Shown piece by piece: positions 1 to 64,000 of a stretch of 64,000 nt of DNA. The stretch covers positions 1-64,000 of the forward strand of contig JAUNHV010000006.1 of assembly GCA_030523725.1 (NCBI GenBank), read 5' to 3'. The notes below the pieces were generated by a model that saw nothing but the letters and a program-made list of their open reading frames with translations, did not search any database and was not told the origin of the DNA. The translations under genes and the position numbers were made by a program. How positions within the stretch are numbered: the first letter of the stretch is position 1; every line of letters starts with the position of its first letter. This stretch comes from Synergistaceae bacterium. GTDB lineage: Bacteria; Synergistota; Synergistia; Synergistales; Synergistaceae.

Positions 1-55
1 CATCAGACTTCCAGTTTGACACGACCTCAACGGGAGATGCCAAGGGACGGTTGCA
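1..55 (+). repeat. Direct repeat, copy 1 (copy 2 at 730-784)
   Basis: The first 55 bases of the window recur exactly 729 bp downstream in the same reading frame (both encode SDFQFDTTSTGDAKGRLQ). A 243-codon unit of the adhesin head therefore begins and ends at the same sequence, as expected for cassette duplication. Confidence 0.9.
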
Positions 56-3000
56 ATTAAAGAAAGTGGAGGCATTTACAGAAGATACGAAGGCATCCAC
101 GAATGCGGTGACGGCGAAGGCAGTGTATGATTATGTAAGTCCGATAGATACGCGTTTAGGCACAGCGGAGAGTAAGCTAACAACAGCAGAAGGTAATATA
201 ACGACGTTACAGGCGAAGACGACAGGTATAAGCTATAATTCGGCTAGCACGACGACGACAATAGAGGGAGTAGCGTTATCTAACAATAACATAACGACGA
301 CAGGTGCGTTGAGTGCAGGAGCAGTGAGTGCGAGTAGCGTAGCAACTAGTGGCAATGTAGTAGTAGGGACAGGAGCTAAGCAGGTAACAATAGACACATC
401 AACAGGTAGGATAAGCGGTTTAGCAGCAGGCGAAGCAGATACAGATGCAGTAAATATGTCGCAATTAAAGACGGCAGTGTCAGGAGGTTATGCAGCCGGA
501 GATGGCATAAAGTTTACGGCAGGAGCAAAGGCAGGAGATCCGACGACAGTAAGTGTGAAGTTGGCAGATAAGTCATTGGATGCGACGTCAGGACTCAAGG
601 TGAAGTTAGCCGAGAACGCAGGATTATTATTGGATACCGCAACAGAGGGTAAAGAAGGTCTAAAGGTGAAGGTGAATGCGGATAGTGGCATCACATTAGA
701 TAAAGATGGATTATCCTTGAAAGCGGACACATCAGACTTCCAGTTTGACACGACCTCAACGGGAGATGCCAAGGGACGGTTGCAGTTAACGAAGAATGGA
801 TCAGTAGCCCAAAATAATACAGGAGTAGTGACAGGAGGAGCGGTATATAGTGCAGTGAGCGGAGCTTTCAATAGTGTGAGTTCTGCTACGAGTGGCACGA
901 CGACGACCTATACGTTAACGGCGCTAGATGGTACGACGACAGCGACGATATTAGACACAGATACGCAATACAGTGCGGGGACAGGGTTAACATTAACAGA
1001 TCAAGCATTTAGTGTAGACAAGGCGGCATTGAACATATCCAACATATCAGGTCATACAGATGGAGATGGGACGACGCCAGCGACCACGACGTTTACCGGT
1101 AGAGTAGAGGGTACGACAGGAACGATAGACGGAGAAGCTACAACCAATAAGTATTTTGTAACAGGAGATGCAGTCTATACAGTAACGAGTGGATTAGATA
1201 GTCGTTTGGGCACAGCCGAGGGTAATATAACGACGTTACAGACGAAGACGACAGGCATAAGCTATACAGCAGCGACGACATCCCCAGAGGCAGCAGCGAA
1301 GACGACAATAGGTCAAGACTTGTTAGTTTCTGGAGCGTTAACGGTAACGGATGGAGCAGAGTCGTCTCCTGCGACAGTATTTAGTGTGACGAAAGCAGGA
1401 GTGGTGACAGCGAGTGGCATGGTGAAAGGAGCGACCGGTTCAATAGGTGGAGATAATGATGCATATTTTGTAACGGGAACAACGGTGAAGACGAAGTTAG
1501 AAGCTTATGCTACAACAGCAATGCTTCAGGCGGCAGTTGGTTCGGCGTATGCAGATTCGTCAACTGGTAAGGGACTTACGTATGACGCTACGAATACAAA
1601 ATTAGTTTCGAATGTGCCGTTAGAAGTGACGGATAATACGAATAAGGTTACCTTGTCGAATAACGGAAACATCACTGTTAGCAATAATGGTGCAACTAAT
1701 GCAATTTCTGTTACCACAACAGATGGAAAACAAGGATTTTCTTTGGCAAATACTGGTAACGCTGTATTTGGTAACGGAGTAACAAGTGCACAGATAAAAT
1801 TGGATGCTAGTATTGGTGCAATTACTGTAAAAAAAGCTAATGAATCTAAGTATTTATTTAACCTTACAAGTCAGGGGAATCTCATAATTGCTGGTATGTT
1901 GTCCTCTACAAGCAAGGATGATGCCAATACAGATGAGCTTAATTTACGTATGCACACAGTAAGTTCTGAGAACTACGGGACAGTGATAAAGAACGTGGCT
2001 GAAGGTAGTGCAGATATGGACGCAGTAAACTATGGCCAGGTGAAGGGTGCATATAATGTAGTTTCTTCGTCAAAGTCAGGTACGACGACGACCTATACAT
2101 TGAAAGGTATAGATGAAAGTAAAACTGCGACGATATTAGACACAGATACGCAATACAGTGCGGGGACAGGGTTAACATTAACAGATCAAGCATTTAGTGT
2201 AGACAAGGAGTCATTGAACATATCCAACATATCAGGTCATACAGATGGAGATGCGATGGCAGCGACCACGACATTTACCGGTAGAGTAGAGGGCACGACA
2301 GGAACGATAGACGGAGAAGAGACAACCAATAAATATTTTGTAACAGGTGCTAAGGTATACGCTACAGTAAATCCGATAAACTCAAGAACATTGGGCTTGA
2401 TAAGCTACGAAGCAGCTGACACTTCAACTTCAACCCCAGCAAAAACGACAATAACTGGAAAGTTGACAACAGATTACGAAGGAGACTTTGATAATTTAGA
2501 TTTTGTAACAAAGAAATGGGTAGTGGCTCACTCTTTGACGAGTGATTCGTTACAAGCTGCGGTTGGTAGTGCGTACTATATAGATCCTTCAACAGGAACA
2601 AGAGGCAACGGACTTTACTATGATTCTGCAAATTCGAAGTTAGTTTCAAATGTCCCAGTTGAAATGAATTTAGGAAGCTATATGATAAAGTTCGACTCTA
2701 GCGGACGCATCAGTGGTGGTTACGCTGAAAACATGAATCTAAATCAAGGATTCAGTTTAAGTCCAGGAACGTTTCAAGTGAGAAATTTTAGTAATGCTTA
2801 TGGTGGTGCAGCAATAACTCTTCAGTCGACTTCTACTACTAATTCTCAACTTTCAATACAGGGAGGGGATGCTAATAATATTACTTTAACTGCAGGTCCC
2901 TCTGGTACTGGCTCTACGATTGTAGTTCACAGTGGGGGTAATGATATTTTTAAATTAGATAAAGATGGTAATTTAACAATTACTGGTCAATTGAAGGCTT

Positions 3001-4724
3001 CTAATGTGAATACTTCTTTAATGGCATCCGCATCACCCTCAGACACAACGAGTGAAACAGAACCCACAAACGAAGCAAGTAATGGAACAGAGAATGATGC
3101 AAATTCATCACCATTATTGACCTCTGCTGCTCCAAAGAGAATGATGATGACTTCCTCACGCCCAGTTACAGCGGCAAAGCCGGAAGCAACAGAAACAACA
3201 ACCGAAACGGTAGTCGCGGACGAAGCGGCTAAAGCAGATACGACGGAAAAAACTGGTGATACTACAGGCGATGAGGCGAAGGAAACGAATTCAACAAATT
3301 CAAAGATGTTAATGACTGTTGCACGTACAAACACAAAAGCAACAGATGATGTAAAAACGGCTAAAGCACTGGAGACAACGCAATTAACCGAATTAAAAGA
3401 AACACCAGATTCGGCTGAAGTTGCAAACAATGACAGTGCTAAAACAGAGCCTGATGATACTTCCTCAACCGAAACGGCATCAAATGCAAAAGTTTCCGCG
3501 TTGTCTTCATCTCCGAACTCAACTGACTTTACTAAGGACACTTCAAGTGCGACGACACACGATGCACAGAGCAATGATACTCAAGCTAACACACCAGACA
3601 AAGCCGTTGCAACTCAAACTCTTGCTGAGGCAACACCTACGACAACGTCCACGGCAATGCCTCAAGCAACAGCTGCTCCTGTCACGGTATCTTCAAGCCA
3701 GTTAGTGCAGACTGGTACGGCAGATACAACGCCACTTGGAGAAATAAACGTAGCTGATTTGAAAGGAAAAGCAGTTACGGACACAGCAGTTCATAACTAT
3801 GTGAGCAATTATGTGAATGATGTTACCCCAAAGATCAGCTACACAGATGCAGGTGGAGCGATACAGACGGAAAGCATGAGTGGTGGTACACTGGCGGCTG
3901 GAAACAATCTAAGAATTACAAAGGAAACTTCTGGGGCAGCAAATACCTACAAGGTTGATTTGAAGGATGAAATTTCTGGCGTGAAGTCAATTGAATTGAC
4001 AGAAGAAGCAGCGATTAATGTTGGCAGTAAAAAGGTTGCAACTGTTGGACAGGTGGCATCAGTAGCAAATGGAGTTCAGGAAACACTGAATAATGTAAAT
4101 AGGGTGTTGAACGATACGAATATTAGAATCAATGAAGTGGAAACAAGAAGCAATCAAGTAGGAGCTCATGCGGCTGCCCTTTCTTCTCTCCACCCACTAC
4201 CTTACAACCCAGATGCTCCAACGAGCTTCTCAGCTGGTGTAGGTACATATAGAGATGAAGTGAGCTATGCTATTGGTGTGTTCCACTATACCTCGGATCG
4301 CTTTATGTTCAATCTCGGCGCTTCTGTTACAAAGGGTGCTGATGTTATGGGAAGAGCTGGTATGTCCTTCTCTCTTGGCAAGGGTGGTAAGAGTACAAAA
4401 ACCGCTAGAAAAGAAGCTCAACAGCTCCAGGGGACATTGGCGGATATCGTGAAGGGGTATTCGGACATGAACAATCAGCACGCTATGCTTGCAAGCCAGC
4501 AGCAAACGCTCTCCAAGCGTAACCACGAGTTGGAAGCTGCTAACGAGGAAAACACAAAGCGTATTCAGCAGCTGGAAGAACAACTTGCTGTTATGAAGGA
4601 ATATATTGAATCAAAGAAAAAAGAAGAGGAAGAGAAGAAGCGCAAGGAAGAAGAAGCAAAGAAGAAAAACGCAAAAACTAAAAATAAGCAAAACGTAAAG
4701 AAGAGTAACAGCAAGAAAAAATAA
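1..4724 (+). CDS. Trimeric autotransporter adhesin (YadA-like), 5' end outside window
   Basis: The reading frame is open from the first bases of the window, so the signal peptide and start lie upstream. The visible part (about 1570 residues) is a surface adhesin of the type Vc family. It has repeated head/stalk modules with the family's neck-type motif (TDAVNMSQLK near 440-470, MDAVNYGQVK near 2018-2045), a Thr/Ser/Ala/Glu-rich low-complexity stretch (about 3000-3710), a stalk (VASVANGVQETLNNVN, about 4050) and a YadA-type membrane anchor (about 4190-4386, ending GMSFSLGKGG). Instead of ending at the barrel, the protein continues about 110 residues with a coiled coil and a Lys/Glu-rich tail. 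A terminator follows directly. The family trimerises and inserts its anchor into the outer membrane. The target ligand cannot be read from the sequence. Confidence 0.9.
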   Translation, partial: SDFQFDTTSTGDAKGRLQLKKVEAFTEDTKASTNAVTAKAVYDYVSPIDTRLGTAESKLTTAEGNITTLQAKTTGISYNSASTTTTIEGVALSNNNITTTGALSAGAVSASSVATSGNVVVGTGAKQVTIDTSTGRISGLAAGEADTDAVNMSQLKTAVSGGYAAGDGIKFTAGAKAGDPTTVSVKLADKSLDATSGLKVKLAENAGLLLDTATEGKEGLKVKVNADSGITLDKDGLSLKADTSDFQFDTTSTGDAKGRLQLTKNGSVAQNNTGVVTGGAVYSAVSGAFNSVSSATSGTTTTYTLTALDGTTTATILDTDTQYSAGTGLTLTDQAFSVDKAALNISNISGHTDGDGTTPATTTFTGRVEGTTGTIDGEATTNKYFVTGDAVYTVTSGLDSRLGTAEGNITTLQTKTTGISYTAATTSPEAAAKTTIGQDLLVSGALTVTDGAESSPATVFSVTKAGVVTASGMVKGATGSIGGDNDAYFVTGTTVKTKLEAYATTAMLQAAVGSAYADSSTGKGLTYDATNTKLVSNVPLEVTDNTNKVTLSNNGNITVSNNGATNAISVTTTDGKQGFSLANTGNAVFGNGVTSAQIKLDASIGAITVKKANESKYLFNLTSQGNLIIAGMLSSTSKDDANTDELNLRMHTVSSENYGTVIKNVAEGSADMDAVNYGQVKGAYNVVSSSKSGTTTTYTLKGIDESKTATILDTDTQYSAGTGLTLTDQAFSVDKESLNISNISGHTDGDAMAATTTFTGRVEGTTGTIDGEETTNKYFVTGAKVYATVNPINSRTLGLISYEAADTSTSTPAKTTITGKLTTDYEGDFDNLDFVTKKWVVAHSLTSDSLQAAVGSAYYIDPSTGTRGNGLYYDSANSKLVSNVPVEMNLGSYMIKFDSSGRISGGYAENMNLNQGFSLSPGTFQVRNFSNAYGGAAITLQSTSTTNSQLSIQGGDANNITLTAGPSGTGSTIVVHSGGNDIFKLDKDGNLTITGQLKASNVNTSLMASASPSDTTSETEPTNEASNGTENDANSSPLLTSAAPKRMMMTSSRPVTAAKPEATETTTETVVADEAAKADTTEKTGDTTGDEAKETNSTNSKMLMTVARTNTKATDDVKTAKALETTQLTELKETPDSAEVANNDSAKTEPDDTSSTETASNAKVSALSSSPNSTDFTKDTSSATTHDAQSNDTQANTPDKAVATQTLAEATPTTTSTAMPQATAAPVTVSSSQLVQTGTADTTPLGEINVADLKGKAVTDTAVHNYVSNYVNDVTPKISYTDAGGAIQTESMSGGTLAAGNNLRITKETSGAANTYKVDLKDEISGVKSIELTEEAAINVGSKKVATVGQVASVANGVQETLNNVNRVLNDTNIRINEVETRSNQVGAHAAALSSLHPLPYNPDAPTSFSAGVGTYRDEVSYAIGVFHYTSDRFMFNLGASVTKGADVMGRAGMSFSLGKGGKSTKTARKEAQQLQGTLADIVKGYSDMNNQHAMLASQQQTLSKRNHELEAANEENTKRIQQLEEQLAVMKEYIESKKKEEEEKKRKEEEAKKKNAKTKNKQNVKKSNSKKK
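942..1068 (+). repeat. Direct repeat in adhesin head, copy 1 (copy 2 at 2127-2253)
   Basis: Bases 942-1023 are identical to 2127-2208, and 1027-1068 to 2212-2253 (offset 1185 bp, 395 codons). Similarity continues to about 1170 / 2350. Both copies encode the TDTQYSAGTGLTLTDQAF module. Confidence 0.9.
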
Positions 4725-4758
4725 AAACGAATAAAAATGGTTATTTAGACCAGAAGCA

Positions 4759-4797
4759 AAAAAGCACAGACTCCGTAATAGAGTCTGTGCTTTTTCT
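4759..4797 (+). terminator. Rho-independent terminator of the adhesin gene
   Basis: A 13-bp perfect stem (AAAGCACAGACTC, 4761-4773, with 4781-4793) and a 7-nt loop are followed by a T-rich stretch, 35 bp after the adhesin stop codon. Confidence 0.9.
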
Positions 4798-4800
4798 TGC

Positions 4801-4829
4801 TTGACACCTATATTATAAATGATTAAAAT
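4801..4829 (+). promoter_or_regulatory. Sigma-70 promoter for pgi
   Basis: TTGACA at 4801-4806, 17-bp spacer, TAAAAT at 4824-4829. It lies immediately after the adhesin terminator and 59 bp before the pgi start codon. Confidence 0.8.
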
Positions 4830-4888
4830 AACGCTGATGTGAGGTCATCTTGCGTATCATAAAAATTAAATATAAGGAGTCGACACAG

Positions 4889-6472
4889 ATGGTAGCATGG
4901 AACAATTTTGACACATTAACGTCCTACAAGAAGCTTGCTTCCCTTGCAAATAGTGTGAATTTGAAGGAAGTTATGAGCGGTGAAAACGGTGCAAACCGTG
5001 TAAAAAAATATTCCGTTCCAATGGCAGGAGGTCTTTCCTACAACTTTGCTGCAAAACAAGTTGACGATGATGTTCTTGTAGCATTGGCAGAATTAGCAGC
5101 TGAAGCACAATTGACGGAAAAATACGAAGAGCTTTATAACGGTGCAGTAATCAACACAGGTGAAAAGAGACTTGTTCTTCACCAGTTAAGCCGTGGACAG
5201 CTCGGTAAGGATGTTATAGCTGACGGTGTTAATAAGCGTGAATTTTATGTAGCACAGCAGAAACGTGCAGCAGAATTTGCAAACAGAGTCCACAAAGGTG
5301 AAGTTACAAATGCAAAGGGTGAAAAATTCACGACTGTCGTGCAGATTGGTATCGGTGGCAGTGACCTTGGTCCACGTGCAATGTACATAGCACTCGAAAG
5401 TTGGGCAAAGGCAACTGGTAACTTGAAGATGACGGCAAAGTTCATCAGCAATGTTGACCCCGATGACGCAGCTGCAGTTCTTGATTCCATTGACGTCGCA
5501 CATTCGCTTTTTGTTCTTGTTTCAAAATCTGGTACGACGCTTGAAACACTCACGAATGAATCATTTGTAAAGGATGCACTTGTAAAGCAGGGGCTTGATC
5601 CAGCGAAACACATGGTAGCTGTTACAAGCGAAACATCTCCACTCGCAAAGAACAGTGGTTATTTAGCAGCATTCTTTATGGATGACTACATTGGTGGACG
5701 TTATTCTTCAACATCAGCGGTCGGTGGTGTCGTTTTGTCCCTTGCCTTTGGCCCGGAGGTTTTTGCACGTTTCTTGAATGGTGCAGCAGCACAGGATGAA
5801 ACAGCAAAGAACAAAGACATTATGAAAAACCCATCAATGCTTGATGCCCTTATTGGTGTGTATGAAAGAAACTTCCTTGGCTATACAGCAACAGCAGTTC
5901 TGCCATATTCACAGGCTTTGAGCCGTTTCCCTGCGCACCTACAGCAGGCCGATATGGAATCGAACGGAAAAAGCGTTAACCGCTTTGGCGAGCCAGTCAA
6001 CTATGTGACAGGTCCTGTCATCTTTGGAGAGCCAGGCACAAACGGTCAGCACTCATTCTACCAGTTGCTACACCAGGGAACAAATATTATTCCTCTCCAG
6101 TTTGTTGGCTTCAAAAATAGCCAGTTTGGTAAGGATGTCCTAATTGAGGGTAGCACAAGCCAGGCAAAACTTTGTGCAAACGTTGTGGCACAGATTATGG
6201 CCTTTGCCTGCGGCAAGGATGATGAGAATAGAAACAAATTCTTTGCTGGTGGTCGTCCGTCAAGCATTATTATTGGTGAACAATTGACACCAGAAGCACT
6301 CGGAGCTCTCCTCGCCCACTTTGAAAACAAAATTATGTTCCAGGGCTTCATTTGGAACCTTAATAGCTTTGACCAGGAAGGCGTTCAGCTTGGCAAGGTT
6401 TTAGCAAAGAAGGTTCTTGCTCACAACACAGATGGTGCCTTAAAAGCATATGCAGAATTGTTGAACATATAA
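4889..6472 (+). CDS. pgi: Glucose-6-phosphate isomerase
   Basis: Cytosolic glycolytic enzyme interconverting glucose-6-phosphate and fructose-6-phosphate. The 527-residue product has the SIS-type phosphosugar-binding motifs GIGGSDLGPRA and SKSGTTLET, the family signature GGRYSSTSAVGG, the catalytic Glu region QADMESNGKS and the His region GTNGQHSFYQLLHQGT, plus the C-terminal QLGK lysine. The ATG at 4889 is preferred because AAGGAG (4874-4879) sits 9 nt upstream; a TTG at 4850 lengthens the frame by 13 codons but has no good ribosome site. The gene is monocistronic, with its own promoter and a strong terminator. Confidence 0.97.
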   Translation: MVAWNNFDTLTSYKKLASLANSVNLKEVMSGENGANRVKKYSVPMAGGLSYNFAAKQVDDDVLVALAELAAEAQLTEKYEELYNGAVINTGEKRLVLHQLSRGQLGKDVIADGVNKREFYVAQQKRAAEFANRVHKGEVTNAKGEKFTTVVQIGIGGSDLGPRAMYIALESWAKATGNLKMTAKFISNVDPDDAAAVLDSIDVAHSLFVLVSKSGTTLETLTNESFVKDALVKQGLDPAKHMVAVTSETSPLAKNSGYLAAFFMDDYIGGRYSSTSAVGGVVLSLAFGPEVFARFLNGAAAQDETAKNKDIMKNPSMLDALIGVYERNFLGYTATAVLPYSQALSRFPAHLQQADMESNGKSVNRFGEPVNYVTGPVIFGEPGTNGQHSFYQLLHQGTNIIPLQFVGFKNSQFGKDVLIEGSTSQAKLCANVVAQIMAFACGKDDENRNKFFAGGRPSSIIIGEQLTPEALGALLAHFENKIMFQGFIWNLNSFDQEGVQLGKVLAKKVLAHNTDGALKAYAELLNI

Positions 6473-6505
6473 ACGCAAGTTCTCTACGAGATATTATTGA
6501 TATAA

Positions 6506-6549
6506 AAGAGCGGTGCAACGAAATCAAATCGTTGCACCGCTCTTCTTAA
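6506..6549 (+). terminator. Terminator, probably bidirectional, between pgi and the convergent membrane protein gene
   Basis: A 16-bp perfect stem (6506-6521 with 6529-6544) with a 7-nt loop. The T-rich flank is present on both strands, so it can serve pgi and the convergent gene ending at 6582. Confidence 0.9.
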
Positions 6550-6581
6550 TATTTTCTAATGTTGAAGATTAGATTGTTGTC

Positions 6582-7154
6582 TTAGTTTTTCTCTACGTTG
6601 AAAAATTTGTAGAGGTCAATTGAAGCAAGGTACGCTGCTATTAGTCCCAAAACTCCATAAACAAGCACAATACCAAGCAACTTGAAGGAGGTAAATGACC
6701 AACCTATCATGGTTTGTGAAAAGGCCATAGCCATACCAAAGAAGATTGCCGTTGTGTTATTCAAAAATGTCTTTGGAAAGTTACTGAACCATACTGCAAG
6801 ACCTGACACTGTTCCACCTGCGATAACACTTGCGAGCTTTACGCCAAAAACTGTAACAGGGAAGTATGGATAGAGGAAATTTCCCGCAATTACCATGAAA
6901 TATGCAGCGAAAAAACCAACAACGATGTCTATTATAGCGCGAATTCTGTCTTGTGTGAAAGAAAAATAAGTCCAACTAACGAATGCCATCCATGTGTAGT
7001 TTGCATTGAATGGAGTGTCTGTACCTGGAAAATTTAAGCGCGGCCCACCAGGCACATTTGGGCAAATTACATCATTTGCAAAAAGCAGAAAACAAGCAAG
7101 AAGTCCATTCCAAACTGGAATAGCAACATATTTAATCCAATTTCTCTTGGTCAT
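6582..7154 (-). CDS. Integral membrane protein, DUF1097-like
   Basis: A 190-residue hydrophobic protein with about five to six membrane segments and a short charged C-terminus (YKFFNVEKN). The glycine-rich segment VIAGGTVSGLAVWFS and the overall layout resemble the DUF1097 inner-membrane family (E. coli YcdZ-like), but I judge this by eye only. The start is supported by AGAGGTG 8 nt upstream on the minus strand. It is a single gene with its own promoter (7198-7226). No substrate or role can be stated. Confidence 0.75.
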   Translation of the reverse strand: MTKRNWIKYVAIPVWNGLLACFLLFANDVICPNVPGGPRLNFPGTDTPFNANYTWMAFVSWTYFSFTQDRIRAIIDIVVGFFAAYFMVIAGNFLYPYFPVTVFGVKLASVIAGGTVSGLAVWFSNFPKTFLNNTTAIFFGMAMAFSQTMIGWSFTSFKLLGIVLVYGVLGLIAAYLASIDLYKFFNVEKN

Positions 7155-7197
7155 AATTCATACACCTCTTTGAATTTATTATCATAATACAATCGAA

Positions 7198-7230
7198 ATT
7201 TTAAAGATTTTTTCTACCCTTGTCAAGGGT
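7198..7230 (-). promoter_or_regulatory. Promoter of the DUF1097-like gene with palindrome over the -35 box
   Basis: On the minus strand TTGACA (7226-7221), 17-bp spacer and TAAAAT (7203-7198). The -35 box lies inside a 15-bp palindrome ACCCTTGTCAAGGGT (7216-7230), which could be an operator. Confidence 0.65.
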
Positions 7231-7262
7231 GGAAATATAATTTTAGCCTATTATCTTAAATA

Positions 7263-8069
7263 TTAATGAGGAACATATTTGTGTCCTAGAGCACCAATTT
7301 GTGGTAAAACTCGCTCAGGATTTAGCCTCCTGCCATTTTTTCTCATTTCAAAGTGAAGATGATTGGTTGTGGTAAGACCGGTTCTGCCAACAATTGCTAT
7401 TTTTTGTCCTCTCTTGACATCTTGACCTTCACGAACATAGACTGCTGCACAATGCGAATAAAGCGAGGTCGTTCCCTTATCCGGATGCGAAATTATGCAC
7501 ATTTTCCCGTAGCCTCTATATTTGGGGTTATTTACATAGACAGTGGTAACCGTTCCATCTGCAACAGCATAAATTGGATCTCCTGCGCGGGACATTATGT
7601 CAACTCCGGAATGTCCTCGTCCAACTCCTCTTGCAATATATCCGTAGCGAACAGGCCACACATAGCTGTCAGAGGAAAGCTCCAGGACATCTCCAGATAA
7701 ATCTGGTGTTGCGGCGAGTTTTAAGGTAGTTGCTGCTATTTGCTTTTTCTGAGCTTTGGATTCAGCTGAAGAAACATATCTTGCGTGTCCGCGACGGCGT
7801 CTCTCTCTCCTGTGTTTGCCATGCCGTCTTTTCCCAGACTTTTTGCTACATTTATTGCTTTTGCCTTTTTTATTTGTCTTGGATTTCTTGCTTTTACCAC
7901 TTTTTTTGCTGCTTTTATGTGAATATCGGACACTTTGTGTGCTGCCTCTTCGTGATGTTTTACGTGCGTATGTTACATTGCAGTTGCACAGCAGCAATAG
8001 AAGGAATGCTGCGAGGATGGCGACTAGTATTTTGCCGAGTGTCGATTGTCTATATTTTGTAAAACTCAT
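7263..8069 (-). CDS. M23-family cell-wall endopeptidase with very basic linker
   Basis: A 268-residue exported protein. The N-terminal hydrophobic segment (residues about 12-32) is a signal peptide or anchor. Residues about 37-100 are extremely rich in Lys, Arg, Ser and His. The C-terminal half is a peptidase M23 (LytM/gametolysin) domain with all zinc and catalytic motifs: HSGVD (HxxxD), YSHC, and NHLHFEMR (HxH). The family cleaves peptidoglycan cross-links or activates amidases. The basic linker would favour binding to anionic wall or membrane polymers (inference). The ribosome site is weak. A consensus promoter lies at 8143-8115 on the same strand. Confidence 0.9.
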   Translation of the reverse strand: MSFTKYRQSTLGKILVAILAAFLLLLLCNCNVTYARKTSRRGSTQSVRYSHKSSKKSGKSKKSKTNKKGKSNKCSKKSGKRRHGKHRRERRRRGHARYVSSAESKAQKKQIAATTLKLAATPDLSGDVLELSSDSYVWPVRYGYIARGVGRGHSGVDIMSRAGDPIYAVADGTVTTVYVNNPKYRGYGKMCIISHPDKGTTSLYSHCAAVYVREGQDVKRGQKIAIVGRTGLTTTNHLHFEMRKNGRRLNPERVLPQIGALGHKYVPH

Positions 8070-8114
8070 ATTAAACCGTTGTAAATCCTTTCTCTAGTGA
8101 ATATTGTAATGGTG

Positions 8115-8143
8115 AGTATACAATCCAAAGCAAAAAGTGTCAA
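8115..8143 (-). promoter_or_regulatory. Sigma-70 promoter for the M23 peptidase gene
   Basis: Minus strand TTGACA (8143-8138), 17-bp spacer, TATACT (8120-8115), about 45 bp before the start codon. Confidence 0.8.
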
Positions 8144-8174
8144 ATCACGCCAGAAATAAAAGACAGGTGTTCTA

Positions 8175-8202
8175 TTGCTAAATCCCTTGTTTCTGGTATA
8201 AT
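8175..8202 (+). promoter_or_regulatory. Promoter for the first sodium symporter gene
   Basis: TTGCTA (8175-8180), 16-bp spacer, TATAAT (8197-8202), diverging from the M23 peptidase promoter. Confidence 0.7.
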
Positions 8203-8268
8203 ACCACGGAAATTTGACGTGTTATATGTAGCGTGAGGAATTGTAATATCTCATTGGAAGGAGTTAAT

Positions 8269-9603
8269 ATGGAAGGTAAGAGAGAACAATGGGGAAGCCA
8301 ATTTGGTTTCTTAATGGCAATGGCAGGATCAGCGATAGGTCTTGGAAATATTTGGCGTTTTCCTTATATTGCAGGACAATATGGTGGTGCTGCTTTTTTG
8401 GTGTTTTATTTAATTGTTGTCTTTACCTTTGGACTCTCCATAGCTATTGCAGAATGGTCCATTGGTCGTGCCGGCAGGAGTGATTCCGTAGGTTCATTTA
8501 AGAAACTGGGGGGAGGACTTTGGACAATTGTTGGCTGGTTTAGTTTTGTTTCAGCATTTGTTATTCTGTCTTATTATTCAGTTGTTGCTGGCTGGATAAT
8601 TTATTATATAAAATACTCTTTTACAGGACTTATGGATGCAGTTTGTCATGGTAGCTCGGAGGCTACCTTCTGGTCGCTTATTACAAATCCAGTGAAGAGT
8701 GTGATGCTTCAACTTATAATTATGTTAATTGCAGTTGGTGTGGCTATTAAGGGAGTTTCAAGTGGAATAGAAAAAATGTGTAAGTTCCTTATGCCGGCAC
8801 TTTTTGTCATTTTACTTATGCTAATTGGTAGATCTCTCACATTACCTGGTTCATTTGAAGGGGTAAAATTTTACCTTGTCCCAGATTTTAGCAAATTAGG
8901 GTTAGAAGGTATGTTTGCAGCTAGTGCTCAAGCATTTTTTTCTTTATCTATTGCCTCTGGTACTGGTCTAACCTATGGCAGTTACCTCAGGAAGGACGAT
9001 AAAATTATAAAATTAGCCCCAATAGTTGTGTTTTTTGATACACTAATTGCATTTCTCTCCGGACTTGTGATTTTTCCCACTTGCATGTCGGTAGGAGTTG
9101 TTCCTGATGTTGGACCTGGGCTTACATTTATCACACTTCCTGGGGTATTTGCAAAAATGCATTTTGGCAGGATGTTTGCGATTGCTTTTTTTATCCTTTT
9201 CTTCATTGCGGCAATTACATCTGTTATTGGATTATTCGAACCTGTTGTAGCATACGGTGTTGATCAAATGAAGTTAAGTCGTAAAACTTCTGCTATCGTG
9301 ATGGGAATTTTGGTCTTTGCACTTGGAGTACCATCTGCACTAGCAGAAACATCACTTATCCCGAAGATTTTTGGTAAGAATTTTCTTGAGGCAGCGGACT
9401 TTGTCATAAATGGTTGGCTTGTTCCTATAACGGCAATATTAATATGTATTTTCGTTGGTTGGGTATGGACAAAAGGGGCAAAAGACGAAGTAACAAATGA
9501 AGGCAAGGTAAGGTTCAAGCTTTATCCTGTTTGGCTTTTTATATGTCGTGTTATTGCTCCAATAATGTTAACTGTTTTGCTCATTAACGGGGGAAAATGG
9601 TAA
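8269..9603 (+). CDS. Neurotransmitter:sodium symporter family transporter (copy 1)
   Basis: A 444-residue inner-membrane protein of the NSS/SLC6 (SNF) family, which couples Na+ influx to amino-acid uptake. The N-terminus carries the hallmark first-helix motif GSAIGLGNIWRFPY, which contributes to substrate and sodium binding in LeuT-like structures. About eleven to twelve membrane helices follow, ending in NGGKW. The ATG at 8269 has GGAAGGAG 6-8 nt upstream. A paralogue of identical length lies at 14096-15430 and shares the KREQWGS start and GGKW end. smpB follows 33 nt downstream, so co-transcription is likely. The substrate cannot be assigned; aromatic or branched amino acids are typical for the family. 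Confidence 0.93.
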   Translation: MEGKREQWGSQFGFLMAMAGSAIGLGNIWRFPYIAGQYGGAAFLVFYLIVVFTFGLSIAIAEWSIGRAGRSDSVGSFKKLGGGLWTIVGWFSFVSAFVILSYYSVVAGWIIYYIKYSFTGLMDAVCHGSSEATFWSLITNPVKSVMLQLIIMLIAVGVAIKGVSSGIEKMCKFLMPALFVILLMLIGRSLTLPGSFEGVKFYLVPDFSKLGLEGMFAASAQAFFSLSIASGTGLTYGSYLRKDDKIIKLAPIVVFFDTLIAFLSGLVIFPTCMSVGVVPDVGPGLTFITLPGVFAKMHFGRMFAIAFFILFFIAAITSVIGLFEPVVAYGVDQMKLSRKTSAIVMGILVFALGVPSALAETSLIPKIFGKNFLEAADFVINGWLVPITAILICIFVGWVWTKGAKDEVTNEGKVRFKLYPVWLFICRVIAPIMLTVLLINGGKW

Positions 9604-9636
9604 TAGAAACTCGCATAATTGACGAGGATTATTGAA

Positions 9637-10107
9637 ATGCAAGAAGACAAAACTGTAGCACAAAATCGAAAAGCACGTCACGATTACACAATTCTCTCTT
9701 CTATGGAAGTGGGGCTTGTGCTTTTTGGTACAGAAATAAAATCGCTCCGCGCAGGACAGGTTAATTTGAAGGATGGATATGCTTCTATAGAAAAAGGGGA
9801 GCTCTGGCTCTGGAATGTACATATTAGTCCATATGAAGCGGGAACTATTTACAATAAAGATCCTTTGCGACCACGAAAGCTCCTGGCTCATAAGCTTGAA
9901 ATTCTGCGCTTACAACAAAAGATAAAAGAAAAAGGGCTAACCCTTGTGCCGCTAAAAATATACATAAAAAATGGAAAAAAAGCTAAGCTTGAGCTTGGTG
10001 TAGCCAGAGGAAAACAACTGCAGGACAAGCGAGACGCCATGGCAGAGCGTGACAGCAAGAGAGATATTGCAAGAGCTATGAAGCAAAGTAAGAGTCGTGA
10101 ATTTTAA
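9637..10107 (+). CDS. smpB: SsrA-binding protein SmpB
   Basis: A 156-residue RNA-binding partner of tmRNA in trans-translation, which rescues stalled ribosomes. Conserved family segments are visible: [37 protein letters not shown], and the basic C-terminal tail ([12 protein letters not shown]) that inserts into the ribosome A site. ATG 9637 has GAGGA 8 nt upstream; the in-frame TTG at 9619 is less likely. No tmRNA (ssrA) gene is seen next to it in this window. A terminator follows. Confidence 0.96.
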
Positions 10108-10137
10108 TAACAACAGGTGTCATGTATAACTCAAATA

Positions 10138-10186
10138 TAAAAAGATAGAGGAACATAGGTTTTACCTACGTTCCTCTATCTTTTTA
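10138..10186 (+). terminator. Terminator after smpB
   Basis: A hairpin of about 18-19 bp (AAAGATAGAGGAAC, then TAGGT, pairing with ACCTA, then GTTCCTCTATCTTT) with one A/C mismatch and a short T loop, followed by TTTTT. The convergent DUF805 gene ends just downstream and may also use it. Confidence 0.85.
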
Positions 10187-10194
10187 ATCAAATA

Positions 10195-10680
10195 TTAATT
10201 TTCTAACTCTTTTGGATTTGCTCCCCACTTATTTTCACATGCCTGACTATCTCTCGTAAAGAAATAGAAGTAAGCCAAAATGATTGCAATTGGAAAAATA
10301 AATAGGGCATATGCAAATATACGGAAGGACACGGCCTCTGTACCTACAAGAATAGCTGTTCCTAACAAGGTAGCAACTATTATTAATGCATAGCCAAGTA
10401 CGACATATGCACCACTATAACCGATGTCATGCGCACGACGAAAAGCCACTGCTAAGCTTGGAATAAGAATAAAAGCTGCATACAGGTGTGACAAGATGTT
10501 AATAAAATTGAAGTCAAATAACGAATATGCAGCAGCGAGCAAATTACCGATTGCCCAAGTGAAAAAGGCAAAACTCCAGTATTCTTTTCTGCGTGCTCTG
10601 CCGCTGAAATCGAAATATTTTTTGAAACATACACATGAGTAAAACCAAATAACGCTAAAAAACTTCTTAATGCTGTCCAT
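10195..10680 (-). CDS. DUF805 family membrane protein
   Basis: A 161-residue inner-membrane protein with about four membrane segments. DUF805 signatures are present: FSGRARRKEYW near the N-terminus, the central PSLAVAFRRAHDIGYSG, and the C-terminal NKWGANP. The family has no established biochemical function. GAGG lies 10 nt before the ATG on the minus strand. Confidence 0.92.
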   Translation of the reverse strand: MDSIKKFFSVIWFYSCVCFKKYFDFSGRARRKEYWSFAFFTWAIGNLLAAAYSLFDFNFINILSHLYAAFILIPSLAVAFRRAHDIGYSGAYVVLGYALIIVATLLGTAILVGTEAVSFRIFAYALFIFPIAIILAYFYFFTRDSQACENKWGANPKELEN

Positions 10681-10793
10681 TTCCGCAACCTCGATATTAA
10701 AACTAAAACATGCTGTAGAGTTTAATATTATAAGGTAAAAGTGTCAAGTGCTCTTTTTTGCCCTGTTTTTTGCATAAAATGACAAGTAGCCTC

Positions 10794-10822
10794 TTGACAA
10801 AAATATAAAAATTTTATATACT
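10794..10822 (+). promoter_or_regulatory. Strong promoter of the tRNA cluster
   Basis: TTGACA (10794-10799), 17-bp spacer, TATACT (10817-10822), then a GC-rich discriminator-like stretch and the first tRNA 31 bp later. Confidence 0.85.
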
Positions 10823-10853
10823 TCTGCACGTTGTCGCGAGGGGGCGTCCGATT

Positions 10854-10928
10854 GGGCGGGTAGCTCAGTGGGAGAGCATCTGCTTTACACGCAGGGGGTC
10901 GTAGGTTCGAAACCTATTCCGCCCACCA
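10854..10928 (+). tRNA. tRNA-Val (anticodon TAC)
   Basis: A 75-nt cloverleaf with encoded CCA: acceptor GGGCGGG with TCCGCCC, anticodon loop TTTACAC, T-loop TTCGAAA. Confidence 0.97.
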
Positions 10929-10949
10929 TTAAGATAACCCTTAACACAT

Positions 10950-11026
10950 GGAGCTGTAGCTCAGTTGGTTAGAGCGTCGGCCTGTCACGCCGAAGGTCGC
11001 GAGTTCGAGTCTCGTCAGCTCCGCCA
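10950..11026 (+). tRNA. tRNA-Asp (anticodon GTC), copy 1
   Basis: A 77-nt cloverleaf with encoded CCA: acceptor GGAGCTG with CAGCTCC, anticodon loop CTGTCAC. Identical to the copy at 11260-11336. Confidence 0.97.
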
Positions 11027-11079
11027 TATTTAAGCAATTGCGAAACGGTTGAAGGACACATCAACCATATTGCTTAGGT

Positions 11080-11155
<76 letters not shown>

Positions 11156-11158
11156 TTT

Positions 11159-11233
11159 GCGGAAGTAGCTCAGGGGTAGAGCACAACCTTGCCAAGGTTG
11201 GGGTCGCGGGTTCAAATCCCGTCTTCCGCTCCA
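11159..11233 (+). tRNA. tRNA-Gly (anticodon GCC), copy 1
   Basis: A 75-nt cloverleaf with encoded CCA: acceptor GCGGAAG with CTTCCGC, anticodon loop TTGCCAA. It starts 3 nt after tRNA-Phe. Identical to 11357-11431. Confidence 0.97.
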
Positions 11234-11259
11234 TTTTTATCTTTGTTTTATTTTTTTAT

Positions 11260-11336
11260 GGAGCTGTAGCTCAGTTGGTTAGAGCGTCGGCCTGTCACGC
11301 CGAAGGTCGCGAGTTCGAGTCTCGTCAGCTCCGCCA
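11260..11336 (+). tRNA. tRNA-Asp (anticodon GTC), copy 2
   Basis: Identical in all 77 nt to 10950-11026, including encoded CCA. Confidence 0.97.
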
Positions 11337-11356
11337 TTTTTAACAGGCGTATTTGC

Positions 11357-11431
11357 GCGGAAGTAGCTCAGGGGTAGAGCACAACCTTGCCAAGGTTGGG
11401 GTCGCGGGTTCAAATCCCGTCTTCCGCTCCA
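11357..11431 (+). tRNA. tRNA-Gly (anticodon GCC), copy 2
   Basis: Identical in all 75 nt to 11159-11233, including encoded CCA. Last tRNA of the cluster. Confidence 0.97.
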
Positions 11432-11448
11432 TTTAGTAAAAGCTGCTA

Positions 11449-11476
11449 TTTACAAATTATTTTTTTGTGTTATAAT
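11449..11476 (+). promoter_or_regulatory. Promoter of the infC operon
   Basis: TTTACA (11449-11454), 16-bp spacer, TATAAT (11471-11476), about 165 bp before the infC start, leaving a long structured leader. Confidence 0.8.
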
Positions 11477-11490
11477 GCTCACATTCAAGT

Positions 11491-11613
11491 AGAGATACGC
11501 TCTCTCACCGCTCGGCAATTGCGCTGCTCGGTCAACAAACGGAAGAATTATTATACTTTTTACTATTTTGTTAATCCGTCCACAGCGTATCTATACGTTG
11601 TGGATTTATTTTT
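11491..11613 (+). promoter_or_regulatory. infC-rpmI-rplT leader: transcription attenuator (L20-leader type)
   Basis: A terminator hairpin with a 10-bp stem (CCACAGCGTA, 11580-11589, with TACGTTGTGG, 11594-11603; loop TCTA) is followed by a T-rich run. Its 5' arm overlaps AGCGTATCT (11584-11592), which is perfectly complementary to AGATACGCT (11493-11501), so two structures are mutually exclusive. A further ACGGA/TCCGT stem (11539-11543 with 11575-11579) lies inside. In Bacillus the same operon is controlled by L20 binding to its leader and premature termination; applying that here is inference from position and structure. Confidence 0.75.
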
Positions 11614-11640
11614 TATATTTTACATGGGAGGTGTTGCACC

Positions 11641-12297
11641 ATAGCAACAGTATCTACACAAGATGAACCAAGAGTAAATGAAAAAATTACAGCTTCTGAG
11701 GTTCTTCTTATTGACGAAAAGAACGAAAAACGTGGAGTGGTAAAGATTTTAGAGGCACTCAACATTGCAAGATTGGCAGAGCTTGACCTCGTCGAGGTTG
11801 CCCCGATGGCAAAGCCACCAGTTTGTCGCATCTTGAACTATGGAAAGTATCGTTTCCAACAGCAGAAACGTGAACATGAGGCAAGAAAAAAGCAGAAGGT
11901 GCAGGAAGTTAAGGAAATCAAAATGCGCCCCAAAACGGATGTCCACGATTTTGACTTCAAATTGAAGGCTATCCTTTCTTTTTTGAAGGATGGAGACAAG
12001 GTGAAGGTTTCTGTTTTCTTCAGAGGAAGAGAAATGGCGTTTTTGGATAGGGGCAAAGATCTTCTTGCTCGTGTTGTGCATGATGTAGGTGAATGGGGAA
12101 CTGTAGATACGGAGCCCAAGATGGAGGGTGCTCATATGAGAATGATGCTGAGCCCCGCTGCAAACCTCAAGCAACTTTTGAAAAAAGAACAAGAATCTCG
12201 TGTCGTAGTTTCGGAGCAGGAGGTAGCACAAAAGGAAAAGAAAGCACCAACTGCCCCCAAGAAAAAGAACGTTATATTTGATGCAGATCAAATTTAA
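11641..12297 (+). CDS. infC: Translation initiation factor IF-3, start codon AUA
   Basis: IF-3 binds the 30S subunit, prevents premature 50S joining and rejects non-canonical start codons. The frame contains the canonical N-domain (VNEKITASEVLLIDE, then LDLVEVAP and PPVCRILNYGKYRFQQQ) and C-domain (EIKMRPKTDVHDFDFKLK, FFRGREM). The conserved N-terminus extends upstream of the first GTG (11737), and the only plausible initiator is ATA at 11641, with GGGAGGTG (11626-11633) 7 nt before it. This gives 218 residues. Rare start codons (AUU, AUA, AUC) are a known hallmark of infC, used for autoregulation. A roughly 40-residue Lys-rich C-terminal extension follows the C-domain. Confidence 0.95.
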   Translation: MATVSTQDEPRVNEKITASEVLLIDEKNEKRGVVKILEALNIARLAELDLVEVAPMAKPPVCRILNYGKYRFQQQKREHEARKKQKVQEVKEIKMRPKTDVHDFDFKLKAILSFLKDGDKVKVSVFFRGREMAFLDRGKDLLARVVHDVGEWGTVDTEPKMEGAHMRMMLSPAANLKQLLKKEQESRVVVSEQEVAQKEKKAPTAPKKKNVIFDADQI

Positions 12298-12334
12298 TAA
12301 ATATTAAGAAAATAATTTTTAGGAGGATTAGAAA

Positions 12335-12532
12335 ATGCCAAAGATTAAAACACATTCAGCAACAAAAAAACGTTTCCACTTAACAGCAACAGGTAAAGTT
12401 TCCTATAAAAAATGCGGCAGAAGTCACCTTCTTTCTTCTAAGAATGCAAAAAGACTTCGCTCTTTGAAAAAAGTCGGAATCTTGCCAGCAAATGTGGAAG
12501 GCCACATTAAGAAAATGCTCCCTTACGCATAG
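12335..12532 (+). CDS. rpmI: 50S ribosomal protein L35
   Basis: A 65-residue basic ribosomal protein starting MPKIKTHSATKKRF, with GKVSYKKCGRSHLL typical of L35. Ribosome site AGGAGG lies 9 nt upstream. Second gene of the infC-rpmI-rplT operon, 37 nt after infC. Confidence 0.98.
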   Translation: MPKIKTHSATKKRFHLTATGKVSYKKCGRSHLLSSKNAKRLRSLKKVGILPANVEGHIKKMLPYA

Positions 12533-12555
12533 GGATTTGACAGGAGGTATTTGAA

Positions 12556-12906
12556 ATGAGAGTAAAAGGATCTAGCGCTAGCCGAAACAAATTAAAGAAA
12601 CTTTATAGCATTACAAAGGGCTTCTATGGAAGAAAGAAAAATGTCTATCGTAGAGCAAGAGAAGCCTATCTGCACGCTTTAACAAGTGCTTTTGCTGGTA
12701 GAAAATTAAAGAAACGTGACTTCCGTAAACTTTGGATTGTCCGTATCAATGCAGCAGCCCGTGCAAATGGCATCTCTTATAGTGCACTCATCAGTGGTCT
12801 CAAGAAGGCAAATATCCTTATGAATCGCAAGATGTTGGCTGACATTGCAATCAACGATGCAGCAGCTTTTACAAAGCTCGTTGAAAAGGTAAAGACAGTA
12901 AAATAA
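12556..12906 (+). CDS. rplT: 50S ribosomal protein L20
   Basis: A 116-residue 23S rRNA-binding assembly protein. KGFYGRKKNVYRRAREA and the KRDFRKLWIVRINAAAR segment are diagnostic. L20 is the autogenous repressor of this operon in characterised bacteria, consistent with the attenuator at 11491-11613. Last gene before a terminator. Confidence 0.98.
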   Translation: MRVKGSSASRNKLKKLYSITKGFYGRKKNVYRRAREAYLHALTSAFAGRKLKKRDFRKLWIVRINAAARANGISYSALISGLKKANILMNRKMLADIAINDAAAFTKLVEKVKTVK

Positions 12907-12910
12907 CTTC

Positions 12911-12939
12911 AAAACAGGTGGGGTTCCACCTGTTTTTTT
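12911..12939 (+). terminator. Terminator of the infC operon
   Basis: A 10-bp perfect stem (AAACAGGTGG, 12912-12921, with 12926-12935), GGTT loop and a T tract, starting 6 bp after the rplT stop. Confidence 0.92.
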
Positions 12940-12954
12940 GTAGGAATAACAACT

Positions 12955-14061
12955 ATGCAAGAAGAATACATACTAAAGCAGACAAATTTGCAAAAGGTCT
13001 TGAAAGAAAATGGCTTTGATGCCTTTATTGCAATAAATGACGAGAGCAGTAACTGGCAGGCAATAGCTCACCAAACTGGTTTTCGTGGCACGTGCGGATT
13101 ATACTTTTTGTACGCAGACAAAGCCGAAAAAAAGGCAGATATATTTTTTGATAACCGTTATTTGGAGAGAGCCAAAAGAGAAATTGCAACCTGCAATGTC
13201 TTGTCTTTTGAGGACGATTTTGCAGACACAATATACAAAACGGCAAAAGCTTACGGGCTGAAAACTATCGCATGTCAAGCTTGCGAAACATCAGCATCAA
13301 ACTGGAAGGCAATAGAGTATCTTTTACAAAAAGAGGGTATAACCTTAAAACCATTTGATGACGAATATCAGGAAATTTGCTCCGTAAAGACTGACAACGA
13401 AATTGTAAAGATAAAGGCAGCAGCAGAGTTAGCGACAGAGGCTTTTATGAAAACCCTTGGAGAAGTTACCGAGGGAATGACGGAAGCAGCTTTTGCGGCA
13501 CGCCTTGAATATGAAATGGCTATTCGTGGAGCATCACCTGCATTTGGTACAATCGTAGCAAGTGGTGTGCACGGCTCTATTCCACATGCTGGCGTAACAG
13601 AAAAAGAGATTCACCGTGGAGAAATAGTTACAGTAGATTTTGGTGCAAGGCTAGACAACTATGTTTGTGACATTACAAGGAATTTCGTGATTGGTAAGGC
13701 AACTAGAGAACAAAGAGTATTACACGATCAGATAAAACTGGCTCACCTTACGGCTGCAAACGCTCTCAAGGATGGAGCATCTGGGCGGGCAGTACACAAT
13801 ATTGCTTGTGATGTTTTTGGAGATAAACGTGAGTATTTTACCCATAGCTTGGGACATGGAATAGGACTTTATATTCACGAAATGCCACGTCTTAGTTATA
13901 GAAAAGATTACACGTTAAAAGCCGGACAGGTTGTTACAGTAGAGCCTGGACTTTATTTTGCAGGCAAATTTGGTATGAGGCTTGAGGATGATTACCTTGT
14001 AACGAGAAACTCTGCGGAACGTTTAACGGCAGCAATGCCACAGGAACTTTTTGAAATATAA
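12955..14061 (+). CDS. M24 family Xaa-Pro aminopeptidase/dipeptidase
   Basis: A 368-residue cytosolic metallopeptidase. An N-terminal creatinase-like domain (about 1-135) is followed by a pita-bread M24 domain. The expected metal ligands are visible: VTVDFGARLDNYVCDITR (two Asp), HSLGHGIGLYIHE (His), VTVEPGLY (Glu) and GMRLEDDYLVT (Glu). The family cleaves peptides with Pro in the second position. ATG 12955 has AGGA 9 nt upstream. It lies 34 nt before an amino-acid symporter gene, suggesting linked peptide and amino-acid use (inference). Confidence 0.93.
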   Translation: MQEEYILKQTNLQKVLKENGFDAFIAINDESSNWQAIAHQTGFRGTCGLYFLYADKAEKKADIFFDNRYLERAKREIATCNVLSFEDDFADTIYKTAKAYGLKTIACQACETSASNWKAIEYLLQKEGITLKPFDDEYQEICSVKTDNEIVKIKAAAELATEAFMKTLGEVTEGMTEAAFAARLEYEMAIRGASPAFGTIVASGVHGSIPHAGVTEKEIHRGEIVTVDFGARLDNYVCDITRNFVIGKATREQRVLHDQIKLAHLTAANALKDGASGRAVHNIACDVFGDKREYFTHSLGHGIGLYIHEMPRLSYRKDYTLKAGQVVTVEPGLYFAGKFGMRLEDDYLVTRNSAERLTAAMPQELFEI

Positions 14062-14095
14062 AATTTTGTGCAAAACAAAAGTAGGAGGATTGGCT

Positions 14096-15430
14096 ATGGA
14101 ACAGAAAAGGGAACAGTGGGGAAGCCGTTTTGGTTTTTTGATGGCATCAGCTGGTTCTGCTATTGGTTTAGGTAGCATTTGGCGCTTTCCGTATGTTGCG
14201 GGGGTAAACGGTGGAGCTTGCTTTCTTATTAGTTATCTGATTATGTGCTTTACTTTGGGAGCTTCACTTAACCTTGCTGAATGGTCGATTGGTAGAGCCG
14301 CTAAAAGTGACGTGGTTGGTTCATTTACAAAACTCGGTGGCAAAAAATGGGGTATCGTTGGTTTTGGTGCGTTAATCTCTTGCTTCATAATTGCGGCATA
14401 TTATTCCATATTATCTGGTGTTGTGCTCTATTACATAAAATTTTCCCTTGTGGACCTTGCGCGTGTTTCAAAGGCCGGATATTTTGAGGCTGTTTTCAAC
14501 ACTATTACTTCAATTCCGCGGATCTCTATTTCCTTGCATGCTCTTAACATGTTTATTGTTATTGCTATAATCAGCAAGGGAGTGAGCGGTGGAATCGAAA
14601 AAATGTGCAAATATGTGATGCCATGGCTTTTCATAATTTTGTTGATTCTCATTGCGAGAGCTCTTACTTTGCCAGGTGCAATAGCTGGATTGAAATTTTA
14701 TTTGCTTCCTGATTTTAAAAAATTTGGGGCTAGAGGTTTACTTGAAGCAACTGGACAATCATTCTATTCACTTTCTCTTGCGATGGGAATTGCTGTTACA
14801 TACGGTAGCTATATGAAGAAAGATGATAAGATGGTTCCGCTTAACGGAACGGTAGTTTTTCTTACTACGTTTGTAGCCTTTCTTGCTGGACTTGTGATTT
14901 TTCCTGCCTGTGTAGCTATGGGAGTAAAGCCTACTGCAGGTGTGGGGCTGTGTTTTATTACACTTCCAGAGGTTTTTTGCAGGATGGCTTGTGGACCGTT
15001 CTTTGCTACAGCATTTTTTATTCTATTTTATATTGCGGCTGTAACGTCGAGTGTAGCTATACTAGAGGTTCTTGTTGCATATGGGATGGGGCAGTTAAAA
15101 ATGAGTCGTAAAACCTCCACTCAAATTATGGGATTAGTTGTCTTTCTACTAGGAATTCCAGTGGCATTAAGTGGAATGCCTAACTTCCCCAAAATATTTG
15201 GACGGACTATTTTTGAAGCATCAGATTTTTTGGTAAATAACTGGATATTACCGCTTGTTGCGATTTTTACCTGTATCTTTGTTGGTTGGGTATGGCAAAA
15301 GGGGGCTAAAAACGAGTTGACGAATGGAGGACGTGTGCCATTCAAGTTTTATCCTGTGTGGAGTGTTATCTGTAAATTTATTGCTCCAGTTATACTTGCA
15401 ATCCTTCTTATACATGGTGGAAAATGGTAA
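14096..15430 (+). CDS. Neurotransmitter:sodium symporter family transporter (copy 2)
   Basis: A 444-residue Na+-coupled amino-acid transporter, paralogous to 8269-9603 along its whole length and ending HGGKW. The first-helix signature reads GSAIGLGSIWRFPY, so the Asn of copy 1 (GLGNIW) is a Ser here; this residue lies at the family's first-helix binding region and may shift substrate or ion preference (inference). ATG 14096 has AGGAGGA 6 nt upstream. Probably co-transcribed with the preceding M24 peptidase. A terminator follows. Confidence 0.93.
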   Translation: MEQKREQWGSRFGFLMASAGSAIGLGSIWRFPYVAGVNGGACFLISYLIMCFTLGASLNLAEWSIGRAAKSDVVGSFTKLGGKKWGIVGFGALISCFIIAAYYSILSGVVLYYIKFSLVDLARVSKAGYFEAVFNTITSIPRISISLHALNMFIVIAIISKGVSGGIEKMCKYVMPWLFIILLILIARALTLPGAIAGLKFYLLPDFKKFGARGLLEATGQSFYSLSLAMGIAVTYGSYMKKDDKMVPLNGTVVFLTTFVAFLAGLVIFPACVAMGVKPTAGVGLCFITLPEVFCRMACGPFFATAFFILFYIAAVTSSVAILEVLVAYGMGQLKMSRKTSTQIMGLVVFLLGIPVALSGMPNFPKIFGRTIFEASDFLVNNWILPLVAIFTCIFVGWVWQKGAKNELTNGGRVPFKFYPVWSVICKFIAPVILAILLIHGGKW

Positions 15431-15467
15431 AGATATAGAAATATTTCTGTTACTTACTTAATATAAA

Positions 15468-15513
15468 AGCAAGTGGTTGTCGGTTACCCCGATAACCACT
15501 TGCTAAATTTTTT
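15468..15513 (+). terminator. Terminator between symporter 2 and convergent P-type ATPase
   Basis: An 11-bp perfect stem (AGCAAGTGGTT, 15468-15478, with 15494-15504) with an internal TCGG/CCGA extension, followed by AAATTTTTT. Confidence 0.85.
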
Positions 15514-15534
15514 CTGTTTTTGTCATTTTGTCAT

Positions 15535-18117
15535 TTACGGCAAGAATTTTACAATTGCTTTTCGTGTTATCTCTAGAGGAATAATAAATACCGCAAGAGT
15601 AAAACAAATTATCCAGCTTTTTAGCGATAATCTTTCAACTGCAAGTATTGCTCCGCCGAAAGTTACAAAGACAAACTGCAAAATGAATATGAGTGACATT
15701 ATTGCTATAAAAACTTTGTTTTCTAAAATATTTTCAAATGGATTTATGCCTTCCGCCATAGCGTTAAAACCATTGCAAGTTATAGACATCATAAAGGTTG
15801 CAAAAAGTGCCGTACGTAAATAAACGATATCTACCTTGCCAAAAAGAGACCGAACAGGCGGCACAAAAATTATGGAAAGACAGATAGCTGTGATGTAAAG
15901 TGCGCCAAAGACGATTTGCAAAAACATTTTTGCAGTGATAAGTCCCTCTTTACGCGGAATAGGAGCATTTTTCATTATATTTTTTTTAGCCTTTTCGCTG
16001 CCAAAGGCAATGGCAGCCAAGGTGTCCATAGCGATATTTATAAGCAGGAGTTGCACAACGGTTAAGACTACATTTTGCCCTAAAATTGGTGCTAAAAGAC
16101 AGATGAGAACAGCAGCAACATTGACGGTAAGTTGGAAAATTAAAAATTTTCTAATGCTCATAAACATTGTTCTGCCGTAGAGAATAGCTCTTGCAATCGA
16201 GGTAAAATTATCATCTAAAATTGTGATGTCTCCTGCTTCCTTTGCAACTTCTGTTCCACTCCCCATTGCAAAGCCTACGTCAGCTTTCTTCAAAGCGGGA
16301 GCATCATTGACTCCGTCTCCTGTCATTCCAACTACGTAATCTAATTCTTGTGCTAGACGCACAAGACGACTTTTGTCTGTTGGCAAGGCTCGTGCCACGA
16401 CACGGAGACGTGGAATAATGTTTTTCATTTCCTTATCGCTAAGTTCTGCAAGCTCAGATGATGTCATAGCTATTTCATCTTTACCCGTTAAAAGCCCAGC
16501 ATCACGTGCTATAGCTACTGCTGTTTGCTTTCTATCACCAGTCACCATAACAACCTGAATACCGGCTGTTTTGACCTCTTTTATTGCTTCTATAACTTCT
16601 TGACGAACATCGTCACGGATGCTGATTATGCAGAGTAATATTTGCATGCCCTTCATTCGTTTTGCAACGCCAATCAACCTCATGGAAGCGGCAGACTGTG
16701 TGTCAAGGTACTCAAAAAGTTTTTCTTTGTTGGCCAATTCTTTTACTTCGCCGTTAGGTGACAAATAATGCGTGGAAGCCTCAAGTATCTTCTCTCCTGC
16801 TCCCTTTATGTATTCAATATTGTTGATTTCAATCAGGGAATATTTTTTTGTAGAATCAAAAGGCTCAAATTTTGTAATGATAGATCTGTCTAGTTTATTT
16901 GCAACATTTTCCTTGATAAGAAACGTCATAAGTGCTCTATCTGTTGGATTACCACCAAGCACGTTTGAGCCGTTGATTTTTGAACTATTATTCAAACCAA
17001 GACCGATGAGCAAATCGTCTTGAAAATCTTCTGACACCTCATTCAAATTTTTGAAGTAGTGTAAATCTCCTGTGGCAAAGGTGACAACGTTTAATTTTCC
17101 CTCTGTAATGGTGCCGGTTTTGTCGCTGAAAAGTAAACTTAGGCTTCCTGCCGTTTCAATTCCGTTTATTTTATGCACTAGGACATTATCACGAGCCATC
17201 TTAAGGCTTTGGAAAGATAAAAGAAGAGACGTAAGCATGGGAAGTCCTTCTGGCACGGCACAGACAATAATGGTAACTGCAACAGTAACTGCGTCTAGTA
17301 TAATGCGTAACCATGAAAAAAAGTTTGGGTTTGTTTGTATAAAATTACCAGAAAAAATTGAGCGTCCCAAAATGGCACAAACTATTGTAACTGCTCCGAC
17401 ATAACCAAAGGTAGAAATTTGCTTTGCAAGGTGTGCGAGTTTCACTTGAAGTGGCGTAGCACGAGTTAGCTCCTGTACCTCGAGGGCAAGTTTGCCAAAT
17501 AGGGTTTTATCCCCGACCATCTTTATTTCAACATAACCTTCGCCACCACAGACGACTGTTCCACGATAAACATAATGTTTATTTAATAGGTCTGAGGTAT
17601 CATAGCACCCAGCAACACTACAAGGAATTTTTTCTGCTTCTTCTGTTTCGCCATTCAAGACAGCCTGGTCAAGCATAAGGTGACCACAAATCACTTCACC
17701 GTCTGCCGGCAACTTGTCCCCTGCTTGAAGGTAAACAATATCTCCCGTGACAACTTCCGTAATAGAAATTTCTTGTAAAATTCCATTACGTAGAACCTTT
17801 GCTTTTTCTCTTGCTAATTCTTCTGACTGTAGGGCGCTTGCTTGTCCCTCTTGCTTGTATTCGCTCAAAGCAGAAACGAGGTTTGCAATCATAATGGCGA
17901 GGAATACGCCGAAGCTCTCATACCATTCTGCTCTGCCGAGGAAAAGCAAAACTAGCTGTATCACGAGGGCGCATAGCAAAATCAGAATCATGGGGTCAAA
18001 AAGCCCTTGCAAAACTTTTTTCAAAAAGCTTTCTCGTTTCTTTTGAGTTAGCACATTTGCGCCAAATTTTTTGCGACTTTTTAATACTTCTTCTTTTGTT
18101 AATCCTTTTAGTTCCAT
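15535..18117 (-). CDS. Cation-transporting P-type ATPase, Ca2+ type (P2)
   Basis: An 860-residue inner-membrane pump. Domains in order: N-terminal cation ATPase domain, two helices, actuator domain (LNGETEEAEK region), the ion-binding helix motif VPEGLPM typical of P2-type Ca2+ ATPases, phosphorylation site SDKTGTITEG, nucleotide-binding region (KYSLIEINNIEYIKGAGE) and the hinge TGDGVNDAPALKKADVGFAMG, then the C-terminal helices. The family exports Ca2+ by ATP hydrolysis; Mn2+ or Na+/K+ relatives cannot be excluded. The protein is full length. It is transcribed alone, divergent from lemA. Confidence 0.93.
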   Translation of the reverse strand: MELKGLTKEEVLKSRKKFGANVLTQKKRESFLKKVLQGLFDPMILILLCALVIQLVLLFLGRAEWYESFGVFLAIMIANLVSALSEYKQEGQASALQSEELAREKAKVLRNGILQEISITEVVTGDIVYLQAGDKLPADGEVICGHLMLDQAVLNGETEEAEKIPCSVAGCYDTSDLLNKHYVYRGTVVCGGEGYVEIKMVGDKTLFGKLALEVQELTRATPLQVKLAHLAKQISTFGYVGAVTIVCAILGRSIFSGNFIQTNPNFFSWLRIILDAVTVAVTIIVCAVPEGLPMLTSLLLSFQSLKMARDNVLVHKINGIETAGSLSLLFSDKTGTITEGKLNVVTFATGDLHYFKNLNEVSEDFQDDLLIGLGLNNSSKINGSNVLGGNPTDRALMTFLIKENVANKLDRSIITKFEPFDSTKKYSLIEINNIEYIKGAGEKILEASTHYLSPNGEVKELANKEKLFEYLDTQSAASMRLIGVAKRMKGMQILLCIISIRDDVRQEVIEAIKEVKTAGIQVVMVTGDRKQTAVAIARDAGLLTGKDEIAMTSSELAELSDKEMKNIIPRLRVVARALPTDKSRLVRLAQELDYVVGMTGDGVNDAPALKKADVGFAMGSGTEVAKEAGDITILDDNFTSIARAILYGRTMFMSIRKFLIFQLTVNVAAVLICLLAPILGQNVVLTVVQLLLINIAMDTLAAIAFGSEKAKKNIMKNAPIPRKEGLITAKMFLQIVFGALYITAICLSIIFVPPVRSLFGKVDIVYLRTALFATFMMSITCNGFNAMAEGINPFENILENKVFIAIMSLIFILQFVFVTFGGAILAVERLSLKSWIICFTLAVFIIPLEITRKAIVKFLP

Positions 18118-18339
18118 AGCAGCACCTATTTTGTTTTTATCTAAAAATTTTTATAAGGTTTTTTGCTACTATTCCTTCTCGTAGCAATTTAATTTTTACA
18201 CCAATTCATATACATTTTTACATGTGCATTACAAGGTTATTATAACACATGAATTTTATACGAAAATAGCCGAACATGTATCTGAGTATTTACCAGAAAA
18301 ATATTGACAAGTTCAAAAACAAAAAAACAAAAAAAACAT

Positions 18340-18366
18340 CAGAATTTCATAATTCTGCATTATAAT
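18340..18366 (+). promoter_or_regulatory. lemA -10 box with adjacent palindrome
   Basis: The 280-bp gap between the divergent ATPase and lemA is AT-rich. TATAAT at 18361-18366 is preceded by a perfect 7-bp inverted repeat (CAGAATT TCAT AATTCTG, 18340-18357) occupying the spacer and -35 region. A TTGACA at 18304-18309 is too far upstream to pair with this -10. No small gene is seen in the gap. Confidence 0.5.
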
Positions 18367-18397
18367 AAATTAAATAAGAACAGTGGAGGTAATTATT

Positions 18398-18949
18398 ATG
18401 ATCCCAATGTTAGTTGTTTTTGTCGTAGTTTTTATAGTATTATTTTGGCTTTTGGCAAGTTACAATGGTCTTGTAAAAGCCAAGAATATGGCAGCAGAAG
18501 CACTAAGTGGCGTTGATGTTGCGCTTCGCCGTCGTTTTGACCTTGTGCCAAATCTTGTTGAGACTGTAAAGGGGTACGCTAGTCACGAAAAGGACACACT
18601 AGAAAATGTAATAAAGATGCGTAATCAGATAGCATCTGCTAATGGACTTGACGAGCGTTTCAAAGCAGAAAATGCCCTTACTGGTACACTAGGAAAACTT
18701 TTTGTACTTTCCGAAAGTTACCCAGACTTAAAGGCAAATCAAAACTTTTTGTCCTTGCAAACTGAGCTAGGTAAGATAGAGGATGACTTGCAGCTTGCGC
18801 GTCGTTTCTACAATGGCTGTGTTCGCAACTTAAATAATGCGTGCGAAGTTTTCCCCTCTGTTATCGTGGCAAGGATGTTTGGCTTTAAGCAGATGACATA
18901 CTTTGAAACAAGTGAAGAAACAAAGGCTACACCTAGTGTACAGTTTTAA
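18398..18949 (+). CDS. lemA: LemA family membrane protein
   Basis: A 183-residue protein with one N-terminal membrane helix (residues about 3-22) and a helical domain with the LemA signature YNGLVKAKNMAAEALSGVDV, then RRFDLVPNLVETVKGYASHE. LemA proteins are bacterial membrane proteins of unclear biochemical role. ATG 18398 has GGAGG 8 nt upstream. The DUF2207 gene follows after 12 nt, a recurrent pairing in bacteria. Confidence 0.95.
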   Translation: MIPMLVVFVVVFIVLFWLLASYNGLVKAKNMAAEALSGVDVALRRRFDLVPNLVETVKGYASHEKDTLENVIKMRNQIASANGLDERFKAENALTGTLGKLFVLSESYPDLKANQNFLSLQTELGKIEDDLQLARRFYNGCVRNLNNACEVFPSVIVARMFGFKQMTYFETSEETKATPSVQF

Positions 18950-18961
18950 TTTTGTTTTGTT

Positions 18962-20941
18962 ATGACAAACAAAATGCACTATAACAAAGTTATATTAGCA
19001 AAAATTAAAGGAGCAGTAGCATTGTGCCTACTGCTCCTTTTGGTATGCTTTGTGTCAGTTGCCAAGGCAGATACGATTACAGATTTTAAGTGTAATATAA
19101 AAATTGAAACCAATTCCGTAATTGATGTAACAGAACAAATCACCATGCGTATTGATGATTTTGGCAAACATGGCATAATTCGCCAAATTCCAAACCTCAA
19201 GAAGGATAAGGAAGGTCGAGTTTTTGAGAGCAAGTTTTCTGTCTATGATTGCAAAATAAACGGAGAGAGTGCTCAATTTGTTGATGAGGTTGAAAGTGAC
19301 CATATTTCCATTCGCATTGGTGATGGTGCTGTTATCCTAGAACCTGGAGTTTACACCTTTACCATAGCCTACAAAGCGACAAGACAAATAGGCTTTTTTG
19401 ATAAATATGACGAGCTATATTGGAATGTAACTGGTGATATGTGGGACATGCCAATAGAGAAAGCTTGCTGCTCTGTTTCCTTGCCAGCAGGGAACAAAAA
19501 TTTTAGGTCTGTTGAATGGTATCGTGGAGCAAGAGGCGAAAGTGGCTATATGCAGAATGGGCAAAGGGTTGCTAACACGGTTAGAACAACCAAAGGATTA
19601 AATGAAAGAGAAGGGCTAACAGTTTGTTACACCTTCGACAAGGGGATTGTAACAGAGCCTGCACCATATTTTGGAGCGATGAAAACAGTAGAAAACATTG
19701 CTCTTGTCGTTGCTATTTTATCATTTGTACTTTTTGCTTTTCTGATTTTTCATGCTATTACGCATAAAAAACAGGCGGTAGTTATCCCGATTTGGGATAT
19801 TCCAAAGGGCATAACTCCGTCTATTTCAAGGTATGTTAGCCTTGCAAAATGCGGGCAAGCGGCTCTTTCTGCTGACATAATTTATCTTGCAACAAAGGGC
19901 TACATAAAGATAAAAGAAGATGAGAAAAAAAGCGGTTTTTCAATTTTTGCCACTACAAAACGTATCCTTTCCCTTGAGTGTGTTAAGCCTCTTGAGGAAG
20001 TGGTGAAGGACACGGAGCTTTCAGAGGACTTGCGTGACATTATGAAAGAATTATTTGCTGATGACACTACGATTTCTTTAACTGATGAAAACGGGGAAAC
20101 CTTCATTACATTGCTGGAAAATGTGCAATTTCATGCACAGACCTTTTTGCACGGTAAAACAGTTTCAAAGGTGATTTATCCTGCCTTGCAGCTTGGGCTT
20201 TTTGTTATAGGATTTCTTGCTCTTTTACCATTTTGGGGAGAGGACATGACGGCATTTGGTGTAGTAGCTCTTGCCTGTCTTGTACCTTGCGCAATTGGTT
20301 ATTCTGCTCTTTCCTCTCTTGGTCTTGTGCCCCGTGCAAAAAAGAAAAATGGAACGTTTTTTGTTTTTGTTGCCTTGGTATTTGTATATGGTATCGCGCT
20401 AATGATTTTTAGTGCTCTTGTAAGCGAATTTCAAGTTTATGCCAAGGCGCTTTTTGCCCTTATGCTTGCGAGTTTGCCGATAAGTTTTTCTGCCCTTTTT
20501 GTGCGAGATTACAATTCCCGTGGTTTGACAGATTTTGCAAAGGTGAAGGGAATAGAATTATTTTTGGATATGGCAGAAAAGGAACGAATTAAATTTTTTG
20601 AAGGTTATGACAAAAATTTTGCGAGCCCCAAGGTGCAATATGAAAGATTTTTACCCTATGCGGTGGCTCTTGGAGTGGCAAAAACCTGGGGAGAAAAATT
20701 TGCGGAACGCCTTAAAGAAATTAGCTATGTTCCCACATGGTACGAAACAAATTCCTTTGACGTGTTTGACATTATGCTTTTAAATGCCAGACTGAATATG
20801 ATGAGCCATATCATGGGCAGTAACATAGAGTCTTTCAAATCAAGTCAACAGAGCTTTACTATGTCCGGAGGAGGCTCCGGATTTGGTGGCGGTGGTTTCT
20901 CCGGTGGCGGAGGCGGTGGAGGCGGCGGTAGCACCTGGTAA
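18962..20941 (+). CDS. DUF2207 family membrane protein
   Basis: A 659-residue protein with a signal peptide (Lys-containing n-region, Leu-rich core, cleavage after AKA), an extracytoplasmic DUF2207 domain (about 38-235), a membrane helix (about 245-265), a cytoplasmic region, further helices (about 400-520) and a Gly/Ser-rich tail ending GGSTW that is typical of this family. Its function is unknown, but it is usually encoded with LemA. There is no clear ribosome site before ATG 18962, so translation may be coupled to lemA 12 nt upstream. A strong hairpin lies in the signal-peptide codons (19007-19040). Confidence 0.9.
   Translation: MTNKMHYNKVILAKIKGAVALCLLLLLVCFVSVAKADTITDFKCNIKIETNSVIDVTEQITMRIDDFGKHGIIRQIPNLKKDKEGRVFESKFSVYDCKINGESAQFVDEVESDHISIRIGDGAVILEPGVYTFTIAYKATRQIGFFDKYDELYWNVTGDMWDMPIEKACCSVSLPAGNKNFRSVEWYRGARGESGYMQNGQRVANTVRTTKGLNEREGLTVCYTFDKGIVTEPAPYFGAMKTVENIALVVAILSFVLFAFLIFHAITHKKQAVVIPIWDIPKGITPSISRYVSLAKCGQAALSADIIYLATKGYIKIKEDEKKSGFSIFATTKRILSLECVKPLEEVVKDTELSEDLRDIMKELFADDTTISLTDENGETFITLLENVQFHAQTFLHGKTVSKVIYPALQLGLFVIGFLALLPFWGEDMTAFGVVALACLVPCAIGYSALSSLGLVPRAKKKNGTFFVFVALVFVYGIALMIFSALVSEFQVYAKALFALMLASLPISFSALFVRDYNSRGLTDFAKVKGIELFLDMAEKERIKFFEGYDKNFASPKVQYERFLPYAVALGVAKTWGEKFAERLKEISYVPTWYETNSFDVFDIMLLNARLNMMSHIMGSNIESFKSSQQSFTMSGGGSGFGGGGFSGGGGGGGGGSTW
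19007..19040 (+). promoter_or_regulatory. 13-bp perfect hairpin inside the DUF2207 signal-peptide codons
   Basis: AAAGGAGCAGTAG (19007-19019) pairs perfectly with CTACTGCTCCTTT (19028-19040) around an 8-nt loop, followed by only a few T residues. The 5' arm contains an AAAGGAG that would be sequestered. It could act as a partial terminator between lemA and the downstream frame or as an mRNA stability element (inference). Confidence 0.6.
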
Positions 20942-20981
20942 CTTCAATTTATAAAAACTCCTCGCGAATTGGTCTCTTTTG

Positions 20982-20990
20982 TGCTAAAAT
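20982..20990 (+). promoter_or_regulatory. Possible extended -10 promoter
   Basis: TGCTAAAAT, an extended -10 element, lies 44 bp before the next start codon. No convincing -35 box is seen. Confidence 0.35.
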
Positions 20991-21034
20991 ACTGCGTTTG
21001 TTAATTTTTACAACGTCTTAAGGGAGGAAATACT

Positions 21035-21400
21035 ATGAAGAAATCAAAAATTTTACTTCTTGTACTGGTTGCACTTTTTATGTTGGTTGTCCCCAGTGAC
21101 TCAGCTTTTGCGGCTTTGTCAAAGGAAGGCTATATTCGTGATGTGCCAGATGTTGTTTTTAAGCATTTTGTCGTTTCAAAGGATGGACTCATTATTACTC
21201 TTGTGAACAAGAGCGACAAAGAAATAAAGTTTGAGGCTGGTATTTCTTTTCTTGACGAAAGAAATAGAGAAGTTGCAACCACTTTTATTCCAGCTACTAT
21301 ACTTCCTCCACATGGTAGCGTACCGCTCCGTAACCTTACCATCATAACAGATTATCAAGCTGCAAAAAGTGCTGTTGGAATTGCCTGGCACATTTATTAA
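21035..21400 (+). CDS. Small secreted protein of unknown function
   Basis: A 121-residue protein with a clear signal peptide (KK n-region, hydrophobic core, cleavage near AFA-AL). The mature part of about 95 residues is beta-rich in appearance (IITLVNKSDKEIKFEAGISF, then an LPPHGSVPLRNLTI segment), suggesting a small immunoglobulin-like or FxLYD-like fold, but I do not recognise the family. GGGAGG lies upstream of the ATG. prmA begins 13 nt after its stop, so the two are probably co-transcribed. Confidence 0.8.
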   Translation: MKKSKILLLVLVALFMLVVPSDSAFAALSKEGYIRDVPDVVFKHFVVSKDGLIITLVNKSDKEIKFEAGISFLDERNREVATTFIPATILPPHGSVPLRNLTIITDYQAAKSAVGIAWHIY

Positions 21401-21413
21401 GGGGTGAGGTGCT

Positions 21414-22286
21414 ATGGAAAATTTAGATTTTTGGTGGTACATCACAATAAAATCTACAGAAAGCGAAGATATGCTCATGTCCCTTGCTAATGTGGCAGAG
21501 TGTATAGGTAGTGAGGTTCAGACTCTACCAAATGGCTCTACAAGGCTTCGTGCTTATTTTCGCAACAATGAGGATATTTCCTACTGGCAGGACAAACTAC
21601 TAAGTGCTGCTGAGAACATGTGTCCCATTGAAATTGAGGACGTTGGAAAGGTAGAAAATCAGCCGTGGCACACAGCCGTAAAAGAGGCTTTCCCTCCCTT
21701 GCCTGTAGGGAAAAATTTGGTTGTACTCGCCCCTTGGCACAGAGATAAAATTGATAAAAATGGCAAAAAAATTCCTCTTTTTATAAATCCTGGAAGTGCT
21801 TTTGGTACTGGTTACCACGAGAGCACGCAAATAGCCTTGACCTTGCTTGAAAAATATATCAAGCGTGGGGCTAGGGTAGCTGATATAGGCACCGGAAGTG
21901 GAATTTTATCTATCGCAGCAATAAAAATGGGAGCTAGCTTTTCTAACGCGGTTGATATTGATGCAACAGTTTTGGAAGAGGTGGCTAACAATCTTGAACT
22001 AAATAATATTTCAAAAAATAAAATTTCCTTAAGGCTAGGAGATCTCTTAAAGGATTTCGATGAAACAGCAGATTTGCTTATGGCAAATATTTTGCTTAAT
22101 CCACTGACTACAATGCTTTGCTCTGTCCCTGACGTTATTGGTAAGGACGGTATGGCAATATTCTCCGGTATGTTAGAGAAAGAAAAACCAATATTCCTAG
22201 AGGCACTTGAGGGTGCAAATATGGAAGTTGTAGAAGAATTTGTCAAGGGAGAATGGTGGGGTGTCGTTACCAAGGTTAAGGCTTGA
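21414..22286 (+). CDS. prmA: Ribosomal protein L11 methyltransferase
   Basis: A 290-residue cytosolic SAM-dependent enzyme that methylates L11. It has the N-terminal substrate domain (DFWWYITIKSTESED), the GSAFGTGYHEST loop, the SAM-binding motif VADIGTGSGILSIAA and the catalytic-region motif LLMANILLNPL. GAGGTG lies 4-5 nt before the ATG. Its 3' end overlaps rsmE by 26 nt, a frequent gene pair in Firmicutes. Confidence 0.95.
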   Translation: MENLDFWWYITIKSTESEDMLMSLANVAECIGSEVQTLPNGSTRLRAYFRNNEDISYWQDKLLSAAENMCPIEIEDVGKVENQPWHTAVKEAFPPLPVGKNLVVLAPWHRDKIDKNGKKIPLFINPGSAFGTGYHESTQIALTLLEKYIKRGARVADIGTGSGILSIAAIKMGASFSNAVDIDATVLEEVANNLELNNISKNKISLRLGDLLKDFDETADLLMANILLNPLTTMLCSVPDVIGKDGMAIFSGMLEKEKPIFLEALEGANMEVVEEFVKGEWWGVVTKVKA

Positions 22287-23007
22287 AAATTGCCACTTTG
22301 ATAGTGCAAAAAACCTTTGGCAGATTTCGCGTGACGAAGCACACCACCTGGTCCATGTTCGTCGTCTCTACACAGGTTCGCTAGTTGAAGGGCTTTTGTG
22401 TGGAGCTTCTAATGACTTAACTGAAAAGCAGGGCAAAAAAATTTTACTAAAGCTTGACTGTCAAGGCGACAATGTCTTTGCGAGAGAGATAAAACAAGAG
22501 GAGGAAGCAAACGAGTTTGAGCTTGTCTTGCTCCTTGCACTCTTAAAGAGCGATCAGTGGGAAGATGCGCTACGTTTTGCCGCGCAAACTGGTGTGACGC
22601 ACATTGCGCCACTCATTGCTGAACGTTCAATCCCCAAAATAACGCAAGAAGAATTACCTAAAAAAATGTTGCGTTGGAACAAAATTTTGGATGAAGCTAC
22701 AAAACAGTCTAGTGCCGTTGTTCCACCACATTTAGCGGAGCCTGTTTCATTTATAAATTTTGATTTTGATTCCCTATCAGGTCAAAGGTTTGTAGCTCTC
22801 TTGGCTGACAGCACAGTTTCGTTAAAGGATATAAAATTAGGTTATTCTGTGGCACTTGCCATTGGCCCTGAGGGGGATTGGTCGCCGCAAGAGGCAAAAA
22901 CTCTACTTGAAAATAATTTTACGCCAATCACACTTGGAAAAAGAATTTTGAAAGCATCCACCGCAGTAGCTGTTGGGTGTGGTGCAATATCAATATTAAA
23001 ACGATAA
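22261..23007 (+). CDS. rsmE: 16S rRNA (uracil-1498-N3)-methyltransferase
   Basis: A 248-residue SPOUT-class enzyme modifying U1498 of 16S rRNA. It has the short N-terminal PUA-like domain (SLPRLRLE, HHLVHVRRL), the segment ERSIPK, the KILDEATKQSS motif, and the SAM-binding knot AIGPEGDWSPQEA with the LGKRILKASTA finale. GTG 22261 is chosen because AAGGGAG lies 9 nt upstream and the protein then starts MSLPR like its family. It overlaps prmA by 26 nt in another frame. Confidence 0.94.
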   Translation: MSLPRLRLENCHFDSAKNLWQISRDEAHHLVHVRRLYTGSLVEGLLCGASNDLTEKQGKKILLKLDCQGDNVFAREIKQEEEANEFELVLLLALLKSDQWEDALRFAAQTGVTHIAPLIAERSIPKITQEELPKKMLRWNKILDEATKQSSAVVPPHLAEPVSFINFDFDSLSGQRFVALLADSTVSLKDIKLGYSVALAIGPEGDWSPQEAKTLLENNFTPITLGKRILKASTAVAVGCGAISILKR

Positions 23008-23041
23008 AAGCAACTTATTCCATTTCGGAACAAGTTACTTT
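23007..23041 (+). terminator. Possible terminator after rsmE
   Basis: An imperfect hairpin (AAAG, AACTT, TTCC pairing with GGAA, AAGTT, CTTT; two mismatches) begins at the rsmE stop. There is no long T tract, so this is tentative. Confidence 0.45.
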
Positions 23042-23092
23042 ACGGCTCGTAAAAAATAAATTTAATGAAAATAATATTTTGGGGAAACATCA

Positions 23093-24052
23093 ATGTTATC
23101 AATATTAAGAACAGAAAACGAAGAACTAGTGCCCTATAGCATAGAACAAGAAGTGCCGGAGGGCTCATGGTTTTCTCTTGTGCATCCAAGTGCGGATGAA
23201 ATGGAACAGGTGAGTCGTATTGCACAGGTGGAAGAGCATTTTCTTCATGCACCTCTCGACCCTGAAGAATCTTCTCGCATGGAGATTGATGACGGCAGCC
23301 TTTTTATAATAATAAACGTTCCAAAAGATAGAAAATCGCAGGACGATGATTATGATACCATCCCTATCGGTATTGTTGTTACACCGAAATATTTTATCAC
23401 CGTTTGTAACGAAGATAATAATATAATAAACAAGTTTGCTAGCGGAAATTTTAAATTTTTTAACACTAGTTTCAAGACGAGATTTCTTTTTATGCTTCTT
23501 TTCCGTTCAGCAATTCTCTTTTTGAAAGATTTACGCCAAATTACGCGTATAAGTGACAGAGTGGAAGATGACCTGCGTAAGACTATGAAGAATGATAATC
23601 TTTTTCTACTGCTCGATATGCAAAAGGGGCTAACCTATTACACAATAGCCTTGAAGTCTAACAAGGTCGTTGTGGAAAAACTTCTCCGTATGTGTACTGC
23701 TTCTCTGCCCAATGCGTTAATTTCTCATTATGAGGAAGATGGTGATTTACTTGAAGATGTTCATATCGAGTATGAACAGGCAATGGAGATGGCGCAAATT
23801 CAAACAGACGTTCTAGGTGGCATAACGGACACATTTGCCTCTGTTATTTCAAACAATTTGAATATTGTTATGAAATATTTAACGTCAATTACAATCGTCC
23901 TTGCTGTTCCTACGCTTCTTTCTGGACTATTCGGAATGAATGTCCCCGTGCCATACACAAATCACCCATGGGGGTTTGCAATAGTAATTGGTTGGTCTGT
24001 TTTACTCACAATTTGTGCTGTCATTTGGCTTTGGAAAAAGCATTTGTTCTAA
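23093..24052 (+). CDS. corA: CorA-type magnesium/divalent cation channel
   Basis: A 319-residue protein of the CorA metal-ion transporter family: a large N-terminal cytosolic domain, a long helix (about 200-250), and two C-terminal membrane helices with the signature FGMNVP at the periplasmic loop and a basic end (KKHLF). It forms pentameric Mg2+ channels in characterised members; Co2+/Ni2+/Zn2+ transport also occurs in the family. GGGG lies about 8-10 nt before the ATG. Monocistronic by context. Confidence 0.92.
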   Translation: MLSILRTENEELVPYSIEQEVPEGSWFSLVHPSADEMEQVSRIAQVEEHFLHAPLDPEESSRMEIDDGSLFIIINVPKDRKSQDDDYDTIPIGIVVTPKYFITVCNEDNNIINKFASGNFKFFNTSFKTRFLFMLLFRSAILFLKDLRQITRISDRVEDDLRKTMKNDNLFLLLDMQKGLTYYTIALKSNKVVVEKLLRMCTASLPNALISHYEEDGDLLEDVHIEYEQAMEMAQIQTDVLGGITDTFASVISNNLNIVMKYLTSITIVLAVPTLLSGLFGMNVPVPYTNHPWGFAIVIGWSVLLTICAVIWLWKKHLF

Positions 24053-24113
24053 TTTACCCGTTGTATATGCTGTGACATACTTGACCGAAATTAAATGAGG
24101 AAGGGCTAAGCTA

Positions 24114-25496
24114 TTGACATTTACATCAACTCTATTTTTAATAGGTTTGTTACCGTGGTTTATGGTATTGTACTATTACCTAGGTATAAAAAATAATAAA
24201 AGTAACGTAAGAACTAACCTAATTTTGCTTGCAAATAGTATTTTTTTGTGCGGGAGTGGATTGGGTTCGTTTCTATTTGCCTCTGTTTACTTTATTGCTA
24301 TCTATTTTTTGGCACGACTTGAGCAAAAACTGAAAAACAGATGGATAGTTACTGTTTCTTTGATTTTGGCAATCTTACCATTGATTTTTGTAAAATATTC
24401 AATTTTTGTGATAAATAATATAAATGCTTTAATGAGATTGCATATACCAATACCTTCAATTATTGTGCCGATGGGGATTTCCTTTTTTACATTTGAAGCG
24501 GTTTCTTTATTGGTCGATGTATTCAAGGGGAAGGTAAAAGATATAAGCCTGTTACACACATACCTATATCTTTCATTTGTTCCAACAGTAACATCAGGCC
24601 CTATTATTAGATACAGTGAGTTTATTAGTGGATTAGAAGAACCCCTTTTTGAGGCAGATAGCTATTTGAATGCAGTTGAAAGAATTATCCTAGGTTTGGG
24701 TAAAAAGGTCTTAATTGCAAATAAAATTGCTATATTAGCAAATTATTACTTTGATGGAGTGGCTATAGACAATAATTATTCTACGATTGGACTTTGGATA
24801 GGTTCTATTGCCTATACTATTCAGCTATATTTTGATTTTTCAGGCTATTCTGATATGGCAATAGGAATTGGAAAATTAATGGGATTTACCCTTAGAGAAA
24901 ATTTTGATAAGCCATATCAAGCAAGTAGCATTTCTGATTTTTGGAAAAGATGGCATATCTCTTTAACGCAGTGGTTAAGAGATTATATTTATATCCCCTT
25001 GGGGGGAAATAGGTGCAGGATTTCGCGCCACATATTTAATATGTTTGTCATTTGGATATTAACAGGAATTTGGCATGGAGCGGACTGGTCTTTTGTTATT
25101 TGGGGACTTGGGTATTTTGTATTACTAACTATTGAAAAGTATGTTCCGATATTTAACAAAATTAGCTCTAGTATAATTGGCCATATATATACTCTCTTTT
25201 TTGTTAATCTCTTGTGGATTCCATTCAGAGCGAAAAATCTTAGTGTTACTTGCAGATTTTTGAAAGGAATGTTTTTTGGTGGTACTGGAATTGTAGAGGA
25301 CAAGGCAATTCGTTTTCTGCCATTTTTAGTTATGGCAATTTCTCTGTGTCTTCCTTGGAATAGATGGTTAACAAGGTTTGACAAAAATCATTATTTTAAG
25401 ATGATAAAAATGATGCTATTAATTATTATATTCATTTTAGCACTATGTGCTGTGGTTAACTCTTCATATGCACCTTATATATATGGTAATTTTTAA
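24114..25496 (+). CDS. MBOAT-family polysaccharide O-acyltransferase (AlgI/PatA-like)
   Basis: A 460-residue multi-spanning membrane protein that, in this family, passes acetyl groups across the membrane for O-acetylation of a surface glycan. It has the family motif RWHISLTQWLRDYIYIPLGG and the catalytic-His segment GIWHGADWSFVIWG. TTG 24114 is chosen because GGAAGGG lies 8 nt upstream and the start (MTFTSTLFLIGLLPW) aligns with AlgI-type N-termini. The downstream gene overlaps or abuts and encodes the expected AlgJ/AlgX-like partner. The acceptor glycan cannot be read from the sequence. Confidence 0.9.
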   Translation: MTFTSTLFLIGLLPWFMVLYYYLGIKNNKSNVRTNLILLANSIFLCGSGLGSFLFASVYFIAIYFLARLEQKLKNRWIVTVSLILAILPLIFVKYSIFVINNINALMRLHIPIPSIIVPMGISFFTFEAVSLLVDVFKGKVKDISLLHTYLYLSFVPTVTSGPIIRYSEFISGLEEPLFEADSYLNAVERIILGLGKKVLIANKIAILANYYFDGVAIDNNYSTIGLWIGSIAYTIQLYFDFSGYSDMAIGIGKLMGFTLRENFDKPYQASSISDFWKRWHISLTQWLRDYIYIPLGGNRCRISRHIFNMFVIWILTGIWHGADWSFVIWGLGYFVLLTIEKYVPIFNKISSSIIGHIYTLFFVNLLWIPFRAKNLSVTCRFLKGMFFGGTGIVEDKAIRFLPFLVMAISLCLPWNRWLTRFDKNHYFKMIKMMLLIIIFILALCAVVNSSYAPYIYGNF

Positions 25497-25507
25497 TGGA
25501 GCGTGGC

Positions 25508-26659
25508 ATGAAAAAGTTAGTTCTTTGGAAAAATCAATGGCACATTATCATCATAATTTTTGCTACGCTCTTGTTATCACTTTTGTCTTGGTTAAGGCTT
25601 GCAAAATACGTTGGAGTTTTTTTTATCAAATCCTTTCATGGCTCTGAAAGTCGCATTGTCAAGGTATATAGTCCTCAAATAGGCACAGGAAACTTTGGAC
25701 TAATGAATTCCATAGCGGATATTAAAAATGACATACGTGTGTGTTGGAGTGTATATAAATCACTTGAACTTAGCTCCGCTGATTCATTGATAACATACCT
25801 TACTGTAGGTGAAATAACTTCTGTACAAGTTATTTTGGGAAAAAGTGGTTGGCTTTTCTATTGTAGTAAGATTGATGGCGATTCAATTGCCGATTTTGAG
25901 GGTACTAATAGATTTAGCCAGGATGAAATAACTAAAATTGTGGTTGCATCACTATCTGTCCAAGAAAATATGAAAAACAAAGGCCGTAAATTTGTAATAT
26001 TTATTGCACCAAATAAAGAAAATCTTTATGTAGAATACATGCCGGAAGTTTATAAGCACTCTGAAATATCCAGTACTGATATACTAATCAATCACCTTTT
26101 GAGTAGTGGAGTTAATGTCGTTTCCCCAAAAGCTGATTTATTGCTCAATCGCCATAATAAACAATTATATTATTCAACAGATATGCACTGGAACCAGCTT
26201 GGTGCTTATATTGGAGTAAAAAATACCTTACAGACATGGGGAATATTTTTACCTGATTTAGCAGAGCGAAAGATCATTGCCAAAGCGCGAGGTGCTGGTG
26301 ATTTGGCACGAATGCTTGGCTTAAGCTTTCTCTTTCATAATGAGGTGGAGTATACAGTAGATGGAACTAGTACAAAGATGGGTGGTAAAAAATTTGAAAT
26401 TGAGCAAGACAAGGGTAAGCTTGGCCATTTTCATAATGACAAAGCTCCCACGAAGGGAAAGCTTCTCATTGTAGGGGATTCATTTAGAATATCCATGCTT
26501 CCATCGTTGCGAGAACAATTTTCTGATGTATATGTCGCTCATAGAGCACATTTTAAAGTAGACACGTTTAATAAAATAAATCCTGACTACGTAATTGCTG
26601 AATACGTTGAGAGGTATTCTCGAGAAATTAAAAATATCAATACGCTATTTAACAAGTAA
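25508..26659 (+). CDS. AlgJ/AlgX-like SGNH acetyltransferase partner
   Basis: A 383-residue protein with an N-terminal membrane anchor and a periplasmic SGNH-hydrolase-like domain. Motifs: GKSGWLFY, the family Asp-His pair in STDMHWNQLGAY, and the nucleophile-type GDSFRISM. In alginate and peptidoglycan systems the MBOAT protein delivers acetyl to such a partner, which transfers it to the glycan. ATG 25508 has GGAG 6 nt upstream; an ATG at 25496 overlapping the MBOAT stop (TAATG) is also possible and would add four residues. Confidence 0.85.
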   Translation: MKKLVLWKNQWHIIIIIFATLLLSLLSWLRLAKYVGVFFIKSFHGSESRIVKVYSPQIGTGNFGLMNSIADIKNDIRVCWSVYKSLELSSADSLITYLTVGEITSVQVILGKSGWLFYCSKIDGDSIADFEGTNRFSQDEITKIVVASLSVQENMKNKGRKFVIFIAPNKENLYVEYMPEVYKHSEISSTDILINHLLSSGVNVVSPKADLLLNRHNKQLYYSTDMHWNQLGAYIGVKNTLQTWGIFLPDLAERKIIAKARGAGDLARMLGLSFLFHNEVEYTVDGTSTKMGGKKFEIEQDKGKLGHFHNDKAPTKGKLLIVGDSFRISMLPSLREQFSDVYVAHRAHFKVDTFNKINPDYVIAEYVERYSREIKNINTLFNK

Positions 26660-26674
26660 TAGGCATTTTTTTAA

Positions 26675-26701
26675 TTGACAACTATAAACGGACATGATAA
26701 C
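26675..26701 (+). promoter_or_regulatory. Possible promoter of the desulfoferrodoxin gene
   Basis: TTGACA (26675-26680) with GATAAC (26696-26701) at a 15-bp spacer; the spacing is short. Confidence 0.4.
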
Positions 26702-26765
26702 ATCCCGCTAAGGTAGTGTGGTTTTATGTTACATTACTAAATTTTATGAAAAGGAGACAGAGACA

Positions 26766-27140
26766 ATGGAGCAGAGATTTTTTATTTGTGAGCATTGTGG
26801 CAATATCATTGCTATGGTGAAAAGTAGCGGTGTGCCGGTTGTGTGCTGTGGGGAGAAGATGAAAGAGCTGATTCCAGGAACGACGGATGCTGCTCTTGAA
26901 AAGCATGTGCCAGTCTTTGAAGTCAAAGATAACAAAGTGTTTGTCACAGTTGGTGAAGTAGCTCATCCGATGATACCAGAGCATTACATAGAGTGGATTT
27001 CTCTTCAAACAAATCACGGGAACCAACGTAAAGAATTACATCCTGGGCAAGAGCCAAAGGCCGTTTTTGCTCTGTGTGATGGAGATGAAGTGGAAGCAGT
27101 TTATGCCTACTGTAATTTGCATCGTCTCTGGAAAAAATAG
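26766..27140 (+). CDS. dfx: Desulfoferrodoxin (superoxide reductase, two-iron class)
   Basis: A 124-residue cytosolic protein that reduces superoxide to peroxide in anaerobes. The N-terminal rubredoxin-like centre has CEHC and CCG cysteines. The catalytic centre has KHVPVF, AHPMIPEHYIEW (His ligands) and C-terminal AYCNLHRLW (Cys and His). The usual CNxHG reads CNLHR here. ATG 26766 has AAGGAG upstream. Single gene followed by a terminator. Confidence 0.95.
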   Translation: MEQRFFICEHCGNIIAMVKSSGVPVVCCGEKMKELIPGTTDAALEKHVPVFEVKDNKVFVTVGEVAHPMIPEHYIEWISLQTNHGNQRKELHPGQEPKAVFALCDGDEVEAVYAYCNLHRLWKK

Positions 27141-27171
27141 TATCAATTTTTTGTATAAGCTAAATAAAAAT

Positions 27172-27196
27172 AGCCACCCATTTGGGTGGCTGTTTT
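27172..27196 (+). terminator. Terminator after desulfoferrodoxin gene
   Basis: AGCCACCC (27172-27179), ATTT loop, GGGTGGCT, then a TTTTT tract. It also lies at the end of the convergent carboxylesterase gene. Confidence 0.88.
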
Positions 27197-27199
27197 TGT

Positions 27200-28831
27200 T
27201 TATTGTCTTATGAAAATTTTTCTGTAGGTTTCTTCTGGAAAACGGAAATATTCTTCCGCAAAAATGTAGGTGTAGGGGAGAAGAGGAGCTAGTAATTTAC
27301 ATTCTTTTGCATAGGGATCTTTTTCAACAGCAATAGTCCCATCTTTTTCAAAAACTAGCACATTGCTGTTACTAGCTGTGTATTGAGGCCATTTATAGAT
27401 ATCTGTGCTTGGAATTCCGGTCTTTGCAAAATTTATCCACATTTCTATGATAGTTGAAGTAAATTGTTCAATACGTTCTTTCTCATTTTGTGGTAGGTTT
27501 TTGCGCCGTATGAAGTTCATAACAAAGGGCAATTCCGCCAGGTGTTGTGCTCCGGAAGCACCGTGTTTAGAAGAAAAGTCAAAACGGTAAACATAGGTGG
27601 GAGCGTGAGACGAATGAACGTTGGCAAGCAAACACGCAGGAACAGTAAAAATTGTATCAGTTAAGAGAGCTTCATAGGCAAATGGCGATGACTTTTTATA
27701 ACGCGATATATACTGAGATGCAATTTTTTGTGCATTAGAGGGTAAGCGCATCAATATCTTTTTATACTTTTCTTGGAGCTCTTGCACAAATTTTTTTTCA
27801 TCTGTATGGTTAATTGCCTTGAAATAGGCACATTCATTACCTGATGTGCCTATGAGCATTGGAATTCCTCTTGTTGCTCCAGCCTGATATTGCTCATAGA
27901 CCCCCTGCGGTGTTAGCCCCTTGCCTAAAGTTTCAAATTGAGCTATCCCATCGAGTTCAGGCATTGAGTTTGAGAGCTGTTCTTCAGATAATTCCATGAG
28001 GTCTGACATATTTTTTGCATTGGTTAACTCCATAAGCTTTTTTGTAACATTGGCTCGACCTTCGCTTGGACCTGTAATGGCTGGGGTGCCACTTGCCACA
28101 ATCATCCTATGAAAGAGACCTTTCGTGTTTGGTAGAAGTGGCATAAGTGTCGCTGCTGTCGCACCTGCACTCACACCAAATAGTGTGACGTTATTTGGAT
28201 TACCGCCAAACGCCTTTATATTTTTCTGTATCCATTGCAAGGCACAACGTGTATCAAGTAGCCAAAGGTAGGCGGTATCATCAGTCATGTTTTCAGCTCC
28301 AGGGACATTATCAAAGACCATGCTCCCCATAATGCCAAGGCGTGTTTCAATGCAAATGAATATAATCTCAGGATGTGCTGAGACAAGATTAAAGGCGTTA
28401 CAATAGGGAAGATTTCCTCCCCCATAGCAGAAGGCACTTGGTTGCAAGAAGACTATAACTGGCTTGTTTTGTCTATTGTCAGCCCCCGTATAGATATTTA
28501 ACTTAAGGCAATTTTCACTGGTATTTTCTAATGGTTGCCATGCTTGGAGTGGCATTTTCCCATAGCCCTGGGGGGCATAGGTATTATTGCTGTTTTCTGC
28601 CAATATTGGCGCTTTCCAACGTAGCTTTCCAACAGGTGGTTTTGCAAAGGGGATACCAAGCCATTTAAGAACATCACCGTCTTTTTCTGCAATGAATTTG
28701 CCATTATGGCAAATGGCAATAGGCGCGTGCTTTGTGTCGGTGGCAGCAAAAACCTGTGAAGCTGGTAAAAGGAGTTGAGAAAAAAGGAAAAAAAGGAAAA
28801 TTATTATAATAAATCTATGAAAATGTCTCAT
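27200..28831 (-). CDS. Secreted type B carboxylesterase
   Basis: A 543-residue alpha/beta hydrolase with signal peptide (cleavage near VFA-AT). Family signatures: GIPFAKPPVGKLRWKAP, ENCLKLNIYT, and the nucleophile elbow GVSAGATA; the commoner family form is GESAG, so a Val replaces Glu. The charge-relay residues are plausible in GTSGNECAYF (Glu) and SGAQHLAELPFV (His). It hydrolyses esters of unknown nature outside the cytoplasm. GAGGTG lies 6 nt before ATG on the minus strand. Confidence 0.92.
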   Translation of the reverse strand: MRHFHRFIIIIFLFFLFSQLLLPASQVFAATDTKHAPIAICHNGKFIAEKDGDVLKWLGIPFAKPPVGKLRWKAPILAENSNNTYAPQGYGKMPLQAWQPLENTSENCLKLNIYTGADNRQNKPVIVFLQPSAFCYGGGNLPYCNAFNLVSAHPEIIFICIETRLGIMGSMVFDNVPGAENMTDDTAYLWLLDTRCALQWIQKNIKAFGGNPNNVTLFGVSAGATAATLMPLLPNTKGLFHRMIVASGTPAITGPSEGRANVTKKLMELTNAKNMSDLMELSEEQLSNSMPELDGIAQFETLGKGLTPQGVYEQYQAGATRGIPMLIGTSGNECAYFKAINHTDEKKFVQELQEKYKKILMRLPSNAQKIASQYISRYKKSSPFAYEALLTDTIFTVPACLLANVHSSHAPTYVYRFDFSSKHGASGAQHLAELPFVMNFIRRKNLPQNEKERIEQFTSTIIEMWINFAKTGIPSTDIYKWPQYTASNSNVLVFEKDGTIAVEKDPYAKECKLLAPLLPYTYIFAEEYFRFPEETYRKIFIRQ

Positions 28832-28887
28832 TACTTCACCTCGAATTTCATCTTGTCTTTTCAGATATTTTATTATATCCTACTTTT

Positions 28888-29394
28888 ATGAAAAAAATTG
28901 TGGATTTTATTTTATTTTCTATATTGTTGCTTTGTTTTTCCTTCATTATTGTTTTGGGATGGCAGGTTGATACCCTGAAAGTCGTTGATAGTGAAGGTCT
29001 TGTTTTCTATGATACAGTTTTACCTGCTTTTGTATCGTTTGATACTTCCTACATACATTCTGTTGAGCAAACAGAGGTGCAAGATACCTATGTTGTTGCC
29101 TGTGGAAAAATGTGGTCGTGGGAAGAACGCACAAAGTCCCTTAAGGCTGGAATGCCGCAGCAAGCACCAAGATGTGGAAGATTTTTTATGACAAAAGATT
29201 GGCTTGTGTACCAAGGCGGGCGGCTTCCATGGAATAAATTTTATTACAGGATTGGAAACTCTATTCTTGGGCGAAATAAAGCGTCATTTCCTTACTTAAA
29301 AGAAAAAAAATTATATGAAATTTTCCCAAACAAAAGGATAGTAATCACAGTGGAAAAAAAGGCGAATTTCTTATCGCAAAAATATCCAAAATAG
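28888..29394 (+). CDS. DUF1850 family exported protein
   Basis: A 168-residue protein with an N-terminal membrane anchor or signal sequence (about 5-25). The segment YIHSVEQTEVQDTYVV followed by ERTKSLKAGMP matches the DUF1850 family, usually encoded beside TRAP-type transporters; none is seen here. The ribosome site is weak. It is divergent from the carboxylesterase, 56 bp away. Confidence 0.75.
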   Translation: MKKIVDFILFSILLLCFSFIIVLGWQVDTLKVVDSEGLVFYDTVLPAFVSFDTSYIHSVEQTEVQDTYVVACGKMWSWEERTKSLKAGMPQQAPRCGRFFMTKDWLVYQGGRLPWNKFYYRIGNSILGRNKASFPYLKEKKLYEIFPNKRIVITVEKKANFLSQKYPK

Positions 29395-29430
29395 AATCTT
29401 GAAAAAAATTGCAAATATTTTTCGAGAGAA

Positions 29431-29459
29431 TTGTCAAAGTTTTTTTTTTGTGCTAAAAT
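29431..29459 (+). promoter_or_regulatory. Promoter of the CofE-like gene
   Basis: TTGTCA (29431-29436), 17-bp spacer, TAAAAT (29454-29459) with a TGC extended -10. Confidence 0.75.
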
Positions 29460-29468
29460 TTTCCGGTG

Positions 29469-29519
29469 GATTTTTCGTGTCCCGAAAAATCTATACAAGA
29501 TTGCTCAATCTAAAGATTG
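29469..29519 (+). promoter_or_regulatory. Leader with overlapping hairpins before the CofE-like gene
   Basis: GATTTTTCG (29469-29477) pairs with CGAAAAATC (29483-29491). Downstream, GATTG, CAATC and GATTG (29499-29519) allow two mutually exclusive hairpins, the last abutting the GGAG ribosome site. Confidence 0.5.
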
Positions 29520-29531
29520 GAGTTGGAAAAA

Positions 29532-30713
29532 ATGAGGTTTGTAGGAACAGTTTCAAGAGGAATTCGTCTCCCAATTATGAAGAAGGGTGACGATCTTGTC
29601 AAAACAGTAGTTGATAGCGTTTGCAAAGCTGCGGAATGTGATAGAGATCCATTTCAGATGCGCGACCGTGACATTGTTGCAATAACAGAGTCTCTTGTCG
29701 CTCGCAGCCAGGGAAATTATGTTTCCTTGAAGGATATCTCTAACGACATAGCAAGCAAATTTCCAGAGGGCGATGTTGCTATTATTTGCCCAATACTTTC
29801 ACGCAACAGATTCTATCAACTGCTCCGTGGGATGGTCGCTGGCATAAAGGGCAAGGTTCACATCATATTAACCTACCCATCAGATGAAGTCGGTAACCAA
29901 ATTGTTGACCCAAAACATTTCTATTTGAATGTAGATAAACTCAGTGGTGAGTGCTTTGATGCTGATGAATTCTACAAGGTTTTTGGTGTTTGCAAACACA
30001 AATTCACCGGAGTTGACTACATAGAGTTATATCAGAGCATTGACCCAAGCAGAGTTTTTGTTCACCTTTCAAACAATCCACTTTCTGCTTTGAAGTTTGC
30101 GGATCAGGTTCTTGTTGCAAGCATCCATGCACGTTTTGTTCATCGCGAAATTTTAGAGCATGGTGGTGCAAAGAAGGTCGTTACAATGGATCAAATCTGT
30201 GCAACACCACCAAGAGAAGGTGCCGGTTACAATGAAACATACGGTCTTCTCGGCTCAAACTATACAACGGACGAAGCAGTAAAGCTTTTCCCACGCGATT
30301 GCAAAAACATAGTTGAAAAGATTGCAAAAGAGTTAAAGGCTCGTACTGGCAAAAATATTGAAGTTATGGTCTATGGTGACGGTGCTTTCAAAGATCCTGT
30401 GTGTGGCATTTGGGAGCTTGCTGACCCAGTGGTTTCCCCAGGTTATACAGACGGCCTGGATGGTGTCCCAAAAGAGATAAAGTTAAAATATATTGCAGAC
30501 AATGCTGAGGGGAAAGACCCAACTCAAGCTGTTAAGGATGCAATTAAAGAAAAATGTAAAATTGGTAAATTTGAACATTCCACGATGGGAACAACCCCAC
30601 GCAGAATCCCTGACCTTGTAGGCAGCCTTTCTGACCTCACCAGCGGTTCTGGCGATAAGGGAACTCCTGTGGTGTATATACAGGGGTACTTTGACAACTA
30701 CCTTGATGATTAA
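29532..30713 (+). CDS. Coenzyme F420-0:L-glutamate ligase (CofE)-like protein
   Basis: A 393-residue protein resembling the CofE/FbiB ligase family, which adds glutamate to F420-0. Family-like segments: MRDRDIVAITESLVARSQGNYV near the N-terminus, VMVYGDGAFKDPVCGIWELADPVVSP and the C-terminal LVGSLSDLTSGSGDKGTPVVYIQG. ATG 29532 has GGAG 9 nt upstream. Nothing else of F420 synthesis is visible here, and such homologues occur in anaerobes not known to make F420, so the real substrate is uncertain. Confidence 0.8.
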   Translation: MRFVGTVSRGIRLPIMKKGDDLVKTVVDSVCKAAECDRDPFQMRDRDIVAITESLVARSQGNYVSLKDISNDIASKFPEGDVAIICPILSRNRFYQLLRGMVAGIKGKVHIILTYPSDEVGNQIVDPKHFYLNVDKLSGECFDADEFYKVFGVCKHKFTGVDYIELYQSIDPSRVFVHLSNNPLSALKFADQVLVASIHARFVHREILEHGGAKKVVTMDQICATPPREGAGYNETYGLLGSNYTTDEAVKLFPRDCKNIVEKIAKELKARTGKNIEVMVYGDGAFKDPVCGIWELADPVVSPGYTDGLDGVPKEIKLKYIADNAEGKDPTQAVKDAIKEKCKIGKFEHSTMGTTPRRIPDLVGSLSDLTSGSGDKGTPVVYIQGYFDNYLDD

Positions 30714-30714
30714 T

Positions 30715-30844
30715 TTAAAACGCTGATTAAACAGGCATTTGCTTCATCTTTTGCCTCTTTGCTTCAGTCACAACACAGAATAGGTTGCTCCTTCAGCAAA
30801 TTCGGCAAAAGATATCGCAACTGCCAATTTACTCAGCGTTTTAA
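30715..30844. repeat. 130-bp imperfect palindrome (MITE-like or structured RNA)
   Basis: The outer 12 bp pair perfectly (TTAAAACGCTGA, 30715-30726, with 30833-30844). An inner 10 bp pair (30746-30755 with 30804-30813) and TTTGCT/AGCAAA (30758-30763 with 30795-30800), and the sequence between these arms is also largely complementary. No coding frame is credible. It begins right after the CofE-like gene stop. Confidence 0.75.
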
Positions 30845-30897
30845 CAGTGCATTTGCAAAGGTATTTTTATCGACTCGGTCACGGTGCAGCCTCATAT

Positions 30898-30988
30898 GGG
30901 CTCTACAAGTAGAGCCCCTACCTACGTTATTCTTGAGCTGCAAGTTTTTATGTGGTTTTGGTGCGTAGGGTCGCTACTTGTAGCGACC
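30898..30988. repeat. REPIN-like doublet of two inverted hairpins
   Basis: GGGCTCTAC AA GTAGAGCCC (30898-30917) and GGTCGCTAC TT GTAGCGACC (30969-30988) are perfect 9-bp hairpins. The first is followed by CTACCTACG and the second preceded by GCGTAGG, so the two units are inverted copies of a related sequence, as in REPINs mobilised by RAYT transposases. No RAYT gene is in the window. Confidence 0.65.
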
Positions 30989-30991
30989 GCT

Positions 30992-31070
30992 GTGGTGCGA
31001 AGCGCCACTATAAATTAGACCGCTCCCTTCGTCGTCTGCGTCAAACTACTTCGCATCTGGCACATCTAAT
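30992..31070. repeat. Further hairpin and inverted-repeat-bounded segment
   Basis: GTGGTGC/GCGCCAC (30992-31008) forms a small hairpin. ATTAGA (31014-31019) and TCTAAT (31065-31070) bound a segment whose end (CGCATCTGGCACATCTAA) resembles the palindromic element at 49367-49387. The whole 30714-31173 gap holds no gene I can support. Confidence 0.45.
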
Positions 31071-31122
31071 CCGCGGAAGTATGTCTACTTTAGCGATGTT
31101 GTAACTAAAATAATGAAATTTT

Positions 31123-31147
31123 AGGTGAGGCTTTGCCTCACCTTTTT
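31123..31147 (+). terminator. Terminator upstream of the thioesterase gene
   Basis: A 9-bp perfect stem (AGGTGAGGC, 31123-31131, with 31135-31143), TTT loop, TTTTT tract. It ends transcription entering from the palindrome-rich gap. Confidence 0.85.
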
Positions 31148-31173
31148 GTCAGGATGAAATTTTGAGGTTTGAA

Positions 31174-31917
31174 ATGACAGAGACAAATTATCCAATGTTA
31201 TATGGATTTCTTGATCCAAACAAGAATATCAAATTTACAAAGTTAATAGAAATTTTTCAAGACGTGTCAGAGATTGACGCAGCAAAGTTTGGGGTTTCTG
31301 TGCCACAGCTTTTAGAATATGGTCTTACCTGGATGCTTCGTCGTTATCGTGTTTCTCTTCACAGACTTCCGAGTGCTTCTGACGGCGATTTTCGTGTCAA
31401 AACCTTTGCTTGTCCTATCCGTAATTTGTATTCGAGGAGAAAATTTGAGCTTTGGTGTGGAGAAGAGCTTTTTGTAGAAGCTTATGCATGGTATGTCTTA
31501 ATAGATTTTGCGGCAGCCCGACCAGTTCGCTTTGATAGGTGTGATATTATAAAAGATCATATGGATATGTTTTTGTCCGACGGTATTGATGTCCCAGAAC
31601 CTAAGGTTCCAAGCGTAGAAAAACCGACAATTTCTAAAACCTATGATGTTCGCTGGCAAGAGCTTGATCTCAATTGCCATACAAATCATTCCGTTTTCTT
31701 TACCTGGGCATTAGAAACTGTGCCAAAGAATATAAAAACTTACATGGCACCATACTCTGTAGAGGTTGAATTTTTGCACCAAATACCCTTCGGATCTATC
31801 GTGGTTGAAATGCAAGAATTGGAATGTGGAGCAGGACAAAAAAAATTCCTGCATTGCATTAAAACAGAAGGACGAGAAGCCGGACGTGTCTATTCCATTT
31901 GGAAAGAGTTAGAATAA
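31174..31917 (+). CDS. Acyl-ACP thioesterase (double hotdog)
   Basis: A 247-residue cytosolic protein of the acyl-ACP thioesterase family, which releases free fatty acids from acyl carrier protein. Two hotdog folds are apparent: the first with a LLEYGLTWMLRRYRVSLHRLP-type central segment, the second with VRWQELDLNCHTNHSVFF, matching the family's D-x-N-x-H-x-N active-site pattern. ATG 31174 has GAGG 6 nt upstream; a TTG at 31162 is an alternative. The PAP2 gene follows 20 nt downstream, suggesting a lipid-related pair. Confidence 0.85.
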   Translation: MTETNYPMLYGFLDPNKNIKFTKLIEIFQDVSEIDAAKFGVSVPQLLEYGLTWMLRRYRVSLHRLPSASDGDFRVKTFACPIRNLYSRRKFELWCGEELFVEAYAWYVLIDFAAARPVRFDRCDIIKDHMDMFLSDGIDVPEPKVPSVEKPTISKTYDVRWQELDLNCHTNHSVFFTWALETVPKNIKTYMAPYSVEVEFLHQIPFGSIVVEMQELECGAGQKKFLHCIKTEGREAGRVYSIWKELE

Positions 31918-31937
31918 ACAAAAACAAGGAGATTTTT

Positions 31938-32861
31938 ATGGATATAACCTACCTACTATTTTTACAGAAATTGCGTATAGCTACCCATGGAGTTTTTGAC
32001 GATTTTGCTACACAGATAAGCAATTTTGCCTCGACCATGACAGCTATGTTTATAATTTGTCTTGTCTATTGGTGCTTGAACAAATCAAAGGGAAAAATTA
32101 TCTTGTTATCCTTTGTATTTAGTAACTTTTTGGCTAGATTGATAAAACTACAATTCTGTGTATATCGTCCTTTTGTAAGATGTAACCTTTTACAACCGTT
32201 AGATCATCCTTTTGAATACTCTATGCCTAGTGGACACGCAGCCTATGGTACGGGACTATATCTTTCAATTGCAAATCAATTTAGCGAAATCCCTACAATA
32301 AAGTACGTTTGTTTTGCTTTAATTCCGCTTATTATGTTTTCTAGAAACTGGCTTGGTGCTCACACCCCTCAGGATGTATTATGCGGTTTTTTAATTGGTG
32401 CTGTAGCCTGTGTCTGTGCGGCAAAATTGTCAAAAAAGATAGAAAAAAGAAAAAATTTAGATTGGATGCTCCTTGTTGTAAGCATAGTTCTTGCCTATTT
32501 TGTGATTTCATATATGTTAACGAAAACTTACCCTATGCTTACTGATGCGACCGGAAAACTCTGGGTAAATCCCTTGAAGGAACAAAAAAATGCATTCCGT
32601 GCGTTCGGGTTACTCATTGGTTATCTGTCAGGTATTACATTAGAAAAGCGCTTTGTTAATTTTGTTGTACCAGAAAAATTGAGCAAAAAACTTAGCGTTC
32701 TTTTTCTCGGTTATTTAATTTTGTTATTTATCCATTCAGTAGTGCCAGATGTGCTTAAGTTATTTTTTGCAAAAAATGTGGGGGTATTTATAAGGGATTT
32801 TGTTGATGTATTTTATATTACATTCTTATTCCCAATCATTATAAAAAAACATTTTAACTAG
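31938..32861 (+). CDS. PAP2-family membrane phosphatase
   Basis: A 307-residue inner-membrane protein with about eight helices. The three phosphatase motifs are present: YRPFVR, the central SMPSGHAAYG, and SRNWLGAHTPQDV. Members dephosphorylate phosphatidate, undecaprenyl pyrophosphate or phosphatidylglycerol phosphate; which applies here is unknown. ATG 31938 has AAGGAG 6 nt upstream. Terminator follows. Confidence 0.92.
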   Translation: MDITYLLFLQKLRIATHGVFDDFATQISNFASTMTAMFIICLVYWCLNKSKGKIILLSFVFSNFLARLIKLQFCVYRPFVRCNLLQPLDHPFEYSMPSGHAAYGTGLYLSIANQFSEIPTIKYVCFALIPLIMFSRNWLGAHTPQDVLCGFLIGAVACVCAAKLSKKIEKRKNLDWMLLVVSIVLAYFVISYMLTKTYPMLTDATGKLWVNPLKEQKNAFRAFGLLIGYLSGITLEKRFVNFVVPEKLSKKLSVLFLGYLILLFIHSVVPDVLKLFFAKNVGVFIRDFVDVFYITFLFPIIIKKHFN

Positions 32862-32869
32862 CATTTTAT

Positions 32870-32902
32870 GAGGGTAGGTTTTATTGACCTACCCTCTTTT
32901 TT
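32870..32902 (+). terminator. Terminator after the PAP2 gene
   Basis: A 10-bp perfect stem (GAGGGTAGGT, 32870-32879, with 32887-32896) followed by TTTTTT. Confidence 0.92.
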
Positions 32903-32912
32903 GTTAAAAAGC

Positions 32913-32941
32913 TTGACTGTTTTTTGAAAATAGTTGATAAT
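32913..32941 (+). promoter_or_regulatory. Promoter of cysE
   Basis: TTGACT (32913-32918), 17-bp spacer, GATAAT (32936-32941), 32 bp before the start codon. There is no room for a T-box leader. Confidence 0.75.
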
Positions 32942-32973
32942 ACAAGCAACAATTGTTTCCGGAGTAGTAGTTT

Positions 32974-33714
32974 ATGGGGTTTTTAAAGACATTAAAACTA
33001 GATTTTGAAGCGGTAAAAAGAAATGATCCTGCAGTGCCTAATGGAATCCGTGGCTTTTTTGAGGTGGTACTAAATTCACCTGGTTTTTTGGCGATAGTTT
33101 GTCACCGTTTTTTGCATTTTTTGCACAGTAAACTGCATTGCCCAATTTTGCCAAGATTTTTAGCCCTTATTGTGCGTATCTGGACAGGAATAGAAATTCA
33201 TCCGGGAGCAAAAATTGGCTATGGTTTCTTTATAGACCATGGCACAGGTGTTGTAATTGGCGAAACTACAGAAATAGGTAATAATGTTACAATGTTTCAG
33301 GGAGTTACCCTTGGTGGTCGTGGTAACGAAAAGGGGCAAAAACGCCACCCTACAATTGGTGATAACGTCTTCATTGGTAGCGGTGCAAAAATTTTGGGGC
33401 CTGTGGTTGTTGGCTCAAATTCAAAAATTGGCGCAAATAGTGTTGTCTTAAAAGATGTGCCTGATGGTGCAACCATTACAGGGATGAGAGCGCGTATCAT
33501 AAAAATCAACGGGAGACCGGTTCCCGCCTCTTCTCATGAAATTTCCACAGAAGCGCTTGCTTTTAGAATTATAAAGCTTGAAAATGAGCTTGAAGAATTG
33601 AAGCATAGGTTATTGCTTAAACAAAATGTAGAAGAAATTTCTGTGATGCCAAATGAAAACGAAAATGGGCAGTTTGAAGTTGAAAAATCTCACATTGCCA
33701 AAATAAACTTTTAA
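32974..33714 (+). CDS. cysE: Serine O-acetyltransferase
   Basis: A 246-residue cytosolic enzyme making O-acetylserine for cysteine synthesis. It has the short N-terminal helical region, then a left-handed beta-helix of hexapeptide repeats (IEIHPGAKIGYGFFIDHGTG, IGETTEIGNNVTMFQG). Catalytic-type residues lie in IDHGTG and RHPTIGDNV. The C-terminal tail ends in KINF, where CysE typically has an Ile end for binding cysteine synthase; whether the final Phe works is uncertain. cysK is not in the window. Confidence 0.93.
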   Translation: MGFLKTLKLDFEAVKRNDPAVPNGIRGFFEVVLNSPGFLAIVCHRFLHFLHSKLHCPILPRFLALIVRIWTGIEIHPGAKIGYGFFIDHGTGVVIGETTEIGNNVTMFQGVTLGGRGNEKGQKRHPTIGDNVFIGSGAKILGPVVVGSNSKIGANSVVLKDVPDGATITGMRARIIKINGRPVPASSHEISTEALAFRIIKLENELEELKHRLLLKQNVEEISVMPNENENGQFEVEKSHIAKINF

Positions 33715-33736
33715 CTTACGAGCGGAGGAATTTACC

Positions 33737-34945
33737 ATGAAACTAGAATTTATCAGTAAACACAAGAAATTGCTAGCAATTATCATTTGTATTTTAATCT
33801 TTGTCGCAGGGCTAGGAGCTGGGCAATTTTTGAGCAAAAAGTATAGTAAAAATCTTGACAGAACGCTTGATCCGGCAGATAACCCAATCAAGATTGGTGT
33901 GTTGCTTGCAATGGATGGTAGGTCTTCAGAACTTGGTCATAGTATTGAAAAAGGAATAAAGCTTGCACATAAGCTTACTCCTACGATACTTGGCAGGCCG
34001 GTTAAGCTTGTATTTTTTGACAACAAAGGTGAGAAAAAACTTGCTAAAAAATTAGCAAAAACTCTTATTGAAGATGAAAAAGTTGATTGTATCATTGGGT
34101 CTAATTCATCAGACATTGCCATGGCAGTAGCAAAGGTAGCTGAAAGTGCAGGAGTTCCTCTACTTGTTCCAAGTGCCACAAACCCGCTAATAACTGCGAA
34201 TAAGAAATATGTATTCCGTGCTTGCTTCGTAGATACATTTCAAGCGAGTGCCGCAGCCTTTTTTGCCATAAAAGATCTTGCTTCAAAGACTGCAGCGATT
34301 ATCGCAGAAAATGATAGTATTTATTCAAATGGTCTGGCAAAGAATTTTGAGGATAACTATGTCAGCCGTAGAGGAAAGGTGGTGGAACGCCTGGCATATG
34401 ATAGAGGTGATAGAAATTTTGCCCCTCTTATAAAGCAGGCCATGAAGGCCGGTGTTGATCTACTATATATGCCAGCAAATTTTGCCGAAGGCTCCCTTAT
34501 TTTATCTCAGGCGGCAGACATGGGGGCAGATTTTTGCATTTTGGCTAGTGATACAATGGACAAATCAGATTTAATAAAATTAAAGGGTTCTGCAGTGGAC
34601 AATTTTTGCTTCACTACCTTTGCCTATTCTGCAAATATGGCGCAAAAATTGATTGATAACAAACAGAAGGCATTTAATGACACATGGCGTAGAAATTTTC
34701 CTCGCAAAACCCCAAATGCCTTTAATGCCATTGGTTTTGATAGCTACAACCTTATGCTTGAAGCTATTAAAAAATCTGGCACTGCGGAGAAGGACGAAAT
34801 ACAGCATGCCTTTGAAGGTATTGAATTTGACGGTGTTACTGGCAAACTCAAGATGAACGAATTCCACAATGCAGAAAAGCCTGTTGGTATTGTCAAAATA
34901 ATTAATGGCAAACAAAAAATGACTGCGATTATTGAAAGAAAGTAA
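33737..34945 (+). CDS. Periplasmic amino-acid-binding protein (LivJ type)
   Basis: A 402-residue type I periplasmic binding protein. An N-terminal signal/anchor helix (about 11-32) without a lipobox Cys is followed by IKIGVLLAMDGRSSELG, IIGSNSSDIAMAVA and VPLLVPSATNPLIT, typical of the Leu/Ile/Val-binding family. No permease or ATPase genes are adjacent, so it is an orphan or works with a distant ABC system. It follows cysE by 22 nt and is probably co-transcribed. Confidence 0.88.
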   Translation: MKLEFISKHKKLLAIIICILIFVAGLGAGQFLSKKYSKNLDRTLDPADNPIKIGVLLAMDGRSSELGHSIEKGIKLAHKLTPTILGRPVKLVFFDNKGEKKLAKKLAKTLIEDEKVDCIIGSNSSDIAMAVAKVAESAGVPLLVPSATNPLITANKKYVFRACFVDTFQASAAAFFAIKDLASKTAAIIAENDSIYSNGLAKNFEDNYVSRRGKVVERLAYDRGDRNFAPLIKQAMKAGVDLLYMPANFAEGSLILSQAADMGADFCILASDTMDKSDLIKLKGSAVDNFCFTTFAYSANMAQKLIDNKQKAFNDTWRRNFPRKTPNAFNAIGFDSYNLMLEAIKKSGTAEKDEIQHAFEGIEFDGVTGKLKMNEFHNAEKPVGIVKIINGKQKMTAIIERK

Positions 34946-34971
34946 CGCGAAAGCAAAATATGTTTTTGTAC

Positions 34972-35015
34972 AAAAGATAAAGACTCTGATTCTGCGGAGT
35001 CTTTATCTTTTGTTG
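34972..35015 (+). terminator. Terminator after the binding-protein gene
   Basis: A 15-bp perfect stem (34972-34986 with 34997-35011), 10-nt loop, T-rich end. Confidence 0.92.
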
Positions 35016-35146
35016 TTTGTAAGAGCGCAAAGTGTAAAAAAAACTACAGTTATAAAATTTGATGAATACTTACATAAAATTTCCACAATTCACCATTACA
35101 ATGTGCCACTGTGAGAATTTGAGATAAGTAATTTGAGGTTATTCAT

Positions 35147-38100
35147 ATGAAGGCAACAGAATTTTCTTTAAGACATCCAGTAACAGTTTTAATTATTACA
35201 ATGGCGACAATTTTCTTTGGTATATATTCTTATACCCACATGGGAGTGGAACGTATGCCAAATGTTGAATTTCCTTTGGTCGTTGTAAGCACTACCATGG
35301 ATGGTGCTAGCCCTGCAATAATGGATAGTGACGTTACGGACGTTTTGGAAGCACGTATCAACACAATTGAAGGTATTAAAGAAATGACATCATACTCTTA
35401 TGAAGGCAGATCTTTAATCGTAATTGAATTTGAGATGGATAGAGATATTGATTTTGCTGCATCTGATGTGCGTGGCAAGGTTAATATGGCACAAAACAGC
35501 CTTCCTGATGACTGTGATGTTCCGCAGGTTGATAAATATGACCCTACAGACAGACCTGTTATGCAGATTGCAATTAAAAATGACGGAAGAACAAGCCAAA
35601 AAGATATGTCTCGCTTTGTTGACAAAATTGTGCAGGAACAGTTGCAAACTGCAAAGGGTGTTGGACGTGTTTCTTTGTCCGGTTTTTCCGAGCGTGAAAT
35701 AGATATCTGGCTTCGCCCGGACGATTTGGAAAGATATAAGCTTACTCAGAAAGATATAAGGACAGCTCTCTATAACAAACATGTTGAACTTCCTGCAGGG
35801 CGTGTTGAAGGGCCGACGAAGGAATATGGTATTCGTATTATTGGTGAATACCCAGATGCTACCCAGTTGGAGAATCTGCCGATTGCGGTTAGAAATGGAG
35901 CTGTTGTGCGTTTGCGTGATGTCGCACGAGTGGAAGACACCTTCAAAGAAAAACGCAGCATGGCAGTTTACGAAGGCAAGAAAACAATCATTGTTCAAGT
36001 CAGAAAGCAAAAAGGTGCAAATGAAGTCTTGCTCTCAAAGATGGTAAAGGAAAAACTAGCACAACTAAATGCAATAGCACCAAAAGGACTATCCCTTGAG
36101 GTTGTGCGAGACAACTCTATATTTATTATAAATTCCATGAACGGTGTCTTTTGGGATACAATCATGGCAATTTTGCTTACTTCCATAATAATGTTTGCTT
36201 TTTTACGCACTCTAAGAGCTACTTTTATTGCCGTTATTTCTATTCCTGTTTGTTTGCTCGGAAGCATAATTTTCTTGAATTGGTTTGGACTTACCATAAA
36301 CAACATGAGCATGATGGGAATTTCACTTGCTGTTGGTATGGTTGTTGATGCAACAACGGTTATATTAGAAAATATTTATCGTCATAAAGAATTGGGCAAG
36401 AATGCTTTTGTTGCCTCAGAAGAGGGAACAAATGAGGTCGCTTTCTCTGTTATTGCAGGTGCAGCCACAACGCTTGCAGTCTTTTTGCCGATAGCCTTTA
36501 TGGGTGGTATCATGGGACGTTATTTCAACACCTTTGGTATTACAGTTGCAGCTACAATTTCAATTTCACTCCTTGTTTCTGTTACCTTGACGCCGTATCT
36601 TGCGTCTCGTTTGTTAGGGCGCAATTTGCCGCCGAAGAAATGGCAAATTGCTATGGAGCAGCCGCTCATAAACCTTGAAAAAGCATACAGAAAAGCTCTT
36701 GCCTATTGCACAAGTCACAGACGGAAAACTATGTATGCGGCTTTTGCTTTTTTTATTTTAGGACTGATAATAGCTTCAACACTAGGAAGTGAATTTTTTC
36801 CAAAAGAAGACCAAGGGCAGATTAGAGCGGAGTTTGAATTACCAGCAGACTCGTCGCTTGGTGTTACGACAGAGATAACGAGGCAAGCAATAGAACTTAT
36901 TCAAAAAGATCCTGCTGTTGCCTATACCTTTGGTTCTATTGGTAGTGGTGCAGGTGAAGAAGTTTACAAATCCACTATTCAAATTAAATTGGTAGACAGG
37001 AAAAAGCGAGACAACGCTACAGTTGTTCAAAAGAGATTAAGAGAGCTTTTATCACGCTTCAAAGATGCAAATGTAAAGATGGGTAGCTGGGGTTCGTCAG
37101 ATGTAACTGCAGTTATACACGGTCCAACAAGCGAAGCCTTGGCTGAGATTGGCGAAAAAATGAAACGTGATATTGAGCAAAACCCATCAAACGGTCTTGC
37201 AGACGTTATCTTGGGGTTGAAGATGGACAAACCTCGCATAAACCTATATTTGAATCGTGCTTTGGCAGATGACCTGGATATCTCGATTCGTGACCTTTCA
37301 AGCGAAATGCTTACATGGTTTATGGGGGATCAAATTGGCACCTTTAACGACGGTGGATATCGGTATAAAATTCGTCTTAGATCTGAGGCACATGCCAGAG
37401 ATGATATTTCAGAAGTTCTTCGTACTCTCATTAAGACAAAGACCGGAGAGATTATTCAGGCAGACGGTATAATAACGCCAGAGATTGGACCATCTCCAAC
37501 TGTTATCACAAGACATGACCGTCAGCGTTCTATAAAAATTGAAGCAAACGTTAACGGAATTGACCCTGGACAGGGGTACAAAAAACTAGTCGAACTCTTC
37601 AACAAATATCAGCCACACGACGGGACATTTAGTATTGTTCCAAGTGCGGAAACAAGACAAATGCAGGAAAGCTCTACCCACATGATGACAGCCCTTGTCT
37701 TTGCTATCATTCTTGTCTATATAGTTATGGCAATTCAATTTGAATCATTCTTGCATCCTTTTACTGTTATGTTCTCATTACCACTTATGACGGCAGGTTC
37801 CTTTGGACTTCTTGCCATGGCAAACGTAAATAGCTCAGTCATGAGTATGATGGGGCTTATCTTGCTTGTCGGTATTGTTGTCAATAATGCAATTATTCTT
37901 GTTGACTTTATAAACCAGTTACGTGAGCGTGGTATGGATAAGGTTGCTGCCGTCTTGGAAGCTGGCCCGTTACGTCTTCGCGCAATTCTTATGACGACTG
38001 TCTCAACTCTTATCGGGGCAGTTCCTGTTGCCCTTGCACTCAGTGAAGGTGGTGAAACAAGACAGCCAATGAGCCTTGCTATCATCGGTGGACTTACTAC

Positions 38101-39658
38101 TTCAACATTACTTACACTCTTTGTTATACCTGTCATTTACCTCATATTTGATGATATAAAGGATAGGACAGGAAGGAAATTAAGGCGTTATAAAGCATAT
38201 CTGCGTTACAAGGAAATACAGTCATATAAAAAGGATAGAGAAATGACAACTTCACATGTAAATGCGAAAAATATAATGACAAAATCAACAAAATCAAATA
38301 CAACGAATATATTAATAGTATTCCTCCTCAGTGGCTTGTCTCTAATTTTTGCTTGCAGAGTTTGCCTTGCTGAGACGAAATTGCAACAACCTACACAAGC
38401 ACAAGAGATACAGATGTCAGAAGGCTTGACTCTACAAAACGCAATAGATATTGCCTTGAAAAACAATGCTAATCTGCGCACACTTGCGCTGGATGTAGAA
38501 AAAGCAAAGGCATCGCGCCTCGTTGCTGACGTTGCGTTTTTGCCGTCACTGACCATTGCGGGCAATGCGACACGTCAAAAGTTACCTGTGGTGCCAGCAT
38601 TGGACAAATATACGGATACCTCCGTTGGTGCGACTCTTACGCAGATTATTTATTCTGGTGGCAAGGTGCCAGCAGGCGTACGTCAAATAGCTGCCCAATA
38701 TGCGATGGCACTTGCAACCTATGAAGAGGGCAAAAATGACGCCTTGAGAAATGTGTATAAATTGTATTTTGATGTTGTACTTTGGCATACCGCAGTTGAA
38801 ATTGCAGAAGATGCAAAAAAAACTGCTGAGGCAATCCTGAAAGAAACACAAACAAAGGTAAAATTAGGTTTGGCAAATAAGCTGGAATTGATAAGAGCAC
38901 AGCAACAGGTAGCAGAGAGTGTGGCAAAGGTTGCGGATAACAAGTCAGATTTGCGCCTTGCAGAAGCTAACTTGTACTCTTTTCTAGGAATTCCATTGAA
39001 GGAAAAATGTCAATACAGCGACGAAATTTTTGAACCTTCTGTTGACCTAAATGATGAAGCGTCAATTGCTACGGCAAGGCAACATAGGTATGATTTAGTT
39101 CGTCTTAGAAAACAACTGGATGTTCAAAAGGAACAAATAAAAATTGAGCGTGCTGCACTGCTTCCTACACTTTCTGCTTTTGCCAAGGGCAGTTACCTAA
39201 ACCCGTACAACAGACAGGATACTAGTGGAGATACTTGGAGTGTAGGACTTACGCTCGATGTGCCTCTTTTTGATAGAAATGTTGCACGTCGCGCTGTAAA
39301 AATTGCAAAGGCAACTTTGGAGCAAAACAAAATTTCTTTAACACAAAAAGAGCTTGACATTGAAAACAATGTCAAAACGGCAATTGCCGAAATATTGGGC
39401 TTTCAGGATGCTGTAAAATCGAAAAAACTGGCGGAAGATTTGGCAAAGGAATCACTTCGTCTTGCACGACTCGGTTACAAAGAGGGAGTTACACAGCAAG
39501 TTGACCTCTTAAAAGCGCAAGATGATTATGCACAGGCACAATATAATTACGAAATGGCGAAAAAGAATTATTTGATGGCTGTAGTTGCCTTGAAATACGT
39601 TGAGGGCACTTTAATCAATTGGACAAACGGGCAAACAATGCCAAATGGGCAAAATTAA
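35147..39658 (+). CDS. RND efflux pump fused to a TolC-like outer-membrane factor
   Basis: One 1503-residue frame. Residues about 1-1030 form a complete RND (AcrB/MexB-type) pump: N-terminal HPVTVLIITMATIFFG helix, a TM4 motif GMVVDATTVILENI, and a second half with GIVVNNAIILVDFINQLRERG and the C-terminal VIPVIYLIFDD. Then comes a basic linker, a signal-peptide-like segment (about 1051-1076, ending CLAE), and a full outer-membrane-factor domain (about 1090-1490, two TolC repeats: LTLQNAIDIALKNNANLRTL and the QVDLLKAQDDYAQAQYNY end). The pump spans the inner membrane and TolC the outer, so either internal cleavage or internal initiation (site at 38231-38245) is expected. The adaptor gene follows 17 nt downstream. 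GAGG lies 10 nt before ATG. Confidence 0.92.
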   Translation: MKATEFSLRHPVTVLIITMATIFFGIYSYTHMGVERMPNVEFPLVVVSTTMDGASPAIMDSDVTDVLEARINTIEGIKEMTSYSYEGRSLIVIEFEMDRDIDFAASDVRGKVNMAQNSLPDDCDVPQVDKYDPTDRPVMQIAIKNDGRTSQKDMSRFVDKIVQEQLQTAKGVGRVSLSGFSEREIDIWLRPDDLERYKLTQKDIRTALYNKHVELPAGRVEGPTKEYGIRIIGEYPDATQLENLPIAVRNGAVVRLRDVARVEDTFKEKRSMAVYEGKKTIIVQVRKQKGANEVLLSKMVKEKLAQLNAIAPKGLSLEVVRDNSIFIINSMNGVFWDTIMAILLTSIIMFAFLRTLRATFIAVISIPVCLLGSIIFLNWFGLTINNMSMMGISLAVGMVVDATTVILENIYRHKELGKNAFVASEEGTNEVAFSVIAGAATTLAVFLPIAFMGGIMGRYFNTFGITVAATISISLLVSVTLTPYLASRLLGRNLPPKKWQIAMEQPLINLEKAYRKALAYCTSHRRKTMYAAFAFFILGLIIASTLGSEFFPKEDQGQIRAEFELPADSSLGVTTEITRQAIELIQKDPAVAYTFGSIGSGAGEEVYKSTIQIKLVDRKKRDNATVVQKRLRELLSRFKDANVKMGSWGSSDVTAVIHGPTSEALAEIGEKMKRDIEQNPSNGLADVILGLKMDKPRINLYLNRALADDLDISIRDLSSEMLTWFMGDQIGTFNDGGYRYKIRLRSEAHARDDISEVLRTLIKTKTGEIIQADGIITPEIGPSPTVITRHDRQRSIKIEANVNGIDPGQGYKKLVELFNKYQPHDGTFSIVPSAETRQMQESSTHMMTALVFAIILVYIVMAIQFESFLHPFTVMFSLPLMTAGSFGLLAMANVNSSVMSMMGLILLVGIVVNNAIILVDFINQLRERGMDKVAAVLEAGPLRLRAILMTTVSTLIGAVPVALALSEGGETRQPMSLAIIGGLTTSTLLTLFVIPVIYLIFDDIKDRTGRKLRRYKAYLRYKEIQSYKKDREMTTSHVNAKNIMTKSTKSNTTNILIVFLLSGLSLIFACRVCLAETKLQQPTQAQEIQMSEGLTLQNAIDIALKNNANLRTLALDVEKAKASRLVADVAFLPSLTIAGNATRQKLPVVPALDKYTDTSVGATLTQIIYSGGKVPAGVRQIAAQYAMALATYEEGKNDALRNVYKLYFDVVLWHTAVEIAEDAKKTAEAILKETQTKVKLGLANKLELIRAQQQVAESVAKVADNKSDLRLAEANLYSFLGIPLKEKCQYSDEIFEPSVDLNDEASIATARQHRYDLVRLRKQLDVQKEQIKIERAALLPTLSAFAKGSYLNPYNRQDTSGDTWSVGLTLDVPLFDRNVARRAVKIAKATLEQNKISLTQKELDIENNVKTAIAEILGFQDAVKSKKLAEDLAKESLRLARLGYKEGVTQQVDLLKAQDDYAQAQYNYEMAKKNYLMAVVALKYVEGTLINWTNGQTMPNGQN
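38231..38245 (+). promoter_or_regulatory. Possible internal ribosome site and start for a separate TolC product
   Basis: AAGGA (38231-38235) lies 7 nt before an in-frame ATG (38243, codon 1033) exactly between the pump and outer-membrane domains, just upstream of the signal-peptide-like segment. Initiation here would give a 470-residue exported TolC. Confidence 0.5.
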
Positions 39659-39675
39659 ATTAGGGGTTAAGGAAA

Positions 39676-40851
39676 ATGCGAAAATTTAGAGATATGTCAA
39701 AAACACAAAAAATAATTTTCTATTCTGTCTTGGCAATCGTTGCTATTTCACTTTACACAAGGCGTGAGAAAATCATGGAAGCTTTTCGAGGTGGCGGAGA
39801 CACAAAAGGGGCTGGTGCCTTTGTTCAAACAGTTAAGGTAAGAAATGACAGCACGATTGCAGAAAAAATTGTTCAAAACATGTCGATTGATGCCTTGAAA
39901 CGCACAACCCTCACAGCTCGTGTTACTGCGCGTCTTGTCAGACTTTTAGCAAGAAAGGGTGACTATGTCAGGAAGGGACAACTTCTTGCTGTCCTTGAAC
40001 ACTCACAACAGACAGCAGCAGTTGGTGCCGCGAGGGCACAGGTGGTTGCTTCACAAGCCGATTCTGCGGTTGCAAGGGCAAGAATGACAAATGCGAGAAC
40101 TGACCTTGATAGATATGAAAAGCTCGTAAAGGAGGGCTTTTACACACAACAGCAGTTGGAAGCAAAGCGCACGGAATATACTGCCTATGCAGCAAACTAC
40201 AATGCCTCTCGTGCAAAGGAAAGACAGGTAGCAGCGGAACTAAACAAAGATATTTCCGCTGAATCTGATTACAGCATTTATGCACCAATGAGTGGTAAAA
40301 TCCTAAACCATTATGACCTAACAGAAGGAGCAATGATAAGCACTGCAAGTAACGTCTTTGATATTGCAGACATAAGTGTGTTCAAGGCTACACTCCAAGT
40401 TGCAGAAAAGCACATTATGTCAATAAAAAAAGGAATGCCTGTTATCTTAAAATTTGATGCGTTTGGTGATAAAGAGTTTCAAGCAAGAGTGCTTGCAATT
40501 GATGAATACATTGAGCCAAACACTAGGACAAGTAAGGTCGAGATAATCCTTGATAACAATCGAGATGCAAATGGTCTTTTGCGTGCTGGCATGTTTGGTA
40601 CAGCAACAATATTACTAAAAGAATATAGCAATGTGGTTACTATTCCAAAGTCTGCAGTTCATGAAAGTGAAAATGGTTTTTACGTTTGGGTAGTTTCTAA
40701 TGGAAGAGTACAGATGCGAGAGGTAAAAAAAGGAATTGAAGATGGTGAAATAGTTCAAATTACCGGCGGTCTTGTTGGTGGTGAAGAAATTGTAACAGTT
40801 GGTGGTAATAATCTTTCACCAAACGATTCAGTTAGTGTTACACAAAAATAA
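39676..40851 (+). CDS. RND membrane-fusion (periplasmic adaptor) protein
   Basis: A 391-residue HlyD/AcrA-type adaptor with an N-terminal membrane anchor (about 12-27), barrel-sandwich/lipoyl halves (LARKGDYVRKGQLLAVLEH and SIYAPMSGKILNHYDLTEG), an alpha-hairpin (about 110-185, rich in Ala/Arg/Lys), a beta-barrel and a membrane-proximal domain (VVTIPKSAVHE). It bridges the pump and TolC across the periplasm. Unlike the common order, the adaptor gene comes after the pump. There is no lipoprotein Cys. Terminator follows. Confidence 0.93.
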   Translation: MRKFRDMSKTQKIIFYSVLAIVAISLYTRREKIMEAFRGGGDTKGAGAFVQTVKVRNDSTIAEKIVQNMSIDALKRTTLTARVTARLVRLLARKGDYVRKGQLLAVLEHSQQTAAVGAARAQVVASQADSAVARARMTNARTDLDRYEKLVKEGFYTQQQLEAKRTEYTAYAANYNASRAKERQVAAELNKDISAESDYSIYAPMSGKILNHYDLTEGAMISTASNVFDIADISVFKATLQVAEKHIMSIKKGMPVILKFDAFGDKEFQARVLAIDEYIEPNTRTSKVEIILDNNRDANGLLRAGMFGTATILLKEYSNVVTIPKSAVHESENGFYVWVVSNGRVQMREVKKGIEDGEIVQITGGLVGGEEIVTVGGNNLSPNDSVSVTQK

Positions 40852-40856
40852 AATAT

Positions 40857-40901
40857 AAAGCAGCGCCAATCATAAATTATGTGGTTGGGCTGCTTTTTTT
40901 A
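40857..40901 (+). terminator. Terminator after the efflux operon
   Basis: AGCAGC plus CCAA (40859-40869) pair with TTGG plus GCTGCT (40885-40894), followed by a TTTTTTT tract. The next gene's ribosome site begins right after it. Confidence 0.85.
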
Positions 40902-40917
40902 TAAGGAGAAAAAAATT

Positions 40918-42132
40918 GTGGCTTTTTATCAATTTACTGCAATAAAGAACAGTAACGATGAAATTGTGTCTGGCGAGATACAAGCACAGAATGAAGCAGA
41001 TGCGCTTGTACAAATAAGAAAAACATTTGACAATGTCGTTTCTTTAGAAGAAGTAACAGCCATCTTGGAAAGGAAGAATAACAAAAGCAATAAATTTTCA
41101 TGGCGTTTATTACACAGTAAACATGTCTCAGTTGGCGAAAAGGCTATGATGTTCAGGCGACTCTATATGCTTATTTCGGCTGGAATGTCTAATGCAGATG
41201 CTATAGCGATTCTAAAGGATAGTGAAGGAAATTTAGTACTAAAAGAAATATTGACGCAAATTTTTAACAGTGTGAAGAGAGGATGTAGCTTGTCTGTTGC
41301 CGCAAAAGGAGTGCCGAATTTTTTGGGTGGAAATGTGCTTGCCCTTTTACAGGTTGGTGACGAGACTGGTCACATGGAAGATGTGCTTAAAAACATTGCA
41401 CAATATTTAGAAGAGGTTGCAACGACGAGAAAAAATCTTGCTATTGCCTTGGCTTATCCTATTTTTTTGCTTACATCATTTTTTCTTGTTTTTTTTATTA
41501 TAGTGCTTTACTGTGTGCCTCGGTTTGAAAAGGCATTTGAACCAATAATAAAGAGCGGTGGTTTACCTTTTGTCTCTCGGATAATATTTGCCGTGTCAGA
41601 TTTTATTTGCAATCACTATTTCATCTGTGTAATTTGTGTTTTCTTGCCGATATTTATTGTTTTCCACGCATTGCGTGGAAAATGGCAAGACAAGTTGTAT
41701 TTTATTCCTCTAGTGAAAAAATCTTTTATGGCAGCTGCAATGAGAAATTTGTCCCTTCTTATTTTGTCAAATGTTTCTGCCGTGAAAGCCACAGCACTTG
41801 TTGCGGAGGAGAGTAATTGCTCGCAAATAAAAGAAATATTTTCACTTGCTACGGACTCTCTTGAAAAGGGCGAAGCAATAGATGAAGCACTAGGAAATCA
41901 TCTTACAAGGCTGGATAAAAGCCTTTTGTCTGTCGGCGTTACTGGGGCAAAACTTGGAGAGGTGTGTAGGTTGATTTCATTGCAATATAAAACAGAGGCA
42001 GAAGTTTTACAAAAGAAATTCTTGTCGCTTCTTGAACCGTGCCTTGTGCTTTTGATAGGTTTACTGGTCGCATTGGTAGCTTTTGGAATTTATCTGCCCT
42101 GCATAAAGATGATAGAAGAAATTTCTATGTAG
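40918..42132 (+). CDS. GspF/PilC-type inner-membrane platform protein
   Basis: A 404-residue protein of the type II secretion/type IV pilus platform family. Two T2SSF domains are visible: the first with RLYMLISAGMSNADAIAIL and LLQVGDETGHMEDVL, the second with SLLILSNVSAVKATALVAEE and LLSVGVTGAKLGEV, each followed by membrane helices. GTG 40918 with AAGGAG 9 nt upstream is preferred over the upstream TTG-type start. No ATPase, pilin or secretin gene is adjacent in the window, so it is an orphan here; the remaining machinery must lie elsewhere if it exists. Confidence 0.88.
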   Translation: MAFYQFTAIKNSNDEIVSGEIQAQNEADALVQIRKTFDNVVSLEEVTAILERKNNKSNKFSWRLLHSKHVSVGEKAMMFRRLYMLISAGMSNADAIAILKDSEGNLVLKEILTQIFNSVKRGCSLSVAAKGVPNFLGGNVLALLQVGDETGHMEDVLKNIAQYLEEVATTRKNLAIALAYPIFLLTSFFLVFFIIVLYCVPRFEKAFEPIIKSGGLPFVSRIIFAVSDFICNHYFICVICVFLPIFIVFHALRGKWQDKLYFIPLVKKSFMAAAMRNLSLLILSNVSAVKATALVAEESNCSQIKEIFSLATDSLEKGEAIDEALGNHLTRLDKSLLSVGVTGAKLGEVCRLISLQYKTEAEVLQKKFLSLLEPCLVLLIGLLVALVAFGIYLPCIKMIEEISM

Positions 42133-42404
42133 AAATTATCAAATTTTTAATTTTTTTAGCCATAAAAGCCAAAACACGTAGCATTGCAAAATTTATTGCA
42201 ATGCCTCGTTAGTCTGTACCAGATAAAACGGTAAAACTTGATTTTAGCAGCAATTTAATTTACGTGGTATAATTGCCCATAACTGGGGAGTGTGGAGTTA
42301 GCTATAATGAACATAGAAATCTTAAAGGCTGGCTACCCTGATAAAAAATAAAATACTTTATGTACCTTATAATTTCAAAAAAAAATTACAGGGAGGATGT
42401 CATA
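42133..42404 (+). promoter_or_regulatory. Intergenic region with hairpin and extended -10 promoter before autotransporter 1
   Basis: A 9-bp hairpin GCATTGCAA/TTGCAATGC (42181-42204) without T tract and an extended -10 (TGGTATAAT, 42265-42273) are the only signals I can support. The remaining leader of about 130 nt is AT-rich; I see no riboswitch consensus. Confidence 0.5.
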
Positions 42405-45400
42405 ATGAAAACTCTAAAAATATTTATTGCATCAGTATTAACTGTGGTGTTTATTTTTGGCACGAGTTCTTTGGCGTGTGCGAGTGGGTTGATGGATATT
42501 ACCAACATAATGCCTTATAAAACGGGACAATCGCCAGCCAGCACGATATACTTTGGCAAGAACAGCAAGGGAAGTGGTCTGCCACCAATCCAGTGGCGGG
42601 TGTTGGCAGTAAATGAGGCTGCAGATACCTACGGTAATAATGGAGTGCTCCTATTGTCTCAGAACACATTGTATACGCAGGGTTTTGGAGGCAACCAGTG
42701 GGGGACATCAAATATACGAGGGAGTTTGTCTGGGCTAGCCGGAGGGAACACTCCAAGCACTGGTGTTGCATACAGTAGTTTAACAGATGACAGTTTTGCA
42801 AAGAAGGCGTTTGTTGAGGCAGAGTATAATGCGATACTAGATACGGAACACAATGCAGGAGGAGGCTACAAAGGTAAAGACATCCGATCAATAGACAGAC
42901 TATTTCTACTGAGTATAGATGAGGTAGGATTAACGTATTTCAAAAATAAAAAAGACCGAGTGCCAACTGCTTATTCGACGGCGGAGTGGTGGCTACGTTC
43001 GCCTGGCGGTAGTGTACCTAAACGTTATCCACCTGAACTTGACTACCTTCAGTATACAGTCGACATATTCGGCAATACCTGTGTTTGCCAGGTAGCCTAT
43101 TTTTGTTGGGACGTCCGTCCTGCTTTAAATTTGGATCCAAACAAGGTCTTGTTTTTATCCGCTGCGGAAGCAACAAAAAGTGATGGTACAAACTACGACA
43201 AGAACAGCAAATCTCAGGTTAGTGTGGGTGACGGTTTTGCCTTAGCAAATTACGATGGCTCAAAAGGTTGGAAGGTGACACTGCTAGATGCGTATGACGA
43301 GACTACAAATCAGAATGGCATAAAAGCACCAACGGATGTAACGGTAACACAGGATGGTCACATTGGTAATAAAACCGTTAATGAGCTTGCACAAGAGACT
43401 ATAGATCATGGTAAAAAAGAGATGGATTTATCAAGCGGTTTGACCTATAGAAACTGTGGTGGTATATCGGTGTCTTATAAGGGAAAGGATACAAAGGCAG
43501 ATTTTGTATCAGCAATAGCAGCTACAGGTGATGGAACAGTCGACAATCCCTATGCGTATGAGAATTATGCAAAAATATCTGCTAACGCTTCCGAGCAGGC
43601 AAGGACTCTGCCCTTGGGCAATCTTGACTCTAACAAAGAATACACACTGCTTATTTTCGCTGAACAAATTGGAAAAGATACAAGTGGTAGAACAGACTAT
43701 ATGACAGATTATGCGTCAGAAACGCAAAAGTTTAAGATTAATAATGGTGTGACTACTTATGTTGGCACGCTTAAAAGCACATACAAAGATAACGAACTCA
43801 CTGCAAAATTGGGAAGTAATTTTAACCTTTCCTTTGATGCTGGAGAATATATGACAGGGTTAAATGTTGTCGGCGATAGCACAATTACAGCAGGTTCGTC
43901 TGGCACAACCCTCAAGAGAAATGTTGACATAGCAGAAGGTGCAACACTAAAAACAGTAAACGCATTTACTTTCAAAGGAGTCAATACAATTGATGGAACA
44001 CTTACTGGAAAAAATGTGACATTATCTGGTGGAACAACAACTGTTGGAACAAACGGAAAAATAGAAAACAATCTTAAGGTAGCTAGTGATGGTGCGCTTT
44101 CGCTTGATGCAAATAAATATGGTGTAGATGATGGAGTTAAAAATGTAACTTCCAATGAAGGAACAATTGAGCTTACCGGCACAGGAACAGCTGGTGTGCT
44201 TGGCAAACATATTACCAACGGTGGGAAAGTTGTACTTAGCACAGGAACATCTTTCGCAGAAGGTGTCAAAATAATTGGTGGAGACGTGGAGCTTGAAAAT
44301 GATGTTGAGTTTTCAGCCACAAACCTTGACGGAATAAATAACTTAACAGCTCCTACTACTGCAAATGAAGCTGCAATATACAATTTTGCACTCAAAATAG
44401 AAGATAACAAGGGAATATCTCAACACGACCAAATAAATTTATCTGGAGTGGCTACAGGGCATATAAAGCTTGGGGATGTAGTGTATTTACCCGGTTCTTC
44501 AGATGATACACATTGGACTGTGAACGAATCAAAACAAGTGCAATATTTAAGTAACATTGTAACAGGTACGAATATTGTAATAGATAATACTTTAGGTGTT
44601 GCAATGCCAGGATCGGATGGTGCAAGTTACTTCTTCAGCCAGGCTTACGATCCTAATGATGCCTCAAAACCTTTGATTGGTTATTTAAATGTGAAAAGGG
44701 GTAATACCTACACTTTGTGGGAAGTCGTGGGATCCGATACGCGAGAAGATGGGTCAGATATGTCACCTGAACAGAAAAAAGAAGCAAGAAGTGTAAATAT
44801 ATATACACTGAATGCTAATGGTAGTGGTGCATACGTAGCAGGTAAAGACTTTCCTGCTCTAACTAGGGCAGATGGTGAATCCGCTCGCACTCTAACAATA
44901 AAAGGTCTTGGAACTACAGCCTTCAATGGTGGTGGTCATACAGGAATAGATGTAGGCTCTGGTAATAACACTCTCACTATTGATGGTGTTACCGAAATTT
45001 CTGGTTGGAAAGATGGTGCGGCTTTTACTGTTACAGGTGGAAACCTCAGATTTACAGGAGACAATACACTTGAACTGAAAGACGGAATAATGAACAAAAA
45101 TGGCGGATCGGTTATTTTTGACCAAGATGTTATATTGACAGGAAAATTATTTTGTCAAAACACTGGCAACTACCTAAATAAAGAAACTAGAACATTGACA
45201 GTTGCAGACATCTCAAACCTTCTCATGACCCAGCTTGATAACAATGGAATATTGAACCTTGGTGATGGTTCAGCAGCAGACAAAACGTTAGGTACACAAA
45301 TAAATTATGTGCCATATACTACAGGTGAAGCAACACTCAATTTTAATGGTAGTGGAACAATCACAGCAACGGAAACAATTACGCAAAAGGTGGTCAATGT

Positions 45401-48400
45401 TAATACGAATCTAAATATGCAAAAAAGCCTTACTACAAATGGTGGAACAAATGTTGCCGATGGCAAGAATCTCACGATAAGTGCTAGCAACCTTAATAGC
45501 AATGTAGTTGCAAATGGAGCTAACCAAAGTGGCAGGGTTACGCTCAAGGACGGAACGCTCGGAAATTATACAATAACAGGCGGTGCAATAGTTATCGATG
45601 GAGCAGTAACAGCAAGTGCAGACAATCTTAAGTCAAATAAGGGAATAACAAATGCCAGCAACACTCTTACCCTGAATGGTGGAATGCTTATTGATAACGT
45701 GTATGATGCAGACGGAACACTAAAGATAGGTGGTACAGTTGAAATTGCATCTGACAAAACTGTTGAAAACAAAGTTGTGATAAACGGAACAAATACGCTT
45801 ACAGCAAATGCGAATAGTTTAAAAAGTGCAACTGCAATATCCAACGCAAGTGGCATCTTCAAGGTAACTGGCGGAACAATTTTAGCTGGTGTAACAGGAG
45901 CAGGCACAACAGAAATTGGTGACGGAACAAATTCCGCTGAGGTAACACTGGGCAATAATGCTTCAATAGCAGGCAAGGTTGCAATAAAAGCACAAAGCAA
46001 ATTCATCGCAGATTTTACAAAGTTAAGTGGTTCAATAGACAATGCTGGCACCTTTGTTGTTACGGGTTCCACACCGATTACGATTGGTAAGCAAATTACA
46101 GGAGTTGGCACGACACAATTTGGCGACGGTTCAAGTGCACTAGCAGTAACATTTGAGGGAACTGGTCAAATAGACGGTAATGCAAAAATTGCAGCAAACA
46201 GTCAATTAACTCTAAGTGACTTTTCAAACATAGGTGGTGATTTAACAGTAGATGCAAATGGTAAGCTTATTATTACAGCAAATGGTCCAATAAATAAGGA
46301 AATAAAAGGGCTAGGCACAACACAAGTTGGGGATGATTCAAATCATGTTGATGTTACACTTGGTGATATTGGCTCAATATTCGGTGATGTTGCAATAAAC
46401 GCACAAAGCAAGCTCACAGTTGAAGATTTTATAAGGATAGGTGGCATAATAGATAATGCTGGCAAGCTTGTTCTAACAGGAGCAAATATGATAGATTGGA
46501 AAATCCTAGGTGCAACAGGAATAACAGAAATTGATACCGCTCAAGATAGTGATACTGTTAAAATTGGTAAAAATGGTGCCATACTAGGTAGCGTTGCTCT
46601 AAATAATGGAGAACTTCAGCTTAATGCTGACAAATATGGAACAGATATAAAGCTTAGTAGTTTTGTAGGAGGAACACTGCATTTTACAGATGGTTTAATT
46701 ATGAATGACGTAGTTGCTAGTGGTACTACTTCTGCCCATGTGATACTTGATAGTGGTGTTTCTTTAGCTAAGGATGTCAAGATTGATGGTGGTGAAAATA
46801 AGGCAGTAAATGTTGAATTCAATGAAGATATTGAGTTTATAGCAGGAAATCTAGTTAACGTTAATGATTTTACTTCAAAAGGTGCTAAATATACTTTTGG
46901 TGCAAATGTCCTAAAGACATCAGGAGAACCATATGTAACGGTAGATAAAATTACACTAGCAGGAGAGGTTACTGGCAACTCAAAAATTAAGTTAGGAAAT
47001 ATCAATCTAACTGGTTCAGATGAAGGTTTGGGTGATGACAGTTGGAAAGTATATACTTGGAAGACAGTCCAATACATAGAGGCAAATTCACTAAATGACG
47101 TATTATTGGATGGCGAAGTAACTACAACACTGCCTGGTGGTACTGCCTATACCTTTCAGCAAGGATATGAAGTTAATAGTGATGGCACTCTTAGTGATGT
47201 AATAAAGCACGGTTATGTAAGTGTTAAGAGAGGTAACACCTATACCTTGGCGGAGGTAGTAGGGCTTGATAATTGGGAGGATAAGAGCAAGCACGGTGGT
47301 GTCGATATGACCGATGAACAAAGGAATGAGGCAAGAGGCGTAGATATCTATACCCTTAACGCAAATAATTCTAGCGGTGATACCTACTCTGCGACGTACG
47401 ACCTTGGAGAGTTTCAGACAAAAACTGGTGAAACAAATAGAAGCCTATTAGTAAGAGCTTTTAGTGATAGTCCTCTCAAGTTTTTGGGAGGCGGCCATGC
47501 AGGAATACAATTAAATAAGACAACCGATGTTCTTGAAGTGAGGAACATCTCAGAAATTTCTGGTTGGAAAGATGCACAATTTGCTAGGAATAATGGAACA
47601 ATTAAGTTTACAGGGAAAAATTCTCTTGTTCTTTCAGACAAAATTACAGGAACTGGAATAACACAGATTGGTGATGTAGAAGAACAAAATATTGTTACTA
47701 AGGTTGAGTTAAAAGATAATAGTGAGATACAAGGAAGAGTTAAAATTTTAGATAATGGACAACTTGTCCTTGATGATTTTTCAAAGCTGAAAAATAGTGT
47801 TACCAATGATGGAACAATCTTTTTCTCTGGTAATGAAATTGCCACGGCAATATCGTCATCTTACGCAGATGTAAAAGGAATTGTTGACTTGCAAAAAGCA
47901 GCGAAAATTGCAGCAGAGATTAACAATCAGAATATTATACTGAGAGAAGGGTATTCAAAGGTCGATCAGGCAAGTTACATTGCAAATAACGATTTAACCT
48001 TTAATGGTGGTGGTTTTGATTTCAGAAAACAAGGCGTTGTACAACATTACGTAGTCAAAAACATCAATTTTATGGGTGATGGTAATTTAATGCTTGGTGT
48101 AGACCTTGCAAATAAAGCGATGGACACTCTTAATGTAGCTGATGGTGGAACCGTTACCGGTTCAGGAAAGCTTCATATTACAGCTTTAACACTTTTGTCT
48201 GACGCAAAACAGAACAAAACAAATATTGCCTTCTCAGAGACAGACGCCTTGAAGGGACATGTCGTGTCAGACGTTACACATGTAGCATCTGACATGTGGA
48301 AATACCTCGTTGCCTATGATAAAGAGACTGGTGAATTTGCCTTCACAAAGAGTGGCAGAAGTGAACCAGACAAGCCAGAGGTTAGCGAAACAGTAATGTC

Positions 48401-49268
48401 TATTTCTGATACCGCTCAGGCACTAAATGTGTCATGGTTGAATAATATTAACAACCTACAAAAACGCCTTGGTGACCTCCGTGGAGGAGAAGCGAGCAAC
48501 ACAGGCTGGGCACGTTTCCAGAGAAGCAACGATGATCACAATGGAGCAAGAAAACTCAACGTTTCTGGTAACCTCTATCAGCTTGGTTATGACGTTGCCT
48601 TAAAGAACAATACGGCTGCTCGCGGTTACTTTGGTCTTTCTGTTGAGCATTTTGATGGAAGCCAGTCATATAAGATTGGTGGTGGCGATGTAAAATCCAC
48701 ATCACTTAGCGCATACTACACAAAGATTTATGACAGTGGTCACTACTTTGACTTCATCTTCCGTTATGGTAGATATGAAAGCGACACAACAAGCTACGAC
48801 GCAGGACTTTCCACAAAACTCGACTACGGTATGAACGGAGTAACCTTATCCGGTGAATATGGATATAGAGCAAATATTGGTAAGAATGGATTCTACTTCG
48901 AGCCACAGGCAGAAGTTATCTATGGTTATTTAGCTGGAGCAAAGAAGACAAGTAGCAGAGGCATCTTGGCAGACATAGATAGCACAAACCACTTTGTGAC
49001 AAGACTTGGTGTTGCCTTGGGTAAGAAGGTTAAAAACTTTAATTACTACTTAAGAGGCAGCTACTATCATGACTTTGCTGGTTCAACAAACATCTTGTAT
49101 GGAGATGCATCATACAAACAAGACAGTGCGAGAAACTGGTGGGAACTTTCCCTCGGTGGAGGCTGGAACATGACAGACGCAAGTTACTTCTATGCAGAAC
49201 TCACGAAACACTTCAAGGATGTAAGTAACTCGATAAACTTTAATTTAGGTTTCCGCTTCACACTGTAA
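42405..49268 (+). CDS. Autotransporter 1: DUF6273-like head, repeat passenger, beta-barrel
   Basis: A 2287-residue type V autotransporter. It has a signal peptide (cleavage near ACA-SG), then an N-terminal domain with the DUF6273 pattern (PIQWRVLAVNE, VLLLSQNTLY, FLLSIDEVG, WWLRSPGG, DVRPALNLDPNKVLFLSAAEA; about 25-260). A long passenger rich in beta-helix-type repeats follows (TTQIGDGTN-like, DNAGTFVVTG-like), with two copies of a VKRGNTYTLxEVVG module (about 760 and 1605). A linker (NLQKRLGDLRGGE) leads to a 255-residue autotransporter barrel ending NLGFRFTL. ATG 42405 has GGAGG 8 nt upstream. It is presumably a surface adhesin or ligand-binding protein; the ligand is unknown. It shares long identical tracts with 49535-59041. 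Confidence 0.9.
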   Translation: MKTLKIFIASVLTVVFIFGTSSLACASGLMDITNIMPYKTGQSPASTIYFGKNSKGSGLPPIQWRVLAVNEAADTYGNNGVLLLSQNTLYTQGFGGNQWGTSNIRGSLSGLAGGNTPSTGVAYSSLTDDSFAKKAFVEAEYNAILDTEHNAGGGYKGKDIRSIDRLFLLSIDEVGLTYFKNKKDRVPTAYSTAEWWLRSPGGSVPKRYPPELDYLQYTVDIFGNTCVCQVAYFCWDVRPALNLDPNKVLFLSAAEATKSDGTNYDKNSKSQVSVGDGFALANYDGSKGWKVTLLDAYDETTNQNGIKAPTDVTVTQDGHIGNKTVNELAQETIDHGKKEMDLSSGLTYRNCGGISVSYKGKDTKADFVSAIAATGDGTVDNPYAYENYAKISANASEQARTLPLGNLDSNKEYTLLIFAEQIGKDTSGRTDYMTDYASETQKFKINNGVTTYVGTLKSTYKDNELTAKLGSNFNLSFDAGEYMTGLNVVGDSTITAGSSGTTLKRNVDIAEGATLKTVNAFTFKGVNTIDGTLTGKNVTLSGGTTTVGTNGKIENNLKVASDGALSLDANKYGVDDGVKNVTSNEGTIELTGTGTAGVLGKHITNGGKVVLSTGTSFAEGVKIIGGDVELENDVEFSATNLDGINNLTAPTTANEAAIYNFALKIEDNKGISQHDQINLSGVATGHIKLGDVVYLPGSSDDTHWTVNESKQVQYLSNIVTGTNIVIDNTLGVAMPGSDGASYFFSQAYDPNDASKPLIGYLNVKRGNTYTLWEVVGSDTREDGSDMSPEQKKEARSVNIYTLNANGSGAYVAGKDFPALTRADGESARTLTIKGLGTTAFNGGGHTGIDVGSGNNTLTIDGVTEISGWKDGAAFTVTGGNLRFTGDNTLELKDGIMNKNGGSVIFDQDVILTGKLFCQNTGNYLNKETRTLTVADISNLLMTQLDNNGILNLGDGSAADKTLGTQINYVPYTTGEATLNFNGSGTITATETITQKVVNVNTNLNMQKSLTTNGGTNVADGKNLTISASNLNSNVVANGANQSGRVTLKDGTLGNYTITGGAIVIDGAVTASADNLKSNKGITNASNTLTLNGGMLIDNVYDADGTLKIGGTVEIASDKTVENKVVINGTNTLTANANSLKSATAISNASGIFKVTGGTILAGVTGAGTTEIGDGTNSAEVTLGNNASIAGKVAIKAQSKFIADFTKLSGSIDNAGTFVVTGSTPITIGKQITGVGTTQFGDGSSALAVTFEGTGQIDGNAKIAANSQLTLSDFSNIGGDLTVDANGKLIITANGPINKEIKGLGTTQVGDDSNHVDVTLGDIGSIFGDVAINAQSKLTVEDFIRIGGIIDNAGKLVLTGANMIDWKILGATGITEIDTAQDSDTVKIGKNGAILGSVALNNGELQLNADKYGTDIKLSSFVGGTLHFTDGLIMNDVVASGTTSAHVILDSGVSLAKDVKIDGGENKAVNVEFNEDIEFIAGNLVNVNDFTSKGAKYTFGANVLKTSGEPYVTVDKITLAGEVTGNSKIKLGNINLTGSDEGLGDDSWKVYTWKTVQYIEANSLNDVLLDGEVTTTLPGGTAYTFQQGYEVNSDGTLSDVIKHGYVSVKRGNTYTLAEVVGLDNWEDKSKHGGVDMTDEQRNEARGVDIYTLNANNSSGDTYSATYDLGEFQTKTGETNRSLLVRAFSDSPLKFLGGGHAGIQLNKTTDVLEVRNISEISGWKDAQFARNNGTIKFTGKNSLVLSDKITGTGITQIGDVEEQNIVTKVELKDNSEIQGRVKILDNGQLVLDDFSKLKNSVTNDGTIFFSGNEIATAISSSYADVKGIVDLQKAAKIAAEINNQNIILREGYSKVDQASYIANNDLTFNGGGFDFRKQGVVQHYVVKNINFMGDGNLMLGVDLANKAMDTLNVADGGTVTGSGKLHITALTLLSDAKQNKTNIAFSETDALKGHVVSDVTHVASDMWKYLVAYDKETGEFAFTKSGRSEPDKPEVSETVMSISDTAQALNVSWLNNINNLQKRLGDLRGGEASNTGWARFQRSNDDHNGARKLNVSGNLYQLGYDVALKNNTAARGYFGLSVEHFDGSQSYKIGGGDVKSTSLSAYYTKIYDSGHYFDFIFRYGRYESDTTSYDAGLSTKLDYGMNGVTLSGEYGYRANIGKNGFYFEPQAEVIYGYLAGAKKTSSRGILADIDSTNHFVTRLGVALGKKVKNFNYYLRGSYYHDFAGSTNILYGDASYKQDSARNWWELSLGGGWNMTDASYFYAELTKHFKDVSNSINFNLGFRFTL
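45703..46423 (+). repeat. About 720-bp identical block shared with 52968-53688
   Basis: Passenger DNA of autotransporter 1 is identical, as far as I can compare by eye, to autotransporter 2 at a constant offset of 7265 bp. Identity starts near TATGATGCAGACGG and ends near the first substitution (GAAGAT versus GAAAAT). Confidence 0.85.
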
Positions 49269-49302
49269 ATAAAACGAGGATTATATACCTCATCTGCTTT
49301 GC
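48456..49302 (+). repeat. About 850-bp near-identical barrel and 3' flank shared with 58229-59075
   Basis: At an offset of 9773 bp the beta-barrel codons differ at only a few positions, all synonymous, and identity continues 34 bp past the stop codon before breaking at the core of the palindrome at 49301. Confidence 0.9.
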
Positions 49303-49387
49303 GGTTGGGCGTAAAAGGATGCTCGATGGACGACTAGTCCACCTCCGCTCCTTTTGCACCCAACCGCTTTGCATCTGAGGCATCTAA
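49283..49387. repeat. About 100-bp imperfect palindrome after autotransporter 1
   Basis: GCGGTTGGG/GTAAAAGGA (49301-49319) pairs with TCCTTTTGC/CCCAACCGC (49349-49367) with 17 of 19 matches. Outer CCTCA (49288-49292) faces TGAGG (49376-49380), and TGGAC/GTCCA forms the tip (49327-49341). It is non-coding and MITE-like, and partly resembles 31014-31070. Confidence 0.65.
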
Positions 49388-49417
49388 ATGCTTGTTTTGA
49401 GCATACAGCAAAGGTAA

Positions 49418-49445
49418 TTGTAATCTGTTGAACATATGCTATAAT
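49418..49445 (+). promoter_or_regulatory. Promoter of autotransporter 2
   Basis: TTGTAA (49418-49423), 16-bp spacer, TATAAT (49440-49445) with a TGC extended -10; about 90-bp leader. Confidence 0.65.
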
Positions 49446-49534
49446 GTTGAATAATTTTATAGAAAATGCGTAAAATTGATTTTGAAACGTCAATATCATA
49501 CACAATAGAAATCTGTTTTAGTGGGGGTAGTGTT

Positions 49535-52500
49535 ATGAAAAACAGTAAAAAATTAATAGCTATGGTCATAATAATGATATTTATTTTAAGCAATGCGGCG
49601 CCAGCGTTAGCTTCACCGAGTGGCGGACTAGTGCAGATTACGGATTTTAGTGGTGGTAATGGTGGTTTTTTCAAGGGAAATAGTGAAACCATTTACTTTG
49701 GCAGTTACTGGCAGAATACGCTAAAAAGTGGTGCAACAGATAAGAGAAATCCGGCTAACTATGAAAAGACGGGAATCAAATGGCGAGTGCTTTCTACTAA
49801 TGCACCATTGAATCCGGATGATGCCAGTAAGACGGGAGTGTTGCTGTTGTCAGATCAGGTGCTATATGGGGCTCAGTTCAACAGTAGATGGAGAACTCCA
49901 AAAGACTCTTGGAATTATGGGCGCAAACAAGATATAGCAGAGGGACAAGCAAATGAATGGGTAATAAGGTCGGCAGGGCGAACTGAAGGGCAGAGCACCC
50001 AGTCAGACATACGTGAGACGCTGAACACAAGAGAAAAAAATCCAGATGACAGTGGTAAGGGATTTGCGGCAGATGCATTTAGTGATGGGGAATACGGTGC
50101 GATAGCTGAGACAACACACATTTTCGGTGGAGAAAAACTAAAAGGTTATTATAAAAGGAATTATGTTTCTAGCGAAAGAATATTTTTATTAAGCTATGAT
50201 GAGGCAATAGATTCAAGCTATGGTTTTTCATCGGAGAAATGGGATCATAATTCAAGACAGGCTACCGTTACAAATTACTCATACTATATATCGATGTATG
50301 GAAATCCCGAACGTGGGGTATTACGTAGTTGGTGGCTGCGTTCGCCTGCCCTGATTTATAATTACGAAGTAGCTCGTGTCACACGTGATGGCAAAATTGA
50401 AAATAGAAGAGGAGAAAATGTAGGCTATGGAGTCACTGGAGTTCGTCCAGCTTTTAATCTGAATCCAGAATCGATTTTATTTTTATCTGCCGCAGAAGGT
50501 GGTAAAGGGGATGTTAACGAAGGCGAAGGCTTCAAGCTAGACACTGGCTATGATGGCTCAAAAGGCTGGAAGATGACATTGAAGAGTTCAGATATTGCAA
50601 CACCAACAGGCGTAGATGTTACACAGGACGGTCACATTGGGTATAACACTGTTGATGAGCTAGCAAAAGCGACTGGAACTGGTGAGATGGATTTATCAAA
50701 TGGCTTGACCTTTAGAAAGAGCGGTAATATAAAAGTAGCTTACACGGGAAAGGATACAAAGGCAGATTTTGTATCAGCAATAGCTGCCACAGGTGAAGGA
50801 ACAGCTGATAATCCATATGTCTATGAAAATTATGCAAAAATATCTGCTAATTCCTCTGAATCCAATAAAGCTCTGCCTTTAGGAAATCTTGACCCAAACA
50901 AAGAATATACATTGCTTATTTTTGCTGAACAAATTGGGAAAGACTCAAATAATAGCACAAACTATATGACAGATTATGCATCAGAAACACAAAAGTTTAA
51001 GATTAATAGTGGCGAGACAACCTATGTTGGCAAGCTCAGTAATACATACAAAGAAGCGGAGCTTACCGCAAAATTGGCAGGCAAATTTAACCTTTCCTTC
51101 GATGCAGTAGAATATAAGACAGGGCTAAATGTTGTTGGTGATAGCACAATTACAGCAGGCATAGCAGGTACAACCCTCAAGGGAAATGTTGACATAGCTG
51201 AAGGTGTAACACTCACAACAGCAAACGCATTTACTTTCAAGGGAAACAATACTATTGATGGAGCTCTTACGGGAGAAAATGTGACATTATCGGGTGGAAC
51301 AACAACTGTTGGAACAAAAGGAAAAATAGAAAACAATCTTAAGGTTGCTGGTGGAGGCACGCTTTCGCTTGACGCAAATAAATATGGTGTAGAAGATGGG
51401 GTTAAAAATGTAATGCTTTCTGGCGGAACTGTTAGGCTTACCGGAACAGACACAACTGGTGTGCTTGGCAAGCATATTATCAACGGTGGGAAAGTTGTAC
51501 TTAGCTCAGGAACATCTTTCGGAGAAGGAGTCAAAATATTTGGTGGAGAGGTGGAGCTTGAAAAGGATGTTGAGTTTTCAGCTACAAATCTTGACGGAAT
51601 AAATAACTTGGCAGCTCCTACTACTGCAAATAAAGCTGCAATATATAATTTTGCTCTTAAAATTGAAGATAACAAGGGAATATCTCAGCACGACCAAATA
51701 AATTTATCTGGAGTGGCTACAGGGCATATAAAGCTTGGAGATGTAGTGTATTTACCCGGTTCTTCAGATGATACACATTGGACTGTGAACGAATCAAAAC
51801 AAGTGCAATATTTAAGTAACATTGTAACAGGTACGAATATTGTAATAGATAATACTTTAGGTGTTGCAATGCCAGGATCGGATGGAGCAAGTTACTTCTT
51901 TAGCCAGGCCTACGACCCTAATGATGCCTCAAAACCTTTGAGTGGTTATCTGAATGTGAAAAGGGGTAATACCTACACTTTGTGGGAAGTCGTGGGATCC
52001 GAAAAGCGAGAAGATGGCTCAGGTATGTTACCTGAACAGAAAAACGAAGCAAGAAGTGTAAATATTTATACACTGAATGCTAATGGTAGTGGTGCATACG
52101 TGGCAGGTAAAGACTTTACAGCGTTGAAAGCACCAGGGGCGATGGAGGAACAGCTCCCCCGAGAACTAACAATAAAAGGTCTTGGGGCTATAGCTTTCAA
52201 GGGTAACGGTTCTACAACAGGCATAATTATAAATAGTCTTAAAAATCTTATTATTGATGGTGTTACCGAAATTTCCGGTTGGAAAGATAACACAGCCTTT
52301 ACTGTTAATGGCGGAGATCTCAAATTTACAGGTGATAATACACTTGAATTGAAAGACGGAATAATGAATAATAATGGTGGATCTGTTATTTTTGACCAAG
52401 ATATTATATTGACAGGAAAATTATCTTGCACAAATACAGGTAACTACCTAAATAAAGAAACTCGAACAATGAAAGTTGCGGATGTTTCAAACCTTGCCAT

Positions 52501-55500
52501 GCCTGAATTTATTAACAATGGAATATTGAACCTTGGTGATGGTTCAGCAGCTGACAAAACGTTAGGTTCAAAAATAGATTATGTGCTAGATACTGCAGGT
52601 GAAGCAACACTCAATTTTAACGGTAGCGGAACAATCACAGCAACGGAAACAATTGAGCAAAAGGTGGTCAATGTTAATACAAATATTAATATGCAAGCAG
52701 ACCTTACTACAACTAATGGAACAAATGTTGCTGATGGTAAAAATCTCATGATAGGCGCTAGCAATCTCAAGAGTGCTGTAAATGCAACAGGAACAGCTAC
52801 AGTTACACTCAAGGATGGAACGCTCGGAAATTATACAATAACGGGAGGTGCAATAGTTATCGACGGAGATGTAACAGCAAGTGCAGACAATCTTAAGTCA
52901 AATAAGGGGATAACAAATGCCAGCAACACCTTTACCCTGAATGGTGGAATGCTTATTGATAGTGTATATGATGCAGACGGAACACTAAAGATAGGTGGTA
53001 CAGTTGAAATTGCATCTGACAAAACTGTTGAAAACAAAGTTGTGATAAACGGAACAAATACGCTTACAGCAAATGCGAATAGTTTAAAAAGTGCAACTGC
53101 AATATCCAACGCAAGTGGCATCTTCAAGGTAACTGGCGGAACAATTTTAGCTGGTGTAACAGGAGCAGGCACAACAGAAATTGGTGACGGAACAAATTCC
53201 GCTGAGGTAACACTGGGCAATAATGCTTCAATAGCAGGCAAGGTTGCAATAAAAGCACAAAGCAAATTCATCGCAGATTTTACAAAGTTAAGTGGTTCAA
53301 TAGACAATGCTGGCACCTTTGTTGTTACGGGTTCCACACCGATTACGATTGGTAAGCAAATTACAGGAGTTGGCACGACACAATTTGGCGACGGTTCAAG
53401 TGCACTAGCAGTAACATTTGAGGGAACTGGTCAAATAGACGGTAATGCAAAAATTGCAGCAAACAGTCAATTAACTCTAAGTGACTTTTCAAACATAGGT
53501 GGTGATTTAACAGTAGATGCAAATGGTAAGCTTATTATTACAGCAAATGGTCCAATAAATAAGGAAATAAAAGGGCTAGGCACAACACAAGTTGGGGATG
53601 ATTCAAATCATGTTGATGTTACACTTGGTGATATTGGCTCAATATTCGGTGATGTTGCAATAAACGCACAAAGCAAGCTCACAGTTGAAAATTTTATAAG
53701 GATAGGTGGCACAATAGATAATGCTGGCATGCTTGTTCTAACAGGAACAAATACGATAGATTGGAAAATCCTAGGAGCAACAGGCACGACACAAATTGGT
53801 GATGGAACAAATCCTGCTGAGGTAACACTGGTAAGTGGTGGTTCAATAGCAGGGAATGTCGCGATAAAAGCAAACAGCAAATTCACTGTTAAAAATTCCA
53901 CTACAATTGCTGCAATTTCTAACGAGGGCACATTAGAATCAGAGGTGGAGAAACTTGTCGGCACAAACAGTATTACAAATTCTGGCACTTTTGTAACCTA
54001 CGGAGAATTGAATAAGCTATCTGGGCTGACAAATTCTGGTACTGTCCAAATTGCACCTGGACAAACATTAAAAGTGACAGAGGACATGGTGGGTGATAAG
54101 AATTTAGGTGGAACACTAGACTTGAATGACAGCACATTGGATATGCAGAAAGCTGAAGGAACAGGAGCTGTCTATTCAACCCTTGCTGTAGACTATTTGA
54201 AAGGCAACGGTGCGTTAAAAATTGAAGCAACTGTAAAGAATGGTGCAGAAAATGCGGACAAAATTGCCTATGCAAATGTTGCTGGCTCTCCTACTGTAAC
54301 ACTCACAAATATAATCTTAAAGGAAGGCTTTACAACACACACTACCGGAACTCCACTGGTAAAAGATGGCTTGTTGACAGTGTTATTAGGTGATTCTACC
54401 AATGTAACGTTCAATGTTGGCACGAGCAGTGGAGGTAGCATTTCCACACAGTTAGGACATTACCTTTACACGTTCGAAAGAGGAACAGGTTTCGGAACAC
54501 TAAAAGTTACGGAGACTGTCAGCGAAAACATAACGTTAACAGATTACATTACTGGAACTACAGAAGGACGTTTGATAAACACATACGCCTTTGCGGAAAA
54601 TGAAACCTTGAACAGCTCTGTTACAACAGGCTCAGTATTTGGTGACACAAGAACTGACTATAATATTGGAATGAATGGCAAAAATCTGACTGGTAATGGT
54701 AACGATGGTATTGTGGTTGCAGCTGACAAGACGTTAACCATTGATGGTGACGGTGGCACAATTTCTGGCTTTAATACCGCCTTAACAGTTAATGAAAATG
54801 GAACATTAGGTATCTATGATATTAATTTTGGAGAAAATGCAACTGCTGCAATTTCTAATAATGGAACATTGAAACTATCTGGTGAAAACACATTTGTTTC
54901 CAAACTCACAGGAACAGAGACCGCAACTACGACAAACTACGGAAGGTTAAACATTTCTGCTGATAATTTGGACGTGGTATTGACAAATGCAGAAAATGCA
55001 ACCTTAAATCTCGGCAGCGGGAAATTAACAAAAGCAATCCTAGGAACTGGCACAACGCAAATTGGTGATGGAACAAATAATGTTAAGGTAACACTAGGTG
55101 CAGGTGTTTCAATGGAAGGCAATGTCGCAATAAAAGCAAAAGGCAAATTCACTGTTGAAAATTTCACTACAACCGCTGCAATTTCTAACAGTGGGACATT
55201 GGAATTGTTAGGTGAAAACACATGTGCTTCCGAACTCACAGGAAGTGGAGTTACGACGAACAATGGAACGTTAAACATTTCTGCAAATAATTTAAAGTTA
55301 TTTGCATTGACGAATTACGGAACAGTTATTCTCACGGGTGGAACGTCAACAAGCGATAGAGCTACAATGAATTCAGCAATTGTTGCAACTGATACAAGCA
55401 AAGGCGAGCTAAATTTCGGCAACGGAACAGCTGCAACGTTTTTCAGTAATGATAAGGCTATCACTCAAAATGCAATTAATATTAAAGCAAATGCAGATGT

Positions 55501-58500
55501 CATAAATACTGGAACATTAATAACCCAGACAATTACAAACGAGGGTAAATTGGAATCCGCTATTAGCTTGCTTAACGCAACGGATGGTATTACAAACGAC
55601 GGGGCATTAATTCTCACGGGTGGAACGTCAACAAGCGATAGAGCTACAATGAATTCAGCAATTGTTGCAACTGATACAAGCAAAGGCGAGCTAAATTTCG
55701 GCAACGGAACAGCTGCAACGTTTTTCAGTAATGATAAGGCTATCACTCAAAATGCAATTAATATTAAAGCAAATGCAGATGTCATAAATACTGGAACATT
55801 AATAACCCAGACAATTACAAACGAGGGTAAATTGGAATCCGCTATTAGCTTGCTTAACGCAACGGATGGTATTACAAACGACGGGGCATTAATTCTCACG
55901 GGTGGAACGTCTACAAGTGATAGAGCTGCAATGAATTCAGCAATTTTTGCAACGGATACAAGCAAAGGCGAGTTAAATTTTGGTAAGGGGACTGATGCAG
56001 CGTATATCAGTAATGACAAAGCAATTATGCAAAATGCAATTAATGTTAAAGCAAATGCAGATGTCATAAATACCGGCACATTAACCGCTCAAACAATTAC
56101 AAATGAGGGAATAGTAGAATTAGATGCAGACAAGCTTGTTGTAACAGGCAGTATTACAAATGCGGGCACATTTGTAACCTACGGAGAATTGAATAAGCTA
56201 TCTGGGCTGAGCAAGGAGACAAATTCTGGCACTGTTAAAATTGCATCTGACCAAACGTTAAAAGTGACGGATAACAAGAATTTAGGTGGGATACTAGATT
56301 TGAATAACAGCACATTGGATATGCAGAAAGCTGAGGGAACGGGAGCTGTCTATTCAACCTTGACGGTGGCTAAATTAAAGGGCAATGGCGACTTAAAGAT
56401 TAATGCAAATGCAAATGAAAGCGTGAAAAAGGCAGATAATATTTCCTTTACAAGCGTAGTCAGTACGCCAGTAATAAACCTTGCAAGCATTAACCTTGCG
56501 CAAGGCTTTAGCACCCATGCAACAAAGAGCACGCCAAGAACTGAAACAGATTGGTTAACAGTTTTAGACGGAAGTGGTGCAGCCAGTGCGACCTTGAAAG
56601 TAGGAGGAACAACAGGGGCAATCACAACACAACTTGGAAATTATAGTTACAAATTTACAACAACAGGTAGCACTGCAGGAAAGCTTACAGTTACAGAAAC
56701 CTATAATCCAATATCATTGGCAGAATACATTAGCGGTGTTGCAAAGGCGAGAGGCTTAACATCATACAGCTTTGAAACGAAAGAGACCCTTGCTTCTGCA
56801 GTAACAACAGGTTCCGTTGCTGGAGATACGAGAACAAATTACGTAGTTGACATGAACGGAAACAATTTAGTAGCAGGAGCAAACCATAATAACGGTATTA
56901 CAGTTTCAAACGGCAGAACGTTAAGTGTTGACGGTAAGAGCGGTACTGAAAGTAGCGGTAAAATTTCAGGATTTAACACAGCCTTGACAGTTAATGCAGG
57001 TGGTACATTGGAGATTAAGGATGTGAATTTCAGCGACAACACGACGGATATTGCAAACGCTGGAACATTGAATCTTAATGGTGAAGTAGCCTTTAGCAAG
57101 GGAATTAGTGGCGTTGGCACGACAAACGTCAATGCAGATAACACAATAGCAAGTGGCGTTAGCGTAAAACAGGGTGTCGTTACGGTGGCAAGTGGAAAGA
57201 CCCTTACGAACAAGGGGCTAATAATTGCTGCAGATATTACCAACAAAGGTACCTTAAAATCTGCTGCTAATACTCTTAGTGCAACAGATAGCATAACAAA
57301 CGACGGAACACTCACACTTACAGGTGGAGCAGATGCTGCGGGCAGAGTGGCATTAGCATCTGATGTTACGTCAAGCGCGACAACGACAAAGGGAACAGTA
57401 AACTTTGGTGACGGAACAAATAATGCATACATCAGTAATGCAAAAGACCTTACCCAAAAAGATATCCTAGTAGATAAAAAGGCAGATGTTACAAACACTG
57501 GAACCTTAACAGCAGATACAATTACAAACAAGGGAAAACTTGAAACAAATGCAGGTAAACTTGTAACATCAAACGAAATTAAAAACGATGGCACCTTGGC
57601 TCTTACCGGAGGAAAACTAGCGCAACTAGTAGACGTAGCCACAGCAGGACAAATGGGCACAATAGACCTCCAGGCAGCAACAGAAATTGCAGCTCAAATT
57701 AACGACCAGATTATTAAAGCGACAAACGGTTATTCAACGGTTGCAGATGCAAGTTACATTGCAAGCGATATTCTGACCTTTGACGGAGGTGGCTTTGACT
57801 TCCAGGATGGTAAGGTTACAGAATATACTGTTGATGGTCTTAACCTTATTGGAAATGGATACTTGAAGCTTGATGTAGACCTTGCCAATGAAGAAATGGA
57901 TCGCTTCAACACAAATGCTGTATCTGGATCAGAGGGAGCAAAACTTCATGTCACTGCCTTAACACTTTTGTCTGATGCAAAAAAGAACAAAACAAATATT
58001 GTCTTTGCAACGTCAGATAGCTTGAAGGGAGATGTAGTGTCAGACGTTACACATGTAGCATCAGACATGTGGAAATACCTCGTTGCTTATGATAAGGAGA
58101 CTGGTGAATTTGCCTTCACAAAGAACGGCAGAAATGAGCCAGACAAGCCAGAGGTTAGCGAAACCACAAAATCAGTTGCTGACACGGCAAATGCAATAAA
58201 CCTTGCATGGTTGGAGACTACCGGTACGCTACAAAAACGCCTTGGTGACCTCCGTGGCGGAGAGGCAAGCAACACAGGCTGGGCACGTTTCCAGAGAAGC
58301 AACGATGATCACAATGGAGCAAGAAAACTCAACGTTTCCGGTAACCTCTATCAGCTTGGTTATGACGTTGCCTTAAAGAACAATACGGCTGCTCGCGGTT
58401 ACTTTGGTCTTTCTGTTGAGCATTTTGATGGAAGCCAGTCATATAAGATTGGTGGTGGCGATGTAAAATCCACATCACTTAGCGCATACTACACAAAGAT

Positions 58501-59041
58501 TTATGACAGTGGTCACTACTTTGACTTCATCTTCCGTTATGGTAGATATGAAAGCGACACAACAAGCTACGACGCAGGACTTTCCACAAAACTCGACTAC
58601 GGTATGAACGGAGTAACCTTATCCGGTGAATATGGATATAGAGCAAATATTGGTAAGAATGGATTCTACTTCGAGCCACAGGCAGAAGTTATCTATGGTT
58701 ATTTAGCTGGAGCAAAGAAGACAAGTAGCAGAGGCATCTTGGCAGACATAGATAGCACAAACCACTTTGTGACAAGACTTGGTGTTGCCTTGGGTAAGAA
58801 GGTTAAAAACTTTAATTACTACTTAAGAGGCAGCTACTATCATGACTTTGCTGGTTCAACAAACATCTTGTATGGAGATGCATCATACAAACAAGACAGT
58901 GCGAGAAACTGGTGGGAACTTTCCCTCGGTGGAGGCTGGAACATGACAGACGCAAGTTACTTCTATGCAGAACTCACCAAACACTTCAAGGATGTAAGTA
59001 ACTCGATAAACTTTAATTTAGGTTTCCGCTTTACACTGTAA
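49535..59041 (+). CDS. Autotransporter 2: DUF6273-like head, long repeat passenger, beta-barrel
   Basis: A 3168-residue type V autotransporter, paralogue of the preceding gene. Signal peptide (cleavage near ALA-SP), DUF6273-like head (GIKWRVLSTN, VLLLSDQVLY, ERIFLLSYDEA, SWWLRSP, GVRPAFNLNPESILFLSAAEGG; about 30-315), and a passenger of beta-helix-type repeats. A YxF...LxVTET module occurs twice (about residues 1638 and 2366), a 94-residue unit is tandemly duplicated (55328-55891), and a 255-residue barrel identical in protein sequence to that of autotransporter 1 ends the protein. ATG 49535 has a GGGGG-type ribosome site about 7 nt upstream. Surface localisation is expected; the ligand is unknown. 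Confidence 0.9.
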   Translation: MKNSKKLIAMVIIMIFILSNAAPALASPSGGLVQITDFSGGNGGFFKGNSETIYFGSYWQNTLKSGATDKRNPANYEKTGIKWRVLSTNAPLNPDDASKTGVLLLSDQVLYGAQFNSRWRTPKDSWNYGRKQDIAEGQANEWVIRSAGRTEGQSTQSDIRETLNTREKNPDDSGKGFAADAFSDGEYGAIAETTHIFGGEKLKGYYKRNYVSSERIFLLSYDEAIDSSYGFSSEKWDHNSRQATVTNYSYYISMYGNPERGVLRSWWLRSPALIYNYEVARVTRDGKIENRRGENVGYGVTGVRPAFNLNPESILFLSAAEGGKGDVNEGEGFKLDTGYDGSKGWKMTLKSSDIATPTGVDVTQDGHIGYNTVDELAKATGTGEMDLSNGLTFRKSGNIKVAYTGKDTKADFVSAIAATGEGTADNPYVYENYAKISANSSESNKALPLGNLDPNKEYTLLIFAEQIGKDSNNSTNYMTDYASETQKFKINSGETTYVGKLSNTYKEAELTAKLAGKFNLSFDAVEYKTGLNVVGDSTITAGIAGTTLKGNVDIAEGVTLTTANAFTFKGNNTIDGALTGENVTLSGGTTTVGTKGKIENNLKVAGGGTLSLDANKYGVEDGVKNVMLSGGTVRLTGTDTTGVLGKHIINGGKVVLSSGTSFGEGVKIFGGEVELEKDVEFSATNLDGINNLAAPTTANKAAIYNFALKIEDNKGISQHDQINLSGVATGHIKLGDVVYLPGSSDDTHWTVNESKQVQYLSNIVTGTNIVIDNTLGVAMPGSDGASYFFSQAYDPNDASKPLSGYLNVKRGNTYTLWEVVGSEKREDGSGMLPEQKNEARSVNIYTLNANGSGAYVAGKDFTALKAPGAMEEQLPRELTIKGLGAIAFKGNGSTTGIIINSLKNLIIDGVTEISGWKDNTAFTVNGGDLKFTGDNTLELKDGIMNNNGGSVIFDQDIILTGKLSCTNTGNYLNKETRTMKVADVSNLAMPEFINNGILNLGDGSAADKTLGSKIDYVLDTAGEATLNFNGSGTITATETIEQKVVNVNTNINMQADLTTTNGTNVADGKNLMIGASNLKSAVNATGTATVTLKDGTLGNYTITGGAIVIDGDVTASADNLKSNKGITNASNTFTLNGGMLIDSVYDADGTLKIGGTVEIASDKTVENKVVINGTNTLTANANSLKSATAISNASGIFKVTGGTILAGVTGAGTTEIGDGTNSAEVTLGNNASIAGKVAIKAQSKFIADFTKLSGSIDNAGTFVVTGSTPITIGKQITGVGTTQFGDGSSALAVTFEGTGQIDGNAKIAANSQLTLSDFSNIGGDLTVDANGKLIITANGPINKEIKGLGTTQVGDDSNHVDVTLGDIGSIFGDVAINAQSKLTVENFIRIGGTIDNAGMLVLTGTNTIDWKILGATGTTQIGDGTNPAEVTLVSGGSIAGNVAIKANSKFTVKNSTTIAAISNEGTLESEVEKLVGTNSITNSGTFVTYGELNKLSGLTNSGTVQIAPGQTLKVTEDMVGDKNLGGTLDLNDSTLDMQKAEGTGAVYSTLAVDYLKGNGALKIEATVKNGAENADKIAYANVAGSPTVTLTNIILKEGFTTHTTGTPLVKDGLLTVLLGDSTNVTFNVGTSSGGSISTQLGHYLYTFERGTGFGTLKVTETVSENITLTDYITGTTEGRLINTYAFAENETLNSSVTTGSVFGDTRTDYNIGMNGKNLTGNGNDGIVVAADKTLTIDGDGGTISGFNTALTVNENGTLGIYDINFGENATAAISNNGTLKLSGENTFVSKLTGTETATTTNYGRLNISADNLDVVLTNAENATLNLGSGKLTKAILGTGTTQIGDGTNNVKVTLGAGVSMEGNVAIKAKGKFTVENFTTTAAISNSGTLELLGENTCASELTGSGVTTNNGTLNISANNLKLFALTNYGTVILTGGTSTSDRATMNSAIVATDTSKGELNFGNGTAATFFSNDKAITQNAINIKANADVINTGTLITQTITNEGKLESAISLLNATDGITNDGALILTGGTSTSDRATMNSAIVATDTSKGELNFGNGTAATFFSNDKAITQNAINIKANADVINTGTLITQTITNEGKLESAISLLNATDGITNDGALILTGGTSTSDRAAMNSAIFATDTSKGELNFGKGTDAAYISNDKAIMQNAINVKANADVINTGTLTAQTITNEGIVELDADKLVVTGSITNAGTFVTYGELNKLSGLSKETNSGTVKIASDQTLKVTDNKNLGGILDLNNSTLDMQKAEGTGAVYSTLTVAKLKGNGDLKINANANESVKKADNISFTSVVSTPVINLASINLAQGFSTHATKSTPRTETDWLTVLDGSGAASATLKVGGTTGAITTQLGNYSYKFTTTGSTAGKLTVTETYNPISLAEYISGVAKARGLTSYSFETKETLASAVTTGSVAGDTRTNYVVDMNGNNLVAGANHNNGITVSNGRTLSVDGKSGTESSGKISGFNTALTVNAGGTLEIKDVNFSDNTTDIANAGTLNLNGEVAFSKGISGVGTTNVNADNTIASGVSVKQGVVTVASGKTLTNKGLIIAADITNKGTLKSAANTLSATDSITNDGTLTLTGGADAAGRVALASDVTSSATTTKGTVNFGDGTNNAYISNAKDLTQKDILVDKKADVTNTGTLTADTITNKGKLETNAGKLVTSNEIKNDGTLALTGGKLAQLVDVATAGQMGTIDLQAATEIAAQINDQIIKATNGYSTVADASYIASDILTFDGGGFDFQDGKVTEYTVDGLNLIGNGYLKLDVDLANEEMDRFNTNAVSGSEGAKLHVTALTLLSDAKKNKTNIVFATSDSLKGDVVSDVTHVASDMWKYLVAYDKETGEFAFTKNGRNEPDKPEVSETTKSVADTANAINLAWLETTGTLQKRLGDLRGGEASNTGWARFQRSNDDHNGARKLNVSGNLYQLGYDVALKNNTAARGYFGLSVEHFDGSQSYKIGGGDVKSTSLSAYYTKIYDSGHYFDFIFRYGRYESDTTSYDAGLSTKLDYGMNGVTLSGEYGYRANIGKNGFYFEPQAEVIYGYLAGAKKTSSRGILADIDSTNHFVTRLGVALGKKVKNFNYYLRGSYYHDFAGSTNILYGDASYKQDSARNWWELSLGGGWNMTDASYFYAELTKHFKDVSNSINFNLGFRFTL
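55328..56130 (+). repeat. 282-bp tandem repeat: two identical copies plus a diverged third
   Basis: 55328-55609 and 55610-55891 are identical over all 282 bases (94 codons), and 55892 to about 56130 is a diverged third copy. The unit encodes TGGTSTSDRATMNSAIVATD and following residues. Confidence 0.92.
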
Positions 59042-59079
59042 ATAAAACGAGGATTATATACCTCATCTGCTTTGCAATT

Positions 59080-59088
59080 TGGTATAAT
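59080..59088 (+). promoter_or_regulatory. Extended -10 promoter of the APC transporter gene
   Basis: TGGTATAAT at 59080-59088, 91 bp before the start codon. No clear -35. It lies just after the point where the 3' flanks of the two autotransporters diverge. Confidence 0.5.
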
Positions 59089-59179
59089 AAGTAAAGTGCA
59101 TAACACTAAGAGACTTGGAGGATAGACCTATATTGCCTCTATGTTTGAAAATATTAAATTAGAAAGTAGGTGTTTCGTG

Positions 59180-60622
59180 ATGAAAGACAATGCAAAAAAG
59201 ATTACGTGGTTATCTCTTTCATTTATCGCTTTTTCAGAGGTGTGGGGTTTTGGAAACGTTGCAAACGGCTTTGTATATTTTTATGGATTACAGTCAATTT
59301 TCAGTTGGGTTTTAATTTTTGCACTGTATTTCATTCCCTACGCATTGATGGTTGGAGAACTTGGTTCTGCATTTAAAACATCGGGAGCTGGTGTGAGCTC
59401 CTGGATTAACAATACTATAGGGCATAAACTTGCTTATTTTGCAGGGTGGTCGTATTGGGCTTGCCATATTGCCTATATTGCTAATAAAGGAAGTTCAGGA
59501 CTTAAAGCCCTGAGTTGGGCTATATTTTGCAATGCAGAAACATATGATGCGTTGCCATCTACCTGTATTCAATTTGCTACGTTAGCAATTCTTTTCTTTT
59601 TTTGCTGGGTAGCCAGTAAGGGAATGAATCCGCTAAAAAAACTGGCAAGCATTGCGGGGACAAGCACGTTTATTATGTCTATTCTTTATATCCTTCTGAT
59701 GTTCGCTGCACCTGCAATCAATCCAAATGCAAGTTTTATACATGTTGATTTCAGTGTTAAAAATTTGATACCAAATTTTAATGTTTCATACATAACATCA
59801 TTGTCAATTCTAATATTTGCTGTTGGGGGTGTGGAAAAAATATCTCCTTATGTAAATAAAGTTGAAAATCCATCAAGAGGCTTTCCTAAGGGCATTATTG
59901 TAATGACAACAATGGTTATTGTCTGTGCTGTGCTTGGAACTTTGGCAATGGGGATGATGTTTGACCCTGCTGTGATTAATTCGAGCAAGGAAACATTTAA
60001 TTCATATGTTGCAAATGCACCATATTGGGCATTTCAGAAATTAGGACAATATTATCATGTTGGAAATGTTCTCCTTATATTATATGCCCTTTGTAACATG
60101 ATAGGGCAATTTGCTGTACTTATAATCAGCATTGATGCTCCATTACGGATGCTTTTAGGAAATGAAGAAACAAGGCTGTATCTGCCAAGTGGATTAATAA
60201 AACAAAATAAGCACGGGGCATATGTAAATGGCATAAGGCTCGTTGCAATATTATCAGGAAGTATCATTTTGATAGAATCTCTGGTCCCTGGAGCTGCCAA
60301 TGTACTTGCACAGCTAACCAAACTGAATTCTGTATGCCTACCACTCAGATATTTATGGGTGTTTGTCGCATACCTTGCACTGAGGAAATCTATTGATAAA
60401 TTCCCCACAGAATACAAATTTACAAAGCATCAGACAGTTGCAAAATTCTTTGGAATATGGTGCTTTGCACTTACTCTCGCAAGCTGCTTACTTGGAATGT
60501 ATTCTGATGATAAATTTACGATGTTTCTAAATATTGCTACACCTGTTTTTTTAGGTGTCCTAGGATTTGTAATGCCTTTAATTGCCAAACTTGAACAAAA
60601 ACATTCCAATAATAAACGATAG
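59180..60622 (+). CDS. APC-family amino-acid permease (glutamate:GABA antiporter-like)
   Basis: A 480-residue inner-membrane transporter with about twelve helices. The first-helix region SLSFIAFSEVWGFGNVANGF and the following YFIPYALMVGELGSAF resemble the GadC/YjeM-like branch of the APC superfamily, which exchanges or imports amino acids. ATG 59180 with AGGTG 7 nt upstream is preferred; an ATG at 59141 would add 13 residues. The substrate is not assignable. Strong terminator downstream at 60743. Confidence 0.88.
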   Translation: MKDNAKKITWLSLSFIAFSEVWGFGNVANGFVYFYGLQSIFSWVLIFALYFIPYALMVGELGSAFKTSGAGVSSWINNTIGHKLAYFAGWSYWACHIAYIANKGSSGLKALSWAIFCNAETYDALPSTCIQFATLAILFFFCWVASKGMNPLKKLASIAGTSTFIMSILYILLMFAAPAINPNASFIHVDFSVKNLIPNFNVSYITSLSILIFAVGGVEKISPYVNKVENPSRGFPKGIIVMTTMVIVCAVLGTLAMGMMFDPAVINSSKETFNSYVANAPYWAFQKLGQYYHVGNVLLILYALCNMIGQFAVLIISIDAPLRMLLGNEETRLYLPSGLIKQNKHGAYVNGIRLVAILSGSIILIESLVPGAANVLAQLTKLNSVCLPLRYLWVFVAYLALRKSIDKFPTEYKFTKHQTVAKFFGIWCFALTLASCLLGMYSDDKFTMFLNIATPVFLGVLGFVMPLIAKLEQKHSNNKR

Positions 60623-60742
60623 AAGGCAAGACAAACGTGAGAGAAAGAGTTTTATACTTAGATGTTAAGTAGTAGGTAGCTATATATTGTGTTTAGATGT
60701 GTATACTATGTTACTTTTGACATGTCATTCCTGACACAAAAA

Positions 60743-60789
60743 CAAGCACAAGGTCGAAGGTTTTTCCTACGACCTTGTGCTTGTTTTTG
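60743..60789 (+). terminator. Terminator in the APC-mrp gap
   Basis: A 14-bp perfect stem (60743-60756 with 60770-60783), further AGG/CCT pairing and T loop, then TTTTT. The rest of the 60623-60974 gap shows only the promoter below. Confidence 0.92.
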
Positions 60790-60887
60790 TAAGTCACGGC
60801 GTAGCGAAGCGCTTATTGTTAGTGTTTTGTGAATGTGAATGTTTAATAATAATTATTCGCTGCAAGCTACATATAAATAAAAATTTA

Positions 60888-60896
60888 TGCTATAAT
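60888..60896 (+). promoter_or_regulatory. Extended -10 promoter of the mrp operon
   Basis: TGCTATAAT (60888-60896), with at best a weak TACATA -35 (60868-60873), 78 bp before the start. Confidence 0.55.
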
Positions 60897-60974
60897 ACAC
60901 AGTACGTTTATTAGGAATATGACTTGATAGAATAAATAAATTTCGCGAAATTAAGAGGAATAGAAGAAATAAAG

Positions 60975-61805
60975 ATGGCTGAATGTAATCATGATTGTGA
61001 AAATTGTAAATCAAAATGTGAACACCCAGATGGAGCTACTGATTTTCGTGTCGATGCACATCCGCTAAGTCACGTTGAACATGTTATTGGCATAGTCTCT
61101 GGAAAGGGCGGAGTTGGAAAATCCCTTGTTACTGCGTTAGCTGCTCTTGCCATGCAAAAGAGAGGGCACTCCGTTGGAATACTTGATGCGGATGTAACTG
61201 GTCCTTCAATTCCAAAGATTTTTGGCGCAGACGGAATGGCTAGTGCTTCAAGTGAAGGGATTTTGCCTTACCAGACAAAATCCGGTGTGGACATCATGTC
61301 TGTTAATTTGCTCATGGAAGATAAGGCAAGCCCGGTTATTTGGAGAGGTCCTGCCATTGCTTCTGTTGTAAAACAATTCTGGAGCGATGTTATATGGGCA
61401 GATCAAGAATATTTGTTTGTTGATATGCCACCTGGAACTGGCGACGTACCATTAACGGTTTTCCAGTCCTTGCCATTAGATGGTATTATCGTAGTGGCTT
61501 CTCCTCAAGATCTTGTCAGCCTTATTGTTGAAAAGGCTGTTCGCATGGCACGCGAAATGAATATTCATATTCTTGGAGTGATAGAAAACATGAGTTATCT
61601 TGAATGCTCCAAATGTGGCGAAAAAAATTACCTTTTTGGTCACGGTAACACAAAAGAAGTGGCTGAAAAATATGGAGTGGATTTTCTGGGCGAAATTCCG
61701 ATTATTCCAGAAATAGCTGCTCTTTGTGATGCTGGTAACATTGGTTATTACAATGCAGAATTTATGGCAAAAACCTGTGAAGCCTTAGAAAAGTTAGCAA
61801 AATAG
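60975..61805 (+). CDS. mrp: Mrp/NBP35-family Fe-S cluster carrier ATPase
   Basis: A 276-residue cytosolic P-loop ATPase that carries and delivers Fe-S clusters in characterised relatives. Walker A is deviant: SGKGGVGKS. Other signatures: LDADVTGPSIPKIFG, VDMPPGTGDVPLT, and the cluster-binding pair ECSKC near the C-terminus. A Cys-rich N-terminus (C4, C8, C11, C15) adds a possible second cluster site. ATG 60975 is the first Met and lacks a strong ribosome site. Likely operon with the two genes downstream (gaps 31 and 19 nt). Confidence 0.93.
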   Translation: MAECNHDCENCKSKCEHPDGATDFRVDAHPLSHVEHVIGIVSGKGGVGKSLVTALAALAMQKRGHSVGILDADVTGPSIPKIFGADGMASASSEGILPYQTKSGVDIMSVNLLMEDKASPVIWRGPAIASVVKQFWSDVIWADQEYLFVDMPPGTGDVPLTVFQSLPLDGIIVVASPQDLVSLIVEKAVRMAREMNIHILGVIENMSYLECSKCGEKNYLFGHGNTKEVAEKYGVDFLGEIPIIPEIAALCDAGNIGYYNAEFMAKTCEALEKLAK

Positions 61806-61836
61806 AAAAAGCAACTAATTAGAGGAAGTGAATGAA

Positions 61837-62997
61837 ATGCGACAATTCGCATCAAAAAAAATAATGGCTCTGCCACCGTCTGGGATTCGTGAGTTTTTTG
61901 CTATTGCAGATAGTATGGATGGCATAATTTCTTTAGCACTTGGAGAGCCTGATTATATAACACCAGAGTTTATAATAGACGAGGGCGTAAAGTCTCTTCG
62001 TGGTGGGCATACCTATTACAGCTCTTGTCCAGGCAACCTAGTTCTACGTGAAGAAATATCAAAATTCTTGAAAGAAAAGTATAATCTTGACTATGATCCA
62101 GACGGAGAAATCGTCGTTACGGTCGGGGCAAGCGAGGCAATAGACGTTATTTTCCGTGCAATGCTTGACAAGGGTGACGAAGTTATTTGCCCAGAGCCGT
62201 GCTTTGTTTCGTACAAACCATGTGTTTACATAGCAGGAGGTGTGCCTGTTTCTCTGCCACTTAGTGACAAGGATAATTTTAAATTACAAGCATCAGACTT
62301 GGAAAAATTTATCACACCAAAAACAAAGGCAATTTTTGTTTCATATCCGTCAAATCCAACTGGAGCAGTTATGACCCAAAAAGATTGGGAACCAGTGGTT
62401 GAGGTTGTAAAGCGTCACGATCTTTTTGTAGTAACAGACGAAATATATGCTGAGTTGAATTACGGAGAACGCCATACAAGTATTGCAAGTTTTCCTGGCA
62501 TGCGGGAAAGGACTGTAGTTATAAGCGGCTTTTCAAAAGCATTTGCAATGACTGGTTGGAGACTCGGTTACATAGCTGGGCCAAAGAGCATAATGGAATA
62601 TGTTCGCACTGTTCATGAATTTGCAGTCATGTCTGCACCAACGACAGCACAAATTGCTGCTATTACGGCTATGAGAGAAGGGGCTGAGGCGACAGAGGAA
62701 ATGCGCCTTGGCTATGATCACCGTCGTCGCTATATGGTTAACAGACTGAAGAAAATGGGAATCCCTTGTTTTGAGCCTCTTGGAGCCTTTTATATTTTCC
62801 CTGATATTTCAAAATTTGGTCTCGATGATTTGGAGTTTTGCAGAAGATTTTTACAGGAAGAGCGTGTTGCAATCGTCCCTGGCAGTGCATTTGGCGCTGG
62901 TGGTGAAGGTCACGTTCGTATAGCATATGTATGTGATATTCCTGTTCTTGAAGAAGCAATGAATAGACTTGAACGCTTTATTAACAAGTTGAAGTAG
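61837..62997 (+). CDS. Class I/II PLP-dependent aminotransferase
   Basis: A 386-residue cytosolic fold-type I aminotransferase (aspartate/aromatic-type). Motifs: SLALGEPDYITPEFI, YSSCPGNLVLREEIS, VTVGASEAIDVIFRA, SYPSNPTGAV, VVTDEIYAEL, and the PLP-lysine segment SGFSKAFAMTGWRLGYIAGP, plus the substrate-carboxylate Arg in HVRIAYV. ATG 61837 is about 10 nt from GAGGA; the GTG at 61828 is too close to it. The exact amino acid substrate cannot be set. Confidence 0.93.
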   Translation: MRQFASKKIMALPPSGIREFFAIADSMDGIISLALGEPDYITPEFIIDEGVKSLRGGHTYYSSCPGNLVLREEISKFLKEKYNLDYDPDGEIVVTVGASEAIDVIFRAMLDKGDEVICPEPCFVSYKPCVYIAGGVPVSLPLSDKDNFKLQASDLEKFITPKTKAIFVSYPSNPTGAVMTQKDWEPVVEVVKRHDLFVVTDEIYAELNYGERHTSIASFPGMRERTVVISGFSKAFAMTGWRLGYIAGPKSIMEYVRTVHEFAVMSAPTTAQIAAITAMREGAEATEEMRLGYDHRRRYMVNRLKKMGIPCFEPLGAFYIFPDISKFGLDDLEFCRRFLQEERVAIVPGSAFGAGGEGHVRIAYVCDIPVLEEAMNRLERFINKLK

Positions 62998-63016
62998 GAA
63001 TCTAAGGAGAAAAAAA

Positions 63017-64000
63017 ATGTCTTGTTTCAAAGCTGCAGATATATACCTTCCAAATAAGGATGTAGATTTGAAAAAATGGTCTGTTGTCGCCTGTGACCAA
63101 TTTACATCTGATCCTACCTATTGGGAGTTGGTGGAGCACACAGTAGCAGATGCCCCCAGCACGCTTTACATAACGTTACCAGAAATTTACCTAAAAGAGG
63201 CGCAGTCACGAATCCCGAAGATTGCACAAAATATGGAAGATTATGTTGCCTCGGGCGTTCTCGTCCCTGCTGTAAAAGATGGCTTTGTGCTAGTTGAAAG
63301 AGATACATCAAGTGGAAAACGGTTAGGAATTGTTGGAGCTATTGACTTAGAAGCTTATGATTTTAATAAGGGAGCGGAAGTTCCTGTGCGCTGCACGGAA
63401 GGTACTGTCGCAGAGAGGCTTCCTGTAAGAACGGAAATTCGCTCTGCTTCGCTGCTCGAATGTCCCCACGTTATGTTACTTATTGATGATCCCAAGAAAA
63501 CATTAATCGAATCTTTCTATGATAAAAGAGAATCCTTTCGTGTCCTTTATGATGTTGATTTGATGAAACAGGGAGGGCACCTAAAGGGATATGCTCTTGA
63601 AGGACAAACAGCACTTGAAGTTGAACATGCTTTTGCGGAATTCTACGACAAAAATAGTAACTTTTTTCTTGCAGTAGGTGACGGTAATCATTCTCTTGCA
63701 GCTGCAAAAATTTGTTGGGAGAATATTAAGAAAACATTGACAGATGATGACCAAAAAAATCATCCTGCACGTTTTGCCTTGGTGGAAGTGGTTAATCTCC
63801 ACTCACCTGCCCTTGTCTTCAAACCAATTCATCGTATTGTTAGTGGTGTTGGTCTTAAGGAATTTACAGCTGATTTTGAGTCTTTCCTTGAAAGGAAGGG
63901 AATGAAGCTTGTTGAGGGAACTGATTTAATTCTTGTTTCTTTTGGCAAAAAGAGATTTTATGACATAAAAGACAGTAATGGCAGGTTGCCAGTAGATATT
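63017..64000 (+). CDS. DUF1015 family protein, 3' end outside window
   Basis: The frame is open from ATG 63017 (AAGGAG 7 nt upstream) to the window end, 328 codons so far. The N-terminus MSCFKAADIYLPNKDVDLKKW and the motifs AVGDGNHSLAAAK and KPIHRIV match the DUF1015 family (COG4198). The function is not established. In many Clostridia this family sits beside serine-synthesis or aminotransferase genes, and here an aminotransferase is 19 nt upstream, so a role in amino-acid metabolism is plausible (inference). Confidence 0.88.
   Translation, partial: MSCFKAADIYLPNKDVDLKKWSVVACDQFTSDPTYWELVEHTVADAPSTLYITLPEIYLKEAQSRIPKIAQNMEDYVASGVLVPAVKDGFVLVERDTSSGKRLGIVGAIDLEAYDFNKGAEVPVRCTEGTVAERLPVRTEIRSASLLECPHVMLLIDDPKKTLIESFYDKRESFRVLYDVDLMKQGGHLKGYALEGQTALEVEHAFAEFYDKNSNFFLAVGDGNHSLAAAKICWENIKKTLTDDDQKNHPARFALVEVVNLHSPALVFKPIHRIVSGVGLKEFTADFESFLERKGMKLVEGTDLILVSFGKKRFYDIKDSNGRLPVDI

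Follow-up and report, generated by a model that had tools for sequence, protein, structure and literature searches.

Genes at the locus

We analyzed a 64,000-nucleotide stretch of a Synergistaceae genome (contig JAUNHV010000006.1), here called the window, in which an RND efflux pump and a TolC-like outer membrane channel share one open reading frame (ORF) that is followed by the gene for a periplasmic adaptor (Table 1). The stop codon between the pump and channel genes has been lost, leaving one chain of 1,503 residues. Since neither half is truncated and both are conserved (identity to relatives of up to 68% for the pump and about 30 to 43% for the channel), this is not a chance ORF. The source genome (1.55 Mb in 15 contigs) is rated 100% complete and 0% contaminated. 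Across all 15 contigs, the fused pump was the only full RND pump found; one other match, on contig C13, was short and covered part of the family.

The original prediction, made from the letters of the DNA, described a complete pump and a complete channel in one stop-free frame, and the domain matches reported below bear this out. It also assumed a diderm Firmicute (Negativicutes) setting. That was mistaken, as the host belongs to the Synergistaceae (Synergistota) and the pump's closest named relatives come from Synergistes sp. and Synergistaceae.

TABLE 1 Features of the fused ORF and the adjoining adaptor gene (window positions)
Feature	Position	Strand	Basis or remark
Fused pump-channel ORF	35147-39658	+	ATG to TAA; 1,503 aa; 166.8 kDa; zero internal stops
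RND pump part (ACR_tran, residues 5-1001)	35159-38149	+	Pfam; MdtB closest solved relative by sequence
Basic cytoplasmic linker, residues 1004-1054	38156-38308	+	Composition
A5 run	38228-38232	+	Junction DNA read
Shine-Dalgarno-like AAGGA	38231-38235	+	7 nt ahead of internal ATG at 38243
Internal ATG, Met1033; candidate independent channel start	38243-38245	+	Start-site energies
Met1044 codon	38276-38278	+	Channel alignment; pairs with start Met of relatives
Internal predicted signal peptide, residues ~1044-1075	38276-38371	+	Alignment, hydrophobicity, and model; putative cut site by the (-3,-1) rule
Mature outer membrane factor, residues 1076-1503, 47.5 kDa	38372-39655	+	Pfam, fold model, and alignment
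Periplasmic adaptor (membrane fusion protein), third operon gene	39676-40851	+	TIGR01730 (RND_mfp); 17 nt past the fused ORF

The pump and channel parts

The pump part matched PF00873 (ACR_tran) over residues 5 to 1001 with 829.7 bits (E value, 4e-249). Multidrug models gave 787 bits compared to 367 bits for CusA/CzcA models, with scores below the strict NCBIfam cut-offs, and the closest solved chain in a sequence search was MdtB. The pump is therefore of the multidrug (HAE1-like) type, as had been proposed. The proton relay of AcrB (Asp407, Asp408, and Lys940) is not kept. In the motifs VDATTV (36329 to 36373, residues 395 to 409) and VVNNAI (37871 to 37909, residues 909 to 921), which by motif we take to correspond to these AcrB positions, Asp407 is present while Asp408 is replaced by Ala and Lys940 by Asn. 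The altered motifs are common to the fused pump and its relatives, one of which has Gly at the second Asp. These differences make it less likely that the protein works exactly like AcrB, but they do not affect its identification as an RND pump. In the family tree, the branch leading to the fused pump (35147 to 38191) is unusually long, at 0.81 changes per site, which reflects fast evolution within a small genome.

In the channel part, PF02321 (OEP) matched in two stretches, the better of them at residues 1305 to 1485 (E value, 4e-59), and residues 1094 to 1491 matched the TolC family model TIGR01844. A phmmer search with this part found OprM, SilC, CmeC, and TolC. An AlphaFold2 model of residues 1004 to 1503 (pLDDT, 81) had the two-repeat TolC layout, and its target-normalized TM-scores against solved TolC, OprM, CusC, and other channels were mostly about 0.70 to 0.80, with a maximum of 0.80. 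The alignment showed that the conserved channel positions of the family are retained. With these positions kept and a full TolC fold modeled, the channel is still under constraint.

Between the two parts, the end of the pump is followed by a basic linker, a single hydrophobic segment (residues 1055 to 1073), and the channel. The linker has 15 Lys or Arg residues versus 4 Asp or Glu residues, and its first stretch (residues 1005 to 1038) is predicted to be helical. The hydrophobic segment (Kyte-Doolittle value, 2.46) forms the core of a putative signal peptide with a stretch of 15 hydrophobic residues and a basic n-region, which is internal rather than N terminal. It lies where the channels of relatives have theirs, with Met1044 aligned to their start Met. 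Both the basic linker and the signal-peptide-like helix of the original prediction were thus found. By the (-3,-1) rule, the predicted cleavage site is CLA↓E at residues 1075/1076. With Cys at -3 and Arg at -5, this site departs further from the canonical pattern than the AXA sites found in relatives. LIFA↓C would also be compatible with a loose lipobox.

Two separate genes are the family norm

The operon order pump, channel, adaptor is present throughout the Synergistaceae. The adaptor does come last at this locus, as had been pointed out, but since the order is family-wide, its place is normal for the family and not the reverse of the usual arrangement. In all 34 homologous junctions that we could read, a stop codon ends the pump gene, and pump and channel are separate genes. 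The channel start in these relatives mostly lies between -11 and +20 nt from the pump stop, often in ATGA, TGATGA, or TAATGA overlaps, and the channel genes that we inspected carry their own N-terminal signal peptides. The original prediction had counted separate genes at this junction in homologues as evidence against the fusion. Such pairs are indeed the rule; however, they mark the fusion as derived and do not make it unreal, and an independent second case was found in another genome (G159, described below). Nor do the data fit an ancient fusion shared through one origin, as the stop is present in all 34 of these junctions and the two fusions represent two origins.

Several other RND operons of the phylum (L057, L058, L064, and L065) have the channel ATG straight after the pump stop and in the same frame, so a fusion is one substitution away. 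Other RND pumps of relatives gave open frames of 1,535 to 1,578 residues that we considered as additional fusions. Their DNA has a stop followed by an in-frame channel start, and they were rejected.

Remnants of a stop/start overlap at the junction

Small changes at the junction restore separate genes. Removing one base from the A5 run gives the pump the tail QSYKRIEK and a TGA at 38244, while adding one base ends the pump at a TAG at 38236; either way, the tail has a length that is usual for the family. Alternatively, a single substitution turns codon 1032 from GAA to TAA. In the +1 frame, the TGA at 38244 overlaps the Met1033 codon (ATGA), and a TAATGA stop/start remnant is found at Met1044. 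These out-of-frame overlaps are of the same types as the stop/start pairs of relatives. Together with the nearby one-base routes, they make stop loss at a translationally coupled junction the likeliest history, and the fusion would have arisen through a change of one base or one codon. As read from the alignment, Met1044 is the apparent ancestral start of the channel.

The same observations could mean that the genes are really separate and that the stop is masked by a base lost from or gained in the A5 run or by a base-calling error. A one-base change in either direction would give a normal pump tail and a stop that overlaps or abuts the channel start, and every family relative with a readable junction has a stop. 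Such an indel is also formally conceivable because the fusion is known from a single genome of its genus. However, the intact ORFs of the window, including those of 2,302 and 3,191 residues, contain 314 homopolymer runs of at least five bases (87 of them at least six), which makes an assembly error at this one unlikely. Given also the completeness, purity, and contig number of the genome, and the occurrence of the same type of fusion in the independent genome G159, we regard an error as distinctly improbable.

A different possibility is that most of the channel comes from ribosomes that initiate independently at Met1033 or Met1044, as they do in relatives with two genes, with read-through producing a pump extension or a minor product. 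The AAGGA ahead of Met1033 has a Shine-Dalgarno energy of -5.6 kcal/mol, on par with the starts of the pump (-6.3 kcal/mol) and adaptor (-5.9 kcal/mol), and Met1044 would be the ancestral start. However, about 10% of internal ATGs match the energy of Met1033, Met1044 has no Shine-Dalgarno sequence, and with the stop absent, initiation must compete with elongating ribosomes crossing the site. These points, and the lack of a conventional start ahead of the signal peptide core in the G159 fusion, lead us to consider this account unlikely as the main route. Since Met1033 has a usable Shine-Dalgarno sequence, some channel may also be made separately, by initiation at Met1033 or Met1044 alongside read-through.

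A second fusion in another Synergistota genome

The junction region was searched against 188 Synergistota genomes. Among the matches listed, only two spanned the junction without a stop: the fused ORF itself and a match on contig 38 of genome G159. Six further candidates (G104, G100, G107, G178, G049, and G175) proved on inspection to have separate genes or no channel part. The G159 fusion (L076, G159:C38) runs from 1667 to 6094 and encodes 1,475 residues with no stop, with the adaptor next. It is 61% identical to the fusion studied here in the pump and 35% identical in the channel.

The junction of the G159 fusion reads RRFNAWRRLREQRSRKNPDAGSSEIGTSAAIFLMTGILLLTPLSPAEA↓DTK, and its cut site, AEA↓D, is a textbook AXA site. 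Reading this junction, we found no ATG, GTG, or TTG between the pump C terminus and the signal peptide core. In G159, a separate start that leaves the signal peptide intact is therefore unlikely, and translation as a single chain is hard to avoid.

The pump tree assigns the two fusions to distinct supported clades, with a single origin in 0% of bootstrap trees, and so the fusion arose at least twice. The G159 genome is placed in another family, whereas its pump groups within the Synergistaceae. This conflict makes transfer or mis-binning of the G159 contig possible; the second origin does not depend on which of the two applies.

A proposed polyprotein cut by signal peptidase

Taken together, the stop-loss fusion is real, derived, and recurrent, and the internal signal peptide probably divides its product to give a tripartite pump of the ordinary kind. 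We put at about 0.6 the probability that the chain is a self-resolving polyprotein, which signal peptidase I would cut to yield a tripartite pump of the HAE1 type. The pump would insert with its C terminus on the cytoplasmic side, and the signal peptide inherited from the channel would then serve as an internal signal that starts a fresh round of Sec export. Signal peptidase I would cleave after about residue 1075, and the released channel would trimerize in the outer membrane and join the pump via the separately encoded adaptor. Cleavage, assembly, and efflux function are what we infer for the product. One chain would supply pump and channel at 1:1, which fits a complex of trimer with trimer.

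The original prediction had offered either a polyprotein or a tether that fixes the stoichiometry, and of these the signal peptidase cut is the better supported. In an uncut chain, the signal peptide helix would act as a 13th membrane helix that ties the pump to the channel at 1:1. Both partners being trimers is compatible with this, and the cleavage site as predicted is imperfect. The difficulty lies in the geometry. The periplasmic part of AcrB is about 70 Å tall and sits below the channel. In the AlphaFold2 model, about 20 residues (1076 to 1095) separate the signal helix from channel helix 1, and we took the reach of such a tether to be at most about 70 Å, compared to a needed distance of at least 120 Å. 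The first channel helix is part of the equatorial belt, halfway up the 100-Å periplasmic barrel (PMC8277102), and on these model distances a 20-residue tether would fall far short of it in the docked complex. The textbook AXA site in G159 also argues for cleavage, and we think it highly improbable that the chain stays whole.

The polyprotein reading can be taken further, in that an HAE1-type pump and channel divided between two membranes by an internal signal peptide may have arisen repeatedly and been kept for 1:1 synthesis. We offer this extension tentatively and consider it doubtful.

The locus provides a natural test of whether Sec can export an outer membrane protein that is attached to the C terminus of a 12-helix inner membrane protein. 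It also indicates that adjacent, translationally coupled genes merge easily when the downstream product brings a signal peptide of its own. Domain-fusion methods, which take one ORF as a sign of physical tethering, would be misled here if the fusion is processed. An unprocessed fusion, in contrast, would be hard to reconcile with current models of how tripartite pumps assemble.

Relation to known systems

The component parts are ordinary, and only their joining is unusual. The two-gene HAE1-type operons of the Synergistaceae (L004 to L054) have the same order, orthologous parts, and the same signal peptide position but keep separate genes, with a stop that overlaps or directly adjoins the channel start; the genes are fused only here and in G159. 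With MdtABC, AcrAB-TolC, and MexAB-OprM, the fusion shares a pump near MdtB, a channel of the OprM/TolC fold, and an RND_mfp adaptor. It differs from these systems in having pump and channel in one ORF, and its relay differs from that of AcrB.

In the CusA/CzcA-TolC fusions of Bacteroidetes, an OEP domain likewise follows an RND pump within one chain; unlike in the fusion studied here, their pump is of the metal type, and they belong to a different phylum. The one Bacteroidota plasmid record that we searched had no pump-channel fusion among the pumps examined and contained a 1,276-residue CusA with no channel domain. Open-literature searches for RND-outer membrane factor fusions in Bacteroidetes and for the FbcH polyprotein described next returned nothing usable. 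We also found no paper there that describes a pump-channel fusion of the HAE1 type, a result that argues only weakly for absence. In FbcH, the cytochrome b/c1 polyprotein of Bradyrhizobium, a polytopic membrane protein and an exported protein are likewise joined by an internal cleaved signal peptide, although that protein belongs to a respiratory complex and both products reside in one membrane. QsdH of Pseudoalteromonas is a natural fusion of a GDSL hydrolase and an RND transporter (PMC3466314). As in the present case, an RND transporter is joined to a second exported domain, but there the partner is an N-terminal enzyme, and no outer membrane channel is present at the C terminus.

Neighboring genes

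A type II secretion F (PilC-like) gene (40879 to 42132) adjoins the 3' side of the efflux operon. Beyond it, two neighboring giant ORFs (42360 to 49268, 2,302 residues; 49466 to 59041, 3,191 residues) both contain DUF6273; an autotransporter beta-domain is present as well in the first, whereas Pfam found none in the second. At the edge of the window, a TTG-initiated ORF of 1,557 residues (51 to 4724) encodes a trimeric autotransporter adhesin with a YadA anchor and stalk. Six tRNA genes (Val, Asp, Phe, Gly, Asp, and Gly) are clustered at 10854 to 11431, with Asp and Gly each occurring twice.
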